Origin: Trichomonas vaginalis G3
Taxonomy: Eukaryota; Parabasalia; Trichomonadida; Trichomonadidae
Direction: 5' to 3'
Length of the DNA stretch: 64,000 nucleotides
Assembly (NCBI RefSeq): GCF_026262505.1
Contig: NC_067206.1
Location: forward strand, 9,110,268-9,174,267
Part shown: piece after piece, positions 1 through 64,000 of the stretch
Position numbering within the stretch: position 1 is the first letter of the stretch
How the letters are laid out: each line of letters begins with the position of its first letter
Translations under genes and position numbers: made by a program
Notes under the pieces: model-generated
Databases searched by the model: none
The model's input: the letters and a program-made list of their open reading frames with translations, nothing else
Told to the model about the DNA's origin: nothing

Positions 1-405
1 TATATACATATATACATATATAGAGTGTGGTAGAATTTACGAAAAAGTGACACTTAACCTTAAATTTCCAAACACTATTTTTTGATTGTATTTTGTTATT
101 TATATATTTATATATATGTATATTTATATATATGTATATTTATATATATGTATATTTATATATGTATATATTTATATATGTATATATTTATATATGTATA
201 TATTTATATATGTATATATGTATATATTTATATATGTATATATTTATATATGTATATATGTATATATTTATATATGTATATATGTATATATTTATATATG
301 TATATATTTATATATGTATATATTTATATATGTATATATTTATATATGTATATATTTATATATGTATATATTTATATATGTATATATTTATATATGAATA
401 AATAA
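1..405. repeat. TATATTTATATATGTA-type microsatellite
   Basis: Almost pure alternation of TATATTTATATATG and TATATATG units, densest from 100 to 400. All three frames of one strand stay open over about 100 codons of Tyr/Ile/Met only. This comes from the repeat and is not coding. Bases 406-532 are ordinary AT-rich flank with no gene. Confidence 0.95.
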
Positions 406-761
406 TACATCAAACTAGTTTTAGAGTTGATAGTAAGAAGCGAAGAACACTACCAGTAAGATACAGCAGTAGTAGCTGCTTCATGCTGCATTGAGTATTG
501 TTGAATAATTTGAAGTAGTGGTTTTTGAAATCAGTTAGTATGGGTTAGTTGGGTACGGAGGCACTGCGCACCTACTTACCCATGATATGTGAATTTGACA
601 CTTTACAAAACCGCGAACGTATATTTTACAACACAAACACAAACACTAACTTAACCTTAAATATTTACAAAACCACCACCCACTTCACTTCACTAACGAA
701 CTCACTAATGTAAAAATAAACGTTCTCACTATCGTTCTCACTAACGACTTCACTAATGTTC

Positions 762-1047
762 TCATAAATTTTCCTCAATATCTTCATCATCAGTGTTAAC
801 CCTATTGTAGTCATACTTGAAGCCATAAACTTTCTCTAACTTCTTAACGTACAATTTACATAACTTACCTTCGTCATCGTATGGTTTAATAAATATAACT
901 ATTTCTATCTTTATACACAGTCAATGAAAAGTCAACTGGTCTCGGATGTATTTGAAAGAACATGTTATGCTCAGGAAGGAAGAATAAATGTTTAAATGTA
1001 TGTTTGTTATACTGTGGAATTCGAATGAGTTGCTTTTGTTCTGTCAT
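762..1047 (-). pseudogene. TIR-encoded small protein, frameshifted copy
   Basis: Same gene as the intact 94-residue ORFs at 15008-15292 and 37094-37378. It is 286 bases long instead of 285: an extra base near 893, in the run after the conserved Tyr-Ile stretch, breaks the frame. The start is the ATG just inside the TTTACATCC leader, the same place as in copy B. I do not recognise the function. A diverged version (55834-56160) in copy C shows that the acidic C-terminus and an N-terminal 'F-K-x-L-F-F-x-P' motif are the conserved parts. Confidence 0.75.
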
Positions 1048-1147
1048 TTACATCCAAATAAAAATTTTCAGTAAAATAAAAAATAAACTTAAAAATTAAT
1101 GATATCACCACCCTCACACGTATGAAAACATAGCGCAAAAATAAATT

Positions 1148-1200
1148 TAGGTGAAGTGGTGAGATCTCACCTGTTTTTTCACCTCTTTTTTCACCCGTTG
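1148..1200. promoter_or_regulatory. GGTGAGATCTCACC palindromic iteron, copy A
   Basis: Perfect 14-bp palindrome GGTGAGATCTCACC, preceded by AGGTGAAGT and followed by two TTTTTTCACC-type repeats. Related blocks lie near 15390, 24650, 24880, 25108, 26213, 27975, 36944 and 56260. Here it sits just beyond the stop codon of the minus-strand gene at 1207. Terminator, promoter or replication iteron are all possible. Confidence 0.6.
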
Positions 1201-1206
1201 AATTCA

Positions 1207-1720
1207 TTACTTTATAACTCTCTTCCTTGGTTTCTTTTTAGTTGCTTTCTTCACGTCTGTCTCCAACTTGACTGTCTTTCTTCTTCGTCCGTAATGATAC
1301 CAATTACTTCCACCAGTCAATGGGTCAAATGGTCTTTCGTAAGGGTTTCCATACATTCCATAGGGACCATACGGAAGAACTACTGGTGGAGGAAGAGTTC
1401 CATCGACTCTATTTAAATGCATTGTTTCACCTTTCATCTGGTCATTAAAGTCTTTTGCGTGTTTTGCAAACTCATCGTCCTTTCCTAAAGCATTTTCTGA
1501 CTCAGTCGCAACCAAATTGGATGCTTTATTTATGAGTCCTATTTTATTTAATCTTAACTTCTTTGCAACCCAGCCTCCAATCTTTCCTTTATTTGCATCT
1601 AATGTCTTCGAAACTCTTCCTCCACTCATTTTATTTACTGCGTCATAAGCTCCAAGTGCTTTTGCTCCAAATGCTAATGCTTTTTGTTCCCATTGCGCCT
1701 AAAGCTGCCCAAGCTACCAT
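1207..1720 (-). pseudogene. Basic glycine/alanine-rich virion candidate, frameshifted
   Basis: Copy A version of the 171-residue protein at 15449-15964. One extra T in a T-run near 1685 throws the first ~12 codons out of frame, so only an internal Met-Ser-Gly-Gly start stays open. The remaining 140 codons keep the proline/glycine/tyrosine middle and the Lys/Arg-rich C-terminus. The last codon before the stop differs from copy B (the Gln codon has become TAA). Confidence 0.8.
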
Positions 1721-1921
1721 TTACACCATATTAAAATCATCTCTCTTCAAATTATTATCTCATAAAAGTTCTCGTTACTGGAGAAAGTCAATGAAACATA
1801 AACATTCTCATTCATAAACTTCTTTCTTATATTCATCTATTCGCTTCAAAATGTCTGAACAATTGCTAACATCTTCTACAACAGTTATTTCATCATGAAT
1901 GACCTTCAAGAACAAGCTCAT
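1721..1921 (-). pseudogene. Small Polinton protein (65 aa in copy B), broken
   Basis: Homologous to the gene at 15965-16162, with added bases near 1750 and 1832 that break the frame. Its stop codon overlaps the ATG of the following minus-strand gene (TAAATG), the same coupling as in copy B. Function unknown. Confidence 0.7.
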
Positions 1922-2798
1922 TTAATATGCTATTAAATTCATCTCAATAATGAGTCCATCCTTTCCATCTTTAGGTAGCACAACATCTTTCATTGAAGAA
2001 GGTTCGACAAGTCTTATGTTAAACTTACTGACAAAGTTTGTTATACTATAATGCTTCGGTGGCGAATACATGTAGTTTGAAAGACATAATATAGATTCTT
2101 CAGCAAATTCACTATACTGGATTTTATAACAATGTTCTCACGAGACCAAATACCACCAATTGACAATCTTGTAAGCAATCCTGCTGAACCTTCAACTGTA
2201 AACGTCGATGGTAACATTCCACGAAGTCATCTATTGACATCTTTGAGTCACTGAATTTAAATATTTCTTTAAGCAATCGTCATTATCTAACCATGCAATA
2301 GCTTTGAAGTTTTCATTCGAATATACATCTGCTTCATTAAATGTAAAACCTGACTTCTTTGCAGAGATGACTTTAAAATCTATTGAGTTTGTTTCAAAAT
2401 TATATGCTATGCTAACTTCTGAAGGTAATGGATGTCCTTCCGCAGTCAGTGTTCTCTCACTACCGTTTGAAGCTTGTGTTAAAAACTTTCATGTCATCTC
2501 TCTGTGTCTAGGTTCACATACACAGCAACAGGAAAACTATCTTGCTTCTTTGTTTCATCATTATACCTCAAAACATTAAAGTTCTTCAATAATATTGTTC
2601 TTCCTGCTGGAATACTTCGAACCTGTCTGATTTCAATAGCTTTCTCACCTCCTACATACTTACCCAGTGCCTTGGATATTCATAAGTATACTGACTTTCT
2701 TGAATTTTGGTAGGTTTCATCATAACGTGTTCATAGTATATCTTTATACTCTTGTCAGTTAGACTCGGTTCTATGTTCTGAATATTTCTGACTTGCAT
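1922..2798 (-). pseudogene. Penton-like minor capsid candidate, broken
   Basis: Aligns with the intact 293-residue genes at 16163-17044 and 57053-57934 but carries several single-base losses and gains (around 1938, 2113, 2226, 2268, 2450, 2500 and 2660). No frame spans the gene. The ATG at 2798 faces the ATPase ATG across 16 bp, as in the other copies. Confidence 0.8.
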
Positions 2799-2814
2799 TT
2801 TTAATGGAGATAAA
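2799..2814. promoter_or_regulatory. 16-bp bidirectional promoter candidate, copy A
   Basis: Only TTTTTAATGGAGATAA separates the minus-strand ATG of the minor capsid candidate from the plus-strand ATG of the ATPase. The spacer is identical in copies B and C. Any core promoter must lie here or inside the coding sequences. Confidence 0.55.
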
Positions 2815-3702
2815 ATGAAGCATTTAATACATGACGTAGATGAAGACATGAATGAAACTACAGACAAACTTAACTCTTCTCTCATTCTTCCTTTCAGTAA
2901 GGACTATGAGTTCTGTTCAAATGGCGTTTATTTCTATTGTGGAAAGATGGGTTCAGGTAAGACATTTAATTTAATTCGTCATATACTCATAACAGAACGT
3001 TTAGGAAATGACTCATATTATGACCAAATCATTATATCAGCAACTTCAGACTCTATGGACTCAACAGCGAAAACATTTATGTCAAAAGTTCAAGCCTCTG
3101 TCGTTAAAGTTCCAGACAGTGAACTCATTGAATTTCTTCAACGTTACATTCGACGTAAGAGGAAATATTATGCCATCGTTGAATTTATACAGTCAGGAAT
3201 GCAAAAGACTTCTGAGGAGATGGAAAGAATTATTGACAAACACCACTTACGTCAGTACTCAGGAGTTTACGATATGAAACGACTGACAAACTACATTCTA
3301 TCAAAACTTTCAAAATACCCCTTCAAAAAATATCCTTCAAACACTCTGCTCGTTTGCGACGACTTCGCTGGTAAAGTTTAGTGTCAAAACCAGACTCACC
3401 ATTAGCTAATATCATTACTAAAGTCAGACATTACCACTTAACTGTAGCAATACTTATGCAAACATGGAGGTTTTTAGCTTTAAACATAAAACGTCTCATA
3501 ACTGACTTCGTTATCTTTCAAGGTTTCTCACGTTATGATATTGAACTCATTTGGAAACAGTCAGGTATAACATACCTTTTGAAGAAATTTGGGAAGCATA
3601 TAAGTCTCTCATCTCTCCTCGTTCATACCTTGAGATTCATATCATGACTAATACCATTAAAGTCAAAAATATTCCATGGGAACGACCAACATTGTTTTTA
3701 AA
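2815..3702 (+). pseudogene. FtsK/HerA-type packaging ATPase, frameshifted
   Basis: Copy A of the genome-packaging ATPase that is intact at 57951-58838. The Walker A region (GKMGSGKT) is open through codon 188. A single-base loss near 3377, just after the Walker B segment, then ends the frame. A second indel near 3570 splits the C-terminal part. The broken state fits a decayed element. Confidence 0.88.
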
Positions 3703-4099
3703 GTTTAACCTTCAATTGACTGATGGTAAACAAATTCCATGCATCTCTGTCGCCATTTCTGTTAATATTTTTGCTGTCATTCATATCATCCACTTCTCCA
3801 TCCGTTAGCTTTTGAGGATATGCGTTAGAATAGCTGTTCTTAAATGAAGGCTTTTCACCTTTGAGAGCATAAACTCTATAACTTTCTGCATACTTTATGT
3901 TTGAACCTCCTGAGCCATCATTGACATAAATTTTTATAGGCTTCCACCCTTTGTTCATGTTCCTGCTTCTTCCCTTAGCTCTTTTGTTCAGTAGTTCTAC
4001 ATCTTTATACACAGCTCCTGTCTCAGTGAATTCAACAATATTTTCATTCGTTAGCTTTACATTCAAACCCTTGTCGAGTATATTGTTCATTTCATACAT
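3698..4099 (-). CDS. Conserved Polinton protein of unknown function (133 aa)
   Basis: Open gene that ends on the ATPase stop codon (tail-to-tail). Copies are at 17940-18332 (intact) and 58835-59235 (frameshifted). The protein begins Met-Tyr-Glu-Met-Asn-Asn. It has a basic stretch rich in Lys/Arg/Asn (about residues 45-65), then a Ser/Gly turn, then an Asn/Asp-rich tail. No signal peptide or membrane segment is visible. A DNA-binding or virion role would be a guess from the basic patch. This is one of the few genes in copy A without a frame break. Confidence 0.7.
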   Translation of the reverse strand: MYEMNNILDKGLNVKLTNENIVEFTETGAVYKDVELLNKRAKGRSRNMNKGWKPIKIYVNDGSGGSNIKYAESYRVYALKGEKPSFKNSYSNAYPQKLTDGEVDDMNDSKNINRNGDRDAWNLFTISQLKVKL

Positions 4100-4123
4100 A
4101 TAAAAGTTTTTATTCTATATGAA

Positions 4124-4736
4124 ATGAGAAGCAAATCCATCTTAGCTGGTGCCGTTAATGTTCCAATTGAACCAACATCAAATGTTGACTCACGAACGAC
4201 AAACAATATTGTCATAAAGAAACTATAGTTCAGAGTGTTTGAAAGAAAAAGAACCAGAACTGAAATCCGTGAATTTAAACTCAGCTTCAAACGCTAACGC
4301 TACATCAGATGTTAAGTTAGAGTATCACCACTGACCAAGTTCTTTCAAGAGAAGCCAACGACAAACCCTTACACAAATGTTCAAACAAATCCTTCAGAAA
4401 CGTAGACCATATTACCTTCTTCAGTTATACCAAACAATTTTCTCAAAGACGATAAGAAGCTTTTGACAATCTTATAAGCAAGAACCAAATAATTCTAACA
4501 AAGGAGGACCTTGAAAATGTTATATCACGAATAACAGGGAAACAATGTGTCATTGACTATCTCGACCCTGAAATCGAATGCTGTGGTCAAACGCCACCAT
4601 TCATGAAAATAGGTAACATCCGCATCATTGAAACACCAGGAACTACAGGAGTTGAGTTTAAGTATAAATATTCGAATGAATATACAAAACTTTCAACAGA
4701 ATATAAATTTGTTTGAAATATGTTTTAGTAAATTAA
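4124..4736 (+). pseudogene. Conserved 204-aa Polinton protein, broken copy
   Basis: Aligns with the intact gene at 59261-59875 but has several indels (near 4221, 4323, 4355 and 4463, and an internal loss near 4708). The start, the 'Arg-Ser-Lys-Ser' N-terminus and the conserved C-terminal half with its Glu-Cys-Cys-Gly segment are recognisable. Its 3' end overlaps the next minus-strand gene by four bases. Confidence 0.72.
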
Positions 4737-5000
4737 AGCAATTTGTAATATCTATCCAAAACTTCTTCAACAGTATCGAACTCATCTTCATAATGCAAAC
4801 CTAATCTTATTGACTTGGTGCAGTTTTCACTAACACAATATAGCGCTTTGCGCTCGGGCCTTTGACGCCTTTTTCTGTTCTCTTGACTGACATAACTAAT
4901 TCATTTGTTTCATCAAACAGCAAAACCAAAGTTCATGACCTAATACATAACATTCATACTTTATATTTTTAGCTCTGAGTTCTCTTGTAAGCTGTTGCAT
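4733..5000 (-). pseudogene. Small Polinton protein (89 aa in copy C), broken
   Basis: Counterpart of 59872-60141. Base changes near 4857 (inside the double-hairpin GC-rich segment) and near 4925 disrupt the frame. It overlaps the C-terminus of the upstream gene (4961-5737) by about 40 bases in another frame, as in copies B and C. Confidence 0.65.
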
Positions 5001-5737
5001 TTAATATTTTCTAAAAAGTCAACTTCAACAGTCATTCGCACTGGTGCCTTCAGTTCTACAGGCTCGCCTTGAAAGTCAACAAGTCTGAATTGCATGTCTT
5101 TCAAATTATGAGGACTATGCGAATCCATTTACCTAAATGAGTTGCTATGACAGGAACGTTTGGAATGAACATTGAATTGACTGCATAACAGAAAGACTTA
5201 TATTCTATCTGAACCTTTACTATTAACTCCTGAAATGCCTGTGACATTAGCTATTTTAGACTCAATGTACAAACAATTACCATAACATACGTATGGAACA
5301 GATTTCATCTCAATCGTTTTGTCAACACTTTTCAAAGGAAATGTCATATGGTATGCACCCAGAAGCAATTGAACTCTATGACTCATTCGTGTTATCTTAA
5401 ACTCCTTTGCATAACTGAACTTCAAAACTCCTGCAATAAGTTTAACATTCATTAAGTTTTCTTCGTTATCCTTGTTTATTGTAGTATTTATGAGAGCATT
5501 TAACACTCCAGCTAATGTTTCCATCTTATATTCTACATTATTGTGAAATCTTATTTCGTGCTTCTTTCCATCTATTTCAAACTCCATGAAATCTGTTTCA
5601 TCTGTTATGACAAAAGTTGCGATAGTATTGAAGTCAACAACTCTGAAAGCAAGTGCTTCATTCTGAAGACCTAAGTTTGTTTGTAGCTTTACTATTCCGT
5701 ATTCGTTTGGGTCTGTACTTTGCAAATAGAACAACAT
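4961..5737 (-). pseudogene. Capsid-type protein starting MLFYLQS, frameshifted
   Basis: About 258 residues if unbroken. The first ~175 codons are open (5198-5737), then an extra base near 5205 and a missing base near 5119 interrupt the rest. Layout and beta-rich composition suggest a minor capsid or penton-type protein (see 60102-60879), which is inference. It is divergent from the fibre gene, with a 17-bp spacer. Confidence 0.7.
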
Positions 5738-5754
5738 TTTATTCTCATTAAAAT

Positions 5755-7816
5755 ATGACTATTGCTGCATATGCGTATGAAACAAATGAAGCAAGAAGAG
5801 CACATGAACTAGTAAACGAAAACTCAACTTTAACCATTGAAGGCAATGATTTAGTCATTGACGATGGAAAAACTAAAAAAGTCATTGATTTCGATACTTT
5901 TAACACTTATGACCCATTCATTACAACAAGCAAGGTTCCTATCATAAATGATGGAACGGTGCAATATATAAATTCTACAGTAGATGCCTCATTAGTGAAA
6001 GTACTGAATGTTCTCATTGAATTGTTAAAGAGCTTTCGATTTGACGACAACATTAAATGCTTAAAGAATTTAGTCATGAATGAGAAACAAATTCTTGGCG
6101 TTGCTGGTAGCAGTAATGATGTACACCTTATGACATTAGAATATTATAACGAACATAAAGATGAACTGAAAGGAGAGAAGGGTGACACCGGACCTCAAGG
6201 ACCACAAGGAATACAAGGAATACAAGGAATACAAGGACCTCAAGGCGAAAACGGTTTGGATGGAAAGGATGGAAAGGATGGAAAAACTGCTAAATCATGG
6301 ATATGGGACCTTATAAATACTGGTTTAACAGCTGCTTCATATGGAGTTCTTCAATACCAAATCGGAAAGATATGGGCAGTACTTGGTGAAAGTTTTAAAT
6401 GACGTTAAAAATGCTTTGAACTTCATTTCAAATGGTTCGGATACTATTAAAACTTTATCTGGTTGGATGCAAGAAACAAGGAGTCAAATAGATACTGTAA
6501 GACGTATAGCAAACAATGCACGTACGGGATTGGATACTTTACGACAAGCACAAAATACACTAAAGGAAGCAAATGATATTCTTGGCTCAGTATCAGACAT
6601 GCATGAAGATTGGCTTAAAGGTATTGACAAATCTTTAAAAAATCACAGTCAGTCTATTGCTGACTACAAGAAAAGTATAGATTTTTTACATAGTGCTATG
6701 ACGTACATGATGGAAGCATAAGGAACTTACTTAATGCTAACAATAACTTACCAGGAACTATTAAAGCATTTATAAAGTCCTTTGTAAAACCGGTGCTCTA
6801 ACATTTAGGTCTTTGAGAGCAAGAGCATTGAAGTCAAGAGATGCAGAAACTCCAACAGAAGGAACTGAAACAACAGAAACTCCAGAAGAACCACCAAAAC
6901 CAACAGCTAATGAAATATTGTTCGAATATTTTCCAAGGTACTCTGTTCTCATTGCATACATTCAAGAAATACTTAAGAAAGCAGACTTGACTTTAGGAGA
7001 TGATGAAAGTTCTGTATATCTTTCGTTCCAGTTTCAAATAGCAGAACTTTTGAGACAGATATGCTTAATGTATGACAACATCTCTGATTTCACAAGATAT
7101 GATGACGACCATGACCCGAACACGGTGAAGAAGAAGTTTTACAAACATCCATTAAGACAGGAAAGGTTTTAACACAAAGTCTCATTATTGACACCAAAGA
7201 TGGCGAAGTGGACGTTCTTCAAGAGCTGAAGAAAAATACTTCTTCGGGAGGTGGTGGTAGGCATGAACTTGAAATAAATGAGATAGAAGAGAAATTAGCC
7301 GAAAAAGCAGATAAAGAACATAAACACAATATCTCCGATATAAATGAACTTCAAGCTACATTAAATAGTAAAGCGGACAAAAATGAACTTGACGCAATGA
7401 ACAAAGTTTTGAAATCTCATAAACACAATATCTCCGATATAAATGAACTTCAAGCTACATTAAATAGTAAAGCGGACAAGAACCATGTTCATTATATAAC
7501 TTCAGACGAACAGATTATAACGGACTACCATGGATATTTAACACGAAGTGATGAAGCGAAGACAAAAAATGTTAATGAAAGAAGATATAAATACATTCGT
7601 GCTAAAGGTTATGACATAAGCTGTACTGTACAGTATGATGTAGCTAAAGCACCAGAAGCATTTGGTTATACCGGTGAAATTTATGCCTCTACTTTCAATG
7701 TTAACGGTTGTATTAGTTGAACCAAGATTTACTTTGAGAGTTAAGGCAAAAATAACGTTTGAAGATGCTATTAAAAGTAAAGCTGACAAAAGTTGAACTC
7801 AAGCAATGAACAAAGT
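5755..7816 (+). pseudogene. Fibre protein, N-terminal two thirds, frameshifted
   Basis: Begins Met-Thr-Ile-Ala-Ala-Tyr-Ala-Tyr-Glu like copy C. It has one 'Asp-Pro-Phe...Pro-Ile-Ile' repeat (residues ~45-85), a collagen-like Gly-Pro-Gln/Gly-Ile-Gln run (residues ~142-165), a coiled-coil-like region and then Lys-Ala-Asp-Lys linkers. Frame breaks occur near 6390, 6705, 6795, 7118 and 7708. The collagen run is in frame here with three GGAATACAA units, unlike copy C. The gene enters the N gap before the collar domain. Confidence 0.82.
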
Positions 7817-7916
7817 NNNNNNNNNNNNNNNNNNNNNNNNNNNNNNNNNNNNNNNNNNNNNNNNNNNNNNNNNNNNNNNNNNNNNNNNNNNNNNNNNNNN
7901 NNNNNNNNNNNNNNNN
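7817..7916. other. Assembly gap of exactly 100 N
   Basis: Run of 100 N, the usual placeholder for a gap of unknown length. The left edge is Polinton fibre sequence. The right edge is not recognisable Polinton. The missing right half of copy A is probably collapsed here. Confidence 0.98.
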
Positions 7917-9994
7917 TGTATACATCATAACTATATACCTCATAAGGAACAATTCCCTCTTGATATCCTGGATATTTTTGAATATATTTTTTTAATTAAA
8001 GTTCTCAAAAGTATTATCAAAAGTGATTTTTAAAAATATCTCCAATTAATTAACTAATTAAAAGTATTATATTTTTAAAATTAAATAGTTTTTCAATTTT
8101 TTTGAAGGAATTGAGATACTTCCCACGACAATAAAATTGAGAGGTTTACATTATGACTGATCTTAGCATGCAACAAGATTAGTTGTATTTATTTAAATAT
8201 ATTATATTGGCAACCTTTCTTTACCCTGTCCTAATAAACGCATTTTGTAAAAAATATAGTGCATCAGTTTCGAACTAGCGTCCCCGGTACCAAATAGTAA
8301 GGGGTAATAACCATTCGACCATTTGCCACGTAAAGCATCGCCAGATTTTTTTGTATTTAATCACTCCCAAAACACTGTTTTGGCTTATTGGAAGCATATC
8401 AGACATAATCGCCATAATCAAAAAATCTATATACCCAATAAGTAATAAATTTGTCGATATAGATTTTCCATAAAATTAGTTTTTAGTCTGATCTTAAAAT
8501 AAATTTAATTTTTTATAAAAAAATCACATTTAAAAGTACCTTTTTAGTAGCTCGAAATCCTGTTGGTGGATTTCGGGCGTACTTCAAAATTAGCTTTTCT
8601 TCTACATATGCAAGCTATATTTTAAATATGGAGCAAATCGGATCGGCGAAAGGAGTTTAGTTACCTTTTAATATAAACGAAATTTTTTACCTTATGAACT
8701 TTTGATGGAAATATGCAAATTTAAAATAATAAAGAAAGCCGCGAGCGAATCGAGCGGCTTAGGTCGATCGGTAATCACACCCTTCACGGGTGTGTCACTT
8801 TTTACATGTGTGTCACTTTTAGCTAAAATTACCCCTACTCCTAAAACTTTAGCCATGAATAGGATGTCAATCTTAAAGTCATTTCCTACCTCCTTCATAC
8901 ATGAAATTAAGAATAAAAGTTAATTTTTTAAAGTTTTTTAGTGATTATTTTTCAATGGAAAATAATCGTATGCTACAAAATTTTCGATTACTGATCGGGT
9001 GAGAATTTTGATTTTGGTGCAAAAAAGGAAGACAAGTAATTAACAAATCATTTACTGTTGTTCATCAAAAGAAGAAAACTTTGATAACAACTAATGATGA
9101 TAAAATCAAGCTATCTTTTAATATTTTAAATTGATAAGACATTCAAAATATTTGAATGGTTTAAAATATTTTCTTTTAATTTCTATAAGATATTATCATG
9201 ATTATATAATAAAATTTAAATTTTTATTCAAAAAGGCAATATTTCAAACTTTTAATTTCAAAAATCTTAATTCTGCAATAAATGTATTTAATTGTAGCAA
9301 ATTTAATGATCCTTCGTCATGCTTAGCAATTTGGAACTCATAAATTAATGATTTCTTCAAGTAAAATTCTGCATTATTTCAAAAGTCAATAATTCTCTAG
9401 TAACTTTTCTTCAAACCCTAACCATTATATTATAGGTATAATGGAGAATAATTGCAAAGAAAGATAGCCGAATTTACTGGGTAGTTCTTGTGATGCGAAA
9501 TAATTGCAAATTAACACCTAGTTTTAACAGCATCAATCTCTTTTTGCTCTCATTTAAATGCATTCGCACACTTTAATTTTGAAATAGAAGAGTTTTGGAA
9601 ATTATCAAATTTATCTGCTCAAATACTATAGATCTTCATAAGTGTTAATAGAATCATTAGCCTTACATATAGTGTTTAATATAATGATGCACATTATACT
9701 GGGATTCATTCCTTATTCATCTAGTTATTATAAGATTTACAACCCCATGAAAATTTAAAATTTTGTCAAAAATAGTGAATGTACCTTTAAGATTTTCCAT
9801 ATTTCCTAATTTCGTGAAGAAATCGTCTGAAAATGACAAACGAAGTAATTTTATAGCGTTGTTGAATTAATAATTAACGAGGTGATGATAAATGATTCAG
9901 AATTTTATGATTTCTGATCTTAATTTTGATTGATCAAAATCGTATTTAGCGATAGAATTAAACTGAATAAAAAATATTAAAATAATTAAAATGT
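7917..9994. other. AT-rich intergenic stretch, no supported gene
   Basis: No long open frame with protein-like composition. It holds a tRNA-like segment on the minus strand near 8265-8345, and GC-rich hairpins at 8734-8759 (AAGCCGC...GCGGCTT) and 8778-8795 (ACACCC...GGGTGT). The rest is homopolymer-rich AT sequence. Confidence 0.7.
8262..8340 (-). other. Degenerate tRNA-like (A/B-box) sequence
   Basis: Read on the minus strand it contains an A-box-like TGGCAAATGG and, about 45 bases on, AGTTCGAAACT resembling a B box. The start, TTTACGTGGCAAATGGTCGAA, resembles the tRNA-like sequence at 26498-26570. Cloverleaf stems do not close, so this could be a tRNA relic or the head of a short Pol III retroelement. 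Confidence 0.3.
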
Positions 9995-11017
9995 TTAATA
10001 TCTACGAAGTGTATTTCTAGCTGTAGTAATGATGCGTGTGCCTTCATCTGTTGAAGGAGCGCCAATCATTTCCTTGAGAGCCTTGAGATCAATGATTGTA
10101 CTTGTAAGTGGCTTCATGACTTCAACGCGGTTGAGAGTGTCAACTTGTTGAATCCATGGATGCTTCAAAAGTTGAGGAATTGTGCAACGGTTCTTTGGAT
10201 CTTTGCTCATTGTGTGAGCGATGAAGTCCTTGAATTCTTTTGTAACAGCACGAGGAGCTCTGAATCCTGGGAATCCATGAGCCGCAATATTCATCATAGC
10301 TTTTGTTGGTTCGAGCTCGCAATATGGCGGAGCACCTTCTACAAGTTCGATTGTTGTGGCACCAATTGACCAAATATCAGCTGGATAGCTATATGGCTGA
10401 GAATTAATAACTTCTGGAGCCATCCAGTAAGGAGTACCTATAGATGACATTGTATTTAATGTTCCTCCTGAAAAGTCACGAGAAATTCCAAAGTCTGTAA
10501 GTCGGATGCCGCCGTCTGACATCAAAAGAATATTTGCTGCTTTAATATCGCGATGGAGAACTTTGTGCTTCGTATGCAAAATGAGAATGCCACTGAGGAC
10601 ATCCTTGATTACAATGGCAGCTTGCTTTTCAGTTAAGCAAAGGTTTCTGTAGTCAATCATGTCTCTAAAGGATCCTCTATCACAGTACTCCATAAGAATC
10701 ATCTGTTGTTTGTTGAAAATAATATTTCCAAAATATTGAACTGTATATGGGCTGTTAATCTTTTTGAGTAAGTCGATTTCTTTGAGAAGAGACTGTTTTG
10801 CACTAGAGCTCATGGATTCTTCATTGACGACCTTACCGGCAAGCCTGTATCCAGATTGAGTATGAAGCATTTCATAAACTGCTCCAAATCCGCCTCGCCC
10901 GATTTCACGGATAATCTGGAAATTATCCTCTGGCTTAACAGATGGATCGAATGTCCATTTCATATCTCTATCAACATGGAGATTGTGGGTAACTGCGACT
11001 GGTTTACTAATTTTCAT
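9995..11017 (-). CDS. STE20/MST-family serine/threonine protein kinase
   Basis: Intact single-exon 340-residue kinase. The glycine loop GRGGFGAVY is at residues 40-48, the ATP-anchoring Lys at 62, the catalytic HRDIKAAN at 155-162, DFG at 175-177, and the activation-segment GTPYWMAPE at 194-202. That last motif is typical of STE20 kinases (MST/Hippo, PAK, GCK groups), and the compact kinase-first layout favours an MST/GCK-like cytosolic kinase. About 30 residues precede the domain, and about 50 basic and hydrophobic residues follow it without a recognisable SARAH or CRIB motif. All catalytic residues are present, so it should be active. A 3.5-kb transposon is inserted about 43-50 bp upstream of the start codon, close enough to replace or disturb the promoter. 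A TCATAA initiator-like sequence lies right at that junction. Confidence 0.95.
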   Translation of the reverse strand: MKISKPVAVTHNLHVDRDMKWTFDPSVKPEDNFQIIREIGRGGFGAVYEMLHTQSGYRLAGKVVNEESMSSSAKQSLLKEIDLLKKINSPYTVQYFGNIIFNKQQMILMEYCDRGSFRDMIDYRNLCLTEKQAAIVIKDVLSGILILHTKHKVLHRDIKAANILLMSDGGIRLTDFGISRDFSGGTLNTMSSIGTPYWMAPEVINSQPYSYPADIWSIGATTIELVEGAPPYCELEPTKAMMNIAAHGFPGFRAPRAVTKEFKDFIAHTMSKDPKNRCTIPQLLKHPWIQQVDTLNRVEVMKPLTSTIIDLKALKEMIGAPSTDEGTRIITTARNTLRRY

Positions 11018-11067
11018 TATAAAATGTTTTAGTTTTTGTCAATCCAAAAAAAAATTTTTATGACAAG

Positions 11068-14000
11068 AGAGGTGGGTCAACGATAGAATAAGGTTAAAAA
11101 TTTCGTTTCGAGCATAATAAATCAATTATATTGAGCTATCTAATAAATATATTTAAATAATATCATAATAGATAAATCATACACTTCCTAATAAATCATT
11201 TTGAATATGGATGAATAGCATAAAAATGATCTCTTGAAGTGTAATTTGAAGAAAAAACGAATCATGATAAAAAGGTAGGTTTATCGAGTATAAATTGTTT
11301 ATTTGTAAAACCATTAATAAATTTAACTTCAAATGATAGGGTCAAGTTTGAATGCAAAATTCTAAATAATTTTCTATTAGAATTCTTAGAGCTTGATTCT
11401 AATGTAATGTGTTCTTAGTAAAGTATCGTAAACGAGATATCCAATTAGGAACCACACGTTTGTTTTTAAAATAAAATTTGTACTTTTTGAATTAAGACCG
11501 AAGTTTGGTAGATCATATCAACAGTGCAAATTGTTCGTGATACTAGTAAGTTAATTGAAAAATGATGATGAGAAAAAAAGGGAGTAGAATGATAGGACAT
11601 ATCACACCAAAAATAAATGAATTTTTGTAAATCAAATATGATTAAATGAATTTAAATAGATTATAGGAGATAGTAATTAATAAAAAAAAGTAAAATGTTA
11701 TTCACCAAAAAAGTACGTTAGTTAACGGTTTTTTAATAGTAAAATAAATATAAAATACACAATAGGAAAGTCATGTAGAATTAGTTATTATTAAAATTAT
11801 AGAGAAAAGGAGCAAGATAAATTAAAAAAAAATTCTCGAAATTTGAATACAAATGCCTTTTTAAAAAGTGTTTGTATTAATTTCGAGAATCCTAATTTTC
11901 GAAAATTGAAACGACGAGTTTCAATTTTCGAAAATTACAAATTTTATTATAACGTTTTAGACTAAATTATTTAGATTTTAAAAAGAATATTAAAAGTATA
12001 ATATGAGTTTGTGAAAATGATTTCAACATTAGATAAAATAAATCGAATGAGATATAAAAATGATAAAGTTACTGTTTTAACCGTAATGACTTGTATATGT
12101 GTTGTATTTGCTAAATAATTGGATATGGAAATAAAGAATTTATCTAATTATCATTATTGTGCTATATTGAATGTGATGAGTAGTTTGAAATTGATAATAA
12201 ATTAATTTATTGAATCAGTTAACATCTGAAGAAATTTTGAAGGGTATATATGACGTACAAATGTACTAATCTCAAACGATTGGTACATATGTATCAACTT
12301 TTTTTGAATCACAAAAAATTCAAAGAAAATTTGAAACCAAGACAGATATAACAATGATATGTCTACCTTTGAACTGTATATGACAGTTCATATGCATCAA
12401 AAACAGATTGTTGATGCATATGTTTCATCTTTTCTTTAAATCAAAGAAGATTCAAAGAAAAGTGGATAGAAAGAAAGCCATTGTTTTGTGATGGCTTTCT
12501 TTAAAAGCATATATTGGTTAGAATTGTACAAGTCTCAAAGAATTAGTAGATATGTATCAACTTGTCTTGAAATCATAAAGGATTCGAAGAAAAATTGAAA
12601 AAAAGACAGCCATTGATAGACAATGGTTGTCTTTTTGTGCAACATTCACTTGTATTGACAACAATAACAAGTTATTGTTGCTCATAATGCAACTTTGTGA
12701 AGAATCATTTGTGATTCTTCTTAAAGTTGTATCAAAGACACTCATTATTATATAATGATTGTCTTTGTGTGCAACATTCACTTGTATTGACAACAATAAC
12801 AAGTTATTGTTGCTCATAATGCAACTTTGTGAAGAATCATTTGTGATTCTTCTCAAAGTTATATCAAAGACACTCATTATTATATAATGATTGTCTTTGT
12901 GTGCAACATTCACTTGTATTGACAACAATAACAAGTTATTGTTGCTCATAATGCAACTTTGTGAAGAATCATTTGTGATTCTTCTTAAAGTTGTATCAAA
13001 GACACTCATTATTATATAATGATTGTCTTTGTGTGCAACATTCACTTGTATTGACAACAATAACAAGTTATTGTTGCTCATAATGCAACTTTGTGAAGAA
13101 TCATTTGTGATTCTTCTCAAAGTTGCATCAAAGACACTCATTATTATATAATGATTGTCTTTGTTTCAACTTTTCTTCGAATCTTTTGTGATTCAAAGAA
13201 AAGTTGATCTAAAAGTACCAAACGTTTGAGATTGGTACATTTGTACGCAATATATGCTTTGAAAGAAAGCCATGACAAAAGAATGTCTGTCTTTGTTTCA
13301 ACTTTTCTTCGAATCTTTTGTGATTCAAAGAAAAGATGAAACATATGCATCAACAATCTGTTTTTGATGCATATGAACTGTCATATACAGTTCAAAGGTA
13401 GACATATCATTGTTATGTCTGTCTTTGTTTCAACTTTTCTTCGAATCTTTTGTGATTCAAAGAAAAGATGAAACATATGCATCAACAATCTGTTTTTGAT
13501 GCATATGAACTGTCATATACAGTTCAAAGGTAGACATATCATTGTTATGTCTGTCTTTGTTTCAACTTTTCTTCGAATCTTTTGTGCTTCAAAGAAAAGA
13601 TGAAACATATGCATCAACAATCTGTTGTTGATACATCTGAATTGTATTATACCCTCTAAAAGAAACCCTAACAATCAAATAGCTTTCGTTCTATCAATTT
13701 TTCTTCGAATCTTTTATGATTTATAAAAGAATTTATAAATATAATCAGATTCAATTCTAACTTTACATATATATACTATTTATCTATATAAATATTCAAA
13801 ATACTAGTTAAATAAAATTATTAGACATAATTCAACATAATATATTCAAAATATAAAATTATGTCCTTTTTGAACTAAAATCTCTAATATCAAAAATACC
13901 CCTAGTCTCATAAGTTAAATACTTCATCAAACTCATAATATAAATATTAGAAAAAAAAATATAATTTATATATCCTTTTTCTTTTTGAATCAATATATGG

Positions 14001-14603
14001 AAATTATTACCAACACTACTAGTACAATTCATCCAATATTCCTAAATATGTTCTTTTCGATAATAATTTTTCTTTGAAAAATTGTATGCTGAAAAGTTAT
14101 TCAAAAATCCAATCCATGAGTGGAAATCATCAATACTAATATATGACCAATTAAATATAATGTTTCTAGCATTCTTATAGTCCAATTTTTCTCTCACAAA
14201 TTATAAAATTTTATTTTCAACTTAACTGTCCTATCTCATTTAAATCTTTATTGTATTATCAATATATTTGTATTATTTCTCCCTATGAATTTCGCTATAA
14301 CTTATTTTATAATTTTTTCGTAAAACTTTTATAGATTTCATATTTGTATATATTCATTGACTAAAATAAACAAATTTTCATTATTTAGATTTTTGATTTT
14401 CTCATTGTTTGTTTTTCTTTTTATAACTTTTATAAAAAAATCTTTTTTCTTAATCAATTTATTAACAAAATTTCTCGAAAATTAACGTGAGAAATCCTTA
14501 ACCATATGTCATTTCATACTCATATAGGTACTCCCTGCTTACATTATAAAACTCAAGGAATTCTGATAGAGATTCGATTTTGAGCTATCGTTGACCCACC
14601 TCT
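11068..14603. mobile_element. Non-autonomous DNA transposon, 19-bp TIR, 8-bp TSD
   Basis: Left end AGAGGTGGGTCAACGATAG (11068-11086) is the exact reverse complement of the right end (14585-14603). Both ends are flanked by the direct 8-bp repeat ATGACAAG (11060-11067 and 14604-14611). The 3536-bp interior has no transposase-like frame. It holds AT-rich DNA, a hairpin-rich segment near 11830-11940 and a 132-bp satellite. An 8-bp TSD is typical of hAT elements. A 9-bp reading (TATGACAAG) would suit MULEs, so the superfamily is open. It separates the kinase gene from its original upstream DNA. Confidence 0.88.
12290..13660. repeat. 132-bp palindromic satellite inside the 3.5-kb transposon
   Basis: Four copies of a 132-bp unit start at 12639, 12771, 12903 and 13035. 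A second unit type with the same spacing follows (13165, 13293, 13425, 13557), and an inverted partner of it lies at 12290-12600. Units contain internal hairpins such as AACAATAAC/GTTATTGTT and GAAGAATCA/TGATTCTTC. Because 132 is a multiple of three, a 194-codon open frame with a 44-residue repeat appears on the minus strand. This is a consequence of the repeat. Confidence 0.9.
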
Positions 14604-15007
14604 ATGACAAGTAAATTCTCAATGAAAGTCTATTATCTGGCGATTTAAAATGCCAAACCATGACATAATGTTTTTACAGAGTCCAAATCATAGGCTGTTG
14701 ATCCATTTCCAAATTTCAAAGGAGAAAGGGACAGACTAGCCCATTGTCACTTTTCAATTTAGCAAATGAACGCTTATGGAGTGAGTTAGTATGGTTAAGT
14801 TGGGTACTGTGGCACTGCGCGCCTCCGTACACCACTTAACGGTTTTGACACTTTACGTAACCGGTAACGTATATTTTACAACACAAACGACAACACTAAC
14901 TTAACCTTAAATATTTACAAAGCCACCAACCACTTCACTAACGAACTCACTAATGTAAAAAATAAACGTTCTCACTATCGTTCTCACTAACGACTTCACT
15001 AATGTTC

Positions 15008-15292
15008 TCATAAATTTTCCTCAATATCTTCATCATCAGTGTTAACCCTATTGTAGTCATACTTGAAGCCATAAACTTTCTCTAACTTCTTAACGTACAA
15101 TTTACATAACTTACCTTCGTCATCGTATGGTTTAATGATATAACTATTTCTATCTTTATACACAGTCAATGAAAAGTCAACTGGTCTCGGATGTATTTGA
15201 AAGAACATGTTATGCTCAGGAAGGAAGAATAAATGTTTAAATGTATGTTTGTTATACTGTGGAATTCGAATGAGTTGCTTTTGTTCTGTCAT
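15008..15292 (-). CDS. TIR-encoded 94-aa protein, left copy
   Basis: Intact gene lying wholly inside the TIR. An identical protein is therefore encoded at 37094-37378 at the other end, both transcribed outward. The N-terminus has a basic and aromatic stretch (His-Thr-Phe-Lys-His-Leu-Phe-Phe), the middle reads like small beta strands, and the last 15 residues are acidic. No recognised family. A diverged homologue sits at the same place in copy C (55834-56160), so the position is under constraint. Being in the terminus, it could encode a terminal-protein-like or end-binding factor, but nothing in the sequence proves that. The TTTTTATTTGGATGTAA leader before the ATG matches other genes of this element. 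Confidence 0.75.
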   Translation of the reverse strand: MTEQKQLIRIPQYNKHTFKHLFFLPEHNMFFQIHPRPVDFSLTVYKDRNSYIIKPYDDEGKLCKLYVKKLEKVYGFKYDYNRVNTDDEDIEENL

Positions 15293-15387
15293 TTACATCC
15301 AAATAAAAATTTTCAGTAAAAAAAAAATAAACTTAAAAATTAATGATATCACCACCCTCACACGTATGAAAACATAGCGCAAAAATA

Positions 15388-15445
15388 AATTTAGGTGAAG
15401 TGGTGAGATTTCACCTCTTTTTTCACCTGTTTTTTCACCCACTTG
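15388..15445. promoter_or_regulatory. GGTGAGATTTCACC iteron, left TIR of copy B
   Basis: AGGTGAAG, then the near-palindrome GGTGAGATTTCACC, then two TTTTTTCACC repeats. It lies between the TIR ORF start and the stop codon of the next minus-strand gene. An identical inverted block is in the right TIR. Confidence 0.6.
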
Positions 15446-15448
15446 AAT

Positions 15449-15964
15449 TCATTGCTTTATAACTCTCTTCCTTGGTTTCTTTTTAGTTGCTTTCTTCACG
15501 TCTGTCTCCAACTTGACTGTCTTTCTTCTTCGTCCGTAATGATACCAATTACTTCCACCAGTCAATGGGTCAAATGGTCTTTCGTAAGGGTTTCCATACA
15601 TTCCATAGGGACCATACGGAAGAACTACTGGTGGAGGAAGAGTTCCATCGACTCTATTTAAATGCATTGTTTCACCTTTCATCTGGTCATTAAAGTCTTT
15701 TGCGTGTTTTGCAAACTCATCGTCCTTTCCTAAAGCATTTTCTGACTCAGTCGCAACCAAATTGGATGCTTTATTTATGAGTCCTATTTTATTTAATCTT
15801 AACTTCTTTGCAACCCAGCCTCCAATCTTTCCTTTATTTGCATCTAATGTCTTCGAAACTCTTCCTCCACTCATTTTATTTACTGCGTCATAAGCTCCAA
15901 GTGCTTTTGCTCCAAATGCTAATGCTTTTGTTCCCATTGCGCCTAAAGCTGCCCAAGCTACCAT
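15449..15964 (-). CDS. Basic Gly/Ala-rich virion protein candidate (171 aa)
   Basis: Begins with an Ala/Gly-rich, weakly amphipathic stretch (Val-Ala-Trp-Ala-Ala-Leu-Gly-Ala-Met-Gly, residues 2-11, and on to about 30). A charged helical middle follows, then a Pro/Gly/Tyr-rich segment (residues 110-140) and a strongly basic tail (Lys-Lys-Lys-Pro-Arg-Lys-Arg near 161-167). Amphipathic N-terminus plus basic C-terminus resembles the layout of adenovirus pVI-like or core-type minor virion proteins found in Polintons, but this is analogy only. The start overlaps the stop of the upstream 65-residue gene (TAAATG), implying coupled expression. Near-identical copies are at 56316-56831 and, broken, at 1207-1720. 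Confidence 0.78.
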   Translation of the reverse strand: MVAWAALGAMGTKALAFGAKALGAYDAVNKMSGGRVSKTLDANKGKIGGWVAKKLRLNKIGLINKASNLVATESENALGKDDEFAKHAKDFNDQMKGETMHLNRVDGTLPPPVVLPYGPYGMYGNPYERPFDPLTGGSNWYHYGRRRKTVKLETDVKKATKKKPRKRVIKQ

Positions 15965-16162
15965 TTACACCATATTAAAATCATCTCTCTTCAATATTAT
16001 CTCATAAAAGTTCTCGTTACTGGAGAAAGTCAATGAAACATAAACATTCTCATTCATAAACTTCTTTCTTATATCATCTATTCGCTTCAAAATGTCTGAA
16101 CAATTGCTAACATCTTCTACAACAGTTATTTCATCATGAATGACCTTCAAGAACAAGCTCAT
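15965..16162 (-). CDS. Small Polinton protein (65 aa)
   Basis: Intact 65-residue gene between the minor capsid candidate and the basic protein, on the same strand, with overlapping or abutting stop and start codons on both sides. It has a hydrophobic N-terminus (Met-Ser-Leu-Phe-Leu-Lys-Val-Ile), then an acidic and helical middle. Not recognised. In copy C the same gene carries a double-hairpin insertion and a frame change (56832-57052). Confidence 0.65.
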   Translation of the reverse strand: MSLFLKVIHDEITVVEDVSNCSDILKRIDDIRKKFMNENVYVSLTFSSNENFYEIILKRDDFNMV

Positions 16163-17044
16163 TTAATATGCTATTAAAATCATCTCAATAATGAGTCCAT
16201 CCTTTCCATCTTTAGGTAGCACAACATCTTTCATTGAAGAAGGTTCGACAAGTCTTATGTTAAACTTACTGACAAAGTTTGTTATACTATAATGCTTCGG
16301 TGGCGAATACATGTAGTTTGAAAGACATAATATAGATTCTTCAGCAAATTCACTTATACTGGATTTTATAACAATGTTCTCACGAGACCAAATACCACCA
16401 ATTGACAATCTTGTAAGCAATCCTGCTGAACCTTCAACTGTAAACGTCGATGGTAACATTCCACGAAGGTCATCTATTGACATCTTTGAGTCACTGAATT
16501 TAAATATTTTCTTAAAGCAATCGTCATTATCTAACCATGCAATAGCTTTGAAGTTTTCATTCGAATATACATCTGCTTCATTAAATGTAAAACCCGACTT
16601 CTTTGCAGAGATGACTTTAAAATCTATTGAGTTTGTTTCAAAATTATATGCTATGCTAACTTCTGAAGGTAATGGATGTCCTTCCGCAGTCAGTTGTTCT
16701 CTCACTACCGTTTGAAGCTTTGTGTTAAAAACTTTCATGTCATCTCCTGTGTCTAGGTTCACATACACAGCAACAGGAAAACTATCTTGCTTCTTTGTTT
16801 CATCATTATACCTCAAAACATTAAAGTTCTTCAATAATATTGTTCTTCCTGCTGGAATACTTCGAACCTGTCTGATTTCAATAGCTTTCTCACCTCCTAC
16901 ATACTCTACCCAGTGCCTTGGATATTCATAAGTATACTGACTTTCTTGAATTTTGGTAGGTTTCATCATAACGTGTTCATAGTATATCTTTATACTCTTG
17001 TCAGTTAGACTCGGTGCTATGTTCTGAATATTTCTGACTTGCAT
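16163..17044 (-). CDS. Penton-like minor capsid protein candidate (293 aa)
   Basis: Intact. I chose the ATG at 17044 (Met-Gln-Val-Arg-Asn), not the more upstream ATG at 17131, because the longer version would run antisense through the ATPase start. In copies A and C too, the 17044-type start gives a clean 16-bp divergent spacer. The protein has a Tyr-Glu-Tyr-Pro-Arg-His-Trp-Val motif near residue 45, shared in pattern (aromatic-x-Pro-x-x-Trp) with the proteins at 32933-33790 and 50397-51245. All three are 280-300 residues, beta-rich and near other virion genes. That suggests a family of jelly-roll minor capsid or penton-type proteins, as described for Polintons. Assignment rests on size, context and the shared motif. 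Confidence 0.7.
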   Translation of the reverse strand: MQVRNIQNIAPSLTDKSIKIYYEHVMMKPTKIQESQYTYEYPRHWVEYVGGEKAIEIRQVRSIPAGRTILLKNFNVLRYNDETKKQDSFPVAVYVNLDTGDDMKVFNTKLQTVVREQLTAEGHPLPSEVSIAYNFETNSIDFKVISAKKSGFTFNEADVYSNENFKAIAWLDNDDCFKKIFKFSDSKMSIDDLRGMLPSTFTVEGSAGLLTRLSIGGIWSRENIVIKSSISEFAEESILCLSNYMYSPPKHYSITNFVSKFNIRLVEPSSMKDVVLPKDGKDGLIIEMILIAY

Positions 17045-17060
17045 TTTTAATGGAGATAAA
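17045..17060. promoter_or_regulatory. 16-bp bidirectional promoter candidate
   Basis: Spacer TTTTTAATGGAGATAA between divergent ATGs of the minor capsid candidate and the ATPase, identical in copies A and C. A very similar spacer lies at 19979-19995. Confidence 0.55.
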
Positions 17061-17943
17061 ATGAAGCATTTAATACATGACGTAGATGAAGACATGAATG
17101 AAACTACAGACAAACTTAACTCTTCTCTCATTCTTCCTTTCAGTAAGGACTATGAGTTCTGTTCAAATGGCGTTTATTTCTATTGTGGAAAGATGGGTTC
17201 AGGTAAGACATTTAACCTCATTCGTCATATACTCATAACAGAACGTTTAGGAAATGACTCATATTATGACCAAATCATTATATCAGCAACTTCAGACTCT
17301 ATGGACTCAACAGCGAAAACATTTATGTCAAAAGTTCAAGCCTCTGTCGTTAAAGTTCCAGACAGTGAACTCATTGAATTTCTTCAACGTTACATTCGAC
17401 GTAAGAGGAAATATTATGCCATCGTTGAATTATACAGTCAGGAATGCAAAAGACTTTGAGGAGATGGAAAATTATTGACAAACACCACTTACGTCAGTAC
17501 TCAGGAGTTTACGATATGAAACGACTGACAAACTACATTCTATCAAAACTTTCAAAATACCCCTTCAAAAAATATCCTTCAAACACTCTGCTCGTTTGCG
17601 ACGACTTCGCTGGTAAAGGTTTAGTGTCAAAACCAGACTCACCATTAGCTAATATCATTACTAAGTCAGACATTACCACTTAACTGTAGCAATACTTATG
17701 CAAACATGGAGGTTTTTAGCTTTAAACATAAAACGTCTCATAACTGACTTCGTTATCTTTCAAGGTTTCTCACGTTATGATATTGAACTCATTTGGAAAC
17801 AGTCAGGTATAACATTACCTTTTGAAGAAATTTGGGAAGCATATAAGTCTCTCATCTCTCCTCGTTCATACCTTGAGATTCATATCATGACTAATACCAT
17901 TAAAGTCAAAAATATTCCATGGGAACGACCAACATTGTTTTAA
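17061..17943 (+). pseudogene. FtsK/HerA-type packaging ATPase, frameshifted
   Basis: Same gene as the intact 295-residue copy at 57951. Walker A is present. The frame is lost near 17430-17475 (missing bases around Val-Glu-Leu-Tyr and Met-Glu-Lys) and again near 17664 (AAAG reduced to AAG). Walker B (Leu-Leu-Val-Cys-Asp-Asp-Phe) is in the second open piece. Its stop codon overlaps the stop of the convergent gene at 17940. Confidence 0.88.
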
Positions 17944-18332
17944 AGTTTAACCTTCAATTGACTGATGGTAAACAAATTCCATGCATCTCTGTCGCCATTT
18001 CTGTTAATATTTTTGCTGTCATTCATATCATCCACTTCTCCATCCGTTAGCTTTTGAGGATATGCGTTAGAATAGCTGTTCTTAAATGAAGGCTTTTCAC
18101 CTTTGAGAGCATAAACTCTATAACTTTCTGCATACTTTATGTTTGAACCTCCTGAGCCATCATTGACATAAATTTTTATAGGCTTCCACCCTTTGTTCAT
18201 GTTCCTGCTTCTTCCCTTAGCTCTTTTGTTCAGTAGTTCTACATCTTTATACACAGCTCCTGTCTCAGTGAATTCAACAATATTTTCATTCGTTAGCTTT
18301 ACATTCAAACCCTTGTCGAGTATATTGTTCAT
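17940..18332 (-). CDS. Conserved Polinton protein of unknown function (130 aa)
   Basis: Intact counterpart of 3698-4099. A one-base loss before the start removes the Met-Tyr-Glu lead-in seen in copies A and C, so translation would begin three residues later. It has a basic central patch (Lys-Arg-Ala-Lys-Gly-Arg-Ser-Arg) and an Asn/Asp-rich C-terminus. It converges on the ATPase with overlapping stop codons and diverges from the gene at 18366 across about 33 bp. Confidence 0.68.
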   Translation of the reverse strand: MNNILDKGLNVKLTNENIVEFTETGAVYKDVELLNKRAKGRSRNMNKGWKPIKIYVNDGSGGSNIKYAESYRVYALKGEKPSFKNSYSNAYPQKLTDGEVDDMNDSKNINRNGDRDAWNLFTISQLKVKL

Positions 18333-18365
18333 TCATACATATAAAAGGTTTTTATTCTATATGAA

Positions 18366-18978
18366 ATGAGAAGCAAATCCATCTTAGCTGGTGCCGTTAA
18401 TGTTCCAATTGAACCAACATCAAATGTTGACTCACGAACGACAAACAATATTGTCATAAAGAACTATAGTTCAGAGTGTTTGAAAGAAAAAGAACCAGAA
18501 CTGAAATCCGTGAATTTAAACTCAGCTTCAAACGCTAACGCTACATCAGATGTTAAGTTAGAGTATCCACCACTGGACCAATTCTTTCAAGAGAAGCCAA
18601 CGACAACCCTTACACAAATGTTCAAACAAATCCTTCAGATAACGTAGACCATTACCTTCTTCAGTTATACCAAACAATTTTACTCAAAGACGATAAGAAG
18701 CTTTGACAAATCTTATAAGTAAGAACCAAATAATTTTAACAAAGGAGGACCTTGAAAATGTTATCTCACGAATAACAGGGAAACAATGTGTCATTGACTA
18801 TCTCGACCCTGAAATCGAATGCTGTGGTCAAACGCCACCATTCATGAAAATAGGTAACATCCGCATCATTGAAACACCAGGAACTACAGGAGTTGAGTTT
18901 AAGTATAAATATTCGAACGAGTATACAAAACTATCTACTTACTATAAGCTTTGTTTGAAATATGTTTTAGTAAATTAA
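18366..18978 (+). pseudogene. Conserved 204-aa Polinton protein, frameshifted
   Basis: Two open pieces (18366-18647 and 18703-18978) correspond to the N- and C-terminal parts of the intact gene at 59261-59875. Losses near 18580 and 18704 break it. The last four bases overlap the next, convergent gene. Confidence 0.75.
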
Positions 18979-19243
18979 AGCAATTTGTAATATCTATCCA
19001 AAACTTCTTCAACAGTATCGAACTCATCTTCATAATGCAAACCTAATCTTATTGACTTGGTGCAGTTTTCACTAACACAATATAGCGCTTTGCGCTCGGC
19101 GCCTTTGACGCCTTTTTCTGTTCTCTTGACTGACATAACTAACTCATTTGTTTCATCAAACAGCAAAACCAAAGTTCATGACCTAATACATAACATTCAT
19201 ACTTTATATTTTTAGCTCTGAGTTCTCTTGTAAGCTGTTGCAT
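18975..19243 (-). pseudogene. Small Polinton protein (89 aa in copy C), frameshifted
   Basis: Aligns with 59872-60141. A base loss near 19167 separates the N-terminal 25 codons from the rest. It contains the GC-rich hairpin pair (AGCGC-TTT-GCGCT and GGCG...CGCC) in the codons for Lys-Gly-Val-Lys-Gly-Ala-Glu-Arg-Lys-Ala-Leu, around 19083-19113. The N-terminus overlaps the preceding gene by about 40 bases. Confidence 0.68.
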
Positions 19244-19978
19244 TTAATATTTTCTAAAAAGTCAACTTCAACAGTCATTCGCACTGGTGCCTTCAGTTCT
19301 ACAGGCTCTCCTTGAAAGTCAACTAGTCTGAATTGCATGTCTTTCAAATTATGAGGACTAATGCGAACCCATTTACCTAAATGAGTTGCTATGACAGGAA
19401 CGTTTGGAATGAACATTGAATTTACTTCATAACAGAAGGATTTATATTCTACTGAACCTTTACTATTAACTCCTGAAATACCTGTGACATTAGCTATTTT
19501 TGACTCAATGTACAAACAATTGCCATAACATACGTATGGAACAGATTTCATCTCAATCGTTTTGTCAACACTTTTCAAAGGAAATGTCATATGGTATGCT
19601 CCAAAGAAGTTGAACTCTATGACTCATTCGTGTTATCTTAAACTCCTTTGCATAACTGAACTTCAAAACTCCTGCAATAAGTTTAACATTCATTAAGTTT
19701 TCTTCGTTATCCTTGTTTATTGTAGTATTTATGAGAGCATTTAACACTCCAGCTAATGTTTCCATCTTATATTCTACATTATTGTGAAATCTTATTTCGT
19801 GCTTCTTTCCATCTATTTCAAGCTCCATGAAATCTGTTTCATCTGTTATGACAAAAGTTGCGATAGTATTGAAGTCAACCATTCTGAATGCAAGCGCCTC
19901 ATTCTGTAGACCTAAGTTTGTTTGTAGTTTTACTGTCCCGTATTCGTTTGGGTCTGTACTTTGCAAATAGAACAACAT
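19204..19978 (-). pseudogene. Capsid-type protein starting MLFYLQS, frameshifted
   Basis: Two open pieces (19565-19978 and 19204-19590) together cover the ~258-residue protein. Base losses near 19600-19610 break it at the same region that is broken in copy C, though the exact changes differ. Divergent from the fibre gene with a 17-bp spacer. See 60102-60879 for family comments. Confidence 0.72.
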
Positions 19979-19995
19979 TTTATTCTCATTAAAAT
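19979..19995. promoter_or_regulatory. 17-bp bidirectional promoter candidate (capsid-type/fibre)
   Basis: TTTATTCTCATTAAAAT separates two divergent ATGs. The same spacer is present before the fibre genes of copies A and C, and it resembles the spacer before the ATPase (TTAAT followed by GAGA/GAGAATAAA on one strand). Confidence 0.55.
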
Positions 19996-22900
19996 ATGAG
20001 TATAGCTGCATATGCGTATGAAGCTGACAGAGCTAAACGTTTATATTTTGGTCAATACTCTCTCACACTTACTGACAAATATATTGTTATCAGTGATGGA
20101 AATACCGAGAAATACATAACATGGAAGGACTATGAAAAGTTTGACCCCATTTTAACTCCATGCACTATGCCATTCATTGTAAATGGTGAAGTTGTCATGA
20201 AGAACGACACAACAGTATATAAGTCTGTTCATGAAGCGTTAGAATATATGTTGAATTATAATCCCGAAAGATTTGACCCAAGCACTACGCCATGTACAAT
20301 GCCTTTTATTAAGGATGGTGAAATCGTAAGAGTTCCGGATTCAACGGTTTACACAGCTGTTCAAAACAGTTTACAAAACATTTTAGCGAATATCTTTAAT
20401 TCAGAAACTACAGAAATAAAATTACCATATATAACAGATGCTAAAGAAATTAAATCAAAAACGACAACATTATTTACGTCACTTAATGATTTAATGACTT
20501 ATATCATTAATATTCCTGCACCAACTACAGCATTTGATCCAAACTCGACGGTTTGCAGTGTACCTTTCATAAAGTCGCAAACGGACTCTTTGAGTCCTGA
20601 AGGTCTTTCAGACCGAAGCGACCAGGGCGAAGCCCATGACAGTTCAGTAATTGTTTTAAGGGATTCAACAGTTAATGAATCATTAAAGGCTTCATTAATG
20701 AAAATCATTGATTTTAACTCATTCATGAATACATATAATTCATTCATTAATGTTTCATATGCTTCTAAAGAAGGTGAGCCAAAAACTATCGATAAAGCGG
20801 TGTATGAAATAAAAGCATCAACGACGAAATTGAATTCGTTAACTTTTGACGGTGATAGTTTCGTTAATGACATAACATCGGGGAAAACAATTTTAACGAA
20901 AGAATATTTAAAATCTCATGTTAGTGAGTTCGTTGAAATTGAAAAAGAAGGTGGAATTAAGTTCGATCCACTGAATTTCATTTTCAGCTTAGCGAATGCG
21001 GGTGTTAGTTTCGCTGAATGGACAACTATACAGAGTGAAATAAATGCAATATGGACGTTTTTGGGGTCAAAAGCGGGAATGGGTGAGCTTGTAAATGCTG
21101 CAAGAACATTAGGTGAAACAGGAAATTTTGTAGATGGTTTTAAAAGACTTGTTTCAAATGTTTTAACAAACACAAAGAAATTATTTAGATATACCGTACA
21201 TAACGGACGGATTTTCGAACAGGTAGCAACAAACCCTCCGGTTATGGCTGCGTTGATGATGGTTAGAGATATAAAACCACGTAACGACGGGAACGAAGAA
21301 CATGAACAACAGAGCCCAACGGGCTCAGAGCCACATAGTGGCGAGGATACTGGTCGGGTTATTCAAGACATTAAAAACGTGTATCCTGAAGTTATTGATT
21401 TATTTAGAGGAGTTAATGATTCAATTTCAAAACATTCTATAACCCTCGATGAAGAGAATAAATTAACAGATTATATATTCGTCATTATTGCAGAATTAAT
21501 GAAGAGAATAAATGAAAAAGGAATTGGTGATATCATTAATGTCAGCGATGTAATGATGAAAAGAAATTTTGACTCATTATTTACAAAACCGAAAACAGAA
21601 TATAGTCTTTATGACGTAATTACCGAATTAATGAAAAAGATTAATGATAATAAGAGTTCTGGCGGAAGAGTTGAATTAGAAGTGAATGATGTTAATGAGA
21701 AATTAGCCGAAAAAGCAGATAAAAACCACGTTCATTATATAACTTCAGACGAACAGATTATAACGGACTACCATGGATATTTAACACGAAGTGATGAAGC
21801 GAAGACAAAAAATGTTAATGAAAGAAGATATAAATACATTCGTGCTAAAGGTTATGACATAAGCTGTACTGTACAGTATGATGTAGCTAAAGCACCAGAA
21901 GCATTTGGTTATACCGGTGAAATTTATGCCTCTACTTTCAATGTTAATGGTGTATTAGTTGAACCAAGATTTACTTTGAGAGTTAAGTCAAAAATAACGT
22001 TTGAAGATGCTATTAAAAGTAAAGCTGACAAAGATGAACTTGACGCAACGAACAAAGTTTTGAAATCTCATAAACACAACATCTCCGATATAAATGAACT
22101 TCAAACTTCTTTAGACAGTAAAGCTGACAAGAACCATACACATAAATCCTTCACTACTGTTAGAGCAGACGACATAATATTGAACTTTGACCTTGGTTCA
22201 AGTGCACCTTTAGAGAATCCAAGTACAAGCGTAAAAGATACACTAAACTCCTTAAATAACAAATGTATGAACATTGAAGGTCATGTCAGAAACTTTGAAA
22301 CACATGAACTACCAGCAATGTTAGATAAGAAAGCAGATAAGAACCATACACATGATTTCTTCACAACTGTTGCTATAGAAAGTATTGAAGGAACGGTTGA
22401 AGAAACTGGTGGGGATGCATTATATTGTAAACCTCCTAACTTTCCACAAGGTTTAACATCGGATGACGACATAACGACGATGAGAAACATTAGATGTAAA
22501 GATGTTTATGTCATGAAGGATGAACATAATATTAAATTCACTGCTCAAGATTTATATGACAAGAAAGCAGACAAGAACCATACACATAAATCCTTCACTA
22601 CTGTTAGAGCAGACGACATAATATTGAACTTTGACCTTGGTTCAAGTGCACCATTAGAAAATCCAAGTACAAGCGTAAAAGATACTCTTAACAATTTAGA
22701 TAAGAGTTGCAGGAATACCGAAGATCATGCCAGAAACTTTGAAGCACATGAACTACCAGCAATGTTAGATAAGAAAGCAGATAAAACTTATGTGGATGCA
22801 GAACTAACAAAGAAATTTTCGAAACCAGATACAATGACATTTACAACAGAAATTATAAATGGTGAACCAGCAACTCCATTTGAATTTGTTAGAGGTCTTC

Positions 22901-23505
22901 AACCAGATACTTTTGAATTTTTCTTGGATAATTCTATTGAACTAACATTACATTATAAAAGTGGAACAAATGCAACATTTCATCCGGGAGATACATTCCA
23001 AATGGTATTTAATGACATAAGTTCTTTAGAATATGTTTATAGAGTTATGAGCATATATGATTTAATATATCCTATAGGAGCTGTTTATACGTCTATGAAT
23101 CCAATAAATCCAAACACTTTATTTGGTGGTAGATGGTATGAAATAGTTGACAGTTTTCCATTCTACACTAATACGCAGTCAATGAAGATGGGAGGTTCAA
23201 AGAAAATAGGTATTGAAAACCTTCCTTCACATATGCATAGGTTCAGTGGAAGAACATCTGTGGAAGGAAACCATTCACATTCAATAACAAAAAGAGGTTA
23301 TATAAATCTTGCAGCGGGTTCGAATAGACAGGGAATGAACAGATATGATATCTCAGATGACCCCAAAGATGTTAGCACAGGTATTTTCTGTGGAACTGCA
23401 GGAAATCATACACATGTTGTAGCTGGTATTACAGACCCAGCAGGTAATGGAAAAGATTATATGCCTCCTTATATAACAATGCACGCTTGGATACGAGTTG
23501 GTTAA
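19996..23505 (+). CDS. Giant modular fibre protein with phage tail-collar-like C-terminus (1169 aa)
   Basis: Intact. The N-terminal Met-Ser-Ile-Ala-Ala-Tyr-Ala-Tyr-Glu matches copies A and C and may anchor the fibre to the virion. Residues ~45-240 hold three to four repeats of a ~55-residue unit (Phe-Asp-Pro...Thr-Met-Pro-Phe-Ile...Ser-Thr-Val-Tyr); copies A and C have one. After an alpha-helical region come cassettes separated by Lys-Ala-Asp-Lys-Asn-His-x-His linkers (near residues 574, 710, 784 and 864). The last ~170 residues run from Tyr-Pro-Ile-Gly-Ala-Val-Tyr through Phe-Gly-Gly-Arg-Trp, Leu-Pro-Ser-His-Met-His and His-Thr-His to Met-Pro-Pro-Tyr-Ile-Thr. This pattern is familiar from phage tail-fibre/collar and some giant-virus proteins. 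A receptor-binding spike is the likely role. Double-hairpin elements lie at 20583-20635 and 21312-21342. Confidence 0.85.
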   Translation: MSIAAYAYEADRAKRLYFGQYSLTLTDKYIVISDGNTEKYITWKDYEKFDPILTPCTMPFIVNGEVVMKNDTTVYKSVHEALEYMLNYNPERFDPSTTPCTMPFIKDGEIVRVPDSTVYTAVQNSLQNILANIFNSETTEIKLPYITDAKEIKSKTTTLFTSLNDLMTYIINIPAPTTAFDPNSTVCSVPFIKSQTDSLSPEGLSDRSDQGEAHDSSVIVLRDSTVNESLKASLMKIIDFNSFMNTYNSFINVSYASKEGEPKTIDKAVYEIKASTTKLNSLTFDGDSFVNDITSGKTILTKEYLKSHVSEFVEIEKEGGIKFDPLNFIFSLANAGVSFAEWTTIQSEINAIWTFLGSKAGMGELVNAARTLGETGNFVDGFKRLVSNVLTNTKKLFRYTVHNGRIFEQVATNPPVMAALMMVRDIKPRNDGNEEHEQQSPTGSEPHSGEDTGRVIQDIKNVYPEVIDLFRGVNDSISKHSITLDEENKLTDYIFVIIAELMKRINEKGIGDIINVSDVMMKRNFDSLFTKPKTEYSLYDVITELMKKINDNKSSGGRVELEVNDVNEKLAEKADKNHVHYITSDEQIITDYHGYLTRSDEAKTKNVNERRYKYIRAKGYDISCTVQYDVAKAPEAFGYTGEIYASTFNVNGVLVEPRFTLRVKSKITFEDAIKSKADKDELDATNKVLKSHKHNISDINELQTSLDSKADKNHTHKSFTTVRADDIILNFDLGSSAPLENPSTSVKDTLNSLNNKCMNIEGHVRNFETHELPAMLDKKADKNHTHDFFTTVAIESIEGTVEETGGDALYCKPPNFPQGLTSDDDITTMRNIRCKDVYVMKDEHNIKFTAQDLYDKKADKNHTHKSFTTVRADDIILNFDLGSSAPLENPSTSVKDTLNNLDKSCRNTEDHARNFEAHELPAMLDKKADKTYVDAELTKKFSKPDTMTFTTEIINGEPATPFEFVRGLQPDTFEFFLDNSIELTLHYKSGTNATFHPGDTFQMVFNDISSLEYVYRVMSIYDLIYPIGAVYTSMNPINPNTLFGGRWYEIVDSFPFYTNTQSMKMGGSKKIGIENLPSHMHRFSGRTSVEGNHSHSITKRGYINLAAGSNRQGMNRYDISDDPKDVSTGIFCGTAGNHTHVVAGITDPAGNGKDYMPPYITMHAWIRVG

Positions 23506-23524
23506 AATCTTTAACTTTACATAA

Positions 23525-24610
23525 ATGAGCTTGAAAGAAGTATTCGAACAACATCCATGGAGGTCATTTAAGAAGTTCAATGAAGCTGCAAAGAGTTCGG
23601 GATTTACTAACAGAGCTGAAGTGAAAAGGTTCTTTGACAAAAATGTTGTACATCAAACAAAAATAAACCCTTACGACTACTTTTTACCAATTTACTCCAA
23701 CACTCCTGACGCATACCAATTTGACACTCTCATTCAAAGCAGAAAAGGAGGACATAAACCATTCCTCATCTTCATAAATGTTAACACTCGTAAAGCATAT
23801 GCATATCCAATGAGAAATAAAGGAACTCGTGAAGTGTTAAGAGTTTTACAAAAGTTTGTAGCAGAACATAACCCAAGTACTTTAACATCAGACCAAGACA
23901 GTGCATACCTCAGCAACGAAATCACAGAATTTCTCATTAAGCATAACATAACTCACTACACTACTGAAGACCATAACCATAACATACTCGGCATCATAAA
24001 CCGCTTCATAAGGACTCTCAGAGATTTAAACCAAGAGCGAGACTTTACCGAAGAAACAATGAAACATTTCATCGAAGTTTACAATTCCTCAACACATTCT
24101 ACAACAGGACATACACCAAATTCAATGACACAACAACAAGAAGAAAAGTATATACAAAAGAAACGAAGCCAAACACAAAATATCAGAAATTCAACACAAT
24201 TTACCCTCATTCCTGGTACAAAAGTTCGTGTAGTTCTTGACGACAAACCGTTGACAAAGAAACGTTTAAGGTTAAGTCGAAATTATTATATTGTAGACTC
24301 TACGCAAGGTAATGGATATCTTATAAAAGCTGCCGACGACTCTATTGCGTTTTATCCTCGACATAAATTAGTCGAAAGTAGTAATGGCAAACTTGCTGAA
24401 ACCATTGACGAAGCAAAGCGAGGAGTGGTTATTGAAATACTTGGCTATAACACAAACGATGACACTTATAAAGTAAGATATGAAGGAGGCGTTGAAGATG
24501 TTATACCATCTAAGAACTTGAGAGAGTCGAAGCCAACACATCTGGGACCATTAGAGCGGGAGTACTGGAAAGACAAAAATATGCCAGAAAGAATAAGAAA
24601 ATTCTTCTAA
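23525..24610 (+). CDS. Polinton retroviral-like integrase (rve fold), copy B
   Basis: Intact 361-residue integrase, 19 bp downstream of the fibre gene on the same strand. The catalytic core has Asp67 (Gln-Phe-Asp-Thr-Leu), Asp123 (Thr-Ser-Asp-Gln-Asp-Ser) and, exactly 35 residues further, Asn159 in Gly-Ile-Ile-Asn-Arg-Phe, where retroviral-type integrases have the catalytic Glu. The C-terminal part (residues ~225-350) has small beta-barrel-like segments, the last resembling a chromodomain or Tudor-like fold (Tyr-Lys-Val-Arg-Tyr-Glu-Gly-Gly). It would cut and join the element termini in the nucleus. No N-terminal zinc finger is evident. If Asn159 cannot replace Glu, this copy is inactive despite the open frame. 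Confidence 0.92.
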   Translation: MSLKEVFEQHPWRSFKKFNEAAKSSGFTNRAEVKRFFDKNVVHQTKINPYDYFLPIYSNTPDAYQFDTLIQSRKGGHKPFLIFINVNTRKAYAYPMRNKGTREVLRVLQKFVAEHNPSTLTSDQDSAYLSNEITEFLIKHNITHYTTEDHNHNILGIINRFIRTLRDLNQERDFTEETMKHFIEVYNSSTHSTTGHTPNSMTQQQEEKYIQKKRSQTQNIRNSTQFTLIPGTKVRVVLDDKPLTKKRLRLSRNYYIVDSTQGNGYLIKAADDSIAFYPRHKLVESSNGKLAETIDEAKRGVVIEILGYNTNDDTYKVRYEGGVEDVIPSKNLRESKPTHLGPLEREYWKDKNMPERIRKFF

Positions 24611-24635
24611 ACTTTTTCATTAGATGTAAATCAGA

Positions 24636-25160
24636 CAAAAATATAATTTAGGTGAAGAGGTGAGATTTCACCTGTTTTCTCACCTGTTTTTTCACCTCTT
24701 GAATTTGTCATAACTTCTTCGTAAATGCTTTGTCATAACTTCATCGTAAATGCTTTGTCATAACTTCTTCGTAAATGCTTTGTCATAACTTCATCGTAAA
24801 TGCTTTGTCAAGATTTCATCGTAAATGCTTTGTCATGACTTCTTCGTAAATGAGTGTAAATGACCTAAAATATAATTTAGGTGAAGAGGTGAGATTTCAC
24901 CTGTTTTCTCACCTGTTTTTTCACCTCTTGAATTTGTCATAACTTCTTCGTAAATGCTTTGTCATAACTTCATCGTAAATGCTTTGTCATAACTTCTTCG
25001 TAAATGCTTTGTCATAACTTCATCGTAAATGCTTTGTCAAGATTTCATCGTAAATGCTTTGTCATGACTTCTTCGTAAATGAGTGTAAATGACCAAAAAT
25101 ATATTATAGGTGAAGAGGTGAGATCTCACCTGTTTTCTCACCTCTTTTTTCACCTCTTGA
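24636..25160. repeat. 229-bp macro-repeat: GGTGA iteron plus 25-bp tandem units
   Basis: Iteron blocks begin at 24651, 24880 and 25109, a spacing of 229 bp. The first two are each followed by six 25-bp units of the form GTCATAACTTCWTCGTAAATG plus CTTT, alternating CTTC and CATC variants, then TGAGTGTAAATGACC. No protein-like frame. The array fills the gap between integrase and the next gene, so it may be a replication origin, centromere-like or transcription-control region. Confidence 0.92.
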
Positions 25161-25235
25161 ATTTTCATGAATTTTCCCGAAATAAAAAATAAAGTTAGTT
25201 TTATTTTTTTTATTTTTTTATTTTGTATAAAAGAT

Positions 25236-26201
25236 ATGATTTCAACAATCGGCACAACAACAATTCAAGCCGCGAACGGCGGGACTCTGTCCACAACAAC
25301 AGCACCAAACTCGTTAGTCATGAATCCTACGTCAATGTTAGTAGAGATGAAAAACTTCATTCCTTCTTCATATACTTTCGAAACAAAAATCCAGAAGATA
25401 AAGCAAGAACTTTTAACAAGTAATTTAGACTGTAGTGCGAAAGATGAAGAAAATGAAGAATATCTTTATGAAATGCAGGACATTATTGACCATTTACCCA
25501 AATTGCCTGAAATCCAACAACAAAAACTCACTATTCCTGAATTCGACGAAATTGAAGTGAAACCAACTGACTCAGTAGAAATAAAGAAGTTCATACGTAA
25601 AGTAAATTATGAATTCCTTGGTTTTCATTGCAACCATAAGGTTATGGACAAAGATTGCGACATGGTATATAAAAACATTTCTGACATATATAAATCTGAG
25701 GAGTTTAAGACTTACGATAACTTTGTTTCATTAGTTGCAAAATGTGTTTGGGAAATAAGAGATAAAGATAGAAGAGGCAAAGTATGGAACGAACAAATAA
25801 GACCCGCTATGTTTGAGATGAAGAGAGCAATTGACGCCTTAGTTGTTTTAGCTGGTTTTATTTCAATGTATAACGCAAAAATGAACCCGCAATGTTCAAA
25901 ATGTAAGGCAGCAATTAGGAAATATAACTACTCAGTCAAAGAGATAGAAAGAATGAGAAACGACTATGCAGACTTAAAGAAAGAAGCAGAAAAGCCAGCA
26001 GAAGATAAAATGAACATGTTAGAATTTCTGAACAAAAACTATCCAACAGCAGAAGATTTCCTTCTATCTGACGTCAAGAAGAAGTATAAAGAAACCTTCG
26101 GTATTGTTAAAACTTTTGACATACTGACAGAAGAAATAGAAGCTACGAAATTGTTTAGGATTTCAAATATACATCGTACAATTCATGTAAAACGCTTGTG
26201 A
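25236..26201 (+). CDS. Polinton protein of unknown function (321 aa)
   Basis: Start chosen at the ATG following the T-rich leader and TAAAAGAT; the upstream in-frame ATG at 25167 would translate the T-run. The N-terminus is Thr/Ala/Asn-rich and carries a double hairpin at 25269-25292. Residues ~65-310 are charged and largely helical, with a Cys/His set (Cys-Asn-His-Lys-x6-Cys near 132-142 and Cys-Ser-Lys-Cys near 225) that could bind metal. A Tyr/Lys-rich coiled-coil-like part follows. No family recognised. It is followed within 10 bases by an inverted GGTGA iteron. Not the adenovirus-type protease: I see no His/Asp/Cys arrangement of that kind. Confidence 0.7.
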   Translation: MISTIGTTTIQAANGGTLSTTTAPNSLVMNPTSMLVEMKNFIPSSYTFETKIQKIKQELLTSNLDCSAKDEENEEYLYEMQDIIDHLPKLPEIQQQKLTIPEFDEIEVKPTDSVEIKKFIRKVNYEFLGFHCNHKVMDKDCDMVYKNISDIYKSEEFKTYDNFVSLVAKCVWEIRDKDRRGKVWNEQIRPAMFEMKRAIDALVVLAGFISMYNAKMNPQCSKCKAAIRKYNYSVKEIERMRNDYADLKKEAEKPAEDKMNMLEFLNKNYPTAEDFLLSDVKKKYKETFGIVKTFDILTEEIEATKLFRISNIHRTIHVKRL

Positions 26202-26208
26202 AAAAACT

Positions 26209-26268
26209 GGGGTGAAAAAAGAGGTGAAAAAACAGGTGAGATCTCACCTCTTCACCTAAATTATATTT
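26209..26268. promoter_or_regulatory. GGTGAGATCTCACC iteron, inverted, after the 321-aa gene
   Basis: GGGGTGAAAAAAGAGGTGAA, then the palindrome GGTGAGATCTCACC, then TCTTCACCTAAATT. It starts 8 bp after the stop codon and would fold into a strong hairpin in the transcript, so transcription termination or 3'-end formation is a reasonable guess. Confidence 0.6.
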
Positions 26269-26367
26269 TTGTTCAAAGCTTCCACGAGAGAAAAGATTCC
26301 TCATTCGCTAAGGATTCCAAAAATGAAAAAATCATTGATTTCGGCTGAGAAAAAACAGCAAAACCCT

Positions 26368-26432
26368 TCTTCCACGGGAACAAAGAAATAAAGAAGAAAT
26401 AAAGTAAATTTTTTATTTATTCCCGTGGAAGA
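26368..26432. repeat. 13-bp perfect inverted repeat
   Basis: TCTTCCACGGGAA at 26368-26380 and its reverse complement at 26420-26432, with a 39-base A/T-rich loop. It lies between the 321-aa gene and the tRNA-like sequence. It could be the ends of a tiny insertion or a transcript hairpin. Confidence 0.8.
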
Positions 26433-26497
26433 TAGAGCACTTTTATGACACTTTTTATTCACGACAAACAAGACAAACAAAGAAAATAAGAAAATAC

Positions 26498-26570
26498 GGC
26501 GCTGTCGCGGTTCGAACCACAGACTCTGACCCCTCCATAACACCACCTTAGACCACTGTGCTACGTAGCC
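26498..26570 (-). other. tRNA-like sequence with Pol III A and B boxes
   Basis: A 73-base minus-strand segment beginning GGCTACGTAGC. It has an A-box match TAGCACAGTGG at positions 8-18 and GGTTCGAACC (B-box-like) at 53-62, spaced as in a real tRNA. The acceptor ends pair at GGC/GCC only, the T stem is interrupted and no normal anticodon stem forms. It is either a decayed tRNA gene or a tRNA-derived Pol III element carried inside the Polinton. Confidence 0.4.
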
Positions 26571-26611
26571 TGTCGACATAAGATTTTATAAATTGCATAT
26601 TTGACGTAAAT

Positions 26612-26986
26612 TTATTTCCATCTAGCTTCCCACCGCATAAGATATTCATACGTGTTTGTAAGACATTCATTAAACTTCTTTTCTATTGCATCTAATCTTG
26701 CGTTATTTTTTTCAATAGCTTGTCTGTATTCTTCATCATCTCCAGCAGTGTTTGGGTCTTCACGTTTAAAATATTCATTGTTAACCAATTTTTTATCTAC
26801 AAATTTTATTAGTGTTTGATTCACTTCGTTATGATAACGGTCATATTCTTTCAATACGTAAGTGAAGACAAAATGCGTCGTACCTTCAATCTTAAAGCTT
26901 AAAGAACTTTCAACACAGTTTTGAGGGTCTGTCAGTGCGTCAATGAGATAGTATTCGAAGTCAGTCAATAATCTTTTTAAAGTCAT
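26612..26986 (-). CDS. Polinton protein of unknown function (124 aa)
   Basis: Intact small gene, divergent from the KilA-N gene. It is mostly helical and charged: Leu/Tyr-rich N-terminus, then Lys/Asp/Glu-rich segments, with a coiled-coil-like stretch near residues 80-110 (Ile-Glu-Lys-Asn-Asn-Ala-Arg-Leu-Asp-Ala-Ile-Glu-Lys). It ends in aromatic and basic residues (Arg-Trp-Glu-Ala-Arg-Trp-Lys). I do not recognise it. The 108-bp gap to 27095 holds a T-rich tract shared with other promoters in the element. Confidence 0.65.
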   Translation of the reverse strand: MTLKRLLTDFEYYLIDALTDPQNCVESSLSFKIEGTTHFVFTYVLKEYDRYHNEVNQTLIKFVDKKLVNNEYFKREDPNTAGDDEEYRQAIEKNNARLDAIEKKFNECLTNTYEYLMRWEARWK

Positions 26987-27094
26987 TTCATACAGGATAA
27001 AATTTAATGTTGTGAAGAAATAGTGTTTATCTCAGAAAAAAATAACGCTAATTTTATTTTTATTTATTTTTTTATTTTGTATGTAAAGACAGAT

Positions 27095-27922
27095 ATGTCA
27101 ACATTAGAGAACACAACAACAGTTATAGTCCATGAAGCCATAAATGAAGAATACGAATACATACAGTATAACAAACAATTGAGACTCATTCGTTCTGTCA
27201 AAGATGATATGTATCAAATGCAAAGTATAATGAACGCTCTTCGTTCTACAAAGCAAGCATATCATTGGTTTGAAAACCAACAGGCAAAAGAACTTTTAGA
27301 AGAATTTCCTCATATGATTGCTTCCCTCGGAAAACCGAGGGAAGAGATTCCGTACGAAAATCGCAAGAATTTGGCACCTGGTTTGAAAGGTTATTATGTT
27401 CATAGACTTTTAGTAAATGCTGTAGCAATGTGGGCTTCACCTCGTTATGCTTGTTATATTTTCATGATGTTAGATGAACTATATAAAGCAGAACGCGAAC
27501 AGATGGAAAAGAAACTTCAAGCAAAAGATGAAGTCATTGAATCCAAAGACAAAAGCATACAGAAAAGAATACCACGTTCAGTACCAAAAGGAAAGGAAAA
27601 GAGTTATAAGTATATGATTTACGCTGAAGAGATGGAAAATGAAGAAGACAGAGATATGGTTATGTTGCATTTAGTCAGAAGAAACAACAAAAGCTTTTAT
27701 GACCTTGCTAAGATTTACAAATCTGACAGAAACTGGTTCTATCGTGAAAACTTACCGATTTCAATGACACCGAATGAGCAAATAAAGGAAATTGTCAAAA
27801 ATACTCTTCCTCAAACACACTATGACATCAAAGGTTGCACAATACTTACATTCAAAGAAGACTTACCATTGTTAAAGGAAAAAATAACAGAGTATTTCGA
27901 TAACTTCAAAGAGGAAGAATGA
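27095..27922 (+). CDS. KilA-N-domain DNA-binding protein (275 aa)
   Basis: The start is the Met-Ser-Thr-Leu-Glu ATG after the T-tract; the earlier in-frame ATG at 27023 would translate the tract. Residues ~55-132 match a KilA-N domain: a Trp-Phe-Glu helix, a Leu-Leu segment, then Gly-Leu-Lys-Gly-Tyr-Tyr-Val-His-Arg-Leu-Leu-Val-Asn, and Ala-x-Trp-Ala-Ser-Pro-Arg-Tyr-Ala near 112-119. A coiled-coil follows (131-165). The C-terminal region resembles the DUF3627/MSV199-like tails often joined to KilA-N in large DNA viruses. Likely a sequence-specific DNA-binding regulator of the element. A 9-bp perfect hairpin (27322-27343) sits in the codons for Ser-Leu-Gly-Lys-Pro-Arg-Glu-Glu. Confidence 0.85.
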   Translation: MSTLENTTTVIVHEAINEEYEYIQYNKQLRLIRSVKDDMYQMQSIMNALRSTKQAYHWFENQQAKELLEEFPHMIASLGKPREEIPYENRKNLAPGLKGYYVHRLLVNAVAMWASPRYACYIFMMLDELYKAEREQMEKKLQAKDEVIESKDKSIQKRIPRSVPKGKEKSYKYMIYAEEMENEEDRDMVMLHLVRRNNKSFYDLAKIYKSDRNWFYRENLPISMTPNEQIKEIVKNTLPQTHYDIKGCTILTFKEDLPLLKEKITEYFDNFKEEE

Positions 27923-27973
27923 AGTCACGACAACATTAACGAAGAAGTCACGACAACATTAACGAAGAGAGAA

Positions 27974-28022
27974 TGAGGTGAAAAAACAGGTGAAATCTCA
28001 CCTCTTCACCAAAAATATATTT
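27974..28022. promoter_or_regulatory. GGTGA iteron between convergent genes
   Basis: GAGGTGAAAAAACAGGTGAA, then ATCTCACCTCTTCACC. It lies between the stop codons of the KilA-N gene (+) and the gene at 28027 (-), a position that suits a terminator serving one or both. Preceded by two copies of a 26-bp ACGACAACATTAACGAAGA-type repeat (27927-27970). Confidence 0.6.
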
Positions 28023-28026
28023 TTGG

Positions 28027-28500
28027 TTAAATAGCTTCAGGGTCAATTTCTTCAACCATTTCACTTCCTTCGTCAATGTCAATAGAAGCTTCTTCAACCT
28101 TTGGTAAGAACTTTTGTATAACATCTTTGTTCGTTATTGTCTTCAGAGATGAAGGATAATATTTCACATTTATTTCACCCTTCTTATATTCTTTCTGTTC
28201 GGAAAGATTTAAAGCAATACTGAAGAAGTCAATGTTGGAGTTCTTTATAACAGTATAATGAGTATCTTTGACATTCACGAAGAAACCCTTTTGTTTCAAA
28301 ACTACTGCTAACTCTTGTGAAGTATAACGTTTGCGGTCAATGACAATAGCTAATGGTCTGACATACTGACCGAACTTAGATTCTTTCACAAACTTCTTGT
28401 TAAAGATAACATTGACGTTTGAAGCACCATTGAACTCATTCTTGATGGCAGTAGCGAGAGCATTGTATGAAAAGAACTTGCAATCTTGCATGTGTTTCAT
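28027..28500 (-). CDS. Polinton protein of unknown function (157 aa)
   Basis: Intact. Short hydrophobic and aromatic N-terminus, a central region rich in Val/Ile/Lys that reads as alternating beta strands (residues 40-110), and an acidic C-terminal tail (Asp-Ile-Asp-Glu-Gly-Ser-Glu-Met-Val-Glu-Glu, 141-151). No motif recognised. It diverges from the 28589 gene across about 88 bp of T-rich DNA. A single-stranded-DNA-binding or accessory replication protein would fit its acidic tail and place next to the polymerase block, but that is speculation. Confidence 0.65.
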   Translation of the reverse strand: MKHMQDCKFFSYNALATAIKNEFNGASNVNVIFNKKFVKESKFGQYVRPLAIVIDRKRYTSQELAVVLKQKGFFVNVKDTHYTVIKNSNIDFFSIALNLSEQKEYKKGEINVKYYPSSLKTITNKDVIQKFLPKVEEASIDIDEGSEMVEEIDPEAI

Positions 28501-28588
28501 TAAAATAAAAATATTAAATTATTTTGAAAAATAACTTAAAAAAATGTAATCTAATTTTTCAAAAAATATTTTTTATCCGATAGAAAAG

Positions 28589-28975
28589 ATGACAGAAAAA
28601 TTAACTTTTTACATAGCGCCAGACCCTTCTTGCCCACATCCTTTTAAGCCACAATATATAGACATAGAACTAAATAGAGAAAGCGAAATTCCACAATATA
28701 TATACATAGAACTAAATAGTGAAGGCGAAATTCTACAAACAGAAGAAAGCGAAATTCCACAAACATATAGAGAGATAACGAGAATAGATAACGAAAATGG
28801 ATATGCGCTATTCTGGTTAGATTGTCCTTATAAAATGTATGAAAAAAAGGCTTTATATGAAGAATATAGAAAATATTGTCATGAAAACGATATAAGACCA
28901 AGCTCTAGAGAAAAATTCTATGCTGGTATAAAACATCTTTTCGAAGTTCGGAATGGCAAATATATAAAGAAATAA
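28589..28975 (+). CDS. Protein with D5/P4-primase-like winged-helix C-terminus (128 aa)
   Basis: The N-terminal half contains two to three imperfect repeats (Pro-Gln-Tyr-Ile-x-Ile-Glu-Leu-Asn-x-Glu-x-Glu-Ile). The C-terminal ~50 residues (Leu-Tyr-Glu-Glu-Tyr-Arg-Lys-Tyr-Cys, then Ser-Ser-Arg-Glu-Lys-Phe, then Ile-Lys-His-Leu-Phe) resemble the small winged-helix domain at the end of D5-type or P4-type primase-helicases. In those proteins a helix with a Tyr-x-x-Tyr-Cys motif is followed by a basic recognition helix. No helicase domain is present, so it may be a free-standing DNA-binding module. It precedes the polymerase by about 50 bp. Confidence 0.6.
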   Translation: MTEKLTFYIAPDPSCPHPFKPQYIDIELNRESEIPQYIYIELNSEGEILQTEESEIPQTYREITRIDNENGYALFWLDCPYKMYEKKALYEEYRKYCHENDIRPSSREKFYAGIKHLFEVRNGKYIKK

Positions 28976-29026
28976 TTTTTCTAAGTTTATTTTTTCGAAA
29001 AAATATTTTTTTATTTCCTACTAAAG

Positions 29027-32000
29027 ATGTATCGGAAGTTGTCTAAGTTAGAACACTCGGAAATAAAACAACTTCTTACAGAAGCTAATATAGATGTTGC
29101 AAAACATTACGCGACAAACAAAAAAGCACTCGCTGACTTCATTAAAGACTACAATGGTGCAATAAGTTATGATAGAATTCATGAGTTCATAAAGCCGCAA
29201 CGCGGCGAGGACGAAGTCCATGCAAGAGCATTTCCTTTAAATGACATTGCTATTGACTTATATCATAGACGTTCAGTACCTCATGAAGTAAGAAGAGAAA
29301 TGTTTGACATAACAAATGCGAACGTTGGTCATACTCGTAAAGCTCTTTCGCATGATGTTCGTCAAGAGATGTTTGACATAACAAATGCGAACGTTGGTGA
29401 AACAAGAAGAAGAGACGACACACTGAAACAACAGAGAAGAGAGATGTTTAAGAGCGCTATAGAACAAGTTCGCAAAGCTAACGATGTCATTCGTTCCATT
29501 GACGACAAACCAAAAGAAGGTGAGAGATGGTTAAAGAAAGATGAAGAGAATAGGAAGAGAAATGTGAAGTCAGGCAATAGACTCATTGACTTTAACATCG
29601 AAGCTTTAGATGAACCAAACAGAGACTACTTACACAAACATTTCGGTAAGGTTTTCATGAGACTCTTAGAGAAAATTAAAATAAACTCACAACAGAGATG
29701 GATGGTATGTTATAAACTTGGTGGAAAGTATGAATGTTCTACGTTAAACCTCAATAATATTGGAACATTACTACATCAGCTCTTGAAGGAGAACTTTATA
29801 TCAGAGATAGAAGCAAATGCTGCAGGTATTGTTGAAATGCACTATGACTTCTTCTTGACAAACATAAAGAATCTTACCGAAATAAAGATGTATGATTTAA
29901 CAGAATATGAAGGCTTAACGATGTCAGATGTAAAGAAAGGCAAACCAAAAAAGAGACCATATAGAGATGAAAGCACACTGACAAATGACCAGAAAGCCAT
30001 TTTGGAAGCTCTTAAGCAAACAGGAAACCCAGCACTTATAGAAAGCTTTTGGAAAGATAATGGTGAAAAGAAGTTTTATAAGAAGAGAAGCGGTCAGTTC
30101 TGGAAGTATCTTTGCACATTACCTATAAATCTTGAACGCTACCAAATCTTCAATGAACTGAACAAAAGAACTGCAACACTTATGACAGAGGACAATTGTT
30201 TCGTTTATGCTTGCATTCAGGCTGGAGTAAATGAAGAAACTATTGACCACATGAGAGAAGTCATTCGTGTTAGAGACTTTCCTCAAAGTAAAGTACAAGA
30301 AATTTCTGACGCAACAGGTATAGCATTTAATGTTACCATTGGTTATTTCAATGACTCAAGACATAATGAAATAAAGAGATATATACCAAAAGAATGCGAA
30401 ACTGTTAGAACTATTGACTTACTTCTTGTTGAAGACCACTACATGCTAAATGAAAGATTACCAATGACAACATACTTCATTCGAAACTATAAAGAAATTC
30501 TCAAAGCTTGTGGTGGAATGAACATTGAGAAACAGATGAAGATTTATACAAAGAGAGAAGATAAATATGTAGTTCGTTATGATAGAACAACACCGTTATG
30601 GGATGTTATGAAAACATTGTGGGAGTGCAAATATTTCGAACCTATTTCTTATGGAGAACTTTTCACATATACTACTGACTTATATAAACAGAACCTTGCA
30701 CCATTTAAAGATTTGACATATGCTCCAAAGTATTGTGTACAACTGAAGAAGAAAGCAGAGTCAAAAGAAGTAAATAAAGCTAAATGTAAATTCATACCTG
30801 AGCACGTTTTCTTTGCTGACTTTGAGTGTAGTAGCGGATGGCTTTCATAAAGCTTTTAACATCTGTTATGACAGTGAAGATGGTTCAGTTAGTGAAAGCA
30901 TTTGGGTCAAAACTGTGCAACAGAATTTTTGGAAAGACTTCCTGACAAGAGTTTAATATATTTCCATAACCTCAGTTATGACATAAACTTCATCTTAAGA
31001 CACATGACAGAAGTGAAAGGAACTCCCATCATTAAAGGTTCACGAACAATGCAAATAACTGGCTTATATAAAGGACGGGCAATTATTATAAAAGACTCTT
31101 ACAGTGTTATAAATAAGAAGCTTAAACTATTTCCTGCTATGTTTAACTTACAAACAGGACCGAAAGAAGTATTTCCATATAACTACTACAGCAGTGTTTT
31201 GTTAGCAAATGACAACAGAACTGGTGTCATTTCTGAAGCATGTAAGTTTATCCATGATGCAGATACATTTATGAAGAACATAGATTCCATCAAAGGTTGC
31301 AGAATAGATGAAAACCACTTCGACTTAGAAAAATATAGCACGTTTTACTGCAAACAAGATGTAAGAATTTTAAGAGAAGGTTTTGTAAAGTTCCGCATGA
31401 CTTATTGAAAGAGTTTGATTTAAACGTTTATGACTACGTTAGTATTTGTTCTATTGCTAACAAATTGTTTGAGAACAGAGTATACTTCCCGAATGGAAAT
31501 CTTTATGACCTCTCAAATAAACCAAGAGAATTTATTTCGAGATGCATTCAAGGTGGAAGATGTATGTTGTCAGATAACATGAAACAAAAGAGCAAAAAGA
31601 AACTCATTGCTGACTTCGACACTGTTTCATTATATCCTTCAGCTATAGCAAGATTGTATACTTTAGAAGGAATTCCAAAAGTATTGAAGGATGAGATGCT
31701 AAGCACAGAGTATCTCATGAGACATTTATTCGATGATGACCAAAAGGAACCCATTGGTGAAAAGTTTATGTCTGGCTTCTTTGTTCTCATTAAGATAACA
31801 GAGATTGGTATACCCAGACACTTTCATTTAATAGTTTGCGACCTGAACTAAATCCAGAACTTAACGTTCCAAGAAGTTCAAACACTTGCTGTCTCATGTA
31901 TGTTGACCATATAACATTACAAGACCTCATAAAATATCAAGGTGTCAAATGTGAAGTGTTGCAAGGATACTATTACGATGGAAACAGAGATATGAGAATA

Positions 32001-32872
32001 AGAGATGAAGTAAAGAAGTTGTTTGAGTTAAGGTTAAAGTATAAGAAAGAAGGAAACCCTTACAAGAAATTATAAAACTCATTCTGAACAGCATTTATGG
32101 CAAAACTATTCTATCTCCTATTGAGTCAAAAATAACCATAGTAAATGACAAAGATGCTATAAGATATGCTATAAGAAATTACAACCATATAGTGAAGTTC
32201 GAAGGTTTGGATGGTTCAGATAAAACTATTTTCAAGCTAACGAAAAGCATTTGCAGACACTTTAACTTCTGTCCACTTGGTGTTAATATTCTGTCTATGT
32301 CAAAACGTATTATGAATGAAGTATTCTGTACTGCAGAGGACATGGGACTTCAAATCTTTTACCAGGATACCGACAGTATGCACTTATATAATGAAGACAT
32401 CCCAAAGCTTGCAGCAGAGTTTAAGAAGAGATATGGTCGCGAACTTATAGGAAAGAACCTTGGTCAATTTCATAGCGACTTTGCAGAAATAACACCTGGA
32501 AAACAAAGTTTAGCTTATAAAAGTATTTTCTGTGGAAAGAAGACCTACATAGACTTACTCACTAACGATTTAAATGAAGTTGCATTTCACTGCAGAATGA
32601 AAGGCGTGAAGCAAGATGTTATTGCTTTAACCGCTAATGAAATGTTTCCTGAAGCTATACAATGCTATTACAATGAAGATAAGAACATTCACATACCTGT
32701 TGGAACATATGACAAAGACTCTGAGTTCAGTTTAATGAAACTTTACAAAGCACTTCATGATGGTCAAGAGATTGCATTCGACTTATGTAAGTCATGTCAA
32801 CCTTGCTTTGCTGAAAAGTTCAACTTTTCAATAACGACTAAAACAAGCTTTATTCGTAAGTTGAAGTTCTGA
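29027..32872 (+). pseudogene. Protein-primed DNA polymerase B (pPolB), multiply frameshifted
   Basis: About 1280 codons in at least five open pieces. The N-terminal ~590 codons precede the exonuclease. Exonuclease motifs are visible: Phe-Ala-Asp-Phe-Glu-Cys (near 30815), His-Asn-Leu-Ser-Tyr-Asp (near 30970) and Tyr-Cys-Lys-Gln-Asp-Val (near 31350). Polymerase motifs: Asp-Phe-Asp-Thr-Val-Ser-Leu-Tyr-Pro-Ser (near 31615), Leu-Asn-Ser-Ile-Tyr-Gly-Lys-Thr (near 32080) and Asp-Thr-Asp-Ser (near 32370). Frame breaks lie near 30840, 30900, 31405, 31850 and 32075. It would replicate the element from a protein primer at the termini. A double hairpin lies at 29194-29219 and a 100-bp internal direct repeat at ~29290-29400 (Glu-Met-Phe-Asp-Ile-Thr-Asn-Ala-Asn-Val-Gly, twice). 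Confidence 0.93.
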
Positions 32873-32932
32873 GGTCATTTATTTTTGTCAGCAATGAGGT
32901 CATTCGTGATAAAAATAAAGCTAGCGTAGATT

Positions 32933-33790
32933 TTACAATACTGCGATGGTAGAGTTTAAGAGTTGTGCTTCAATGTAGAGACAGTCCTTATGGTCTGGAG
33001 GCAAGAACACTGGACATTTATGGTCATGAGTGGAGAACATGTCTATCCAAAACTCACGATTGAAGCCAGTTAATTTATAGTATTTAGGGTTAGGAAGTGG
33101 TGAAGTTCTTGTATGACCAATGAACTCATTTTCAACTCCCTTACTTAAGTTTGAATATAATATAGCTTGCTTTCTATCCCAAATGCCAGGTGTTACAATC
33201 TTTGAAAATTCATTTTTCCTCGGAAGCATTGCATCATAATTGAAAACATTCTTAAAATCATCACTTGGTTCAGAGATTTGAAACCTTATACGTAATGGAT
33301 TTTTTTTCTCTTTAGCGACTTCATTGAATGGTGAGAATACAATGAATTGACAGTCATGAGTTCCATCTTCATTTTCATTAAATTCATAATGAAAGTCTAT
33401 AAGTTGTGGCTGACTACCTTCTTCTTTCAGTTGTGCAAGAAACTCACGTAAAGGCTGTAAAGTTTGTACTTCAATGTTGAACTTTTTCTCGAACATCTCA
33501 TTAAATGAAATCATACATTGCAACAATGTTGTATCGTCTTTAAAGTATTTGTATATGTGAATGTTTTGGGCGCTTAAAGACTGTTCGTCATTTTCTATCT
33601 CGACTTGAAGTATAAAGTCAACCTTTCTGAAAGCACGTGTTATATACATAGATGTTATGCCAATGTACTTCTCTTCATTTATGTTCACAATCCAGTCTGT
33701 TGGAAACTTAAACGTTACTCTGTTCCCCTTTATTTTGACGTCAGGGTTTTCACTACTGAACGCAACAGATAAAGGTATTTGTCTATACAT
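32933..33790 (-). CDS. Penton-like minor capsid protein candidate (285 aa)
   Basis: Intact, beta-rich, with the Phe-Lys-Phe-Pro-Thr-Asp-Trp-Ile motif near residue 32, shared in pattern with the proteins at 16163-17044 and 50397-51245. The C-terminal third has Asn-Arg-Glu-Phe-Trp-Ile-Asp-Met-Phe, then Pro-Val-Phe-Leu-Pro-Pro. It lies between the polymerase and the major capsid block, where Polintons usually keep minor capsid genes. It is convergent with the polymerase and followed by a short basic gene. A single jelly-roll penton role is inferred from context. Start: the ATG just downstream of GGATAAAAATAAACC-type leader sequence (minus-strand orientation). Confidence 0.7.
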   Translation of the reverse strand: MYRQIPLSVAFSSENPDVKIKGNRVTFKFPTDWIVNINEEKYIGITSMYITRAFRKVDFILQVEIENDEQSLSAQNIHIYKYFKDDTTLLQCMISFNEMFEKKFNIEVQTLQPLREFLAQLKEEGSQPQLIDFHYEFNENEDGTHDCQFIVFSPFNEVAKEKKNPLRIRFQISEPSDDFKNVFNYDAMLPRKNEFSKIVTPGIWDRKQAILYSNLSKGVENEFIGHTRTSPLPNPKYYKLTGFNREFWIDMFSTHDHKCPVFLPPDHKDCLYIEAQLLNSTIAVL

Positions 33791-33814
33791 TTAGTTCGGA
33801 TAAAAATAAACCAT

Positions 33815-34075
33815 TTACTCTTTCTTTGCTTCAGCTTCTTTAGCTTTTGCTTCAGCTTCTTCTCTAGCTTTCTTTGCCAGCAAACGTGGGTTCTTTTGTC
33901 TTCCAGCAGCTAATGCAGCAAGTTGTTTTTCACTAAGTTTTCTCTTTGGTCTCTCTGGCTTTTGTTCTTGTTTTTGTTCCTTCAGTTCGGATAAAATTTG
34001 CTCACGAATTTCTTTCTTCAATGCTTCAACATCTATGACCCCTTGGGTCTTGTCCGTAGGGCTTGTCTGAGTCAT
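33815..34075 (-). CDS. Small basic Lys/Glu/Ala-rich protein (86 aa)
   Basis: Low-complexity, highly charged protein: a helical Glu/Lys stretch (residues 18-50), then a basic segment with Lys-Arg-Lys-Leu-Ser-Glu-Lys-Gln, then an Ala/Lys/Glu coiled coil to the end. It could be a DNA-condensing or scaffold-type virion protein. A hairpin GACCC-CTT-GGGTC lies at 34037-34049 in its 5' coding region, next to a decayed second hairpin. Divergent from the gene at 34121. Confidence 0.62.
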   Translation of the reverse strand: MTQTSPTDKTQGVIDVEALKKEIREQILSELKEQKQEQKPERPKRKLSEKQLAALAAGRQKNPRLLAKKAREEAEAKAKEAEAKKE

Positions 34076-34120
34076 TTGACTGTAGATAAAAAACTAAATT
34101 AAAACTTTAACCGATGTAAA

Positions 34121-34555
34121 ATGAGCTTGTCAAAATCAGAACGAGAGTCTATTATATTAAATGACGCCAGAGGAATACAACATCCTTTCTATTATGTAAG
34201 TCAGAGTAAAGATGGTAAAATATATGTAAGAAAAAGAAAGGTTCCATTAGCGAATACAGAGAGCGACAACATTAAGGTGCATGGCAAGGGCGAAGCCCAC
34301 GAAGCCCATATAAAACCTTCTGTTCAAACTGAAAAGTCAATAGAACAAGAAGAAAAGAAGCCAGATGTTCTTTCAATAACGAACCAAGAGCTTATTGCAA
34401 AGTTCGTGAATTTCATTGAAAAGCAAACCGAGTCAAAGAACCCTGACCCGCCAGTGAAAGAAGTTGAGACAAAAGAGAATGTACAGTTCATTGAAAATGT
34501 CAAGAAACAACTTCCACCACGAATGCCAAGAAGAAGAGTGAGAATAATGAAGTAA
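34121..34555 (+). CDS. Small Polinton protein (144 aa), charged
   Basis: Intact. The N-terminal 45 residues look folded (Ser-Glu-Arg-Glu-Ser-Ile-Ile...Tyr-Val-Arg-Lys-Arg-Lys-Val), with an Ile-Tyr-Val-Arg-Lys-like strand also found in the 36691 gene (Arg-Val-Gln-Phe-Arg-Lys). A Lys/Glu-rich low-complexity middle follows, then a basic tail (Pro-Arg-Arg-Arg-Val-Arg-Ile). The hairpin GGGC-GAA-GCCC at 34288-34298 codes for Lys-Gly-Glu-Ala-His-Glu. It lies 26 bp before the major capsid gene, same strand. Function unknown. Confidence 0.62.
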   Translation: MSLSKSERESIILNDARGIQHPFYYVSQSKDGKIYVRKRKVPLANTESDNIKVHGKGEAHEAHIKPSVQTEKSIEQEEKKPDVLSITNQELIAKFVNFIEKQTESKNPDPPVKEVETKENVQFIENVKKQLPPRMPRRRVRIMK

Positions 34556-34581
34556 ATAGATATTTTTTCTGAAGTAAATAC

Positions 34582-36154
34582 ATGCAGAACGAACAGCTAA
34601 ACGAATTTACTCCAGCAGAGCATATTCATCAGATTCGCTCATATTTCGATATCATAGACAATGCAGTTCAAATTGGTGACACTAATAGAAAATATTCTGA
34701 CGCAAAGATTCCATCACAACCTGGAACTGCTAAAGATAACACATGGGTAACATTCAATCTCTCACCTCCTGGTGAAAATATGTTGGACCTTTACAATACA
34801 TTCATTACGTATAAAATGGAAGGTCAATTTATTGTAGATAAAGAAATTGGTTCAGGTTCCAATAAAACAAACCCACCAGGATTTTGGATTGGTTTCGATG
34901 ACGCTTTCTATGCAGTTGCTGGATATCAAATCCTTGCAAATGGTCGTATCGTATATTCTCAAGACAACGCAAGAGAAGAAGCATATATAACTTCAAACTC
35001 ACAAACTACCGAACAAATAAAGAAAGTAGATGTTTTCTCAAAGACTCGACATGAAGATGTATGGAGTCATTCGGGAACATGCAGAACAGGACAAATTGTT
35101 AGTGGTCCAATTACAGCAGGAAAATCATTTGATTTTAAGCTTCGTTTAAGAATTTGTTAGAAGATTCCTTCCATTAGAAGCTATTCGATTTATTCCAGCT
35201 TTTGCAGGAAACATTCAGCTTAAAGTAAAGTTCAGTAGCGACGCCTTACAATGCACATCTATATCTGTAAATGATATCATTGCTTTCAATCCAACTCTTA
35301 AAGTTGCATTTGCTTCAGATTCAAATCCACCGACAAATAAATTTGTTCCATGGAATGAACCATTCACTATGATAACGAAGGCAGTAGAAGCTAGTGGAAC
35401 AGTTACTATTACAACTGTAAACCAGCAACTATTTCGAACAAAGATGGATTTTAATGAATGTTTCATTCATCCAAAGTCATTCTCTTTAGACCCTAACATT
35501 TATACAGAACTTGTAGAACATTATACAAACGAGGCTTTATGTTTTCCTGTTAAAGTTATGGATTGGATTCCTATGGATGGTTCATTCTCAAAGAATACAG
35601 ATAGTTCAAGTGCAACATTTACAGCAGCTTATACGCCTATTAATGTTAAAAGTATTTGGGCACTATTTAGAAAGAAAGACAACTATTATGTTAATTTTGA
35701 GAACCCTAAGTTTAAATATCTTCAGCTTTCCATGGGAGCTTATGGAAATATGCCTGCAGAACCTGAAAAATCATATGGACCTGTATTTTATGAAATGGTT
35801 GCGAACGCTTGCAATACAAACAATGATATGATTGGATTTAATGAAGATGTTATGAGGTCATTGGTGGATGATGGTAGTGTGGAACATAAATGGGATAGCT
35901 ATGACAACACACATTTCTTATGTGGTTTTCCAACAGAAGTGGACTTTTGCTTCCAACAAGGTCAAACATCTACTGCTCCAATAACATACAAATTGTCTGT
36001 TAAAGGACCTATTGAACTAGCAACTGAAAACGTACCAAAGCCACTTATTGGATTTATGAGGGATTGTTGCTTTGCCATTCAGGTGCGTGCTAATGGCATC
36101 CCCATAATAAGATTAGATGACTATAACTTAGCCACGGACGACAGTGAGGAATAA
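34582..36154 (+). pseudogene. Major capsid protein, double-jelly-roll type, one frameshift
   Basis: About 523 codons in two pieces. The first (34582-35160) begins with the Gln-Asn-Glu-Gln-Leu...Tyr-Phe-Asp-Ile region, and the second continues from ~35157 through 36154. One extra base, or a loss of two, near 35155 ends the first piece after Arg-Leu-Arg-Ile-Cys. Size, the many Gly/Pro/Thr turns, segments such as Ile-Arg-Phe-Ile-Pro-Ala-Phe, and position beside the minor capsid gene match Polinton major capsid proteins. It would self-assemble as hexon-like trimers. This is the single clearest lesion in the virion block of copy B, so it deserves checking against raw reads. Confidence 0.82.
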
Positions 36155-36184
36155 AGGATGAACGTTTATTTTTAAAGCTTATAA

Positions 36185-36643
36185 ATGAGTTCTTCATCAA
36201 GCTCTCGCGAACCTTCACCATCTATGAAACAAACTTTACCAAACGATTATGGAGCACCTATTGAATATTTCTTACGAGCTGCACAATGGCAAAGAGCAGT
36301 CTCACCAAGGTTATGTGTTCCACCAGCTCCTGTCAAAAATAGCATTTGGTCAAGTCCTTATATAAGATATGGTCTCCCACTAGGTTTGCTAGCTACAGCA
36401 GGAGCAGTAATGATGTTGAAAAGAAACAAAGCAAATGTTATAAATAATACTGAAGTAGCTGAATTTGAACAAACTCCGACACCATCGCCAAAACCAACGC
36501 CTTCACAAGCAAAACCTTCAATAACTCCTGAACCTATGGAAGTACAAACTCCTGTTCAAAAGTCAACTCCTAAACCGACTCCAACATTTAAACCAGAACC
36601 TACTCCTCAAATAAATCGTAAAACTCCTGCGTTTCCTTACTGA
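36185..36643 (+). CDS. Single-pass membrane protein with Pro-rich tail (152 aa)
   Basis: Starts with a Ser-rich segment. One hydrophobic helix (about residues 62-78: Tyr-Gly-Leu-Pro-Leu-Gly-Leu-Leu-Ala-Thr-Ala-Gly-Ala-Val-Met-Met-Leu) is followed by Lys-Arg-Asn-Lys. A long Thr/Pro/Lys tail with repeated Pro-Thr-Pro-Lys-Pro follows. It sits 30 bp after the major capsid gene on the same strand. By position and topology it could be a virion membrane or entry-related protein. No family recognised. Confidence 0.68.
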   Translation: MSSSSSSREPSPSMKQTLPNDYGAPIEYFLRAAQWQRAVSPRLCVPPAPVKNSIWSSPYIRYGLPLGLLATAGAVMMLKRNKANVINNTEVAEFEQTPTPSPKPTPSQAKPSITPEPMEVQTPVQKSTPKPTPTFKPEPTPQINRKTPAFPY

Positions 36644-36690
36644 AAAATAACGTTATTTTTATTTAATATTAAAATTTTTATTTGATTGAA

Positions 36691-36927
36691 ATGACAAATA
36701 AAGTCACTGAAGCAATGAAACAAAAGTTTTTGGTAGAATACATTAAATCAGGAACTATTCCAGAAGGTTTTTACATTCATACTATGAAGGATGGTAGAGT
36801 TCAGTTTAGAAAGATAAAGCAACCATTAGATAAAGAAGGAATTTTGAGAAAGATTAAACTTCATGAGGACAACATTGCTGAACTTAAGAAGAAGTTAGAA
36901 GAGTTGGAGAAAGGAAGAGAGTTATAA
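36691..36927 (+). CDS. Small coiled-coil protein (78 aa)
   Basis: Start at the ATG after TTTTTATTTGATTGAA. The N-terminal half is Met-Thr-Asn-Lys-Val...Ile-His-Thr-Met-Lys-Asp-Gly-Arg-Val-Gln-Phe-Arg-Lys. The C-terminal half is a Leu/Lys/Glu heptad-like helix ending Gly-Arg-Glu-Leu. Its last codons lie inside the right TIR, so its 3' end is the inverted duplicate of the 3' end of the 15449-15964 gene, read in another frame. Unknown function. Confidence 0.6.
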   Translation: MTNKVTEAMKQKFLVEYIKSGTIPEGFYIHTMKDGRVQFRKIKQPLDKEGILRKIKLHEDNIAELKKKLEELEKGREL

Positions 36928-36937
36928 AGCAATGAAT

Positions 36938-36995
36938 TCAAGTGGGTGAAAAAACAGGTGAAAAAAGAGGTGAAATCTCACCACTTCACCTAAAT
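36938..36995. promoter_or_regulatory. GGTGA iteron, right TIR
   Basis: Reverse complement of the block at 15388-15445. Lies 10-65 bp after the stop of the 36691 gene and before the leader of the TIR ORF. Confidence 0.6.
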
Positions 36996-37093
36996 TTATT
37001 TTTGCGCTATGTTTTCATACGTGTGAGGGTGGTGATATCATTAATTTTTAAGTTTATTTTTTATTTTTACTGAAAATTTTTATTTGGATGTAA

Positions 37094-37378
37094 ATGACAG
37101 AACAGAAGCAACTCATTCGAATTCCACAGTATAACAAACATACATTTAAACATTTATTCTTCCTTCCTGAGCATAACATGTTCTTTCAAATACATCCGAG
37201 ACCAGTTGACTTTTCATTGACTGTGTATAAAGATAGAAATAGTTATATCATTAAACCATACGATGACGAAGGTAAGTTATGTAAATTGTACGTTAAGAAG
37301 TTAGAGAAAGTTTATGGCTTCAAGTATGACTACAATAGGGTTAACACTGATGATGAAGATATTGAGGAAAATTTATGA
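37094..37378 (+). CDS. TIR-encoded 94-aa protein, right copy
   Basis: Protein identical to that of 15008-15292 and transcribed outward toward the right terminus. The pair is intact at both ends of copy B, while many single-copy genes are broken. That suggests either constraint or homogenisation of the TIRs by replication. Function unknown. Confidence 0.75.
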   Translation: MTEQKQLIRIPQYNKHTFKHLFFLPEHNMFFQIHPRPVDFSLTVYKDRNSYIIKPYDDEGKLCKLYVKKLEKVYGFKYDYNRVNTDDEDIEENL

Positions 37379-37690
37379 GAACATTAGTGAAGTCGTTAGT
37401 GAGAACGATAGTGAGAACGTTTATTTTTTACATTAGTGAGTTCGTTAGTGAAGTGGTTGGTGGCTTTGTAAATATTTAAGGTTAAGTTAGTGTTGTCGTT
37501 TGTGTTGTAAAATATACGTTACCGGTTACGTAAAGTGTCAAAACCGTTAAGTGGTGTACGGAGGCGCGCAGTGCCACAGTACCCAACTTAACCATACTAA
37601 CTGAGTGGAGTTTTTGGGTAAATCTGATTTGCTTATAAATGAAATAAAATCAAAAGAAACCATATTGGCATTATATTATGCAAAAATAAA

Positions 37691-37898
37691 TGATCTTACT
37701 TAGTACTTTTAAAGTTAATTTCAGAAAAAATTTGACACAATGGTATCCGGCACATACAAGTGGTGTACAACCAAAATATAAGTTGGTTTAAACATATATT
37801 GCTATATCTCATGATCTTACTTAGTACTTTTAAAGTTAATTTCAGAAAAAATTTGACACAATGGTATCCGGCACATACAAGTGGTGTACAACCAAAAT
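37691..37898. repeat. 87-bp direct repeat, 121-bp spacing
   Basis: The block beginning TGATCTTACTTAGTACTTTT at 37691 recurs at 37812 with no difference noticed over 87 bases; a 34-bp unique stretch lies between. It lies upstream of the MULE transposase and may be part of that element's 5' terminal region, but I could not find an inverted partner downstream. Confidence 0.85.
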
Positions 37899-38058
37899 TT
37901 CATATCCCTAGTTTTACATTTATGTTTAGTTTTATTTCACCTAATTTTCAAAGATCATAATTGAATTAGATGTTCAAGCTATTCAAAACACGACCAAGCT
38001 TATCAAAATAAGACCAATATATTCAAAATTCTTTATTCTTTCAAATCATTTCATTTTA

Positions 38059-39502
38059 ATGCAGTTCCAAGATCACGAACTCACATATATCGAGTTGCTT
38101 AAGTATGGAGTGCAACAAGAAATCCAAGCAGGTTGTAGTTATTCATATAAAACTAGGAAAGAAAGAAATCAAATCCAATTTAATTGTAAGTGGCCGAATT
38201 GTCCATGTCGCTTCCTTGTTGATACACTTCCCGATGACAAGTACCATATACGAAAATGTATTAACACCCACAATCATTCTGCCCCTTTTCCAAACAAATC
38301 ACAACAAATTACATCATATTTTTATAGATCTTATTTAACAAGATATTTTGAATCAAATCAAGACCGTGTTTACGCACAATTAAGGTGTTTCAAAGATCTT
38401 AATATCCCATTTGATAGTGGGATCATTCCGGAAATGTTTCAACAATCTACAGATGCTTTAAAAAAGTTTTCTAAACGCCTTCAAGCAATCAATACCCGTT
38501 TCTCAGCGGATGATGTTACATCTCTTGCAATTTTTGTCGACATGGTTAAGAGTCATTCTCCAGATGATCTCATCGAGTTTATTCACGAGCCAGATCGTAT
38601 GATTTTCTATTACGCCCCATTCGAAGCAAATGCTTTTTCACATCAAATACAAACTTATCACATTGATTCCACTTATAAGCTCTTGCGCTCTCGCATACCA
38701 TTTTATGCCGTCACTGGCAAATTCGCGGAATCAATTGTTTTTCCGTTTTTGTATTTTTTTCGTTTGGCCCGACACAAGTGAAAATATACAAGTTTGTCTC
38801 ACAGCATATTTTGGCTCCATCAATCGCGAACCATCTTATTTTTCAATGGACTGCGCACCTCAAATCACAAATGCTGTTGAAACAGCCATCCCCTTATGCC
38901 AGATCATTTGGTGTGGCGTTCATGTGTTGCGCGCTGTCATGAGAAAGGCTGAAAAGTTTCAAGATCGTTCCAACTTCGAAACTTTCTATAACTTAATGAA
39001 GTTATTGGTCTTTGGTTCTGAAGAGGAAGAAATTGATCCTGATGAAGTTTACAACAATTTAGAAGAAAATTTAAATGAGGAACCTGCTGCCCGTGAATAC
39101 TTTGACCGACAGTGGCGCCATCATCTTGACAGGTGGATGCTTCGCTATAGAAATGAAGGAGATGGAACAAACAACATCTCGGAATCACATTTCAAGGTTT
39201 TGAAGCACCAGTACTTCCCAGAAAGGCGAAATCTTCGACTCGATGAACTTGTCATCGAGTTATATTCCAGTGTTGTTCCTTCATTCCTGATTAAGTTGCA
39301 AATTAAAGGTCTGGATTCAGAGAGAAGTGTTAAAGTTATCAAAAAAGTCACAAGAGATTTCGAAGAAATGACACAATTTCAAAAAGTCGAATGCATCAGT
39401 ATGCTTGAAGCTGTTCAGAAAGGTCTGAAAAATGATACACTTGATCCCAACATTGTTTACTCAACATTAAAAATATTATTGCAAAGAAAACATTTGATTT
39501 AA
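38059..39502 (+). pseudogene. Mutator-like (MULE) transposase, one frameshift
   Basis: Two overlapping open pieces (38059-38781 and 38630-39502). The N-terminus carries a Cys/His zinc-binding region of WRKY-GCM1/FAR1 type (Cys-Lys-Trp-Pro-Asn-Cys-Pro-Cys, then His-Asn-His, about residues 52-83). The MULE catalytic domain shows His-Ile-Asp-Ser-Thr-Tyr-Lys (first Asp), Ser-Met-Asp-Cys-Ala-Pro-Gln (second Asp) and Asn-Asn-Ile-Ser-Glu-Ser-His (candidate Glu). The break is in a run of seven T near 38754-38760. It might be a slippery site, a mutation or a read error. No TIRs were identified. It stands 450 bp from the end of Polinton B in host DNA. Confidence 0.85.
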
Positions 39503-40061
39503 TAAACATTTAATTTATTATAATTAATTTTTTATTACAGTATAGTAAAAAATGCTATAAATAAATTATTATATTTTATTAAAATGTGACTTTTAATAGT
39601 AAGTGAATAAAATAAATCAGGAATTGGGAAAGAAATAAGGTTAATTAAAAATAATGAAAATTACAAGTTTAAGGTTAATGAAAGGTGACAACGGGCGAGT
39701 TTGTCCCCCACTCATTTCAAAGAATCTTCTTTTGAAAATTTTCGTCATTTAAAAAAGACTATTCCTTTTAACCACTATACCGCTGTATTCTTAGATAATA
39801 GTAATATTGGCGGATTATCTATTTACATCGGTTAGATCTGAGATCCTGATTGGTGAACAATGCTTTTTGATTCAAAATTAGAGATTCTATAACTGTTTAT
39901 CCAGTGAGAAGTAGAATACGCTTGGCTATCTATAATTATCTTTTCTATTGTTTTAATTTATCATGAAAAGTATAAGATATTGATTTAAAAAGTTTATATA
40001 TCACATATAAAGAAAATGCATATCATCATTTTGAATTTATACTTAGTCATTTTTTTGGAGG
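39503..40061. other. Intergenic, AT-rich, nothing recognised
   Basis: No gene-like frame. The only signal is an initiator-like TCATTT just before the next gene. Confidence 0.7.
40047..40052 (+). promoter_or_regulatory. Initiator-like TCATTT before the BTB gene
   Basis: TCATTT fits the trichomonad initiator pattern TCA-Y-W-W and lies 12-15 bp before the ATG, the usual short-leader distance in T. vaginalis. Pattern match only. Confidence 0.5.
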
Positions 40062-41204
40062 ATGAAACGAGAATATCAAACACTCCCGATTCCTTCTCAA
40101 AATACCACAGATTTTACTATAATTTATAATGGAACCGATGTTCCTGTATCAAAATTTGTTTTAGGCTGCTATTCTGCGTTTTTTAGAACAATTCCTGATT
40201 TTTTCACAGCAACAACATTTAAATACGACGACATACCTTCATTAGAATCATTCAAGACATTCATTGATGCAGCCCACGGACACGAATTCCCAATAACAAA
40301 AGAAAATATTTATTCATTATTACGCTTTGCGTCGACTTGGGAAGTATCTACGTTGCTTGACACGCTTATAGAGTATTACAATAATAACTATGATATGACT
40401 TTATCTTTAAAGGAACTAATTTCTTCAAAAAATGAAAAATATACAAATCTTCTATGCAACCTTATATCATCTCAACTTGACATTGCCTTAAAAGATGAAA
40501 GCTTCGCCAAAATTCCATATTCTACAGTAGCATTAATTCTAAAATCACCAATTAAAGTTTTAAATGACTCTCAGTTACTTTATAAGTACCTATGCGATCG
40601 AATTCCTACATTAGATACCAATTTATATGAGCTTTTTAGGTATGTTGATCTTCAAACACTTACAGCTGAATATTCAAAGCAAATTTTCACGAATTTCCAA
40701 CTTATGAAGTTCTTTTCTACGTTTAAAGAGCCAAGACAGCCAGGAGATATCACCAACGACTACAATGAAATAGTTATTGAAATGAAGTCAGTTGATAAAA
40801 GAATTAAACGTCTTGAGAAGCTTAAATTCGAAGAAAAGTTTGAAGCGATTTCGGAACATTTCGGAGATATTGAGGAACGTATTTCCGAAGAGATAAAGAC
40901 GAGATTAAGAGAAGAAAGGAAAGAATTAGATCCAGAAAACAAACTTGACAAAAAACTCAAGCAAATGGCCGATCTGCTTGCGAAGAAGATTCTTGACTTG
41001 GAACAGAAGATAAAAAGACAAGATTTCGCTCAAGATGCCCATGCAAAAGAAATAATTTCAAAATCTCAGGCTTTGAATTCCAATTTTGATCCAATACGTG
41101 CTGAAATGCGCGAAATGCAGAGAATGCTTCGCGTTATAAATGTAAAACAAATCGGAATCACAGAGCATGTAAACAATAGGGCTGCTGCTAAAGATAAAGA
41201 ATAA
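40062..41204 (+). CDS. BTB/POZ-domain protein with coiled-coil tail (380 aa)
   Basis: Intact single-exon gene. Residues ~14-115 read as a BTB fold: Asp-Phe-Thr-Ile-Ile-Tyr-Asn-Gly...Pro-Val-Ser-Lys-Phe-Val-Leu-Gly-Cys-Tyr-Ser-Ala-Phe-Phe-Arg (the usual 'substrate-surface' helix), then Phe-Ile-Asp-Ala-Ala-His-Gly and Leu-Leu-Arg-Phe-Ala-Ser. A helical BACK-like region spans about 115-225. From ~235 to 300 there is a charged coiled coil (Lys-Arg-Ile-Lys-Arg-Leu-Glu-Lys-Leu), with a second helical stretch to the end. Such BTB-coiled-coil proteins form large families in trichomonads. A cytosolic adaptor role is likely, but the partner is unknown. Confidence 0.85.
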   Translation: MKREYQTLPIPSQNTTDFTIIYNGTDVPVSKFVLGCYSAFFRTIPDFFTATTFKYDDIPSLESFKTFIDAAHGHEFPITKENIYSLLRFASTWEVSTLLDTLIEYYNNNYDMTLSLKELISSKNEKYTNLLCNLISSQLDIALKDESFAKIPYSTVALILKSPIKVLNDSQLLYKYLCDRIPTLDTNLYELFRYVDLQTLTAEYSKQIFTNFQLMKFFSTFKEPRQPGDITNDYNEIVIEMKSVDKRIKRLEKLKFEEKFEAISEHFGDIEERISEEIKTRLREERKELDPENKLDKKLKQMADLLAKKILDLEQKIKRQDFAQDAHAKEIISKSQALNSNFDPIRAEMREMQRMLRVINVKQIGITEHVNNRAAAKDKE

Positions 41205-41983
41205 ATGTATACATTTATATGTTTTTTTTTCTGACAATTTTATAGGTCTAGACACCATAATTCTATATAGAAAATGCAAGTTGCACCACATCATAACTAT
41301 TTGTAATAAAGTTATAAACATACTGTAAATATTTGGCATATGGGCAATTATGAATGATTATATCTAGATCAATAAAAATTATGTCACTTTTTGAGTTCGC
41401 CAAATTCATATAAATCAAGCTGAATTAGCGAATTTTCAGTAATTCGCCAATTGGCGAAACCGTTTTTAAATCACTAAGTATATATGGTCTATATACAATC
41501 GATACTCTTGAGCATATGGTTTAAATCTAATCAGGAAAATAAAGTAAAATTCTCAGACATACGATTATTTTTGATTCAAATACTGTTCGGCGATAAAAGC
41601 AAAAATAATCATATACCTAGGAATTACACTTTTACGACATTTTTGGGCGCGCCCCTGACAAAACGTCGGAAAAGTATAAATTTTTAGAGTGTACTTTAGC
41701 CCATCTGACTTTATTCAAAATTCTGACATCATGTGCTAAGTATCATTGAAAATCAACTTTAAACACAAGAGTTGAAGGCAATATCATGCTGGTGTAAGTA
41801 AACACTTAAGTATATATCAATAAAGGTTTCAACACACATTGATTTTCATTTATGAGTAAGGAAACACTTAAGTATATATGATGCAAGTTTCTGGCATTAC
41901 GTGTGAAATGTCAATGAAAAATATCAATAAACTTAAGCATACTAAAAATGAAGGTAAACAAATTTATAAAACATCTCTATTTA
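41205..41983. other. Intergenic with a 16-bp palindrome and a short direct repeat
   Basis: TTCGCCAATTGGCGAA (about 41443-41458) is a perfect palindrome. AAACACTTAAGTATATAT occurs twice (about 41800 and 41864). No gene-like frame. Confidence 0.7.
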
Positions 41984-43032
41984 TTAAGGGTGCACCCGTA
42001 TGTACGTTTATTTGAGAGGAGGAGGATTACCCTCTCAATTTTGAGGGATTCGTTAGTTTATTTTCTCGATGAATATGCAATAAAATTTGATTTTTACCTT
42101 ATCAATATACTTCATATAATATACACATGTTCATGTAAAAACTTTTTTCCAAAATCCTCAGGAATTAAGGGATTTTTGAATTTTAAGAATTTTTTTTGAA
42201 TTTTTTCGAAAAAAAAATATTTTCAGAACAGCCTTAACGGCTAAGATTTAGGAACAATGTTAAGTATCAAAAAGAAAGGAGGTCTGATATAGACAACATA
42301 TATCGTTGAAGGTTGAAAAAATCTCTAATATTTGAGCCCAAAATTTCAAATTTTAATTTTTTGAAAAAAGAGGCCACCCGTATGTACGTTTATTTGAGAG
42401 GAGGAGGATTATATTTTTGAAAGGGTGAAACATTATGAATATGTTAATTATATAATAATATGTATTATTATAAAAAAGAAAAAATAAAGCACGTTAAAAT
42501 TTTTCTTTCTTGATTTTTTACAAAATCTACTTAGAATTATGCAAAATATGACTAAATAATTATAAATTTCAAGTTAAATTTTAATTTTGATAAATAATTT
42601 AAATTTCAAAATATCAAGTTCAGTTCGACTATGTATGTAGTAATTCCTCAATAAAGTGCCAAAACCCTATTAAAATATATGAACATTTTCAACATTTTAA
42701 TGTTTTTATTTAAAAATTTGTTGGAATATGAGCTTCAAACAGTTATTATGTAAATAAAAATAATTAAATATATGTATTTATTCGTATTACAACCGTAGTA
42801 AGTCGATTCTTCCTTTCTTCTACTGAGTTTTGAATTTGATTTCGAATTGTAAAGAGATTCAAAGGGAAAATACTAGCGGATAAAAACTACCTCCATGAAA
42901 GGGTCAGAATGGAGTCAAGTTGTATTTTTTGATATTTTTTGCTTTTCGAGCCTAAATAGGTAGCCAAGATAATGCCTAAAAATAAGGTTCTAAATTCTGA
43001 AGTTTACATGATCCTCTCGTGTGCACCCTTAA
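41984..43032. mobile_element. TTAA-flanked non-coding element, ~1.05 kb
   Basis: Begins TTAAGGGTGCACCCG (41984) and ends GTGCACCCTTAA (43032), so GGGTGCAC is a short TIR with TTAA on each side. A 45-bp internal direct repeat (CACCCGTATGTACGTTTATT...) lies at 41994 and about 42376. A related copy starts at 47599. A TTAA duplication points to piggyBac-like or other TTAA-targeting families; no transposase is encoded. It ends 22 bp from the stop codon of the gene at 43054. Confidence 0.65.
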
Positions 43033-43053
43033 AAACAAAACAAAACCTAAAAA

Positions 43054-44946
43054 TTAAAAGAACCGTTTCTTAATTTTACGAACTAAGTAATTATACTCTT
43101 CATGGTTGTATTCTTTAGTGGCATCCAGAAGGGCAAGAAACATTTTATTCGAGTTAAACTCTTCGCTGAATTCTTTGCAAGAAACAAGCTTTGAAAACAA
43201 CCGTAGTATGTAACATCCACTTGCCAAATCATCAGCATTCATAAGAAAAGCGTCAACGAGACATCTTAATATAACAAAACAAAATCTCGAATCTTTTGAA
43301 AAAGATGCCACGTTCTTTGCCATTTCTGTGGATAAATGAAGGGATATCCATGCTTGTTTCATGTTTGCTGTGACAAATAACTTCACAATGTTAAGAGAAT
43401 CCTCAGGATGTAAATTTTCATAAAGATAACTAATAAAAAATACAGAAGATAGATGATTTTGATTAGTAAAGGCATAATAAATAAATATATTTGGTGATTG
43501 CTTCATCAATTGAACGTGATAATCCAATAATTTTCTAATTCTCGCTTCTGGATAGGTGACGGCGTTTGAATTTGGGTTATATAGTGGTGATATTAAATAT
43601 AAGTCAACAATTTGTACAAATTTCTGAACATTTTTCTCATTATATCCAGAATATCTCGAAATTAACTCGACACAGTTTAAAACTGTTTCAAATTTCAATA
43701 ACATACCATTAATATTCATATTTCCCATATCAATTTTGATACCAGCTATGCCTTCTGTTAAAATTGCAAAAATTATATCTTCATTTACAAGTAAACTATC
43801 ATTAACTAGGCCAAATGATATCACCCTTTCATAATCTATTCTTCTAACAAGTAATCTTTCCATTACGTCTGGATCTGGAAATTCATAAAACGATTTTGCT
43901 TCTCCCTGAACGGATTTGATGAAAAAAGGTGTATTGAATAGATCAACATCAATTCTATTCTCACAAAATATGTCAATAAGGCTTTGCGAGTTCTCAATTT
44001 CATCATAAACAATTTGGGAATGTTCTTGAGCGTAATACCACAAGCAATCACGTGTTTGAACAGGACAGTAACTATGAAATGCAATAATTGTCTTCGCAAA
44101 ATCTTCTCCTGTTTCAATTGAAGCAATAATTTCGCCAATTATTATGGATAATGTTATTGCAGCAGTTAAAGTACAATTTTCTGGATGGTCCACAAAAAAG
44201 AAAGGTGATGGAGCAATAAGATCTAATCTTTCTAAAAAACTCCATAAAATTCCATTCAATTCATCATCTGCAAAAATTTGTGGTTTTTCTTTGATGATTT
44301 TTGATATTAATGTGTTCGTGTAGCGAACTAATATAACGTAATTCCTTGATACTACTGAAATCTTCTCATTATGAAGCGTTTTGTCGTTGTCAAGAATGGA
44401 ATATAATTTTCTAAAAAAAGATTTACAAAATTGTATTGAAATTGAAGTCTCCGAATTAATGATATACTTGGTTGCTTCATTTGCTATATTTACAATGTCT
44501 GAAATCGTGTCTATTTTAGAGATTTTAAATAATAAAAATCCGATTTTAAGTGATTCAGTAAATTTGGAAACAGAATTCAGAGCTTTAGACTCTATTATTG
44601 ACATCATTGCTCCATTTTGAATGTTTGGAATAACATATTCTATTTTTTGCAAAATTAATTCGGCAAAAACTTGAATTGTAGATGGTTCTTGATCAGAAAT
44701 CTCATCAATAAGATTCTCGTAATTTATTTTGCTACTTATTTCGTTGCAAAAGAAGTTTGTATTTTCTAAATTTTTTGTATCATCAAGATTTTTAATGCAT
44801 TCTAATATTTTATAGTACTTCGAATTTGTCATCCCATAGAGACCCACAAATTTTGGTGGGCATTTCCATGGGATTGGATTGATCATCAACCAAGAATAAA
44901 AATGATTATTTTGTTTCATTTGTTGGGAAAATATACTAATCATCAT
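43054..44946 (-). CDS. Large helical protein of unknown function (630 aa)
   Basis: Intact host gene. The sequence is rich in Ile/Leu/Asn/Ser with regularly spaced helices, as in ARM/HEAT-type scaffolds, but I cannot assign repeats with confidence. A Trp-Lys-Cys-Pro-Pro motif lies near residue 28 and an acidic helical region follows. There is no signal peptide, membrane helix, kinase or zinc motif. The two Met codons at the start are adjacent and either could be used. It ends Arg-Lys-Ile-Lys-Lys-Arg-Phe-Phe. A regulatory-subunit or karyopherin-like scaffold is a possibility only. The 184 bp between it and the prefoldin gene hold nothing recognisable. Confidence 0.7.
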   Translation of the reverse strand: MMISIFSQQMKQNNHFYSWLMINPIPWKCPPKFVGLYGMTNSKYYKILECIKNLDDTKNLENTNFFCNEISSKINYENLIDEISDQEPSTIQVFAELILQKIEYVIPNIQNGAMMSIIESKALNSVSKFTESLKIGFLLFKISKIDTISDIVNIANEATKYIINSETSISIQFCKSFFRKLYSILDNDKTLHNEKISVVSRNYVILVRYTNTLISKIIKEKPQIFADDELNGILWSFLERLDLIAPSPFFFVDHPENCTLTAAITLSIIIGEIIASIETGEDFAKTIIAFHSYCPVQTRDCLWYYAQEHSQIVYDEIENSQSLIDIFCENRIDVDLFNTPFFIKSVQGEAKSFYEFPDPDVMERLLVRRIDYERVISFGLVNDSLLVNEDIIFAILTEGIAGIKIDMGNMNINGMLLKFETVLNCVELISRYSGYNEKNVQKFVQIVDLYLISPLYNPNSNAVTYPEARIRKLLDYHVQLMKQSPNIFIYYAFTNQNHLSSVFFISYLYENLHPEDSLNIVKLFVTANMKQAWISLHLSTEMAKNVASFSKDSRFCFVILRCLVDAFLMNADDLASGCYILRLFSKLVSCKEFSEEFNSNKMFLALLDATKEYNHEEYNYLVRKIKKRFF

Positions 44947-45130
44947 TGGTTAATTAAAGGATCTTTAGCTCATTGCATAAAATTCTCAGTTTTTTTATAT
45001 GTCCATGTTCAAGATTAAAATTTAAGCTTCAAGAATATCATGATAACTCATTAATTTATAAATTAAAGTAAAACACATGTAATTCAGACAGTATCAAATA
45101 AAAATAAATTAATATTAAAAATAATATCCT

Positions 45131-45583
45131 TTACTGCTTTTGCTGAGTAGCCTGTATCTTTTGATTTGCAACTTGAACAACCATTTGATATTGCTGCTGC
45201 TTTTCCTTGAAAGAATTCTTAAGATTTTCTTGCTGAGCATTTAATCTCTTAAGTCTACGATTGAAGAAAGCCTCAGCCTTTTCTACGCTTGTTTCAGCAA
45301 AGTAACCTGTTCCGAGTTCAATAATTGGTCTCTTCTGTGATGAAACAGTTCCTGTAACATAAAGGCTTTCAGTAATTGGGACAAGCATTGTTCTTCCTGT
45401 TTCAACAGATGTGAATTGCTTTAATTCCGCTTTAGCCTGCTGTGTTTTGAGAACTGTTTCATTTGTAAGCTGAATTGTTGCTTGTAATTGAGTAAGTTCC
45501 TCTTCGAATTGCTTCTTGAGATTCATAATCTGCTGGATGTTAAGGGATGTGACTGGTACGCCTTGATCTGCTTTAGTTGTCAT
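45131..45583 (-). CDS. Prefoldin subunit 5 (alpha-type)
   Basis: The start is the Met-Thr-Thr-Lys-Ala-Asp ATG at 45583, giving 150 residues, the family's usual length. The longer upstream frame adds a non-conserved 33 residues. The N-terminal helix has Ser-Leu-Asn-Ile-Gln-Gln-Ile-Met-Asn-Leu-Lys-Lys-Gln-Phe-Glu-Glu-Glu, typical of prefoldin 5. The central beta hairpins contain Met-Leu-Val-Pro-Ile-Thr-Glu-Ser-Leu-Tyr-Val-Thr-Gly and Ile-Glu-Leu-Gly-Thr-Gly-Tyr-Phe-Ala-Glu, followed by a C-terminal coiled coil. It is part of the hexameric cytosolic chaperone that passes actin and tubulin to CCT. An initiator-like TCACTTT lies about 31 bp upstream. Confidence 0.93.
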   Translation of the reverse strand: MTTKADQGVPVTSLNIQQIMNLKKQFEEELTQLQATIQLTNETVLKTQQAKAELKQFTSVETGRTMLVPITESLYVTGTVSSQKRPIIELGTGYFAETSVEKAEAFFNRRLKRLNAQQENLKNSFKEKQQQYQMVVQVANQKIQATQQKQ

Positions 45584-46440
45584 AGAAATATAATTGTAAA
45601 ATCGGACAAAAAGTGATCGTTTAATTATTTTATAAGTAGCTGAGCGCCTTTCGGAGTTCATTATCAGAGTTTCACTGTTCATTACTGTTCATAATATGCT
45701 TGCATTTAAATGAACTATATAATGCATATAGTTTCTTCAACAAATCTAAACATTGAAACAAAGTTTTCATTATTAATCCCATCAGAGATGTGATATCGAA
45801 CTAAACAAGCTTCCAATAACTATAAAATATTTTTGTACACGCTTTGTCTACTATTTCATTCGAATTTTAACTATAATATTTCAATAGTTTAATTAACCTT
45901 TTATATATAATGCTTTCTACATATACCTAGACATATTTCGATAATTTATGCAATTTCAGCATAACAATATAATTATTTATTATTGCTTTTCTGATTTTTG
46001 TATTCAACTTAAGATTTATATTCATAGTTTATAGTAAAATATTGTGAAGACATTGATAATTAAGTTTTATATGGATATACTTGTGAACAATACATTCAAT
46101 GGTTTATGATTTAATGAGAATATGAATTGCTAAGCTAAAGTGATTAATTCTGTGTCATGAAGATTATAATGTAAGAAAGTAAGACATTAAAAAAAATTTT
46201 GGCAAACTATGCTTTACTAAAGTACTCACAAGATCTAGATTGAGAGGCGGTCAATGACTTTTGAGGGGAAATTAACGCATGGAATTTAATATTATTTAGG
46301 TTGATATGCTTGCCTATTATTTCAGAAAAAAATCTTAAAAATTTCAATATGAAAATTGAAAGCAAGTCAAAAAAAATGCTTACATGTAAATTTTAATATC
46401 ATATGCATAATTTCATATTTTGAACATTTTTTATTTTTGT
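45584..46440. other. Intergenic, AT-rich, no gene seen
   Basis: Homopolymer-rich sequence with stops in all frames. No tRNA, repeat or element end recognised. Confidence 0.65.
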
Positions 46441-47602
46441 TTAAAACTTAAAATTTTGGGAATTTAATATAATTAATATAATATAATATGTATATATATT
46501 TAAAATGCACTAAATTTAATTGTTAATTGACGTTTTTGAGAATGAATTTTATCAAAACATGCCTGAATCCGAAAATTTGAAAGAACGAATTACACAATCA
46601 TATATGTAGAATTCAAAATACAAACTTAAAGATTGTATACGTTTAAAATTATTCAGATTGTGTTTGATTTCCACTCATTCTGTTTCTTTTGAACTCTAAC
46701 ACTAACATCGATATCAGGAAGCTGTTAATATTAATTCCTTAAATCTTTTACTATAACATCGATATCAGGAAGCTGTTACTTGTGGGTAAAATTTGTAATT
46801 CTTCGTATTTACATAAATAGGAAGAAAATAACTAAGGTAGTCACAAAATCTAAGTAGTGTGGCTCTCAAAAATTGAAACGTACTCCATACAAAATTTGTG
46901 TACCCTCACTACTTAGATTTTGTGGCCTTCAATTGAGAGGTTAGTTTTGATAGAGCACGTTATAAAATTGAAAGGAAAAATAAATAAAATTTAAACATTT
47001 AATTATATATAATGTAAGGAGTGTAATTCCAAATTTTCTAAAAAGTATTCAAATTTGAGCATTTTTTTGGAAATAGTAAATCTAATATGTACATCTAATA
47101 ACAACATGATTCATCACCTTTTCAAGCTCTGCAGTCAATTTTTTGAAATTTGATTGAAAAAAATGTAGCAAAAATTACATTTCATTAGGGAATATATGAG
47201 TTTCTCTGGAAACAGGCTGATAAATTTTAAATTTTGTCCAATCAACATGAATGCATTGAGAAATTTGGATTGATTTTCTGGTAGAATCTGGAACAATTCA
47301 ACCATGGATAAATGGATCATGTAATAACCATGAAATGTTAGTGTTAGAGTTCAAAAGAAACAGAATGAGTGGAAATCAAACACAATCTGAATAATTTTAA
47401 ACGTATACAATCTTTAAGTTTGTATTTTGAATTCTACATATATGATTGTGTAATTCGTTCTTTCAAATTTTCGGATTCAGGCATGTTTTGATAAAATTCA
47501 TTCTCAAAAACGTCAATTAACAATTAAATTTAGTGCATTTTAAATATATATACATATTATATTATATTAATTATATTAAATTCCCAAAATTTTAAGTTTT
47601 AA
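46441..47602. mobile_element. Foldback-type element with 268-bp inverted arms, TTAA ends
   Basis: 46441-46708 and 47335-47602 are reverse complements over 268 bp with no difference noticed. The outer four bases on each side are TTAA. The 626-bp interior has two copies of CATCGATATCAGGAAGCTGTTA (about 46706 and 46756) and an 18-bp inverted repeat CACAAAATCTAAGTAGTG with its partner (about 46842 and 46907). No coding frame. The right end abuts the GGGTGCACCC element, sharing one TTAA, as if inserted into that element's TTAA. Confidence 0.85.
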
Positions 47603-47905
47603 GGGTGCACCCGCATGTAAGTTTATTTGAGAGTAGGAGGATTACCCTCTCAATTTTGAACGCTTCGTTAGCGCAATATCTCGATGAATATTGTATTAAA
47701 ATTGAATTTGACCATACCAATATATCTGATACAATATCCTTAAGTTTTACTAAAAAGAATTTTTAAAAATCCCTGCAGATTCGGGGATTTTTAAATTTTT
47801 TGATTTTTTTCGCAAATTTTTCGAAAAAAAAAATATTTTCAGAAGAGCCTTAACAGCTAAGTTTTATGTTGAATGTTGAGTATCAAAAAGAATGGGCGTC
47901 TGAAA
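47599..47905. mobile_element. Truncated second copy of the TTAA-GGGTGCACCC element
   Basis: TTAAGGGTGCACCCGCATG, then sequence parallel to 41984-42288, including the GAGAGTAGGAGGATTACC and TTTTTCGAAAAAAAAATATT parts. Similarity stops at the A-run 47905-47917, where Polinton D-type sequence begins. Confidence 0.7.
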
Positions 47906-47921
47906 AAAAAAAAAGGTAGTG

Positions 47922-47957
47922 GGGCTTCCAGGCACTTCGTGCCCTCTAGCCCCGAAG
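47922..47957. repeat. Nested GC-rich hairpins
   Basis: Outer stem GGGGCT/AGCCCC and inner stem GGCAC-TTC-GTGCC. Much richer in GC than the surroundings and similar in style to the double-hairpin elements in Polinton genes. Confidence 0.7.
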
Positions 47958-47997
47958 ATGTTTAGTATAAATGAAGTTTTTATTCGGAAAATTGTTA

Positions 47998-48103
47998 GTC
48001 TTCTGGTGTGAATTCGGAGGACTCTTCTTCTTCCTCCATTGCTTCTGGGAAGAAGCCTTCTTCTGGGTCGAAAACATTATATAATGTTTCACTTTTCACA
48101 AAT
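47998..48103 (-). pseudogene. Acidic C-terminal gene remnant
   Basis: Minus-strand frame of about 33 codons with no ATG, reading ...Asn-Val-Phe-Asp-Pro-Glu-Glu-Gly-Phe-Phe-Pro-Glu-Ala-Met, then a run of Glu, and ending Phe-Thr-Pro-Glu-Asp. The very acidic end resembles protein C-termini elsewhere in these elements. Probably the 3' fragment of a lost gene. Confidence 0.4.
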
Positions 48104-48251
48104 TATATATGTTTTCATGTTTTGTCACTTTTCTGTCACTTTTCCGGTAAAAACATTTTTATTATTATATATAAATGAATTTTACAAAACCACCGTTACC
48201 GTTCTTTGGAAATAAGAGTAGATGTAAAGATATTATATTGAGAGTGTTGTA

Positions 48252-48870
48252 AACAGAAATTCATCAAAAGTGACACCTCAGAAAAGCTAAAATATTGAAT
48301 TTTTGGAACTTTTGATAGAGCACGTTTTAAAATATTAATTAAAGTAAATGTATATTTTGTAAAGATTCTTTTTAATAAAAAAATAAAATTTTGAAGAAGA
48401 ACACAAAATCTTCTGAAAAATAATATCACATAAACTCATATTATTTTCTAATATATAACTATTTTATATAAAAATCAAATTCAATGATCTTAAAAGCGAA
48501 GGATAAACCTCAAAATTTACGAATATAATGAGTGGGAATATAATGCTTATCTATCATAAAACCATATGAAATATTCCCACTCATTATATTCGTAAATTGT
48601 GAGGTTTATCCTTCGCTTTTAAGATCATTGAATTTGATTTTTATATAAAATAGTTATATATTAGAAAATAATATGAGTTTATGTGATATTCTTTTTCAGA
48701 AGATTTCATTCTATATGCCTATGAAAAGTACTCTCAAAACTAACTTTTTCCTAATTATAATTAAATCTAGAATATTGTATTATGCTTAGTATTATTTCAT
48801 TTTTCTCATTCAATTTAGAATTTACAAATGTCAAAAAAATGAGAGCTGTCACTTTTGATGAATTTCTGTT
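48252..48870. mobile_element. TA-flanked MITE-like insertion (mariner-type?) in the Dam gene
   Basis: Left end AACAGAAATTCATCAAAAGT and its reverse complement at the right end (24 bp, then an imperfect extension), flanked by TA at 48250-48251 and 48871-48872. TA duplication with ~25-bp TIRs fits the Tc1/mariner group, which is known in trichomonads. 619 bp, no transposase. Confidence 0.75.
48405..48706. repeat. Long near-perfect hairpin nested in the MITE
   Basis: Arms 48405-48541 and 48571-48706 are reverse complements with two or three mismatches noticed, and the loop is about 30 bp. It lies inside the TA-flanked insertion and may be a second nested foldback insertion, or the body of the MITE itself. 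Confidence 0.88.
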
Positions 48871-49676
48871 TATTACAAGAGAACTTAAGAAACTACCGAA
48901 TGGTCTAACATTTGTAGATTTGTTCGGTGGAAGTTTCTATATATCCCATTTATGTCATATAATATTCCCAGACTCAAAGATTATATGCAATGACTTCGAC
49001 AACTATATGGACCGTCTCAAACATATTCCAGACACAAACAATATATTGAAAGAGTTAAAAGAAAAGATACCTATAGGTAAGATGGAACGTATACCATTAG
49101 ATAAGAAAAATATTGTGAGAGAGGTTTTGAAAAAAGCAGAATATATAGACTGGGATAGTATATCTGCTAGACTATTATATAGTGGTTCTATAAGAGTTCA
49201 TGACATTGAAACACTTATGTCAAAAGTTTTATATCTTAACTATACAAATGTTTTCAAAGAGGACATAGAAAAATATATTGAGGGTATAGAGTTTGTGAGA
49301 TGTCATTGGACAGATTTGTATGAAAAATATAAAGACAAGGAAAATGTTTTCTTTATAGTGGACCCGCCGTTCTATAACACATGGGATTTTCAATACCAAG
49401 TAGACTGGACTTTGAGAGACTCTTTAGAAACTTTAGACGTTATACATAACCATCCATGCTTTTACTTTACATCCGATAAAAGTGGTTTGGAAACCGTTAT
49501 GAGATGGTTAGAGGACATACATGACTATGAGTTTAGATATGACAAGATAGAATATGAGAGAGGTCCTATAAACTGGAGAAAGTGTCATAACAAAGAAATT
49601 TTATTAGTAAGTAAATGTGGTTTGAAATAGGACTACTTGTTTAAGTTTTTTCCATTGTGTCATTTATTTATTTGAC

Positions 49677-49745
49677 GTGGCAGAAAAGTACAGAGAATAT
49701 GAAGATGAACCAATGCCTGCAAATGTTCAGTATATGTACTCGTAA
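49677..49745 (+). pseudogene. Short open remnant without ATG
   Basis: GTG-initiated frame of 22 codons reading Ala-Glu-Lys-Tyr-Arg-Glu-Tyr-Glu-Asp-Glu-Pro-Met-Pro-Ala-Asn-Val-Gln. The composition looks protein-like and resembles the start of the next gene's style. Possibly the tail of a lost gene. Low confidence. Confidence 0.25.
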
Positions 49746-49768
49746 GAGATATTTTTATCTAATATTAA

Positions 49769-50131
49769 ATGGACGCACAGAACTTAGCGAATGCACAGCA
49801 ACCTGGACAACCAAACCCAGAGAATATTCCAAATGAAGTTAGAATACAAACTGCAATGGCAAACTATGGTCAAGTGCCAACAGATGTACAAATGCAAACT
49901 GCCATGTCAAATGACGCTGCGTTAGGTTTGCCACCATGGTATGCAAATATGAGATGGAAAGAGTTTTATACAAACCCTGAAGTGGGATATAAACAACTTT
50001 ATGCAGATGACGCGAACACAGGAGTTGACCCAGAATATGTTTTCTACCAGAGGAGAAACAGAATGTATGAGCTCCAGTTAAAGAATGCTATGGAACTCAA
50101 CAGGAAACGTAAGAGACTAGGCGGACATTAG
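49769..50131 (+). CDS. Gln/Asn/Pro-rich small protein, family D (120 aa)
   Basis: Intact. The N-terminal half has two repeats of a Val-x-x-Gln-Thr-Ala-Met-x-Asn unit (residues ~25-50), low complexity in Gln/Asn/Pro. The second half has Trp-Tyr-Ala-Asn-Met-Arg-Trp-Lys-Glu-Phe-Tyr, then a Tyr/Arg-rich helix, ending in basic Asn-Arg-Lys-Arg-Lys-Arg-Leu. Unknown, possibly virion. The leader TTTTTATCTAATATTAA before the ATG is of the same type as other Polinton leaders. Confidence 0.65.
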   Translation: MDAQNLANAQQPGQPNPENIPNEVRIQTAMANYGQVPTDVQMQTAMSNDAALGLPPWYANMRWKEFYTNPEVGYKQLYADDANTGVDPEYVFYQRRNRMYELQLKNAMELNRKRKRLGGH

Positions 50132-50149
50132 ATTTTTACATATAGTAAA

Positions 50150-50392
50150 ATGGGTTTCTTCAGTAAGATAGGAAACTTCTTTCGAAATGTTGGAAGAGGT
50201 ATATGGAATGGAATAAAAACCGTAGGAAGAGGAATTTGGAATGGTGTCAAAAATATTGGTAAAAGAGTAGGTCAGTTCGTTGGTATTATACCTAAAGACC
50301 CTGAACCAGAAGAACAAGCTCCTGTTATACAACAGCCTGAACCTGCACCACAGTCTAGTTGGCAACCAAATCCAACACCTCAACCGTATTAA
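50150..50392 (+). CDS. Amphipathic-helix virion protein candidate, pVI-like (80 aa)
   Basis: Starts Met-Gly-Phe-Phe-Ser-Lys-Ile-Gly-Asn-Phe-Phe-Arg-Asn-Val-Gly. It then has repeats of Gly-Arg-Gly-Ile-Trp-Asn-Gly-(Ile/Val)-Lys (residues 15-40), an amphipathic pattern like membrane-active peptides, then a Pro/Gln-rich tail. The Met-Gly start could allow N-myristoylation. The gene at 55100 has the same design. Adenovirus pVI-like membrane-lytic proteins occur in Polintons; here the link is by composition only. Confidence 0.6.
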   Translation: MGFFSKIGNFFRNVGRGIWNGIKTVGRGIWNGVKNIGKRVGQFVGIIPKDPEPEEQAPVIQQPEPAPQSSWQPNPTPQPY

Positions 50393-50396
50393 AAAG

Positions 50397-51245
50397 TTAT
50401 ATTTTTACCGTTCGATAGTAGTTGTATATGAAACTAAGTTCTAAGTAAAACGCATGGTATAATGGAATTATTCTTTTTCTTCCATCTGTAGTAAACCATA
50501 CTTGAAAGTCTGAAATACTTCCACTTGGTGGTTCGTATAACTTTGTAGGTTTTTCGTAAAAGTCATTTGCCAAGCATAAGAAAGAGTTTTGGGCGCCAGA
50601 AAATGAAGCATGAACAATAATAGCATCTTGGTCGAAAACATTTTCATATGTTCCATTAGGGTTTTCGACTTCATAAAAGTCTGGGTGTACTGGATATGCT
50701 GCAGGCTGATTTAACATCCTCATAAATCTATACCATGCCAAGTTGTTATATTTTGTAGAAATATAAACGTTTTCTCCAAGGTCTTCTATTCTATTGATTT
50801 TAACAGTTGCATTTTTCCTGTCATAAATAATATCGAGATGGTATTCTCCTTCGTCAATGTTATACTGTTTTGCATATTCGATATAGATATCGTTTATTTT
50901 TTCTTGAAAAGCTTGAAGAGTTGTTTCTAAGTTTACAAGCAAACTAACTTGTAAAAGTTTTCCCTGTTCAAATTTCTCATACATACGTTTTTCTTTGTTA
51001 TAGTATCGAACTTCAAAACCGACCGTAAATGGGAAACCATGTATGGCTTCTGAAATGAACTTCATTCTACGAAAGCCAATAGCTTTTGTGACAGATGGGT
51101 CTCTTAGCCATCTTAATGGGTAGTCAAAACGATAGCCTTCATGCTTTACGGTCTCTGTCTCAAACTTTTGACCGACATTAGTAAAAAGTTCATCTAATGG
51201 TTTAGTTGTAGCAACTCTTGAATTTTCTTTTTCTATTGGAAGCAT
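50397..51245 (-). CDS. Penton-like minor capsid protein candidate, family D (282 aa)
   Basis: Intact. The Phe-Asp-Tyr-Pro-Leu-Arg-Trp-Leu motif near residue 43 parallels the Tyr-Pro-Arg-His-Trp and Phe-Pro-Thr-Asp-Trp motifs of the two family B proteins. It is beta-rich, ending Tyr-Leu-Glu-Leu-Ser-Phe-Ile-Tyr-Asn-Tyr. It diverges from the fibre gene across 18 bp, while in family A/B/C the fibre is divergent from the MLFYLQS protein, so the two may play matching roles. Penton function, holding the fibre as in adenovirus, is an attractive inference. Confidence 0.68.
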   Translation of the reverse strand: MLPIEKENSRVATTKPLDELFTNVGQKFETETVKHEGYRFDYPLRWLRDPSVTKAIGFRRMKFISEAIHGFPFTVGFEVRYYNKEKRMYEKFEQGKLLQVSLLVNLETTLQAFQEKINDIYIEYAKQYNIDEGEYHLDIIYDRKNATVKINRIEDLGENVYISTKYNNLAWYRFMRMLNQPAAYPVHPDFYEVENPNGTYENVFDQDAIIVHASFSGAQNSFLCLANDFYEKPTKLYEPPSGSISDFQVWFTTDGRKRIIPLYHAFYLELSFIYNYYRTVKI

Positions 51246-51263
51246 ATTTTATCTAGAATAAAA
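51246..51263. promoter_or_regulatory. 18-bp bidirectional promoter candidate (penton-like/fibre, family D)
   Basis: ATTTTATCTAGAATAAAA separates two divergent ATGs. It is itself nearly palindromic (TTTTAT...ATAAAA), which suits a symmetrical two-way promoter. Confidence 0.55.
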
Positions 51264-52673
51264 ATGTCAAATGAAACAGCGTCTATGAGAGAAATACAAC
51301 ACAACCGACAACTCATTATGCAAGCTCTAAATAAGAACACAACAAACTTTTCAAACTATTCTAAGATATCTGAGTCATTGAAAGAAGGAAACTTAAAACT
51401 GACAATAAACCCAATGACAGATGAGTTTCTGTTTCAAGACAATAAGAACCATACTGTCTGTATAAATCCAACAAAAGGAACTTTAAACGAGAAACCTATA
51501 AATGAACTTCTTTTGAAAGCAGATGTTGACAACAAAGCTGACAAAGAATATGTAGACGATGCAATAGCAAAAGAAGAAGAAAGAGCTAACAATGCTTATG
51601 CAACAAAAGAACATACTCATCCTGAACTAGCAGACAAAACATATGTTGACAATAAAATGTCAAGTGAAGTGACAAGAGCTGAAAACGAATATTCTAAAAA
51701 GACTCATACACATTCTATATCTGAAATAACAGACTTAAACGTTAGCCTTGAAAATAAGGTAGATAAGGGACTTATGGCTAGTGTGTTAGTGAAGAAGGCG
51801 GATAAGGAATATGTGGATGAAAAAGATAAAGAAATTATAGAAAGGGTTGACTGGTACCATGAATGGACATCGAAGATTTTAAAAACTAAAGCCGATACAG
51901 GATGGGTTTCAGGATGTTTAGACCTTAAAGCAGATAAAACTTATGTTAACGATGAGTTAGAGAAGAAAGCAAATAAGAACCATACACATACAAGTTTTAC
52001 AACTGTTGCTATAGAAAGTATTGAAGGAACGGTTGAAGAAACTGGTGGGGATGTATTATATTGTAAACCTCCTAACTTTCCACAAGGTTTAACATCGGAT
52101 GACGACATAACGACGATGAAAAACATTAGATGTAAAGATGTTTATGTCATGAAGGATGAACATAATATTAAATTCACTGCTCAAGATTTATATGACAAGA
52201 AAGCAGACAAAACAGAGCTTCAAACATTAAAGACTGAAATGCTTCAAACATTATATCCTATAGGCTCTATTTATACGTCAATGAACTCTACCAGACCAGA
52301 AACAGTTCTGGGTTTTGGAACTTGGACTCAAATAGTCGACAGGTTTTTGTATTGTGCAAACTCTTCAAAGGAAACAGGTGGAAGTAAAACGATTTCAGGT
52401 GAAAATTTACCTGCACACAGTCACTACATAGATTTAAGTACATCTCAAGCAGGTTGGCATAAGCATAGATATTGGGATTGGTCAGCAATGACAAAAGGTA
52501 AAGGATATGATGTTAAAGACAACGTTAAGTTTGCTATAAATTGTTACTGGAGTAACACTGAGGGAGGAGGAAACCATACACATCGCGTTACAGGATATAC
52601 GCAAACAACGGGACAAAGTAAAGAATACATGCCACCTTACATGACAGTTTACGCATGGTATAGAAATGCTTAG
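51264..52673 (+). CDS. Modular fibre protein, family D (469 aa)
   Basis: Intact. The N-terminal ~90 residues differ from family B. Then at least five Lys-Ala-Asp-Lys or Ala-Asp-Lys linkers, several followed by His-Thr-His, divide short cassettes. The cassette at 51999-52210 (Val-Ala-Ile-Glu-Ser-Ile-Glu-Gly...Phe-Thr-Ala-Gln-Asp-Leu-Tyr) is almost identical at the DNA level to 22363-22575 in copy B. The final ~140 residues are the same collar-like domain: Tyr-Pro-Ile-Gly-Ser-Ile-Tyr, Gly-Thr-Trp, Leu-Pro-Ala-His-Ser-His, His-Thr-His, Met-Pro-Pro-Tyr-Met-Thr. Likely the virion receptor-binding spike. It overlaps the end of the convergent integrase piece by four bases. Confidence 0.85.
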   Translation: MSNETASMREIQHNRQLIMQALNKNTTNFSNYSKISESLKEGNLKLTINPMTDEFLFQDNKNHTVCINPTKGTLNEKPINELLLKADVDNKADKEYVDDAIAKEEERANNAYATKEHTHPELADKTYVDNKMSSEVTRAENEYSKKTHTHSISEITDLNVSLENKVDKGLMASVLVKKADKEYVDEKDKEIIERVDWYHEWTSKILKTKADTGWVSGCLDLKADKTYVNDELEKKANKNHTHTSFTTVAIESIEGTVEETGGDVLYCKPPNFPQGLTSDDDITTMKNIRCKDVYVMKDEHNIKFTAQDLYDKKADKTELQTLKTEMLQTLYPIGSIYTSMNSTRPETVLGFGTWTQIVDRFLYCANSSKETGGSKTISGENLPAHSHYIDLSTSQAGWHKHRYWDWSAMTKGKGYDVKDNVKFAINCYWSNTEGGGNHTHRVTGYTQTTGQSKEYMPPYMTVYAWYRNA

Positions 52674-53257
52674 TCGTCATTTTCAACTTCTTTAGCATAT
52701 TCGTCAGGAGTTGTCTTATATTTGTTAGGAACTGTCTTTGAAAGTATACCACCTTGAACTTTGACAAGTTTGAAACGAGGTCTGACAATAGTAGTTTTAT
52801 CTTCTGCTTGCAGTCTGTACATTTTGCCATGTTTGCCTAAAACTTCATAATATTCTCTTGTATACTTTCTTCTATTTTTACGAACACGAATGTGAGTACC
52901 TGTCGGGTTCCCATTGTTGTCATAGTCAATAGTATTTTCATATGGGTCGCGTTTAGGTATTTCTATTTTTACTTTGTCGCCTTTCTTAAGTTTGAAGCCC
53001 GGCATTCTTTCTTGTTTGTCTCTTTTGACTAAATTATTAAATATATAGTCTTTCTCTAAGTCAGGGTTGTTTTTCATTTCTTCGGGGGAGTGGTTTCCCA
53101 AACCTTTTTGTTTACGGCTATTGTAAATATTTAAAACTTGTCTCATCTTTGCCATGGAGAAGTGTCTATATTTGTCGTCATATGACATTTCATTTGCTTC
53201 ACCACCTTGTGGTTGGTTTAAGTTCTTATATACGAAAAAAAGAGATCTGACATTGTG

Positions 53258-53282
53258 TCAGATCTCAGTAAAAGTGACATTT
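53258..53282. repeat. Perfect hairpin next to the satellite
   Basis: GAGATCTGACA-TTG-TGTCAGATCTC near 53242-53266, directly followed by AAAAGTGACATTTACATGTC, the left candidate terminus of the insertion. Coordinates are approximate to a few bases. Confidence 0.7.
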
Positions 53283-53320
53283 ACATGTCAAAAAAATAGA
53301 ATGAGTTTAAGTAATTAAAA

Positions 53321-54532
53321 TTGAGGGTGAGAGTAGTATTGTATGAAATAATATCTCTCACCCTCCAATTCATCCTATGGCGCCGAAAAAATTTTGGTGA
53401 AATGCGACCACATTTCACCAAAATTTCTCGGCGCCATATAGAGAACTAGAGCCTGTGAGGTACTGATACTATCCATGTACCTCGCAGGCTCTAGTTCCAA
53501 GCCAAAATGGCTAAAAATTGCCCGCAATTGTTCACATTGCGGGCAATTTTTAGCCATTTTGGCTGGGAATTGGAGGGTGAGAGTAGTATTGTATGAAATA
53601 ATATCTCTCACCCTCCAATTCATCCTATGGCGCCGAAAAAATTTTGGTGAAATGCGACCACATTTCACCAAATTTCTCGCGCCATATAGAGAACTAGAGC
53701 CTGTGAGGTACTGATACTATCCATGTACCTCGCAGGCTCTAGTTCCAAGCCAAAATGGCTAAAAATTGCCCGCAATTGTTCACATTGCGGGCAATTTTTA
53801 GCCATTTTGGCTGGGAATTGGAGGGTGAGAGTTAGTATTGTATGAAATAATATCTCTCACCCTCCAATTCATCCTATGGCGCCGAAAAAATTTTGGTGAA
53901 ATGCGACCACATTTCACCAAAATTTCTCGGCGCATATAGAGAACTAGAGCTGTGAGGTACTGATACTATCCATGTACCTCGCAGGCTCTAGTTCCAAGCC
54001 AAAATGGCTAAAAATTGCCCGCAATTGTTACATTGCGGGCAATTTTTAGCCATTTTGGCTGGGAATTGGAGGGTGAGAGTAGTATTGTATGAAATAATAT
54101 CTCTCACCCTCCAATTCATCCTATGGCGCCGAAAAAATTTTGGTGAAATGCGACCACATTTCACCAAAAATTCTCGGCGCAAATAGAGAACTAGAGCCTG
54201 TGAGGTACTGATACTATCCATGTACCTCGCAGGCTCTAGTTCCAAGCCAAAATGGTAAAAATTGCCCGCAATTGTTCACATTGCGGGCAATTTTTAGCCA
54301 TTTTGGCTGGGAATTGGAGGGTGAGAGTAGTATTGTATGAAATAATATCTCTCACCCTCCAATTCATCCTATGGCGCCGAAAAAATTTTGGTGAAATGCG
54401 ACCACATTTCACCAAAATTTCTCGGCGCCATATAGAGAACTAGAGCCTGTGAGGTACTGATACTATCCATGTACCTCGCAGGCTCTAGTTCCAAGCCAAA
54501 ATGGCTAAAAATTGCCCGCAATTGTTCACATT
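53321..54532. repeat. 248-bp satellite, five copies, four hairpins per monomer
   Basis: The marker GAGGGTGAGAG starts at 53323, 53573, 53821, 54069 and 54317 (spacings 250, 248, 248, 248). Each monomer is made of four adjacent hairpins. They are stems GGAGGGTGAGAG/CTCTCACCCTCC, GGCGCCGA...TTTTGGTGAAATG with its partner, GAACTAGAGCCTG with its partner, and AGCCAAAATGGCTAAAAATT with its partner. The last copy is cut at CACATT. Copies differ by a few single-base losses. Short open frames inside are by-products. Confidence 0.95.
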
Positions 54533-55083
54533 CCCATCTTTTGTTGGTAAGACGAAGAATATGAAATAAATTATGAAGAAGATAATGATGAATAAAATAT
54601 CACTTTTTATATTTTTGACACGTAAAGTTGTCACTTTTCTGTCAAACCGTTTTTATCGTTTTCGTATATAACAAAGTCTCTTAACATTTTTATACAACCG
54701 TCAATGACACCAAGAGCAGAATGGTTTTGGTCGACAATGAAATATTGGTTTACATTTTTTGAACGCAGATAGTTTTTAATATCATCTGATTTGAAAGAAC
54801 TTTCACAGTCAGATGTCAGTTTTGTTGGATGGTATTTGTCAACGAATATTGTCAAAGCAGTTTTCACATCTAAAATATTTTTGGACCATAATGGTATGGC
54901 TTCACAGTATCTTGTGTTTTGACCGACAAATATTAGCCAGTATGGTGGTCCATCTTCTCTATACCTCGGAATGTTTTCCAAGATATCCATAAACCAAGCA
55001 TTTGGTGTTGAACTAAAGATTTTTATCATGAGTGCTTTCTTTGTCGCTTTAGAAACATAGGGGTCCTTGTTTGGATTCGTCAT

Positions 55084-55099
55084 TTTTATCCTATAAGAA
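55084..55099. promoter_or_regulatory. 16-bp bidirectional promoter candidate (integrase/pVI-like)
   Basis: TTTTTATCCTATAAGA lies between the divergent ATGs at 55083 (-) and 55100 (+). Confidence 0.5.
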
Positions 55100-55501
55100 A
55101 TGGGTTTATTTGGCGCATTAGCAGGAGTTGCATCCAGATTTTTGCCCGCAGTTGGAACAATAGCTAGAGGTGTATTTGGAGTTGGAAGGAAGATTTTGAG
55201 TACATTAGGTATACTGAAAGAGAAAGCACAACCTATTATACAAACTGTACAGAAAGGTTGGGATGTAGCACGAGATGCAACAAATCTTATTCCAAATCCT
55301 GAAACAAGAGGAAAAGTTCAAGGATGGATGGACAATGTAGGAAGACAAGCAGGAAACTATTATAACAAAGCAAATGACTACTATAACCAAGCAGGACACT
55401 ATATGGACCAAGGTGAAAGATTCTTTAACAGAGGATATAACCATGCACAACAATGGGTAAACAATAACCAACCTCAACCGCCTCAAACGTGGGGAATGTA
55501 A
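55100..55501 (+). CDS. Amphipathic virion protein candidate, pVI-like (133 aa)
   Basis: Intact. Begins Met-Gly-Leu-Phe-Gly-Ala-Leu-Ala-Gly-Val-Ala-Ser-Arg-Phe-Leu-Pro, a glycine/alanine amphipathic helix of the kind found in membrane-active capsid proteins. It continues with Lys-rich helices and a Tyr/Asn/Gln-rich repeat (Tyr-Tyr-Asn-Lys-Ala-Asn-Asp, Tyr-Tyr-Asn-Gln-Ala-Gly, residues 90-115). The Met-Gly start would allow N-myristoylation. By analogy with adenovirus pVI it may help membrane passage. Family assignment is not secure. Confidence 0.62.
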   Translation: MGLFGALAGVASRFLPAVGTIARGVFGVGRKILSTLGILKEKAQPIIQTVQKGWDVARDATNLIPNPETRGKVQGWMDNVGRQAGNYYNKANDYYNQAGHYMDQGERFFNRGYNHAQQWVNNNQPQPPQTWGM

Positions 55502-55520
55502 AGTTTTTTACTGAGATGAA

Positions 55521-55673
55521 ATGAACAATACAGCATTGAGACAAATGGGTTCAAGATGGATTTGTCGGCTTCCAGCAGTTACACAACGTGTTTGTCAAGT
55601 TCTTCCTATACCTCAGGAAGTTTTAGACCGACTTAAAAAACCTAAACAACCAGTTGAAAACAAACCAAACTAA
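55521..55673 (+). CDS. Small protein, family D (50 aa)
   Basis: ATG 19 bp after the previous stop. 50 codons, basic, with Met-Gly-Ser-Arg-Trp-Ile-Cys-Arg-Leu-Pro, then Val-Leu-Pro-Ile-Pro-Gln-Glu, and ending Val-Glu-Asn-Lys-Pro-Asn. The stop codon lies five bases before the copy C terminus, so the gene only just escaped disruption. Short, so it could be chance, but spacing and codon use match its neighbours. Confidence 0.5.
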   Translation: MNNTALRQMGSRWICRLPAVTQRVCQVLPIPQEVLDRLKKPKQPVENKPN

Positions 55674-55678
55674 AATTT

Positions 55679-56310
55679 AGTTAGTATGACTATCTTGGGT
55701 ACGGCGACACTGCGTTCCACCTTACCCAAGATAACGGTTTGACACTTTACAAAACTACTAACGTATATTTTACAACACAAACGACTTCACTAATGAAAAA
55801 TAAACGTTCTCACTAACGTTCCCACTAATGTTCTCACTTACAAAAGTATTGCAGCGCTTCCCATTGCTGTGCTTCACACAATAGTTCATATTCTTCAGTA
55901 TCGCTGCTGTCACTCCAATCGTCAGAGTCAAAGTCACTGTCAAAATAAATGTTAGTAAGTTTTGACAAAGCTAATGAAACACGCTTACCGTTTGTATCTA
56001 TTGCTTTTATATATCTCCCATTATGTTTGTTGTCATAAACGCTCAAACTAACTTTACCCTTTCTCCCTCGTATCTGATAGAATGTATTTTCACGAGGAAC
56101 GAAGAACAAATTCTTGAACTCATGACCGTTGTAGTTTGTTATCTCAATAGTTTTCGTCATTTACATCCAAATAAAATAAAAATAAAATAAAAAATAAACT
56201 TAAAAATTAATGATATCACCACCCTCACACGTATGAAAACATAGCACAAAAATAAATTTAGGTGAAGCGGTGAGATCTCACCTCTTTTTTCACCTCTTTT
56301 TTCACCCTGT
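55679..56310. repeat. Left TIR of copy C (right partner outside window)
   Basis: Terminal hairpin (55692-55701 with 55723-55732), the conserved TTTGACACTTTAC and AACGTATATTTTACAACAC blocks, four TTCACTAATG-like repeats, the diverged TIR ORF, and the GGTGA iteron. Inner limit transferred from copy B. Confidence 0.75.
55834..56160 (-). CDS. TIR-encoded protein, diverged form (108 aa)
   Basis: Same position and orientation as the 94-residue TIR ORF, and similar in pattern: Thr-Lys-Thr-Ile-Glu-Ile...Phe-Lys-Asn-Leu-Phe-Phe-Val-Pro, then Phe-Tyr-Gln-Ile-Arg, Ser-Leu-Ser-Val-Tyr, then a strongly acidic Ser/Asp-rich tail (residues ~80-100). Only about a third of residues match, whereas neighbouring genes are nearly identical between copies, so this module was exchanged or evolves fast. 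Function unknown. Confidence 0.72.
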   Translation of the reverse strand: MTKTIEITNYNGHEFKNLFFVPRENTFYQIRGRKGKVSLSVYDNKHNGRYIKAIDTNGKRVSLALSKLTNIYFDSDFDSDDWSDSSDTEEYELLCEAQQWEALQYFCK

Positions 56311-56312
56311 TG
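56256..56312. promoter_or_regulatory. GGTGAGATCTCACC iteron, copy C
   Basis: AGGTGAAGC, then the perfect palindrome GGTGAGATCTCACC, then two TTTTTTCACC repeats. Same place as in copies A and B. Confidence 0.6.
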
Positions 56313-56315
56313 AAT

Positions 56316-56831
56316 TCATTGCTTTATAACTCTCTTCCTTGGTTTCTTTTTAGTTGCTTTCTTCACGTCTGTCTCCAACTTGACTGTCTTTCTTCTTCGT
56401 CCGTAATGATACCAGTTACTTCCACCAGTCAATGGGTCAAATGGTCTTTCGTAAGGGTTTCCATACATTCCATAGGGACCATACGGAAGAACTACTGGTG
56501 GAGGAAGAGTTCCATCGACTCTATTTAAATGCATTGTTTCACCTTTCATCTGGTCATTAAAGTCTTTTGCGTGTTTTGCAAACTCATCGTCCTTTCCTAA
56601 AGCATTTTCTGACTCAGTCGCAACCAAATTGGATGCTTTATTTATGAGCCCTATTTTATTTAATCTTAACTTCTTTGCAACCCAGCCTCCAATCTTCCCT
56701 TTATTTGCATCTAATGTCTTCGAAACCCTTCCTCCACTCATTTTATTTACTGCGTCATAAGCTCCAAGTGCTTTTGCTCCAAATGCTAATGCTTTTGTTC
56801 CCATTGCGCCTAAAGCTGCCCAAGCTACCAT
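56316..56831 (-). CDS. Basic Gly/Ala-rich virion protein candidate, copy C (171 aa)
   Basis: Intact and identical in protein sequence to 15449-15964 as far as I can compare, with only a few silent base changes. That level of conservation, in an element with many broken genes elsewhere, suggests recent amplification from one source. The stop/start overlap with the upstream gene is kept. Confidence 0.78.
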   Translation of the reverse strand: MVAWAALGAMGTKALAFGAKALGAYDAVNKMSGGRVSKTLDANKGKIGGWVAKKLRLNKIGLINKASNLVATESENALGKDDEFAKHAKDFNDQMKGETMHLNRVDGTLPPPVVLPYGPYGMYGNPYERPFDPLTGGSNWYHYGRRRKTVKLETDVKKATKKKPRKRVIKQ

Positions 56832-57052
56832 TTACACCATATTAAAATCATCTCTCTTCAATATTATCTCATAAAAGTTCTCGTTACTGGAGAAAGTCAA
56901 TGAAACATAAGCGTTCTCACGGCTTCGCCCTCACCGCTTTGCGGTCTATCTAACTTCTTTCTTATCTCATCTATTCTCAAAATGTCTGAACAATTGCTAA
57001 CATCTTCTACAACAGTTATTTCATCATGAATGACCTTCAAGAACAAGCTCAT
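56832..57052 (-). pseudogene. Small Polinton protein with double-hairpin insertion
   Basis: Compared with the 65-residue gene in copy B, it has extra GC-rich DNA (56920-56945) between the codons for Arg-Lys-Lys and Asn-Val-Tyr. On the minus strand this reads ACCGC-AAA-GCGGT, GA, GGGC-GAA-GCC. Net length change is +23 bases, which shifts the frame; translation would stop after about 51 residues. If the second hairpin had its fourth C (GCCC), the inserted block would restore the phase, so a one-base loss within the hairpin is the simplest history. Confidence 0.75.
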
Positions 57053-57934
57053 TTAATATGCTATTAAAATCATCTCAATAATGAGTCCATCCTTTCCATC
57101 TTTAGGTAGCACAACATCTTTCATTGAAGAAGGTTCGACAAGTCTTATGTTAAACTTACTGACAAAGTTTGTTATACTATAATGCTTCGGCGGCGAATAC
57201 ATGTAGTTTGAAAGACATAATATAGATTCTTCAGCAAATTCACTTATACTGGATTTTATAACAATGTTCTCACGAGACCAAATACCACCAATTGACAATC
57301 TTGTAAGCAATCCTGCTGAACCTTCAACTGTAAACGTCGATGGTAACATTCCACGAAGGTCATCTATTGACATCGTTGAGTCACTGAATTTAAATATTTT
57401 CTTAAAGCAATCGTCATTATCTAACCATGCAATAGCTTTGAAGTTTTCATTCGAATATACATCTGCTTCATTAAATGTAAAACCTGACTTCTTTGCAGAG
57501 ACGACTTTAAAATCTATTGAGTTTGTTTCAAAATTATATGCTATGGTAACTTCTGAAGGTAATGGATGTCCTTCCGCAGTCAGTTGTTCTCTCACTACCG
57601 TTTGAAGCTTTGTGTTAAAAACTTTCATGTCATCTCCTGTGTCTAGGTTCACATACACAGCAACAGGAAAACTATCTTGCTTCTTTGTTTCATCATTATA
57701 TCTCAAAACATTAAAGTTCTTCAATAATATTGTTCTTCCTGCTGGAATACTTCGAACCTGTCTGATTTCAATAGCTTTCTCACCTCCTACATACTCTACC
57801 CAGTGCCTTGGATATTCATAAGTATACTGACTTTCTTGAATTTTGGTTGGTTTCATCATAACGTGTTCATAGTATATCTTTATACTCTTGTCAGTTAGAC
57901 TCGGTGCTATGTTCTGAATATTTCTGACTTGCAT
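57053..57934 (-). CDS. Penton-like minor capsid protein candidate, copy C (293 aa)
   Basis: Intact. Differs from the copy B protein at only a few residues (for example a Lys-to-Thr near residue 196 and Ser-to-Thr near 139). Same start choice and same 16-bp divergent spacer with the ATPase. See 16163-17044 for motif and reasoning. Confidence 0.72.
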   Translation of the reverse strand: MQVRNIQNIAPSLTDKSIKIYYEHVMMKPTKIQESQYTYEYPRHWVEYVGGEKAIEIRQVRSIPAGRTILLKNFNVLRYNDETKKQDSFPVAVYVNLDTGDDMKVFNTKLQTVVREQLTAEGHPLPSEVTIAYNFETNSIDFKVVSAKKSGFTFNEADVYSNENFKAIAWLDNDDCFKKIFKFSDSTMSIDDLRGMLPSTFTVEGSAGLLTRLSIGGIWSRENIVIKSSISEFAEESILCLSNYMYSPPKHYSITNFVSKFNIRLVEPSSMKDVVLPKDGKDGLIIEMILIAY

Positions 57935-57950
57935 TTTTAATGGAGATAAA
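57935..57950. promoter_or_regulatory. 16-bp bidirectional promoter candidate, copy C
   Basis: Same TTTTTAATGGAGATAA spacer between the minor capsid candidate and the ATPase as in copies A and B. Confidence 0.55.
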
Positions 57951-58838
57951 ATGAAGCATTTAATACATGACGTAGATGAAGACATGAATGAAACTACAGA
58001 CAAACTTAACTCTTCTCTCATTCTTCCTTTCAGTAAGGACTATGAGTTCTGTTCAAATGGCGTTTATTTCTATTGTGGAAAGATGGGTTCAGGTAAGACA
58101 TTTAATTTAATTCGTCATATACTCATAACAGAGCGTTTAGGAAACGACTCTTACTATGACCAAATCATTATATCAGCAACTTCAGACTCTATGGACTCAA
58201 CAGCGAAAACATTTATGTCAAAAGTTCAAGCCTCTGTCGTTAAAGTTCCAGACAGTGAACTCATTGAATTTCTTCAACGTTACATTCGACGTAAGAGGAA
58301 ATATTATGCCATCGTTGAATTTATACAGTCAGGAATGCAAAAGACTTCTGAGGAGATGGAAAGAATTATTAACAAACACCACTTACGTCAGTACTCAGGA
58401 GTTTACGATATGAAACGACTGACAAACTACATTCTATCAAAACTTTCAAAATACCCCTTCAAAAAATATCCTTCAAATACTTTGTTAGTTTGCGACGACT
58501 TCGCCGGAAAAGGTTTAGTGTCAAAACCAGACTCACCATTAGCTAATATCATTACTAAAGTCAGACATTACCATTTAACTGTAGCAATACTTATGCAAAC
58601 ATGGAGGTTTTTAGCTTTAAACATAAAACGTCTCATAACTGACTTCGTTATCTTTCAAGGTTTCTCACGTTATGATATTGAACTCATTTGGAAACAGTCA
58701 GGTATAACATTACCTTTTGAAGAAATTTGGGAAGCATATAAGTCTCTCATCTCTCCTCGTTCATACCTTGAGATTCATATCATGACTAATACCATTAAAG
58801 TCAAAAATATTCCATGGGAACGACCAACATTGTTTTAA
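57951..58838 (+). CDS. FtsK/HerA-type genome-packaging ATPase (295 aa)
   Basis: The only intact copy of this gene in the window. Walker A Gly-Lys-Met-Gly-Ser-Gly-Lys-Thr is at residues 43-50, Walker B Leu-Leu-Val-Cys-Asp-Asp-Phe at 178-184, and a Leu-Met-Gln-Thr sensor-like motif near 214-217. Size and motifs match the A32-like packaging ATPases that define Polintons and related viruses (adenovirus IVa2 is a different fold). It would drive element DNA into a capsid. Divergent from a minor capsid candidate and convergent with the unknown 58835 gene, whose stop codon it overlaps. Confidence 0.93.
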   Translation: MKHLIHDVDEDMNETTDKLNSSLILPFSKDYEFCSNGVYFYCGKMGSGKTFNLIRHILITERLGNDSYYDQIIISATSDSMDSTAKTFMSKVQASVVKVPDSELIEFLQRYIRRKRKYYAIVEFIQSGMQKTSEEMERIINKHHLRQYSGVYDMKRLTNYILSKLSKYPFKKYPSNTLLVCDDFAGKGLVSKPDSPLANIITKVRHYHLTVAILMQTWRFLALNIKRLITDFVIFQGFSRYDIELIWKQSGITLPFEEIWEAYKSLISPRSYLEIHIMTNTIKVKNIPWERPTLF

Positions 58839-59235
58839 AGTTTAACCTTCAACTGACTGATGGTAAACAAATTCCATGCATCTCTGTCGCCATTTCTGTT
58901 AATATTTTTGCTGTCATTCATATCATCCACTTCTCCATCCGTTAGCTTTTGAGGATATGTGTTAGAATAGCTGTTCTTAAATGAAGGCTTTCTCCCTTGA
59001 GAGCATAAACTCTATAACTTTCTGCATACTTTATGTTTGAACCTCCTGAGCCATCATTGACATAAATTTTTATAGGCTTCCACCCTTTGTTCATGTTCCT
59101 GCTTCTTCCCTTAGCTCTTTTGTTCAGTAGTTCTACATCTTTATACACAGCTCCTGTCTCAGTGAATTCAACAATATTTTCATTCGTTAGCTTTACATTC
59201 AAACCCTTGTCGAGTATATTGTTCATTTCATACAT
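58835..59235 (-). pseudogene. Conserved Polinton protein (133 aa in copy A), frameshifted
   Basis: The N-terminal ~75 codons are intact (from Met-Tyr-Glu-Met-Asn-Asn). Base losses near 58993-58998 then shift the frame, so the open frame continues only to 58942. Copies A and B are open here, so the lesion is private to this copy. Confidence 0.72.
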
Positions 59236-59260
59236 ATAAAAGGTTTTTATTCTATATGAA

Positions 59261-59875
59261 ATGAGAAGCAAATCCATCTTAGCTGGTGCCGTTAATGTTC
59301 CAATTGAACCAACATCAAATGTTGACTCACGAACGACAAACAATATTGTCATAAAGAACTATAGTTCAGAGTGTTTGAAAGAAAAAGAACCAGAACTGAA
59401 ATCCGTGAATTTAAACTCAGCTTCAAACGCTAACGCTACATCAGATGTTAAGTTAGAGTATCCACCACTGGACCAAATTCTTTCAAGAGAAGCCAACGAC
59501 AATCCTTACATAAATGTTCAAACAAATCCTTCAGATAACGTAGACCATTACCTTCTTCAGTTATACCAAACAATTTTACTCAAAGACGATAAGAAGCTTT
59601 TGACAAATCTTATAAGCAAGAACCAAATAATTCTAACAAAGGAGGACCTTGAAAATGTTATATCACGAATAACAGGGAAACAATGTGTCATTGACTATCT
59701 CGACCCTGAAATCGAATGCTGTGGTCAAACGCCACCATTCATGAAAATAGGTAACATCCGCATCATTGAAACACCAGGAACTACAGGAGTTGAGTTTAAG
59801 TATAAATATTCGAATGAATATACAAAACTTTCAACAGAATATAAACTTTGCTTGAAATATGTTTTAGTAAATTAA
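59261..59875 (+). CDS. Conserved 204-aa Polinton protein, intact copy
   Basis: Ser/Asn-rich low-complexity N-terminus (residues 1-65), then Asp-His-Tyr-Leu-Leu-Gln-Leu-Tyr-Gln-Thr-Ile-Leu (helical). A compact C-terminal half has Ile-Thr-Gly-Lys-Gln-Cys-Val-Ile-Asp-Tyr-Leu-Asp-Pro-Glu-Ile-Glu-Cys-Cys-Gly (about 138-156) and a beta-rich end. The Cys cluster could bind metal or form a disulfide. Unknown function. Copies A and B are broken, so this is the reference copy. The stop overlaps the convergent 59872 gene by four bases. Confidence 0.72.
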   Translation: MRSKSILAGAVNVPIEPTSNVDSRTTNNIVIKNYSSECLKEKEPELKSVNLNSASNANATSDVKLEYPPLDQILSREANDNPYINVQTNPSDNVDHYLLQLYQTILLKDDKKLLTNLISKNQIILTKEDLENVISRITGKQCVIDYLDPEIECCGQTPPFMKIGNIRIIETPGTTGVEFKYKYSNEYTKLSTEYKLCLKYVLVN

Positions 59876-60141
59876 AGCAATTTGTAATATCTATCCAAAA
59901 CTTCTTCAACAGTATCGAACTCATCTTCATAATGCAAACCTAATCTTATTGACTTGGTGCAGTTTTCACTAACACAATATAGCGCTTTGCGCTCGGCGCC
60001 TTTGACGCCTTTTTCTGTTCTCTTGACTGACATAACTAATTCATTTGTTTCATCAAACAGCAACAACCAAAGTTCATGACCTAATACATAACATTCATAC
60101 TTTATATTTTTAGCTCTGAGTTCTCTTGTAAGCTGTTGCAT
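59872..60141 (-). CDS. Small Polinton protein (89 aa), intact copy
   Basis: Begins Met-Gln-Gln-Leu-Thr-Arg-Glu-Leu-Arg; its first ~13 codons overlap the 3' end of the upstream gene in another frame. It has beta-like strands (Trp-Leu-Leu-Leu-Phe-Asp-Glu-Thr-Asn-Glu-Leu-Val-Met-Ser-Val-Lys), then a basic turn encoded by two GC-rich hairpins (59981-60009), two Cys and an acidic helical C-terminus. Not recognised. Confidence 0.66.
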   Translation of the reverse strand: MQQLTRELRAKNIKYECYVLGHELWLLLFDETNELVMSVKRTEKGVKGAERKALYCVSENCTKSIRLGLHYEDEFDTVEEVLDRYYKLL

Positions 60142-60879
60142 TTAATATTTTCTAAAAAGTCAACTTCAACAGTCATTCGCACTGGTGCCTTCAGTTCTAC
60201 AGGCTCTCCTTGAAAGTCAACAAGTCTGAATTGCATGTCTTTCAAATTATGAGGACTAATGCGAATCCATTTACCTAAATGAGTTGCTATGACAGGAACG
60301 TTTGGAATGAACATTGAATTGACTGCATAACAGAAAGACTTATATTCTACTGAACCTTTACTATTAACTCCTGAAATACCTGTGACATTAGCTATTTTAG
60401 ACTCAATGTACAAACAATTACCATAACATACGTATGGAACAGATTTCATCTCAATCGTTTTGTCAACACTTTTCAAAGGAAATGTCATATGGTATGCTCC
60501 CAGAAGCAATTGAACTCTATGACTCATTCGTGTTATCTTAAAACTCCTTCACATAACTGAACTTCAAAACTCCTGCAATAAGTTTAACATTCATTAAGTT
60601 TTCTTCGTTATCCTTGTTTATTGTAGTATTTATGAGAGCATTTAACACTCCAGCTAATGTTTCCATCTTATATTCTACATTATTGTGAAATCTTATTTCG
60701 TGCTTCTTTCCATCTATTTCAAACTCCATGAAATCTGTTTCATCTGTTATGACAAAAGTTGCGATAGTATTGAAGTCAACAACTCTGAAAGCAAGTGCTT
60801 CATTCTGTAGACCTAAGTTTGTTTGAAGCTTTACTGTTCCATATTCGTTTGGGTCTGTACTTTGCAAATAGAACAACAT
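60102..60879 (-). pseudogene. Capsid-type protein starting MLFYLQS, one frameshift
   Basis: N-terminal piece 60538-60879 and C-terminal piece 60102-60527, about 258 residues in total. The break is near 60535-60545, where an extra A appears in the codons for Lys-Ile-Thr-Arg. Beta-rich, with Phe-Arg-Val-Val-Asp-Phe-Asn-Thr early and Val-Arg-Met-Thr-Val-Glu-Val-Asp-Phe-Leu-Glu late. By gene order (always paired divergently with the fibre gene) it may be the protein that holds the fibre, as a penton base would. All three copies are broken in the middle third, each differently. Confidence 0.72.
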
Positions 60880-60896
60880 TTTATTCTCATTAAAAT
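60880..60896. promoter_or_regulatory. 17-bp bidirectional promoter candidate, copy C
   Basis: TTTATTCTCATTAAAAT between the divergent ATGs of the MLFYLQS protein and the fibre, as in copies A and B. Confidence 0.55.
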
Positions 60897-63800
60897 ATGA
60901 CTATTGCTGCATATGCGTATGAAACAAATGAAGCAAGAAGAGCACATGAACTAGTAAACGAAAACTCAACTTTAACCATTGAAGGCAATGATTTAGTCAT
61001 TGACGATGGAAAAACTAAAAAAGTCATTGATTTCGATACTTTTAACACTTATGACCCATTCATTACAACAAGCAAGGTTCCTATCATAAATGATGGAACG
61101 GTGCAATATATAAATTCTACAGTAGATGCCTCATTAGTGAAAGTATTAAATGTTCTCATTGAATTGTTAAAGAGCTTTCGATTTGACGACAACATTAAAT
61201 GCCTAAAGAATTTAGTCATGAATGAGAAACAAATTCTTGGCGTTGCTGGTAGCAGTAATGATGTACACCTTATGACATTAGAATATTATAACGAACATAA
61301 AGATGAACTGAAAGGAGAGAAGGGTGACACCGGACCTCAAGGACCACAAGGAATACAAGGAATACAAGGAATACAAGGAATCAAGGACCTCAAGGCGAAA
61401 ACGGTTTGGATGGAAAGGATGGAAAGGATGGAAAAACTGCTAAATCATGGATATGGGACCTTATAAATACTGGTTTAACAGCTGCTTCATATGGAGTTCT
61501 TCAATACCAAATCGGAAAGATATGGGCGGTACTTGGTGAAGAAGTTTTAAATGACGTTAAAAATGCTTTGAACTTCATTTCAAATGGTTCGGATACTATT
61601 AAAACTTTATCTGGTTGGATGCAAGAAACAAGGAGTCAAATAGATACTGTAAGACGTATAGCAAACAATGCACGTACGGGATTGGATACTTTACGACAAG
61701 CACAAAATACACTAAAGGAAGCAAATGATATTCTTGGCTCAGTATCAGACATGCATGAAGATTGGCTTAAAGGTATTGACAAATCTTTAAAAAATCACAG
61801 TCAGTCTATTGCTGACTACAAGAAAAGTATAGATTTTTTACATAGTGCTATGGACGTACATGATGGAAGCATAAGGAACTTACTTAATGCTAACAATAAC
61901 TTACCAGGAACTATTAAAGCATTTATAAAGTCCTTTGTAAAACCCGGTGCTCTAACATTTAGGTCTTTGAGAGCAAGAGCATTGAAGTCAAGAGATGCAG
62001 AAACTCCAACAGAACCTACAGAAGGAACTGAAACAACAGAAACTCCAGAAGAACCACCAAAACCAACAGCTAATGAAATATTGTTCGAATATTTTCCAAG
62101 GTACTCTGTTCTCATTGCATACATTCAAGAAATACTTAAGAAAGCAGACTTGACTTTAGGAGATGATGAAAGTTCTGTATATCTTTCGTTCCAGTTTCAA
62201 ATAGCAGAACTTTTGAGACAGATATGCTTAATGTATGACAACATCTCTGATTTCACAAGATATGATGACGACCATGACCCCGAACACGGTGAAGAAGAAG
62301 TTTTACAAACATCCATTAAGACAGGAAAGGTTTTAACTCAAAGTCTCATTATTGACACCAAAGATGGCGAAGTGGACGTTCTTCAAGAGCTGAAGAAAAA
62401 TACTTCTTCGGGAGGTGGTGGTAGGCATGAACTTGAAATAAATGAGATAGAAGAGAAATTAGCCGAAAAAGCAGATAAAGAACATAAACACAATATCTCC
62501 GATATAAATGAACTTCAAGCTACATTAAATAGTAAAGCGGACAAAAATGAACTTGACGCAATGAACAAAGTTTTGAAATCTCATAAACACAACATCTCCG
62601 ATATAAATGAACTTCAAGCTACATTAAATAGTAAAGCGGACAAGAACCATGTTCATTATATAACTTCAGACGAACAGATTATAACGGACTACCATGGATA
62701 TTTAACACGAAGTGATGAAGCGAAGACAAAAAATGTTAATGAAAGAAGATATAAATACATTCGTGCTAAAGGTTATGACATAAGCTGTACTGTACAGTAT
62801 GATGTAGCTAAAGCACCAGAAGCATTTGGTTATACCGGTGAAATTTATGCCTCTACTTTCAATGTTAACGGTGTATTAGTTGAACCAAGATTTACTTTGA
62901 GAGTTAAGGCAAAAATAACGTTTGAAGATGCTATTAAAAGTAAAGCTGACAAAGTTGAACTCGAAGCAACGAACAAAGTTTTGAAATCTCATAAACACAA
63001 CATCTCCGATATAAATGAACTTCAAGCTACATTAGACAGTAAAGCTGACAAGAACCATACACATAAATCCTTCACTACTGTTAGAGCAGACGACATAATA
63101 TTGAACTTTGACCTTGGTTCAAGTGCACCATTAGAAAATCCAAGTACAAGCGTAAAAGATACTCTTAACAGTTTAGATAAGAGTTGCAGGAACATTGAAA
63201 GTCATGCCAGAAACTTTGAAGCACATGAACTACCAACAATGTTAGATAAGAAAGCAGATAAAACTTATGTGGATGCAGAACTAACAAAGAAATTTTCGAA
63301 ACCAGATACAATGACATTTACAACAGAAATTATAAATGGTGAACCAGCAACTCCATTTGAATTTGTTAGAGGTCTTCAACCAGATACTTTTGAATTTTTC
63401 TTGGATAATTCTATTGAACTAACATTACATTATAAAAGTGGAACAAATGCAACATTTCATCCGGGAGATACATTCCAAATGGTATTTAATGACATAAGTT
63501 CTTTAGAATATGTTTATAGAGTTATGAGCATATATGATTTAATATATCCTATAGGAGCTGTTTATACGTCTATGAATCCAATAAATCCAAACACTTTATT
63601 TGGTGGTAGATGGTATGAAATAGTTGACAGTTTTCCATTCTACACTAATACGCAGTCAATGAAGATGGGAGGTTCAAAGAAAATAGGTATTGAAAACCTT
63701 CCTTCACATATGCATAGGTTCAGTGGAAGAACATCTGTGGAAGGAAACCATTCACATTCAATAACAAAAAGAGGTTATACAAATCTTGCAGCGGGTTCGG

Positions 63801-63982
63801 ATAGACAGGGAATGCATAGATATGATATTTCAACTGACCCAGTAGATTCAAGCACAGGTATTTTCTGTGGAACTGCAGGAAATCATACACATGTTGTAGC
63901 TGGTATTACAGACCCAGCAGGTAATGGAAAAGATTATATGCCTCCTTATATAACAATGCACGCTTGGATACGAGTTGGTTAA
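60897..63982 (+). pseudogene. Fibre protein, copy C, frameshift in the collagen-like run
   Basis: First piece 60897-61466, second 61406-63982, so only one break, at about 61380 inside the GGAATACAA repeat. Copy C has three full 9-base units plus an 8-base one, where copy A has three. The second piece is open for 858 codons. It has the helical region, an Ala-Glu-Thr-Pro-Thr-Glu-Pro stretch, Lys-Ala-Asp-Lys linkers (several followed by His-Lys-His or His-x-His) and the complete collar-like C-terminus ending Met-His-Ala-Trp-Ile-Arg-Val-Gly. About 1,027 residues if in frame. The integrase ATG would follow just beyond the window. Confidence 0.86.
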
Positions 63983-64000
63983 ACTCTTTAACTTTACATA

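Follow-up and report, generated by a model that had tools for sequence, protein, structure and literature searches.

How can two fibre genes that have diverged strongly elsewhere carry one cassette that is almost the same in both? The question is posed by a 64,000-nucleotide stretch of the Trichomonas vaginalis G3 genome (contig NC_067206.1, positions 9,110,268 to 9,174,267; hereafter the window), in which the fibre genes of elements B and D have in common a cassette that we call X (Table 1). An original prediction, made from the sequence alone, held that 22363-22575 and 51999-52210 differ at about two bases, and self-BLAST found 2 of 212 bases mismatched. Both mismatches are amino-acid-changing codon changes (GCA/GTA, A/V; AGA/AAA, R/K), and comparison of D against B lists a single further codon that differs, AAG/AAA, which sits in the right-hand linker. 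Strong divergence outside the cassette had also been claimed. This is in agreement with the Gp10_C ends of B and D, which have 47% amino-acid identity across 132 codons and a pS of 0.68, with synonymous sites saturated; between B and C the pS of these ends is 0.04. Only three D-region ORFs of at least 80 codons had protein matches in other parts of the window at E 1e-5, namely the fibre, 52673-53257 (25% identity) and 54634-55317 (36% identity). When synonymous divergence was compared inside and outside the cassette, as had been proposed, the two were far from equal: between the X of B and the 22 D copies whose X is intact, synonymous differences were confined to linker codons 66, 67 and 69, and the cassette body had none. 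Because the body of X shows no synonymous change while the Gp10_C ends are saturated, the sharing of X is far younger than the split of the surrounding genes. Cassettes have been exchanged between fibre genes. We think it very probable that these are modular Maverick/Polinton fibres, similar to phage tails in their build, whose cassettes are shuffled between families by homologous recombination, mostly at short linkers.

Elements A, B and C are 97-98% alike across 5-7 kb by self-BLAST of the window. Element B can be assigned to the Mavericks/Polintons by its 99.6% identical inverted ends, its rve integrase (PF00665) and its match to a family B DNA polymerase (PF03175), and, as expected of such elements, it is bounded by terminal inverted repeats and has a length within the range of about 15-25 kb. 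The polymerase, putatively of the protein-primed type, is split over two ORF pieces, and for this reason the copy looks partly decayed. Element B also encodes a KilA-N domain protein at 27023-27919. The D element has an rve integrase core that is 36% identical to the integrase of B; its termini were not found, and no family B polymerase was matched among the D-region ORFs given to Pfam.

The fibres of B, C and D all have PTR (PF12789) and Gp10_C (PF21939) domains above the Pfam cut-offs, and PHROG tail protein families are matched by the fibre proteins. The module order confirms that C lacks X and that B has it between two RADDII (R) cassettes, R1 and R2, which are 90% identical across 231 bp. 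KADK/HTH linkers were expected on both sides of X, and this holds for B; in D, the left linker is KANKNHTH and the right one runs from KADK into TELQ without HTH. The N halves of the fibres (nB and nB2) are unrelated even though the elements are about 97% identical, as seen for B 19996-21711 against A 6341-7720 and C 60897-62632. Several public records of fibre proteins, including P0128, P0131, P0132 and P0134, are labelled 'organellar and viral DNA polymerase type B' or 'keratin-associated protein', and the Pfam domains of these records are PTR and Gp10_C, in some cases with collagen repeats.

Table 1. Elements, fibre genes and fibre modules in the window (positions count from its first nucleotide)
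Feature	Position	Strand	Remarks
Element A	starts 533		self-BLAST
Element B	14784..37602	+	22.8 kb between inverted termini
Inverted termini of element B	14784-15473 and 36911-37602		~690 bp, 99.6% identical; self-BLAST
Fibre gene of element B	19996..23505	+	1169 aa; nB N module, H, R, X, R, Gp10_C end (cB)
KADKNHVH linker in B	21712..21735	+	B/C identity resumes at first base
KADKNHTH linker before R1 in B	22120..22143	+	
First R (RADDII) cassette of B, R1	22144..22329	+	module order
KADKNHTH linker at the left edge of X in B	22330..22353	+	B/C identity stops at 22344
Cassette X of fibre B	22363..22574	+	TTVAIESIEG...DLYDKKADK; 71 codons
KADKNHTH linker at the right edge of X in B	22564..22587	+	B/C identity resumes at 22558
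Second R cassette of B, R2	22588..22785, end approximate	+	
Gp10_C domain of B	23053..23505	+	residues 1020-1168 and stop; Pfam
rve integrase (PF00665) of element B	23525-24607		above Pfam cut-off
DNA_pol_B_2 (PF03175) in element B	30902-31405 and 31405-31848		two ORF pieces; Pfam
Fibre gene of element D	51264..52673	+	469 aa; nD N module, PTR and other spacers, X, Gp10_C end (cD)
KANKNHTH linker at the left edge of X in D	51966..51989	+	
Cassette X of fibre D	51999..52210	+	
KKADKTELQ linker at the right edge of X in D	52197..52223	+	
Gp10_C domain of D	52239..52664	+	residues 326-467; Pfam
rve integrase core (PF00665) of D element	about 54631..55083	-	above Pfam cut-off
Element C	from about 55.7 kb to window end		self-BLAST
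Fibre gene of element C	61406..63982	+	858 aa; nB2-H-R-cB, without X

X had been noticed as a match between B and D. The sharing is real, but it is not peculiar to these two genes. Across the 180.85 Mb of the T. vaginalis G3 genome that were searched, the X core occurs 921 times with at most 3 mismatches in 48 bases, the end of X is joined to the TELQ stalk 904 times and to NHTH at 153 places with at most 3 mismatches (49 exact, on several contigs), and the end of R is joined to the TELQ stalk 377 times, the reversed-pattern control giving 0 in each case. The TELQ stalk is found before some E-type tips too. The 213-bp query gave 1337 first-look candidates, and each of the 40 matches that were scored is 100% identical over 212-213 bases. 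According to the surroundings read for 31 of these 40 (L001-L008, L046, L048, L050 and L069-L088), identical 212-bp copies of X lie in at least three fibre contexts: nB-H-R-X-R-cB in the eight loci L001-L008, which include the window's own copy; D-type genes in L046, L048, L050 and most of L069-L088; and genes with E-type parts, either the tip (L072, L085) or the N module ahead of X (L078, L084). One set of 20 loci had been picked for 100% identity to X and is therefore uninformative on the diversity of X. When 175 public proteins were typed by short motifs, by which many of them are not fully typable, nD-X-cD was found in 89; other arrangements were nD-R-cD, nD-Y-cD, nD-X-cE, H-R-X-cE, H-R-X-R with cB and with cE, H-R-R, H-R-R-R and H-H-R. 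The exchange is thus much wider than one event between B and D.

Repeats of this kind are difficult to assemble, and a chimera or a collapsed repeat might have put D sequence into B. However, the identical copies of X in several fibre contexts rule out a chimera specific to the window. The R-X-R order was read in all eight loci mentioned above, public proteins P0121, P0123, P0124, P0125 and P0136 have H-R-X-R, and the junction of X with NHTH recurs on several contigs. The copy numbers of the cores, the X-NHTH junctions and the exact matches led us to reject an assembly artifact, to which we assign next to no probability; the original prediction had itself named it as one of the observations that would undo the claim.

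Cassette exchange also leaves different cassettes at one site in otherwise similar genes. We read 30 D-backbone loci, chosen by their likeness to 51264-51984 and blind to X, and found X in 27 (cut short in L059 and L065), R in L056, Y in L064 and a PTR spacer in L068. The C-ends of the latter three are 95-98% like D, and L064 also has other sequence in place of the first 67 bases of the D C-end. The cassette of L056, the sole R read in a D-type gene, is typical of A/B/C fibres, with 3 differences from E-type R and 4 from B-type R. Of 20 loci picked for near-100% B-type C-ends, one has R-X'-R (L098), one has R-R (L096) and 18 have R or its remains; X was not seen in any of these 18, of which L093 has other DNA upstream. 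B-type genes therefore occur with the cassette orders R, R-R, R-X-R or R-X'-R. L098 is almost identical to B in the flanks on both sides, and its X' differs from X at 14 codons, all of them amino-acid changing. The same cassette in different backbones without synonymous divergence in its body, and different cassettes at one site in near-identical genes (L056, L064 and L068 against D, L098 against B), are what recombining cassettes should display.

The wide occurrence of X in the D family could also be taken to mean that both genes inherited X unchanged under extreme purifying selection, with no exchange at all. X tolerates change, however: 14-21 of its codons are changed in X' and X'', and 9 of its 65 sites exceed 1 bit among 108 proteins. 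Moreover, the synonymous sites would need to have been frozen too, and B-type genes with near-identical C-ends mostly lack X. Shared ancestry without exchange is contradicted by the synonymous sites, of which none differs in the body of X against saturation at the C-end, and we consider it extremely improbable. As a separate observation, a large distinct cassette, Z (YFTPPFLNFMKSS...), replaces X or R in fibres with E-type N modules (L009-L011, L014-L017, L030, L032 and others), and in L032 it is joined to a D-type tip.

The boundaries of the exchanged pieces were mapped between B and C and between B and two D-type loci. B and C agree up to the start of the fibre, have unrelated N halves and agree again from the first base of the KADKNHVH linker, exactly where they switch. 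Their identity then ends within the linker on the left of X and resumes just ahead of the linker on its right. The BLAST match between B and D (22320-22578) runs somewhat past X and across the left linker, then stops. With B, the D-type locus L087 shares 248 bp (22327-22574) with 1 isolated mismatch and L071 shares 255 bp (22320-22574) with 2 isolated mismatches, linker to linker in both cases, and both loci have the left linker in common with B. Most other D copies differ from B in the 9-base leader that follows HTH (variants TSF, DFF and KSF), so their shared block starts at 22363. The boundaries mapped between B and C and between B and L087 or L071 are all in linkers or within 10 bp of one. 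There is a single exception: R in L056 and Y in L064 have a common FTADDI left edge, that is, shared ADDI codons, so that these two loci switch inside the cassette and not in the linker. Among the mapped boundaries, junction ends appear to follow short shared stretches, mostly linkers.

Recurrence of junctions at nearly identical linker codons would also be expected if the cassette itself were mobile, by means of a dedicated site-specific recombinase, a homing system or a diversity-generating system acting at the linkers. Against this stand the ragged ends, with their variable 9-base leader, the junction at other shared codons, and the R-R, H-H-R and R-R-R arrays, which fit unequal crossing over. 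Diversity-generating retroelements make adenine-specific changes. In contrast, the changes between X and X' span more than one base type, and X as a target of adenine-directed hypermutation by such an element was rejected because the 14 codon changes are of mixed base types. A mobile cassette is in our view very unlikely.

We favour homologous recombination between fibre genes and propose the following scheme. The fibre starts with an N-terminal anchor, continues as a series of cassettes (H, R, X, X', X'', Y, Z and PTR spacers) that linkers connect, and finishes with a Gp10_C tip. Cassettes pass between element families, in our scheme by crossover or gene conversion. For the most part the recombination would end in the KADKNHxH/KKADK linker codons, which are conserved and about 24-35 bp long, and sometimes in other short shared stretches; since it ends there, a cassette could be replaced, inserted or duplicated in frame. 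The partners would be co-resident copies, recombined by host repair or by template switching during replication of the element. The fibres would be displayed on particles, where the cassettes and the tip loop may touch the host surface, and recombinants may have been kept by selection for new binding.

If cassettes are exchanged, X should be poorly linked to the rest of the gene. For the linkage analysis, 72 of 120 listed homologues (893 were found) could be parsed; in the remaining 48, the nD N-module, X or the C-end could not be parsed. Among the 72 proteins, the two halves of X gave a Mantel correlation of 0.58, whereas X compared with each of the two C parts gave 0.08 and 0.05; for N and X the value was 0.29. 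The contrast between X and C is weakened by the C-end itself: the halves within the two C parts correlate weakly (r of -0.05 and 0.25) and there is hardly any variation in the first C part (mean distance 0.024), so that the low X-C figures come partly from little variation or mixing inside C. With sites coded as commonest or other, mean r2 was 0.359 within N, 0.295 within X, 0.157 within C, 0.168 for N-X and 0.049 for X-C, and all four combinations were present in 377 of 378 X-C site pairs, compared with 117 of 153 X-X pairs and 192 of 210 pairs within C. Exchange is not free, since the X-C linkage still exceeds the permuted null of 0.014 (p 0.002) and the N-X linkage is moderate. The pattern fits frequent recombination short of full equilibrium. 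The nearly lost linkage between cassette and C-terminus joins the unchanged synonymous sites in the body of X, the alternative cassettes between similar flanks and the boundaries at or beside linkers in supporting the recent module swapping that had been predicted.

Diversity along the genes bears on what the exchange is for. Synonymous diversity in D-type DNA is patchy, with 0.005 in the body of X, 0.050 in the C part and 0.033 in the N part, a value lowered by the way in which the loci were chosen; 51474-51767 of D is likewise low, so X is not the sole piece of low diversity. At the protein level, site entropy was calculated from 108 of the 120 listed homologues, and sites above 1 bit number 14 of 48 in the Gp10_C loop, 9 of 65 in X and 16 of 130 in the N part, compared with 0 of 52 in the Gp10_C core and 1 of 21 in the stalk. 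The pN/pS, from which L056, L064, L068, L059 and L065 of the 30 D loci were omitted, was 0.80 for X, 0.68 for the C-end and 0.30 for the first N segment, although the bootstrap interval of the contrast between X and N includes zero. X' differs from X by 14 nonsynonymous and 0 synonymous changes, with a chance of about 0.05 at about 81% nonsynonymous sites. Positive selection on X may be suggested by these figures, and only suggested.

A serious, though not our preferred, possibility is that host gene conversion among thousands of repeats homogenizes them neutrally and makes mosaics, the cassettes being stalk spacers and their shuffling a by-product. This disputes the role of the exchange and not the exchange itself. 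It would account for the patchwork of synonymous diversity beyond X, for the junction at shared ADDI codons and for the many fibre copies broken by stops or frameshifts, and the N part is nearly as variable as X (mean entropy 0.33 compared with 0.40). Gene conversion has also been reported in another T. vaginalis family (PMC2914791). However, variation peaks in the Gp10_C loop (0.56) and X, while the Gp10_C core (0.10) and the stalk (0.12) are nearly invariant, and the higher pN/pS of X than of the first N segment points the same way, infirm as that contrast is.

Returning to modular fibres with shuffled cassettes, the likeliest role of the fibre appears to be attachment, as judged by the pattern of variability, the tail-fibre matches and the fibres described in PMC12220804. 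X and the tip loop may bind receptors and take part in host choice, as the Pfam and PHROG matches and the variability suggest. The fibres resemble T4 gp10 in the Pfam Gp10_C domain of B, C and D and in a match of the fibre-family profile to T4 gp10 chains in the PDB (best E 2.1e-08); the match is partial, spanning about 32-68 profile positions only, and no PDB chain was matched when the D protein was searched by itself. Among phages, 309 records of the collection searched match D, all below 60% identity and none over more than 80% of the query, and the 20 listed cover at most 50%. No recent phage donor was thus found in that collection. As reported in PMC11705849, His-x-His motifs in the fibre tip of T4 gp37 bind iron. 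Repeated His-x-His motifs are likewise present here, and by analogy the NHTH linkers might be metal-held joints, in a trimer. Tail proteins like gp37 are also reported for virophage DSLV2 (PMC12724248).

It has been described that cryptophyte Polinton-like viruses have phage-like fibres, with a presumed role in attachment, in which domains are combined in many ways, PTR (PF12789) and collagen repeats among them (PMC12220804). There, it is viral lineages and domain types that differ, and a C-terminal endosialidase chaperone is often present, whereas the fibres of T. vaginalis end in Gp10_C and, within a single genome, cassettes that are nearly identical pass from one element family to another. 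The main text of that paper has the word Trichomonas once, about Maverick abundance. Recent sharing of fragments between otherwise unrelated proteins is likewise reported for phage receptor-binding proteins (PMC10684548). That work concerns bacterial viruses, whereas here the elements are integrated in a eukaryote and have a great many resident partner copies. The Mavericks of T. vaginalis, the same kind of element in the same species, make up about a third of the genome and include 4,841 capsid genes according to PMC10120064, in the main text of which the words fiber and fibre occur 0 times. Modular fibres of Polinton-like viruses (PMC12220804) and the shuffling of phage fibre fragments (PMC10684548) are therefore already known from these sources. 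What looks new is how recent and how common cassette exchange is within one eukaryotic genome. In full-text searches of open-licence PMC papers, none of the titles and abstracts listed dealt with fibre-cassette exchange in T. vaginalis Mavericks, which is no proof of absence.

We also consider, as a doubtful but possible extension, that the resident Mavericks form a combinatorial archive of attachment cassettes, from which particle-making elements would draw new combinations of cassette and tip by recombination at linker codons. This would be like the tailed phages, and its outcome would be rather like the silent-cassette archives of antigenic variation. If it is true, the shuffling would be the sign of an extracellular life cycle, ongoing or very recent, in elements that are known mainly as genomic repeats. 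The exchange of cassettes bears on whether the Mavericks behave as transposons or as live viruses. Recent in-frame swaps of cassettes between families, together with variation that peaks in the tip loop and in the cassette, are what a particle facing varied cell surfaces would need and are hard to explain for a pure transposon. In addition, the hundreds of cassette copies in a single genome are a countable data set that may provide a measure of short-homology recombination in a eukaryote.

The window contains other repeats outside the fibre genes. Directly downstream of the D fibre, 53319-54532 consists of about 5 units of about 249 bp that are 98-99% alike by self-BLAST. A perfect inverted repeat of 268 bp is formed by 46441-46708 and 47335-47602, about 0.6 kb apart, and a near-palindrome of 301 bp (94% by self-BLAST) lies at 48406-48706. 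Degenerate units of about 132 bp, both direct and inverted, occupy 12246-13723.
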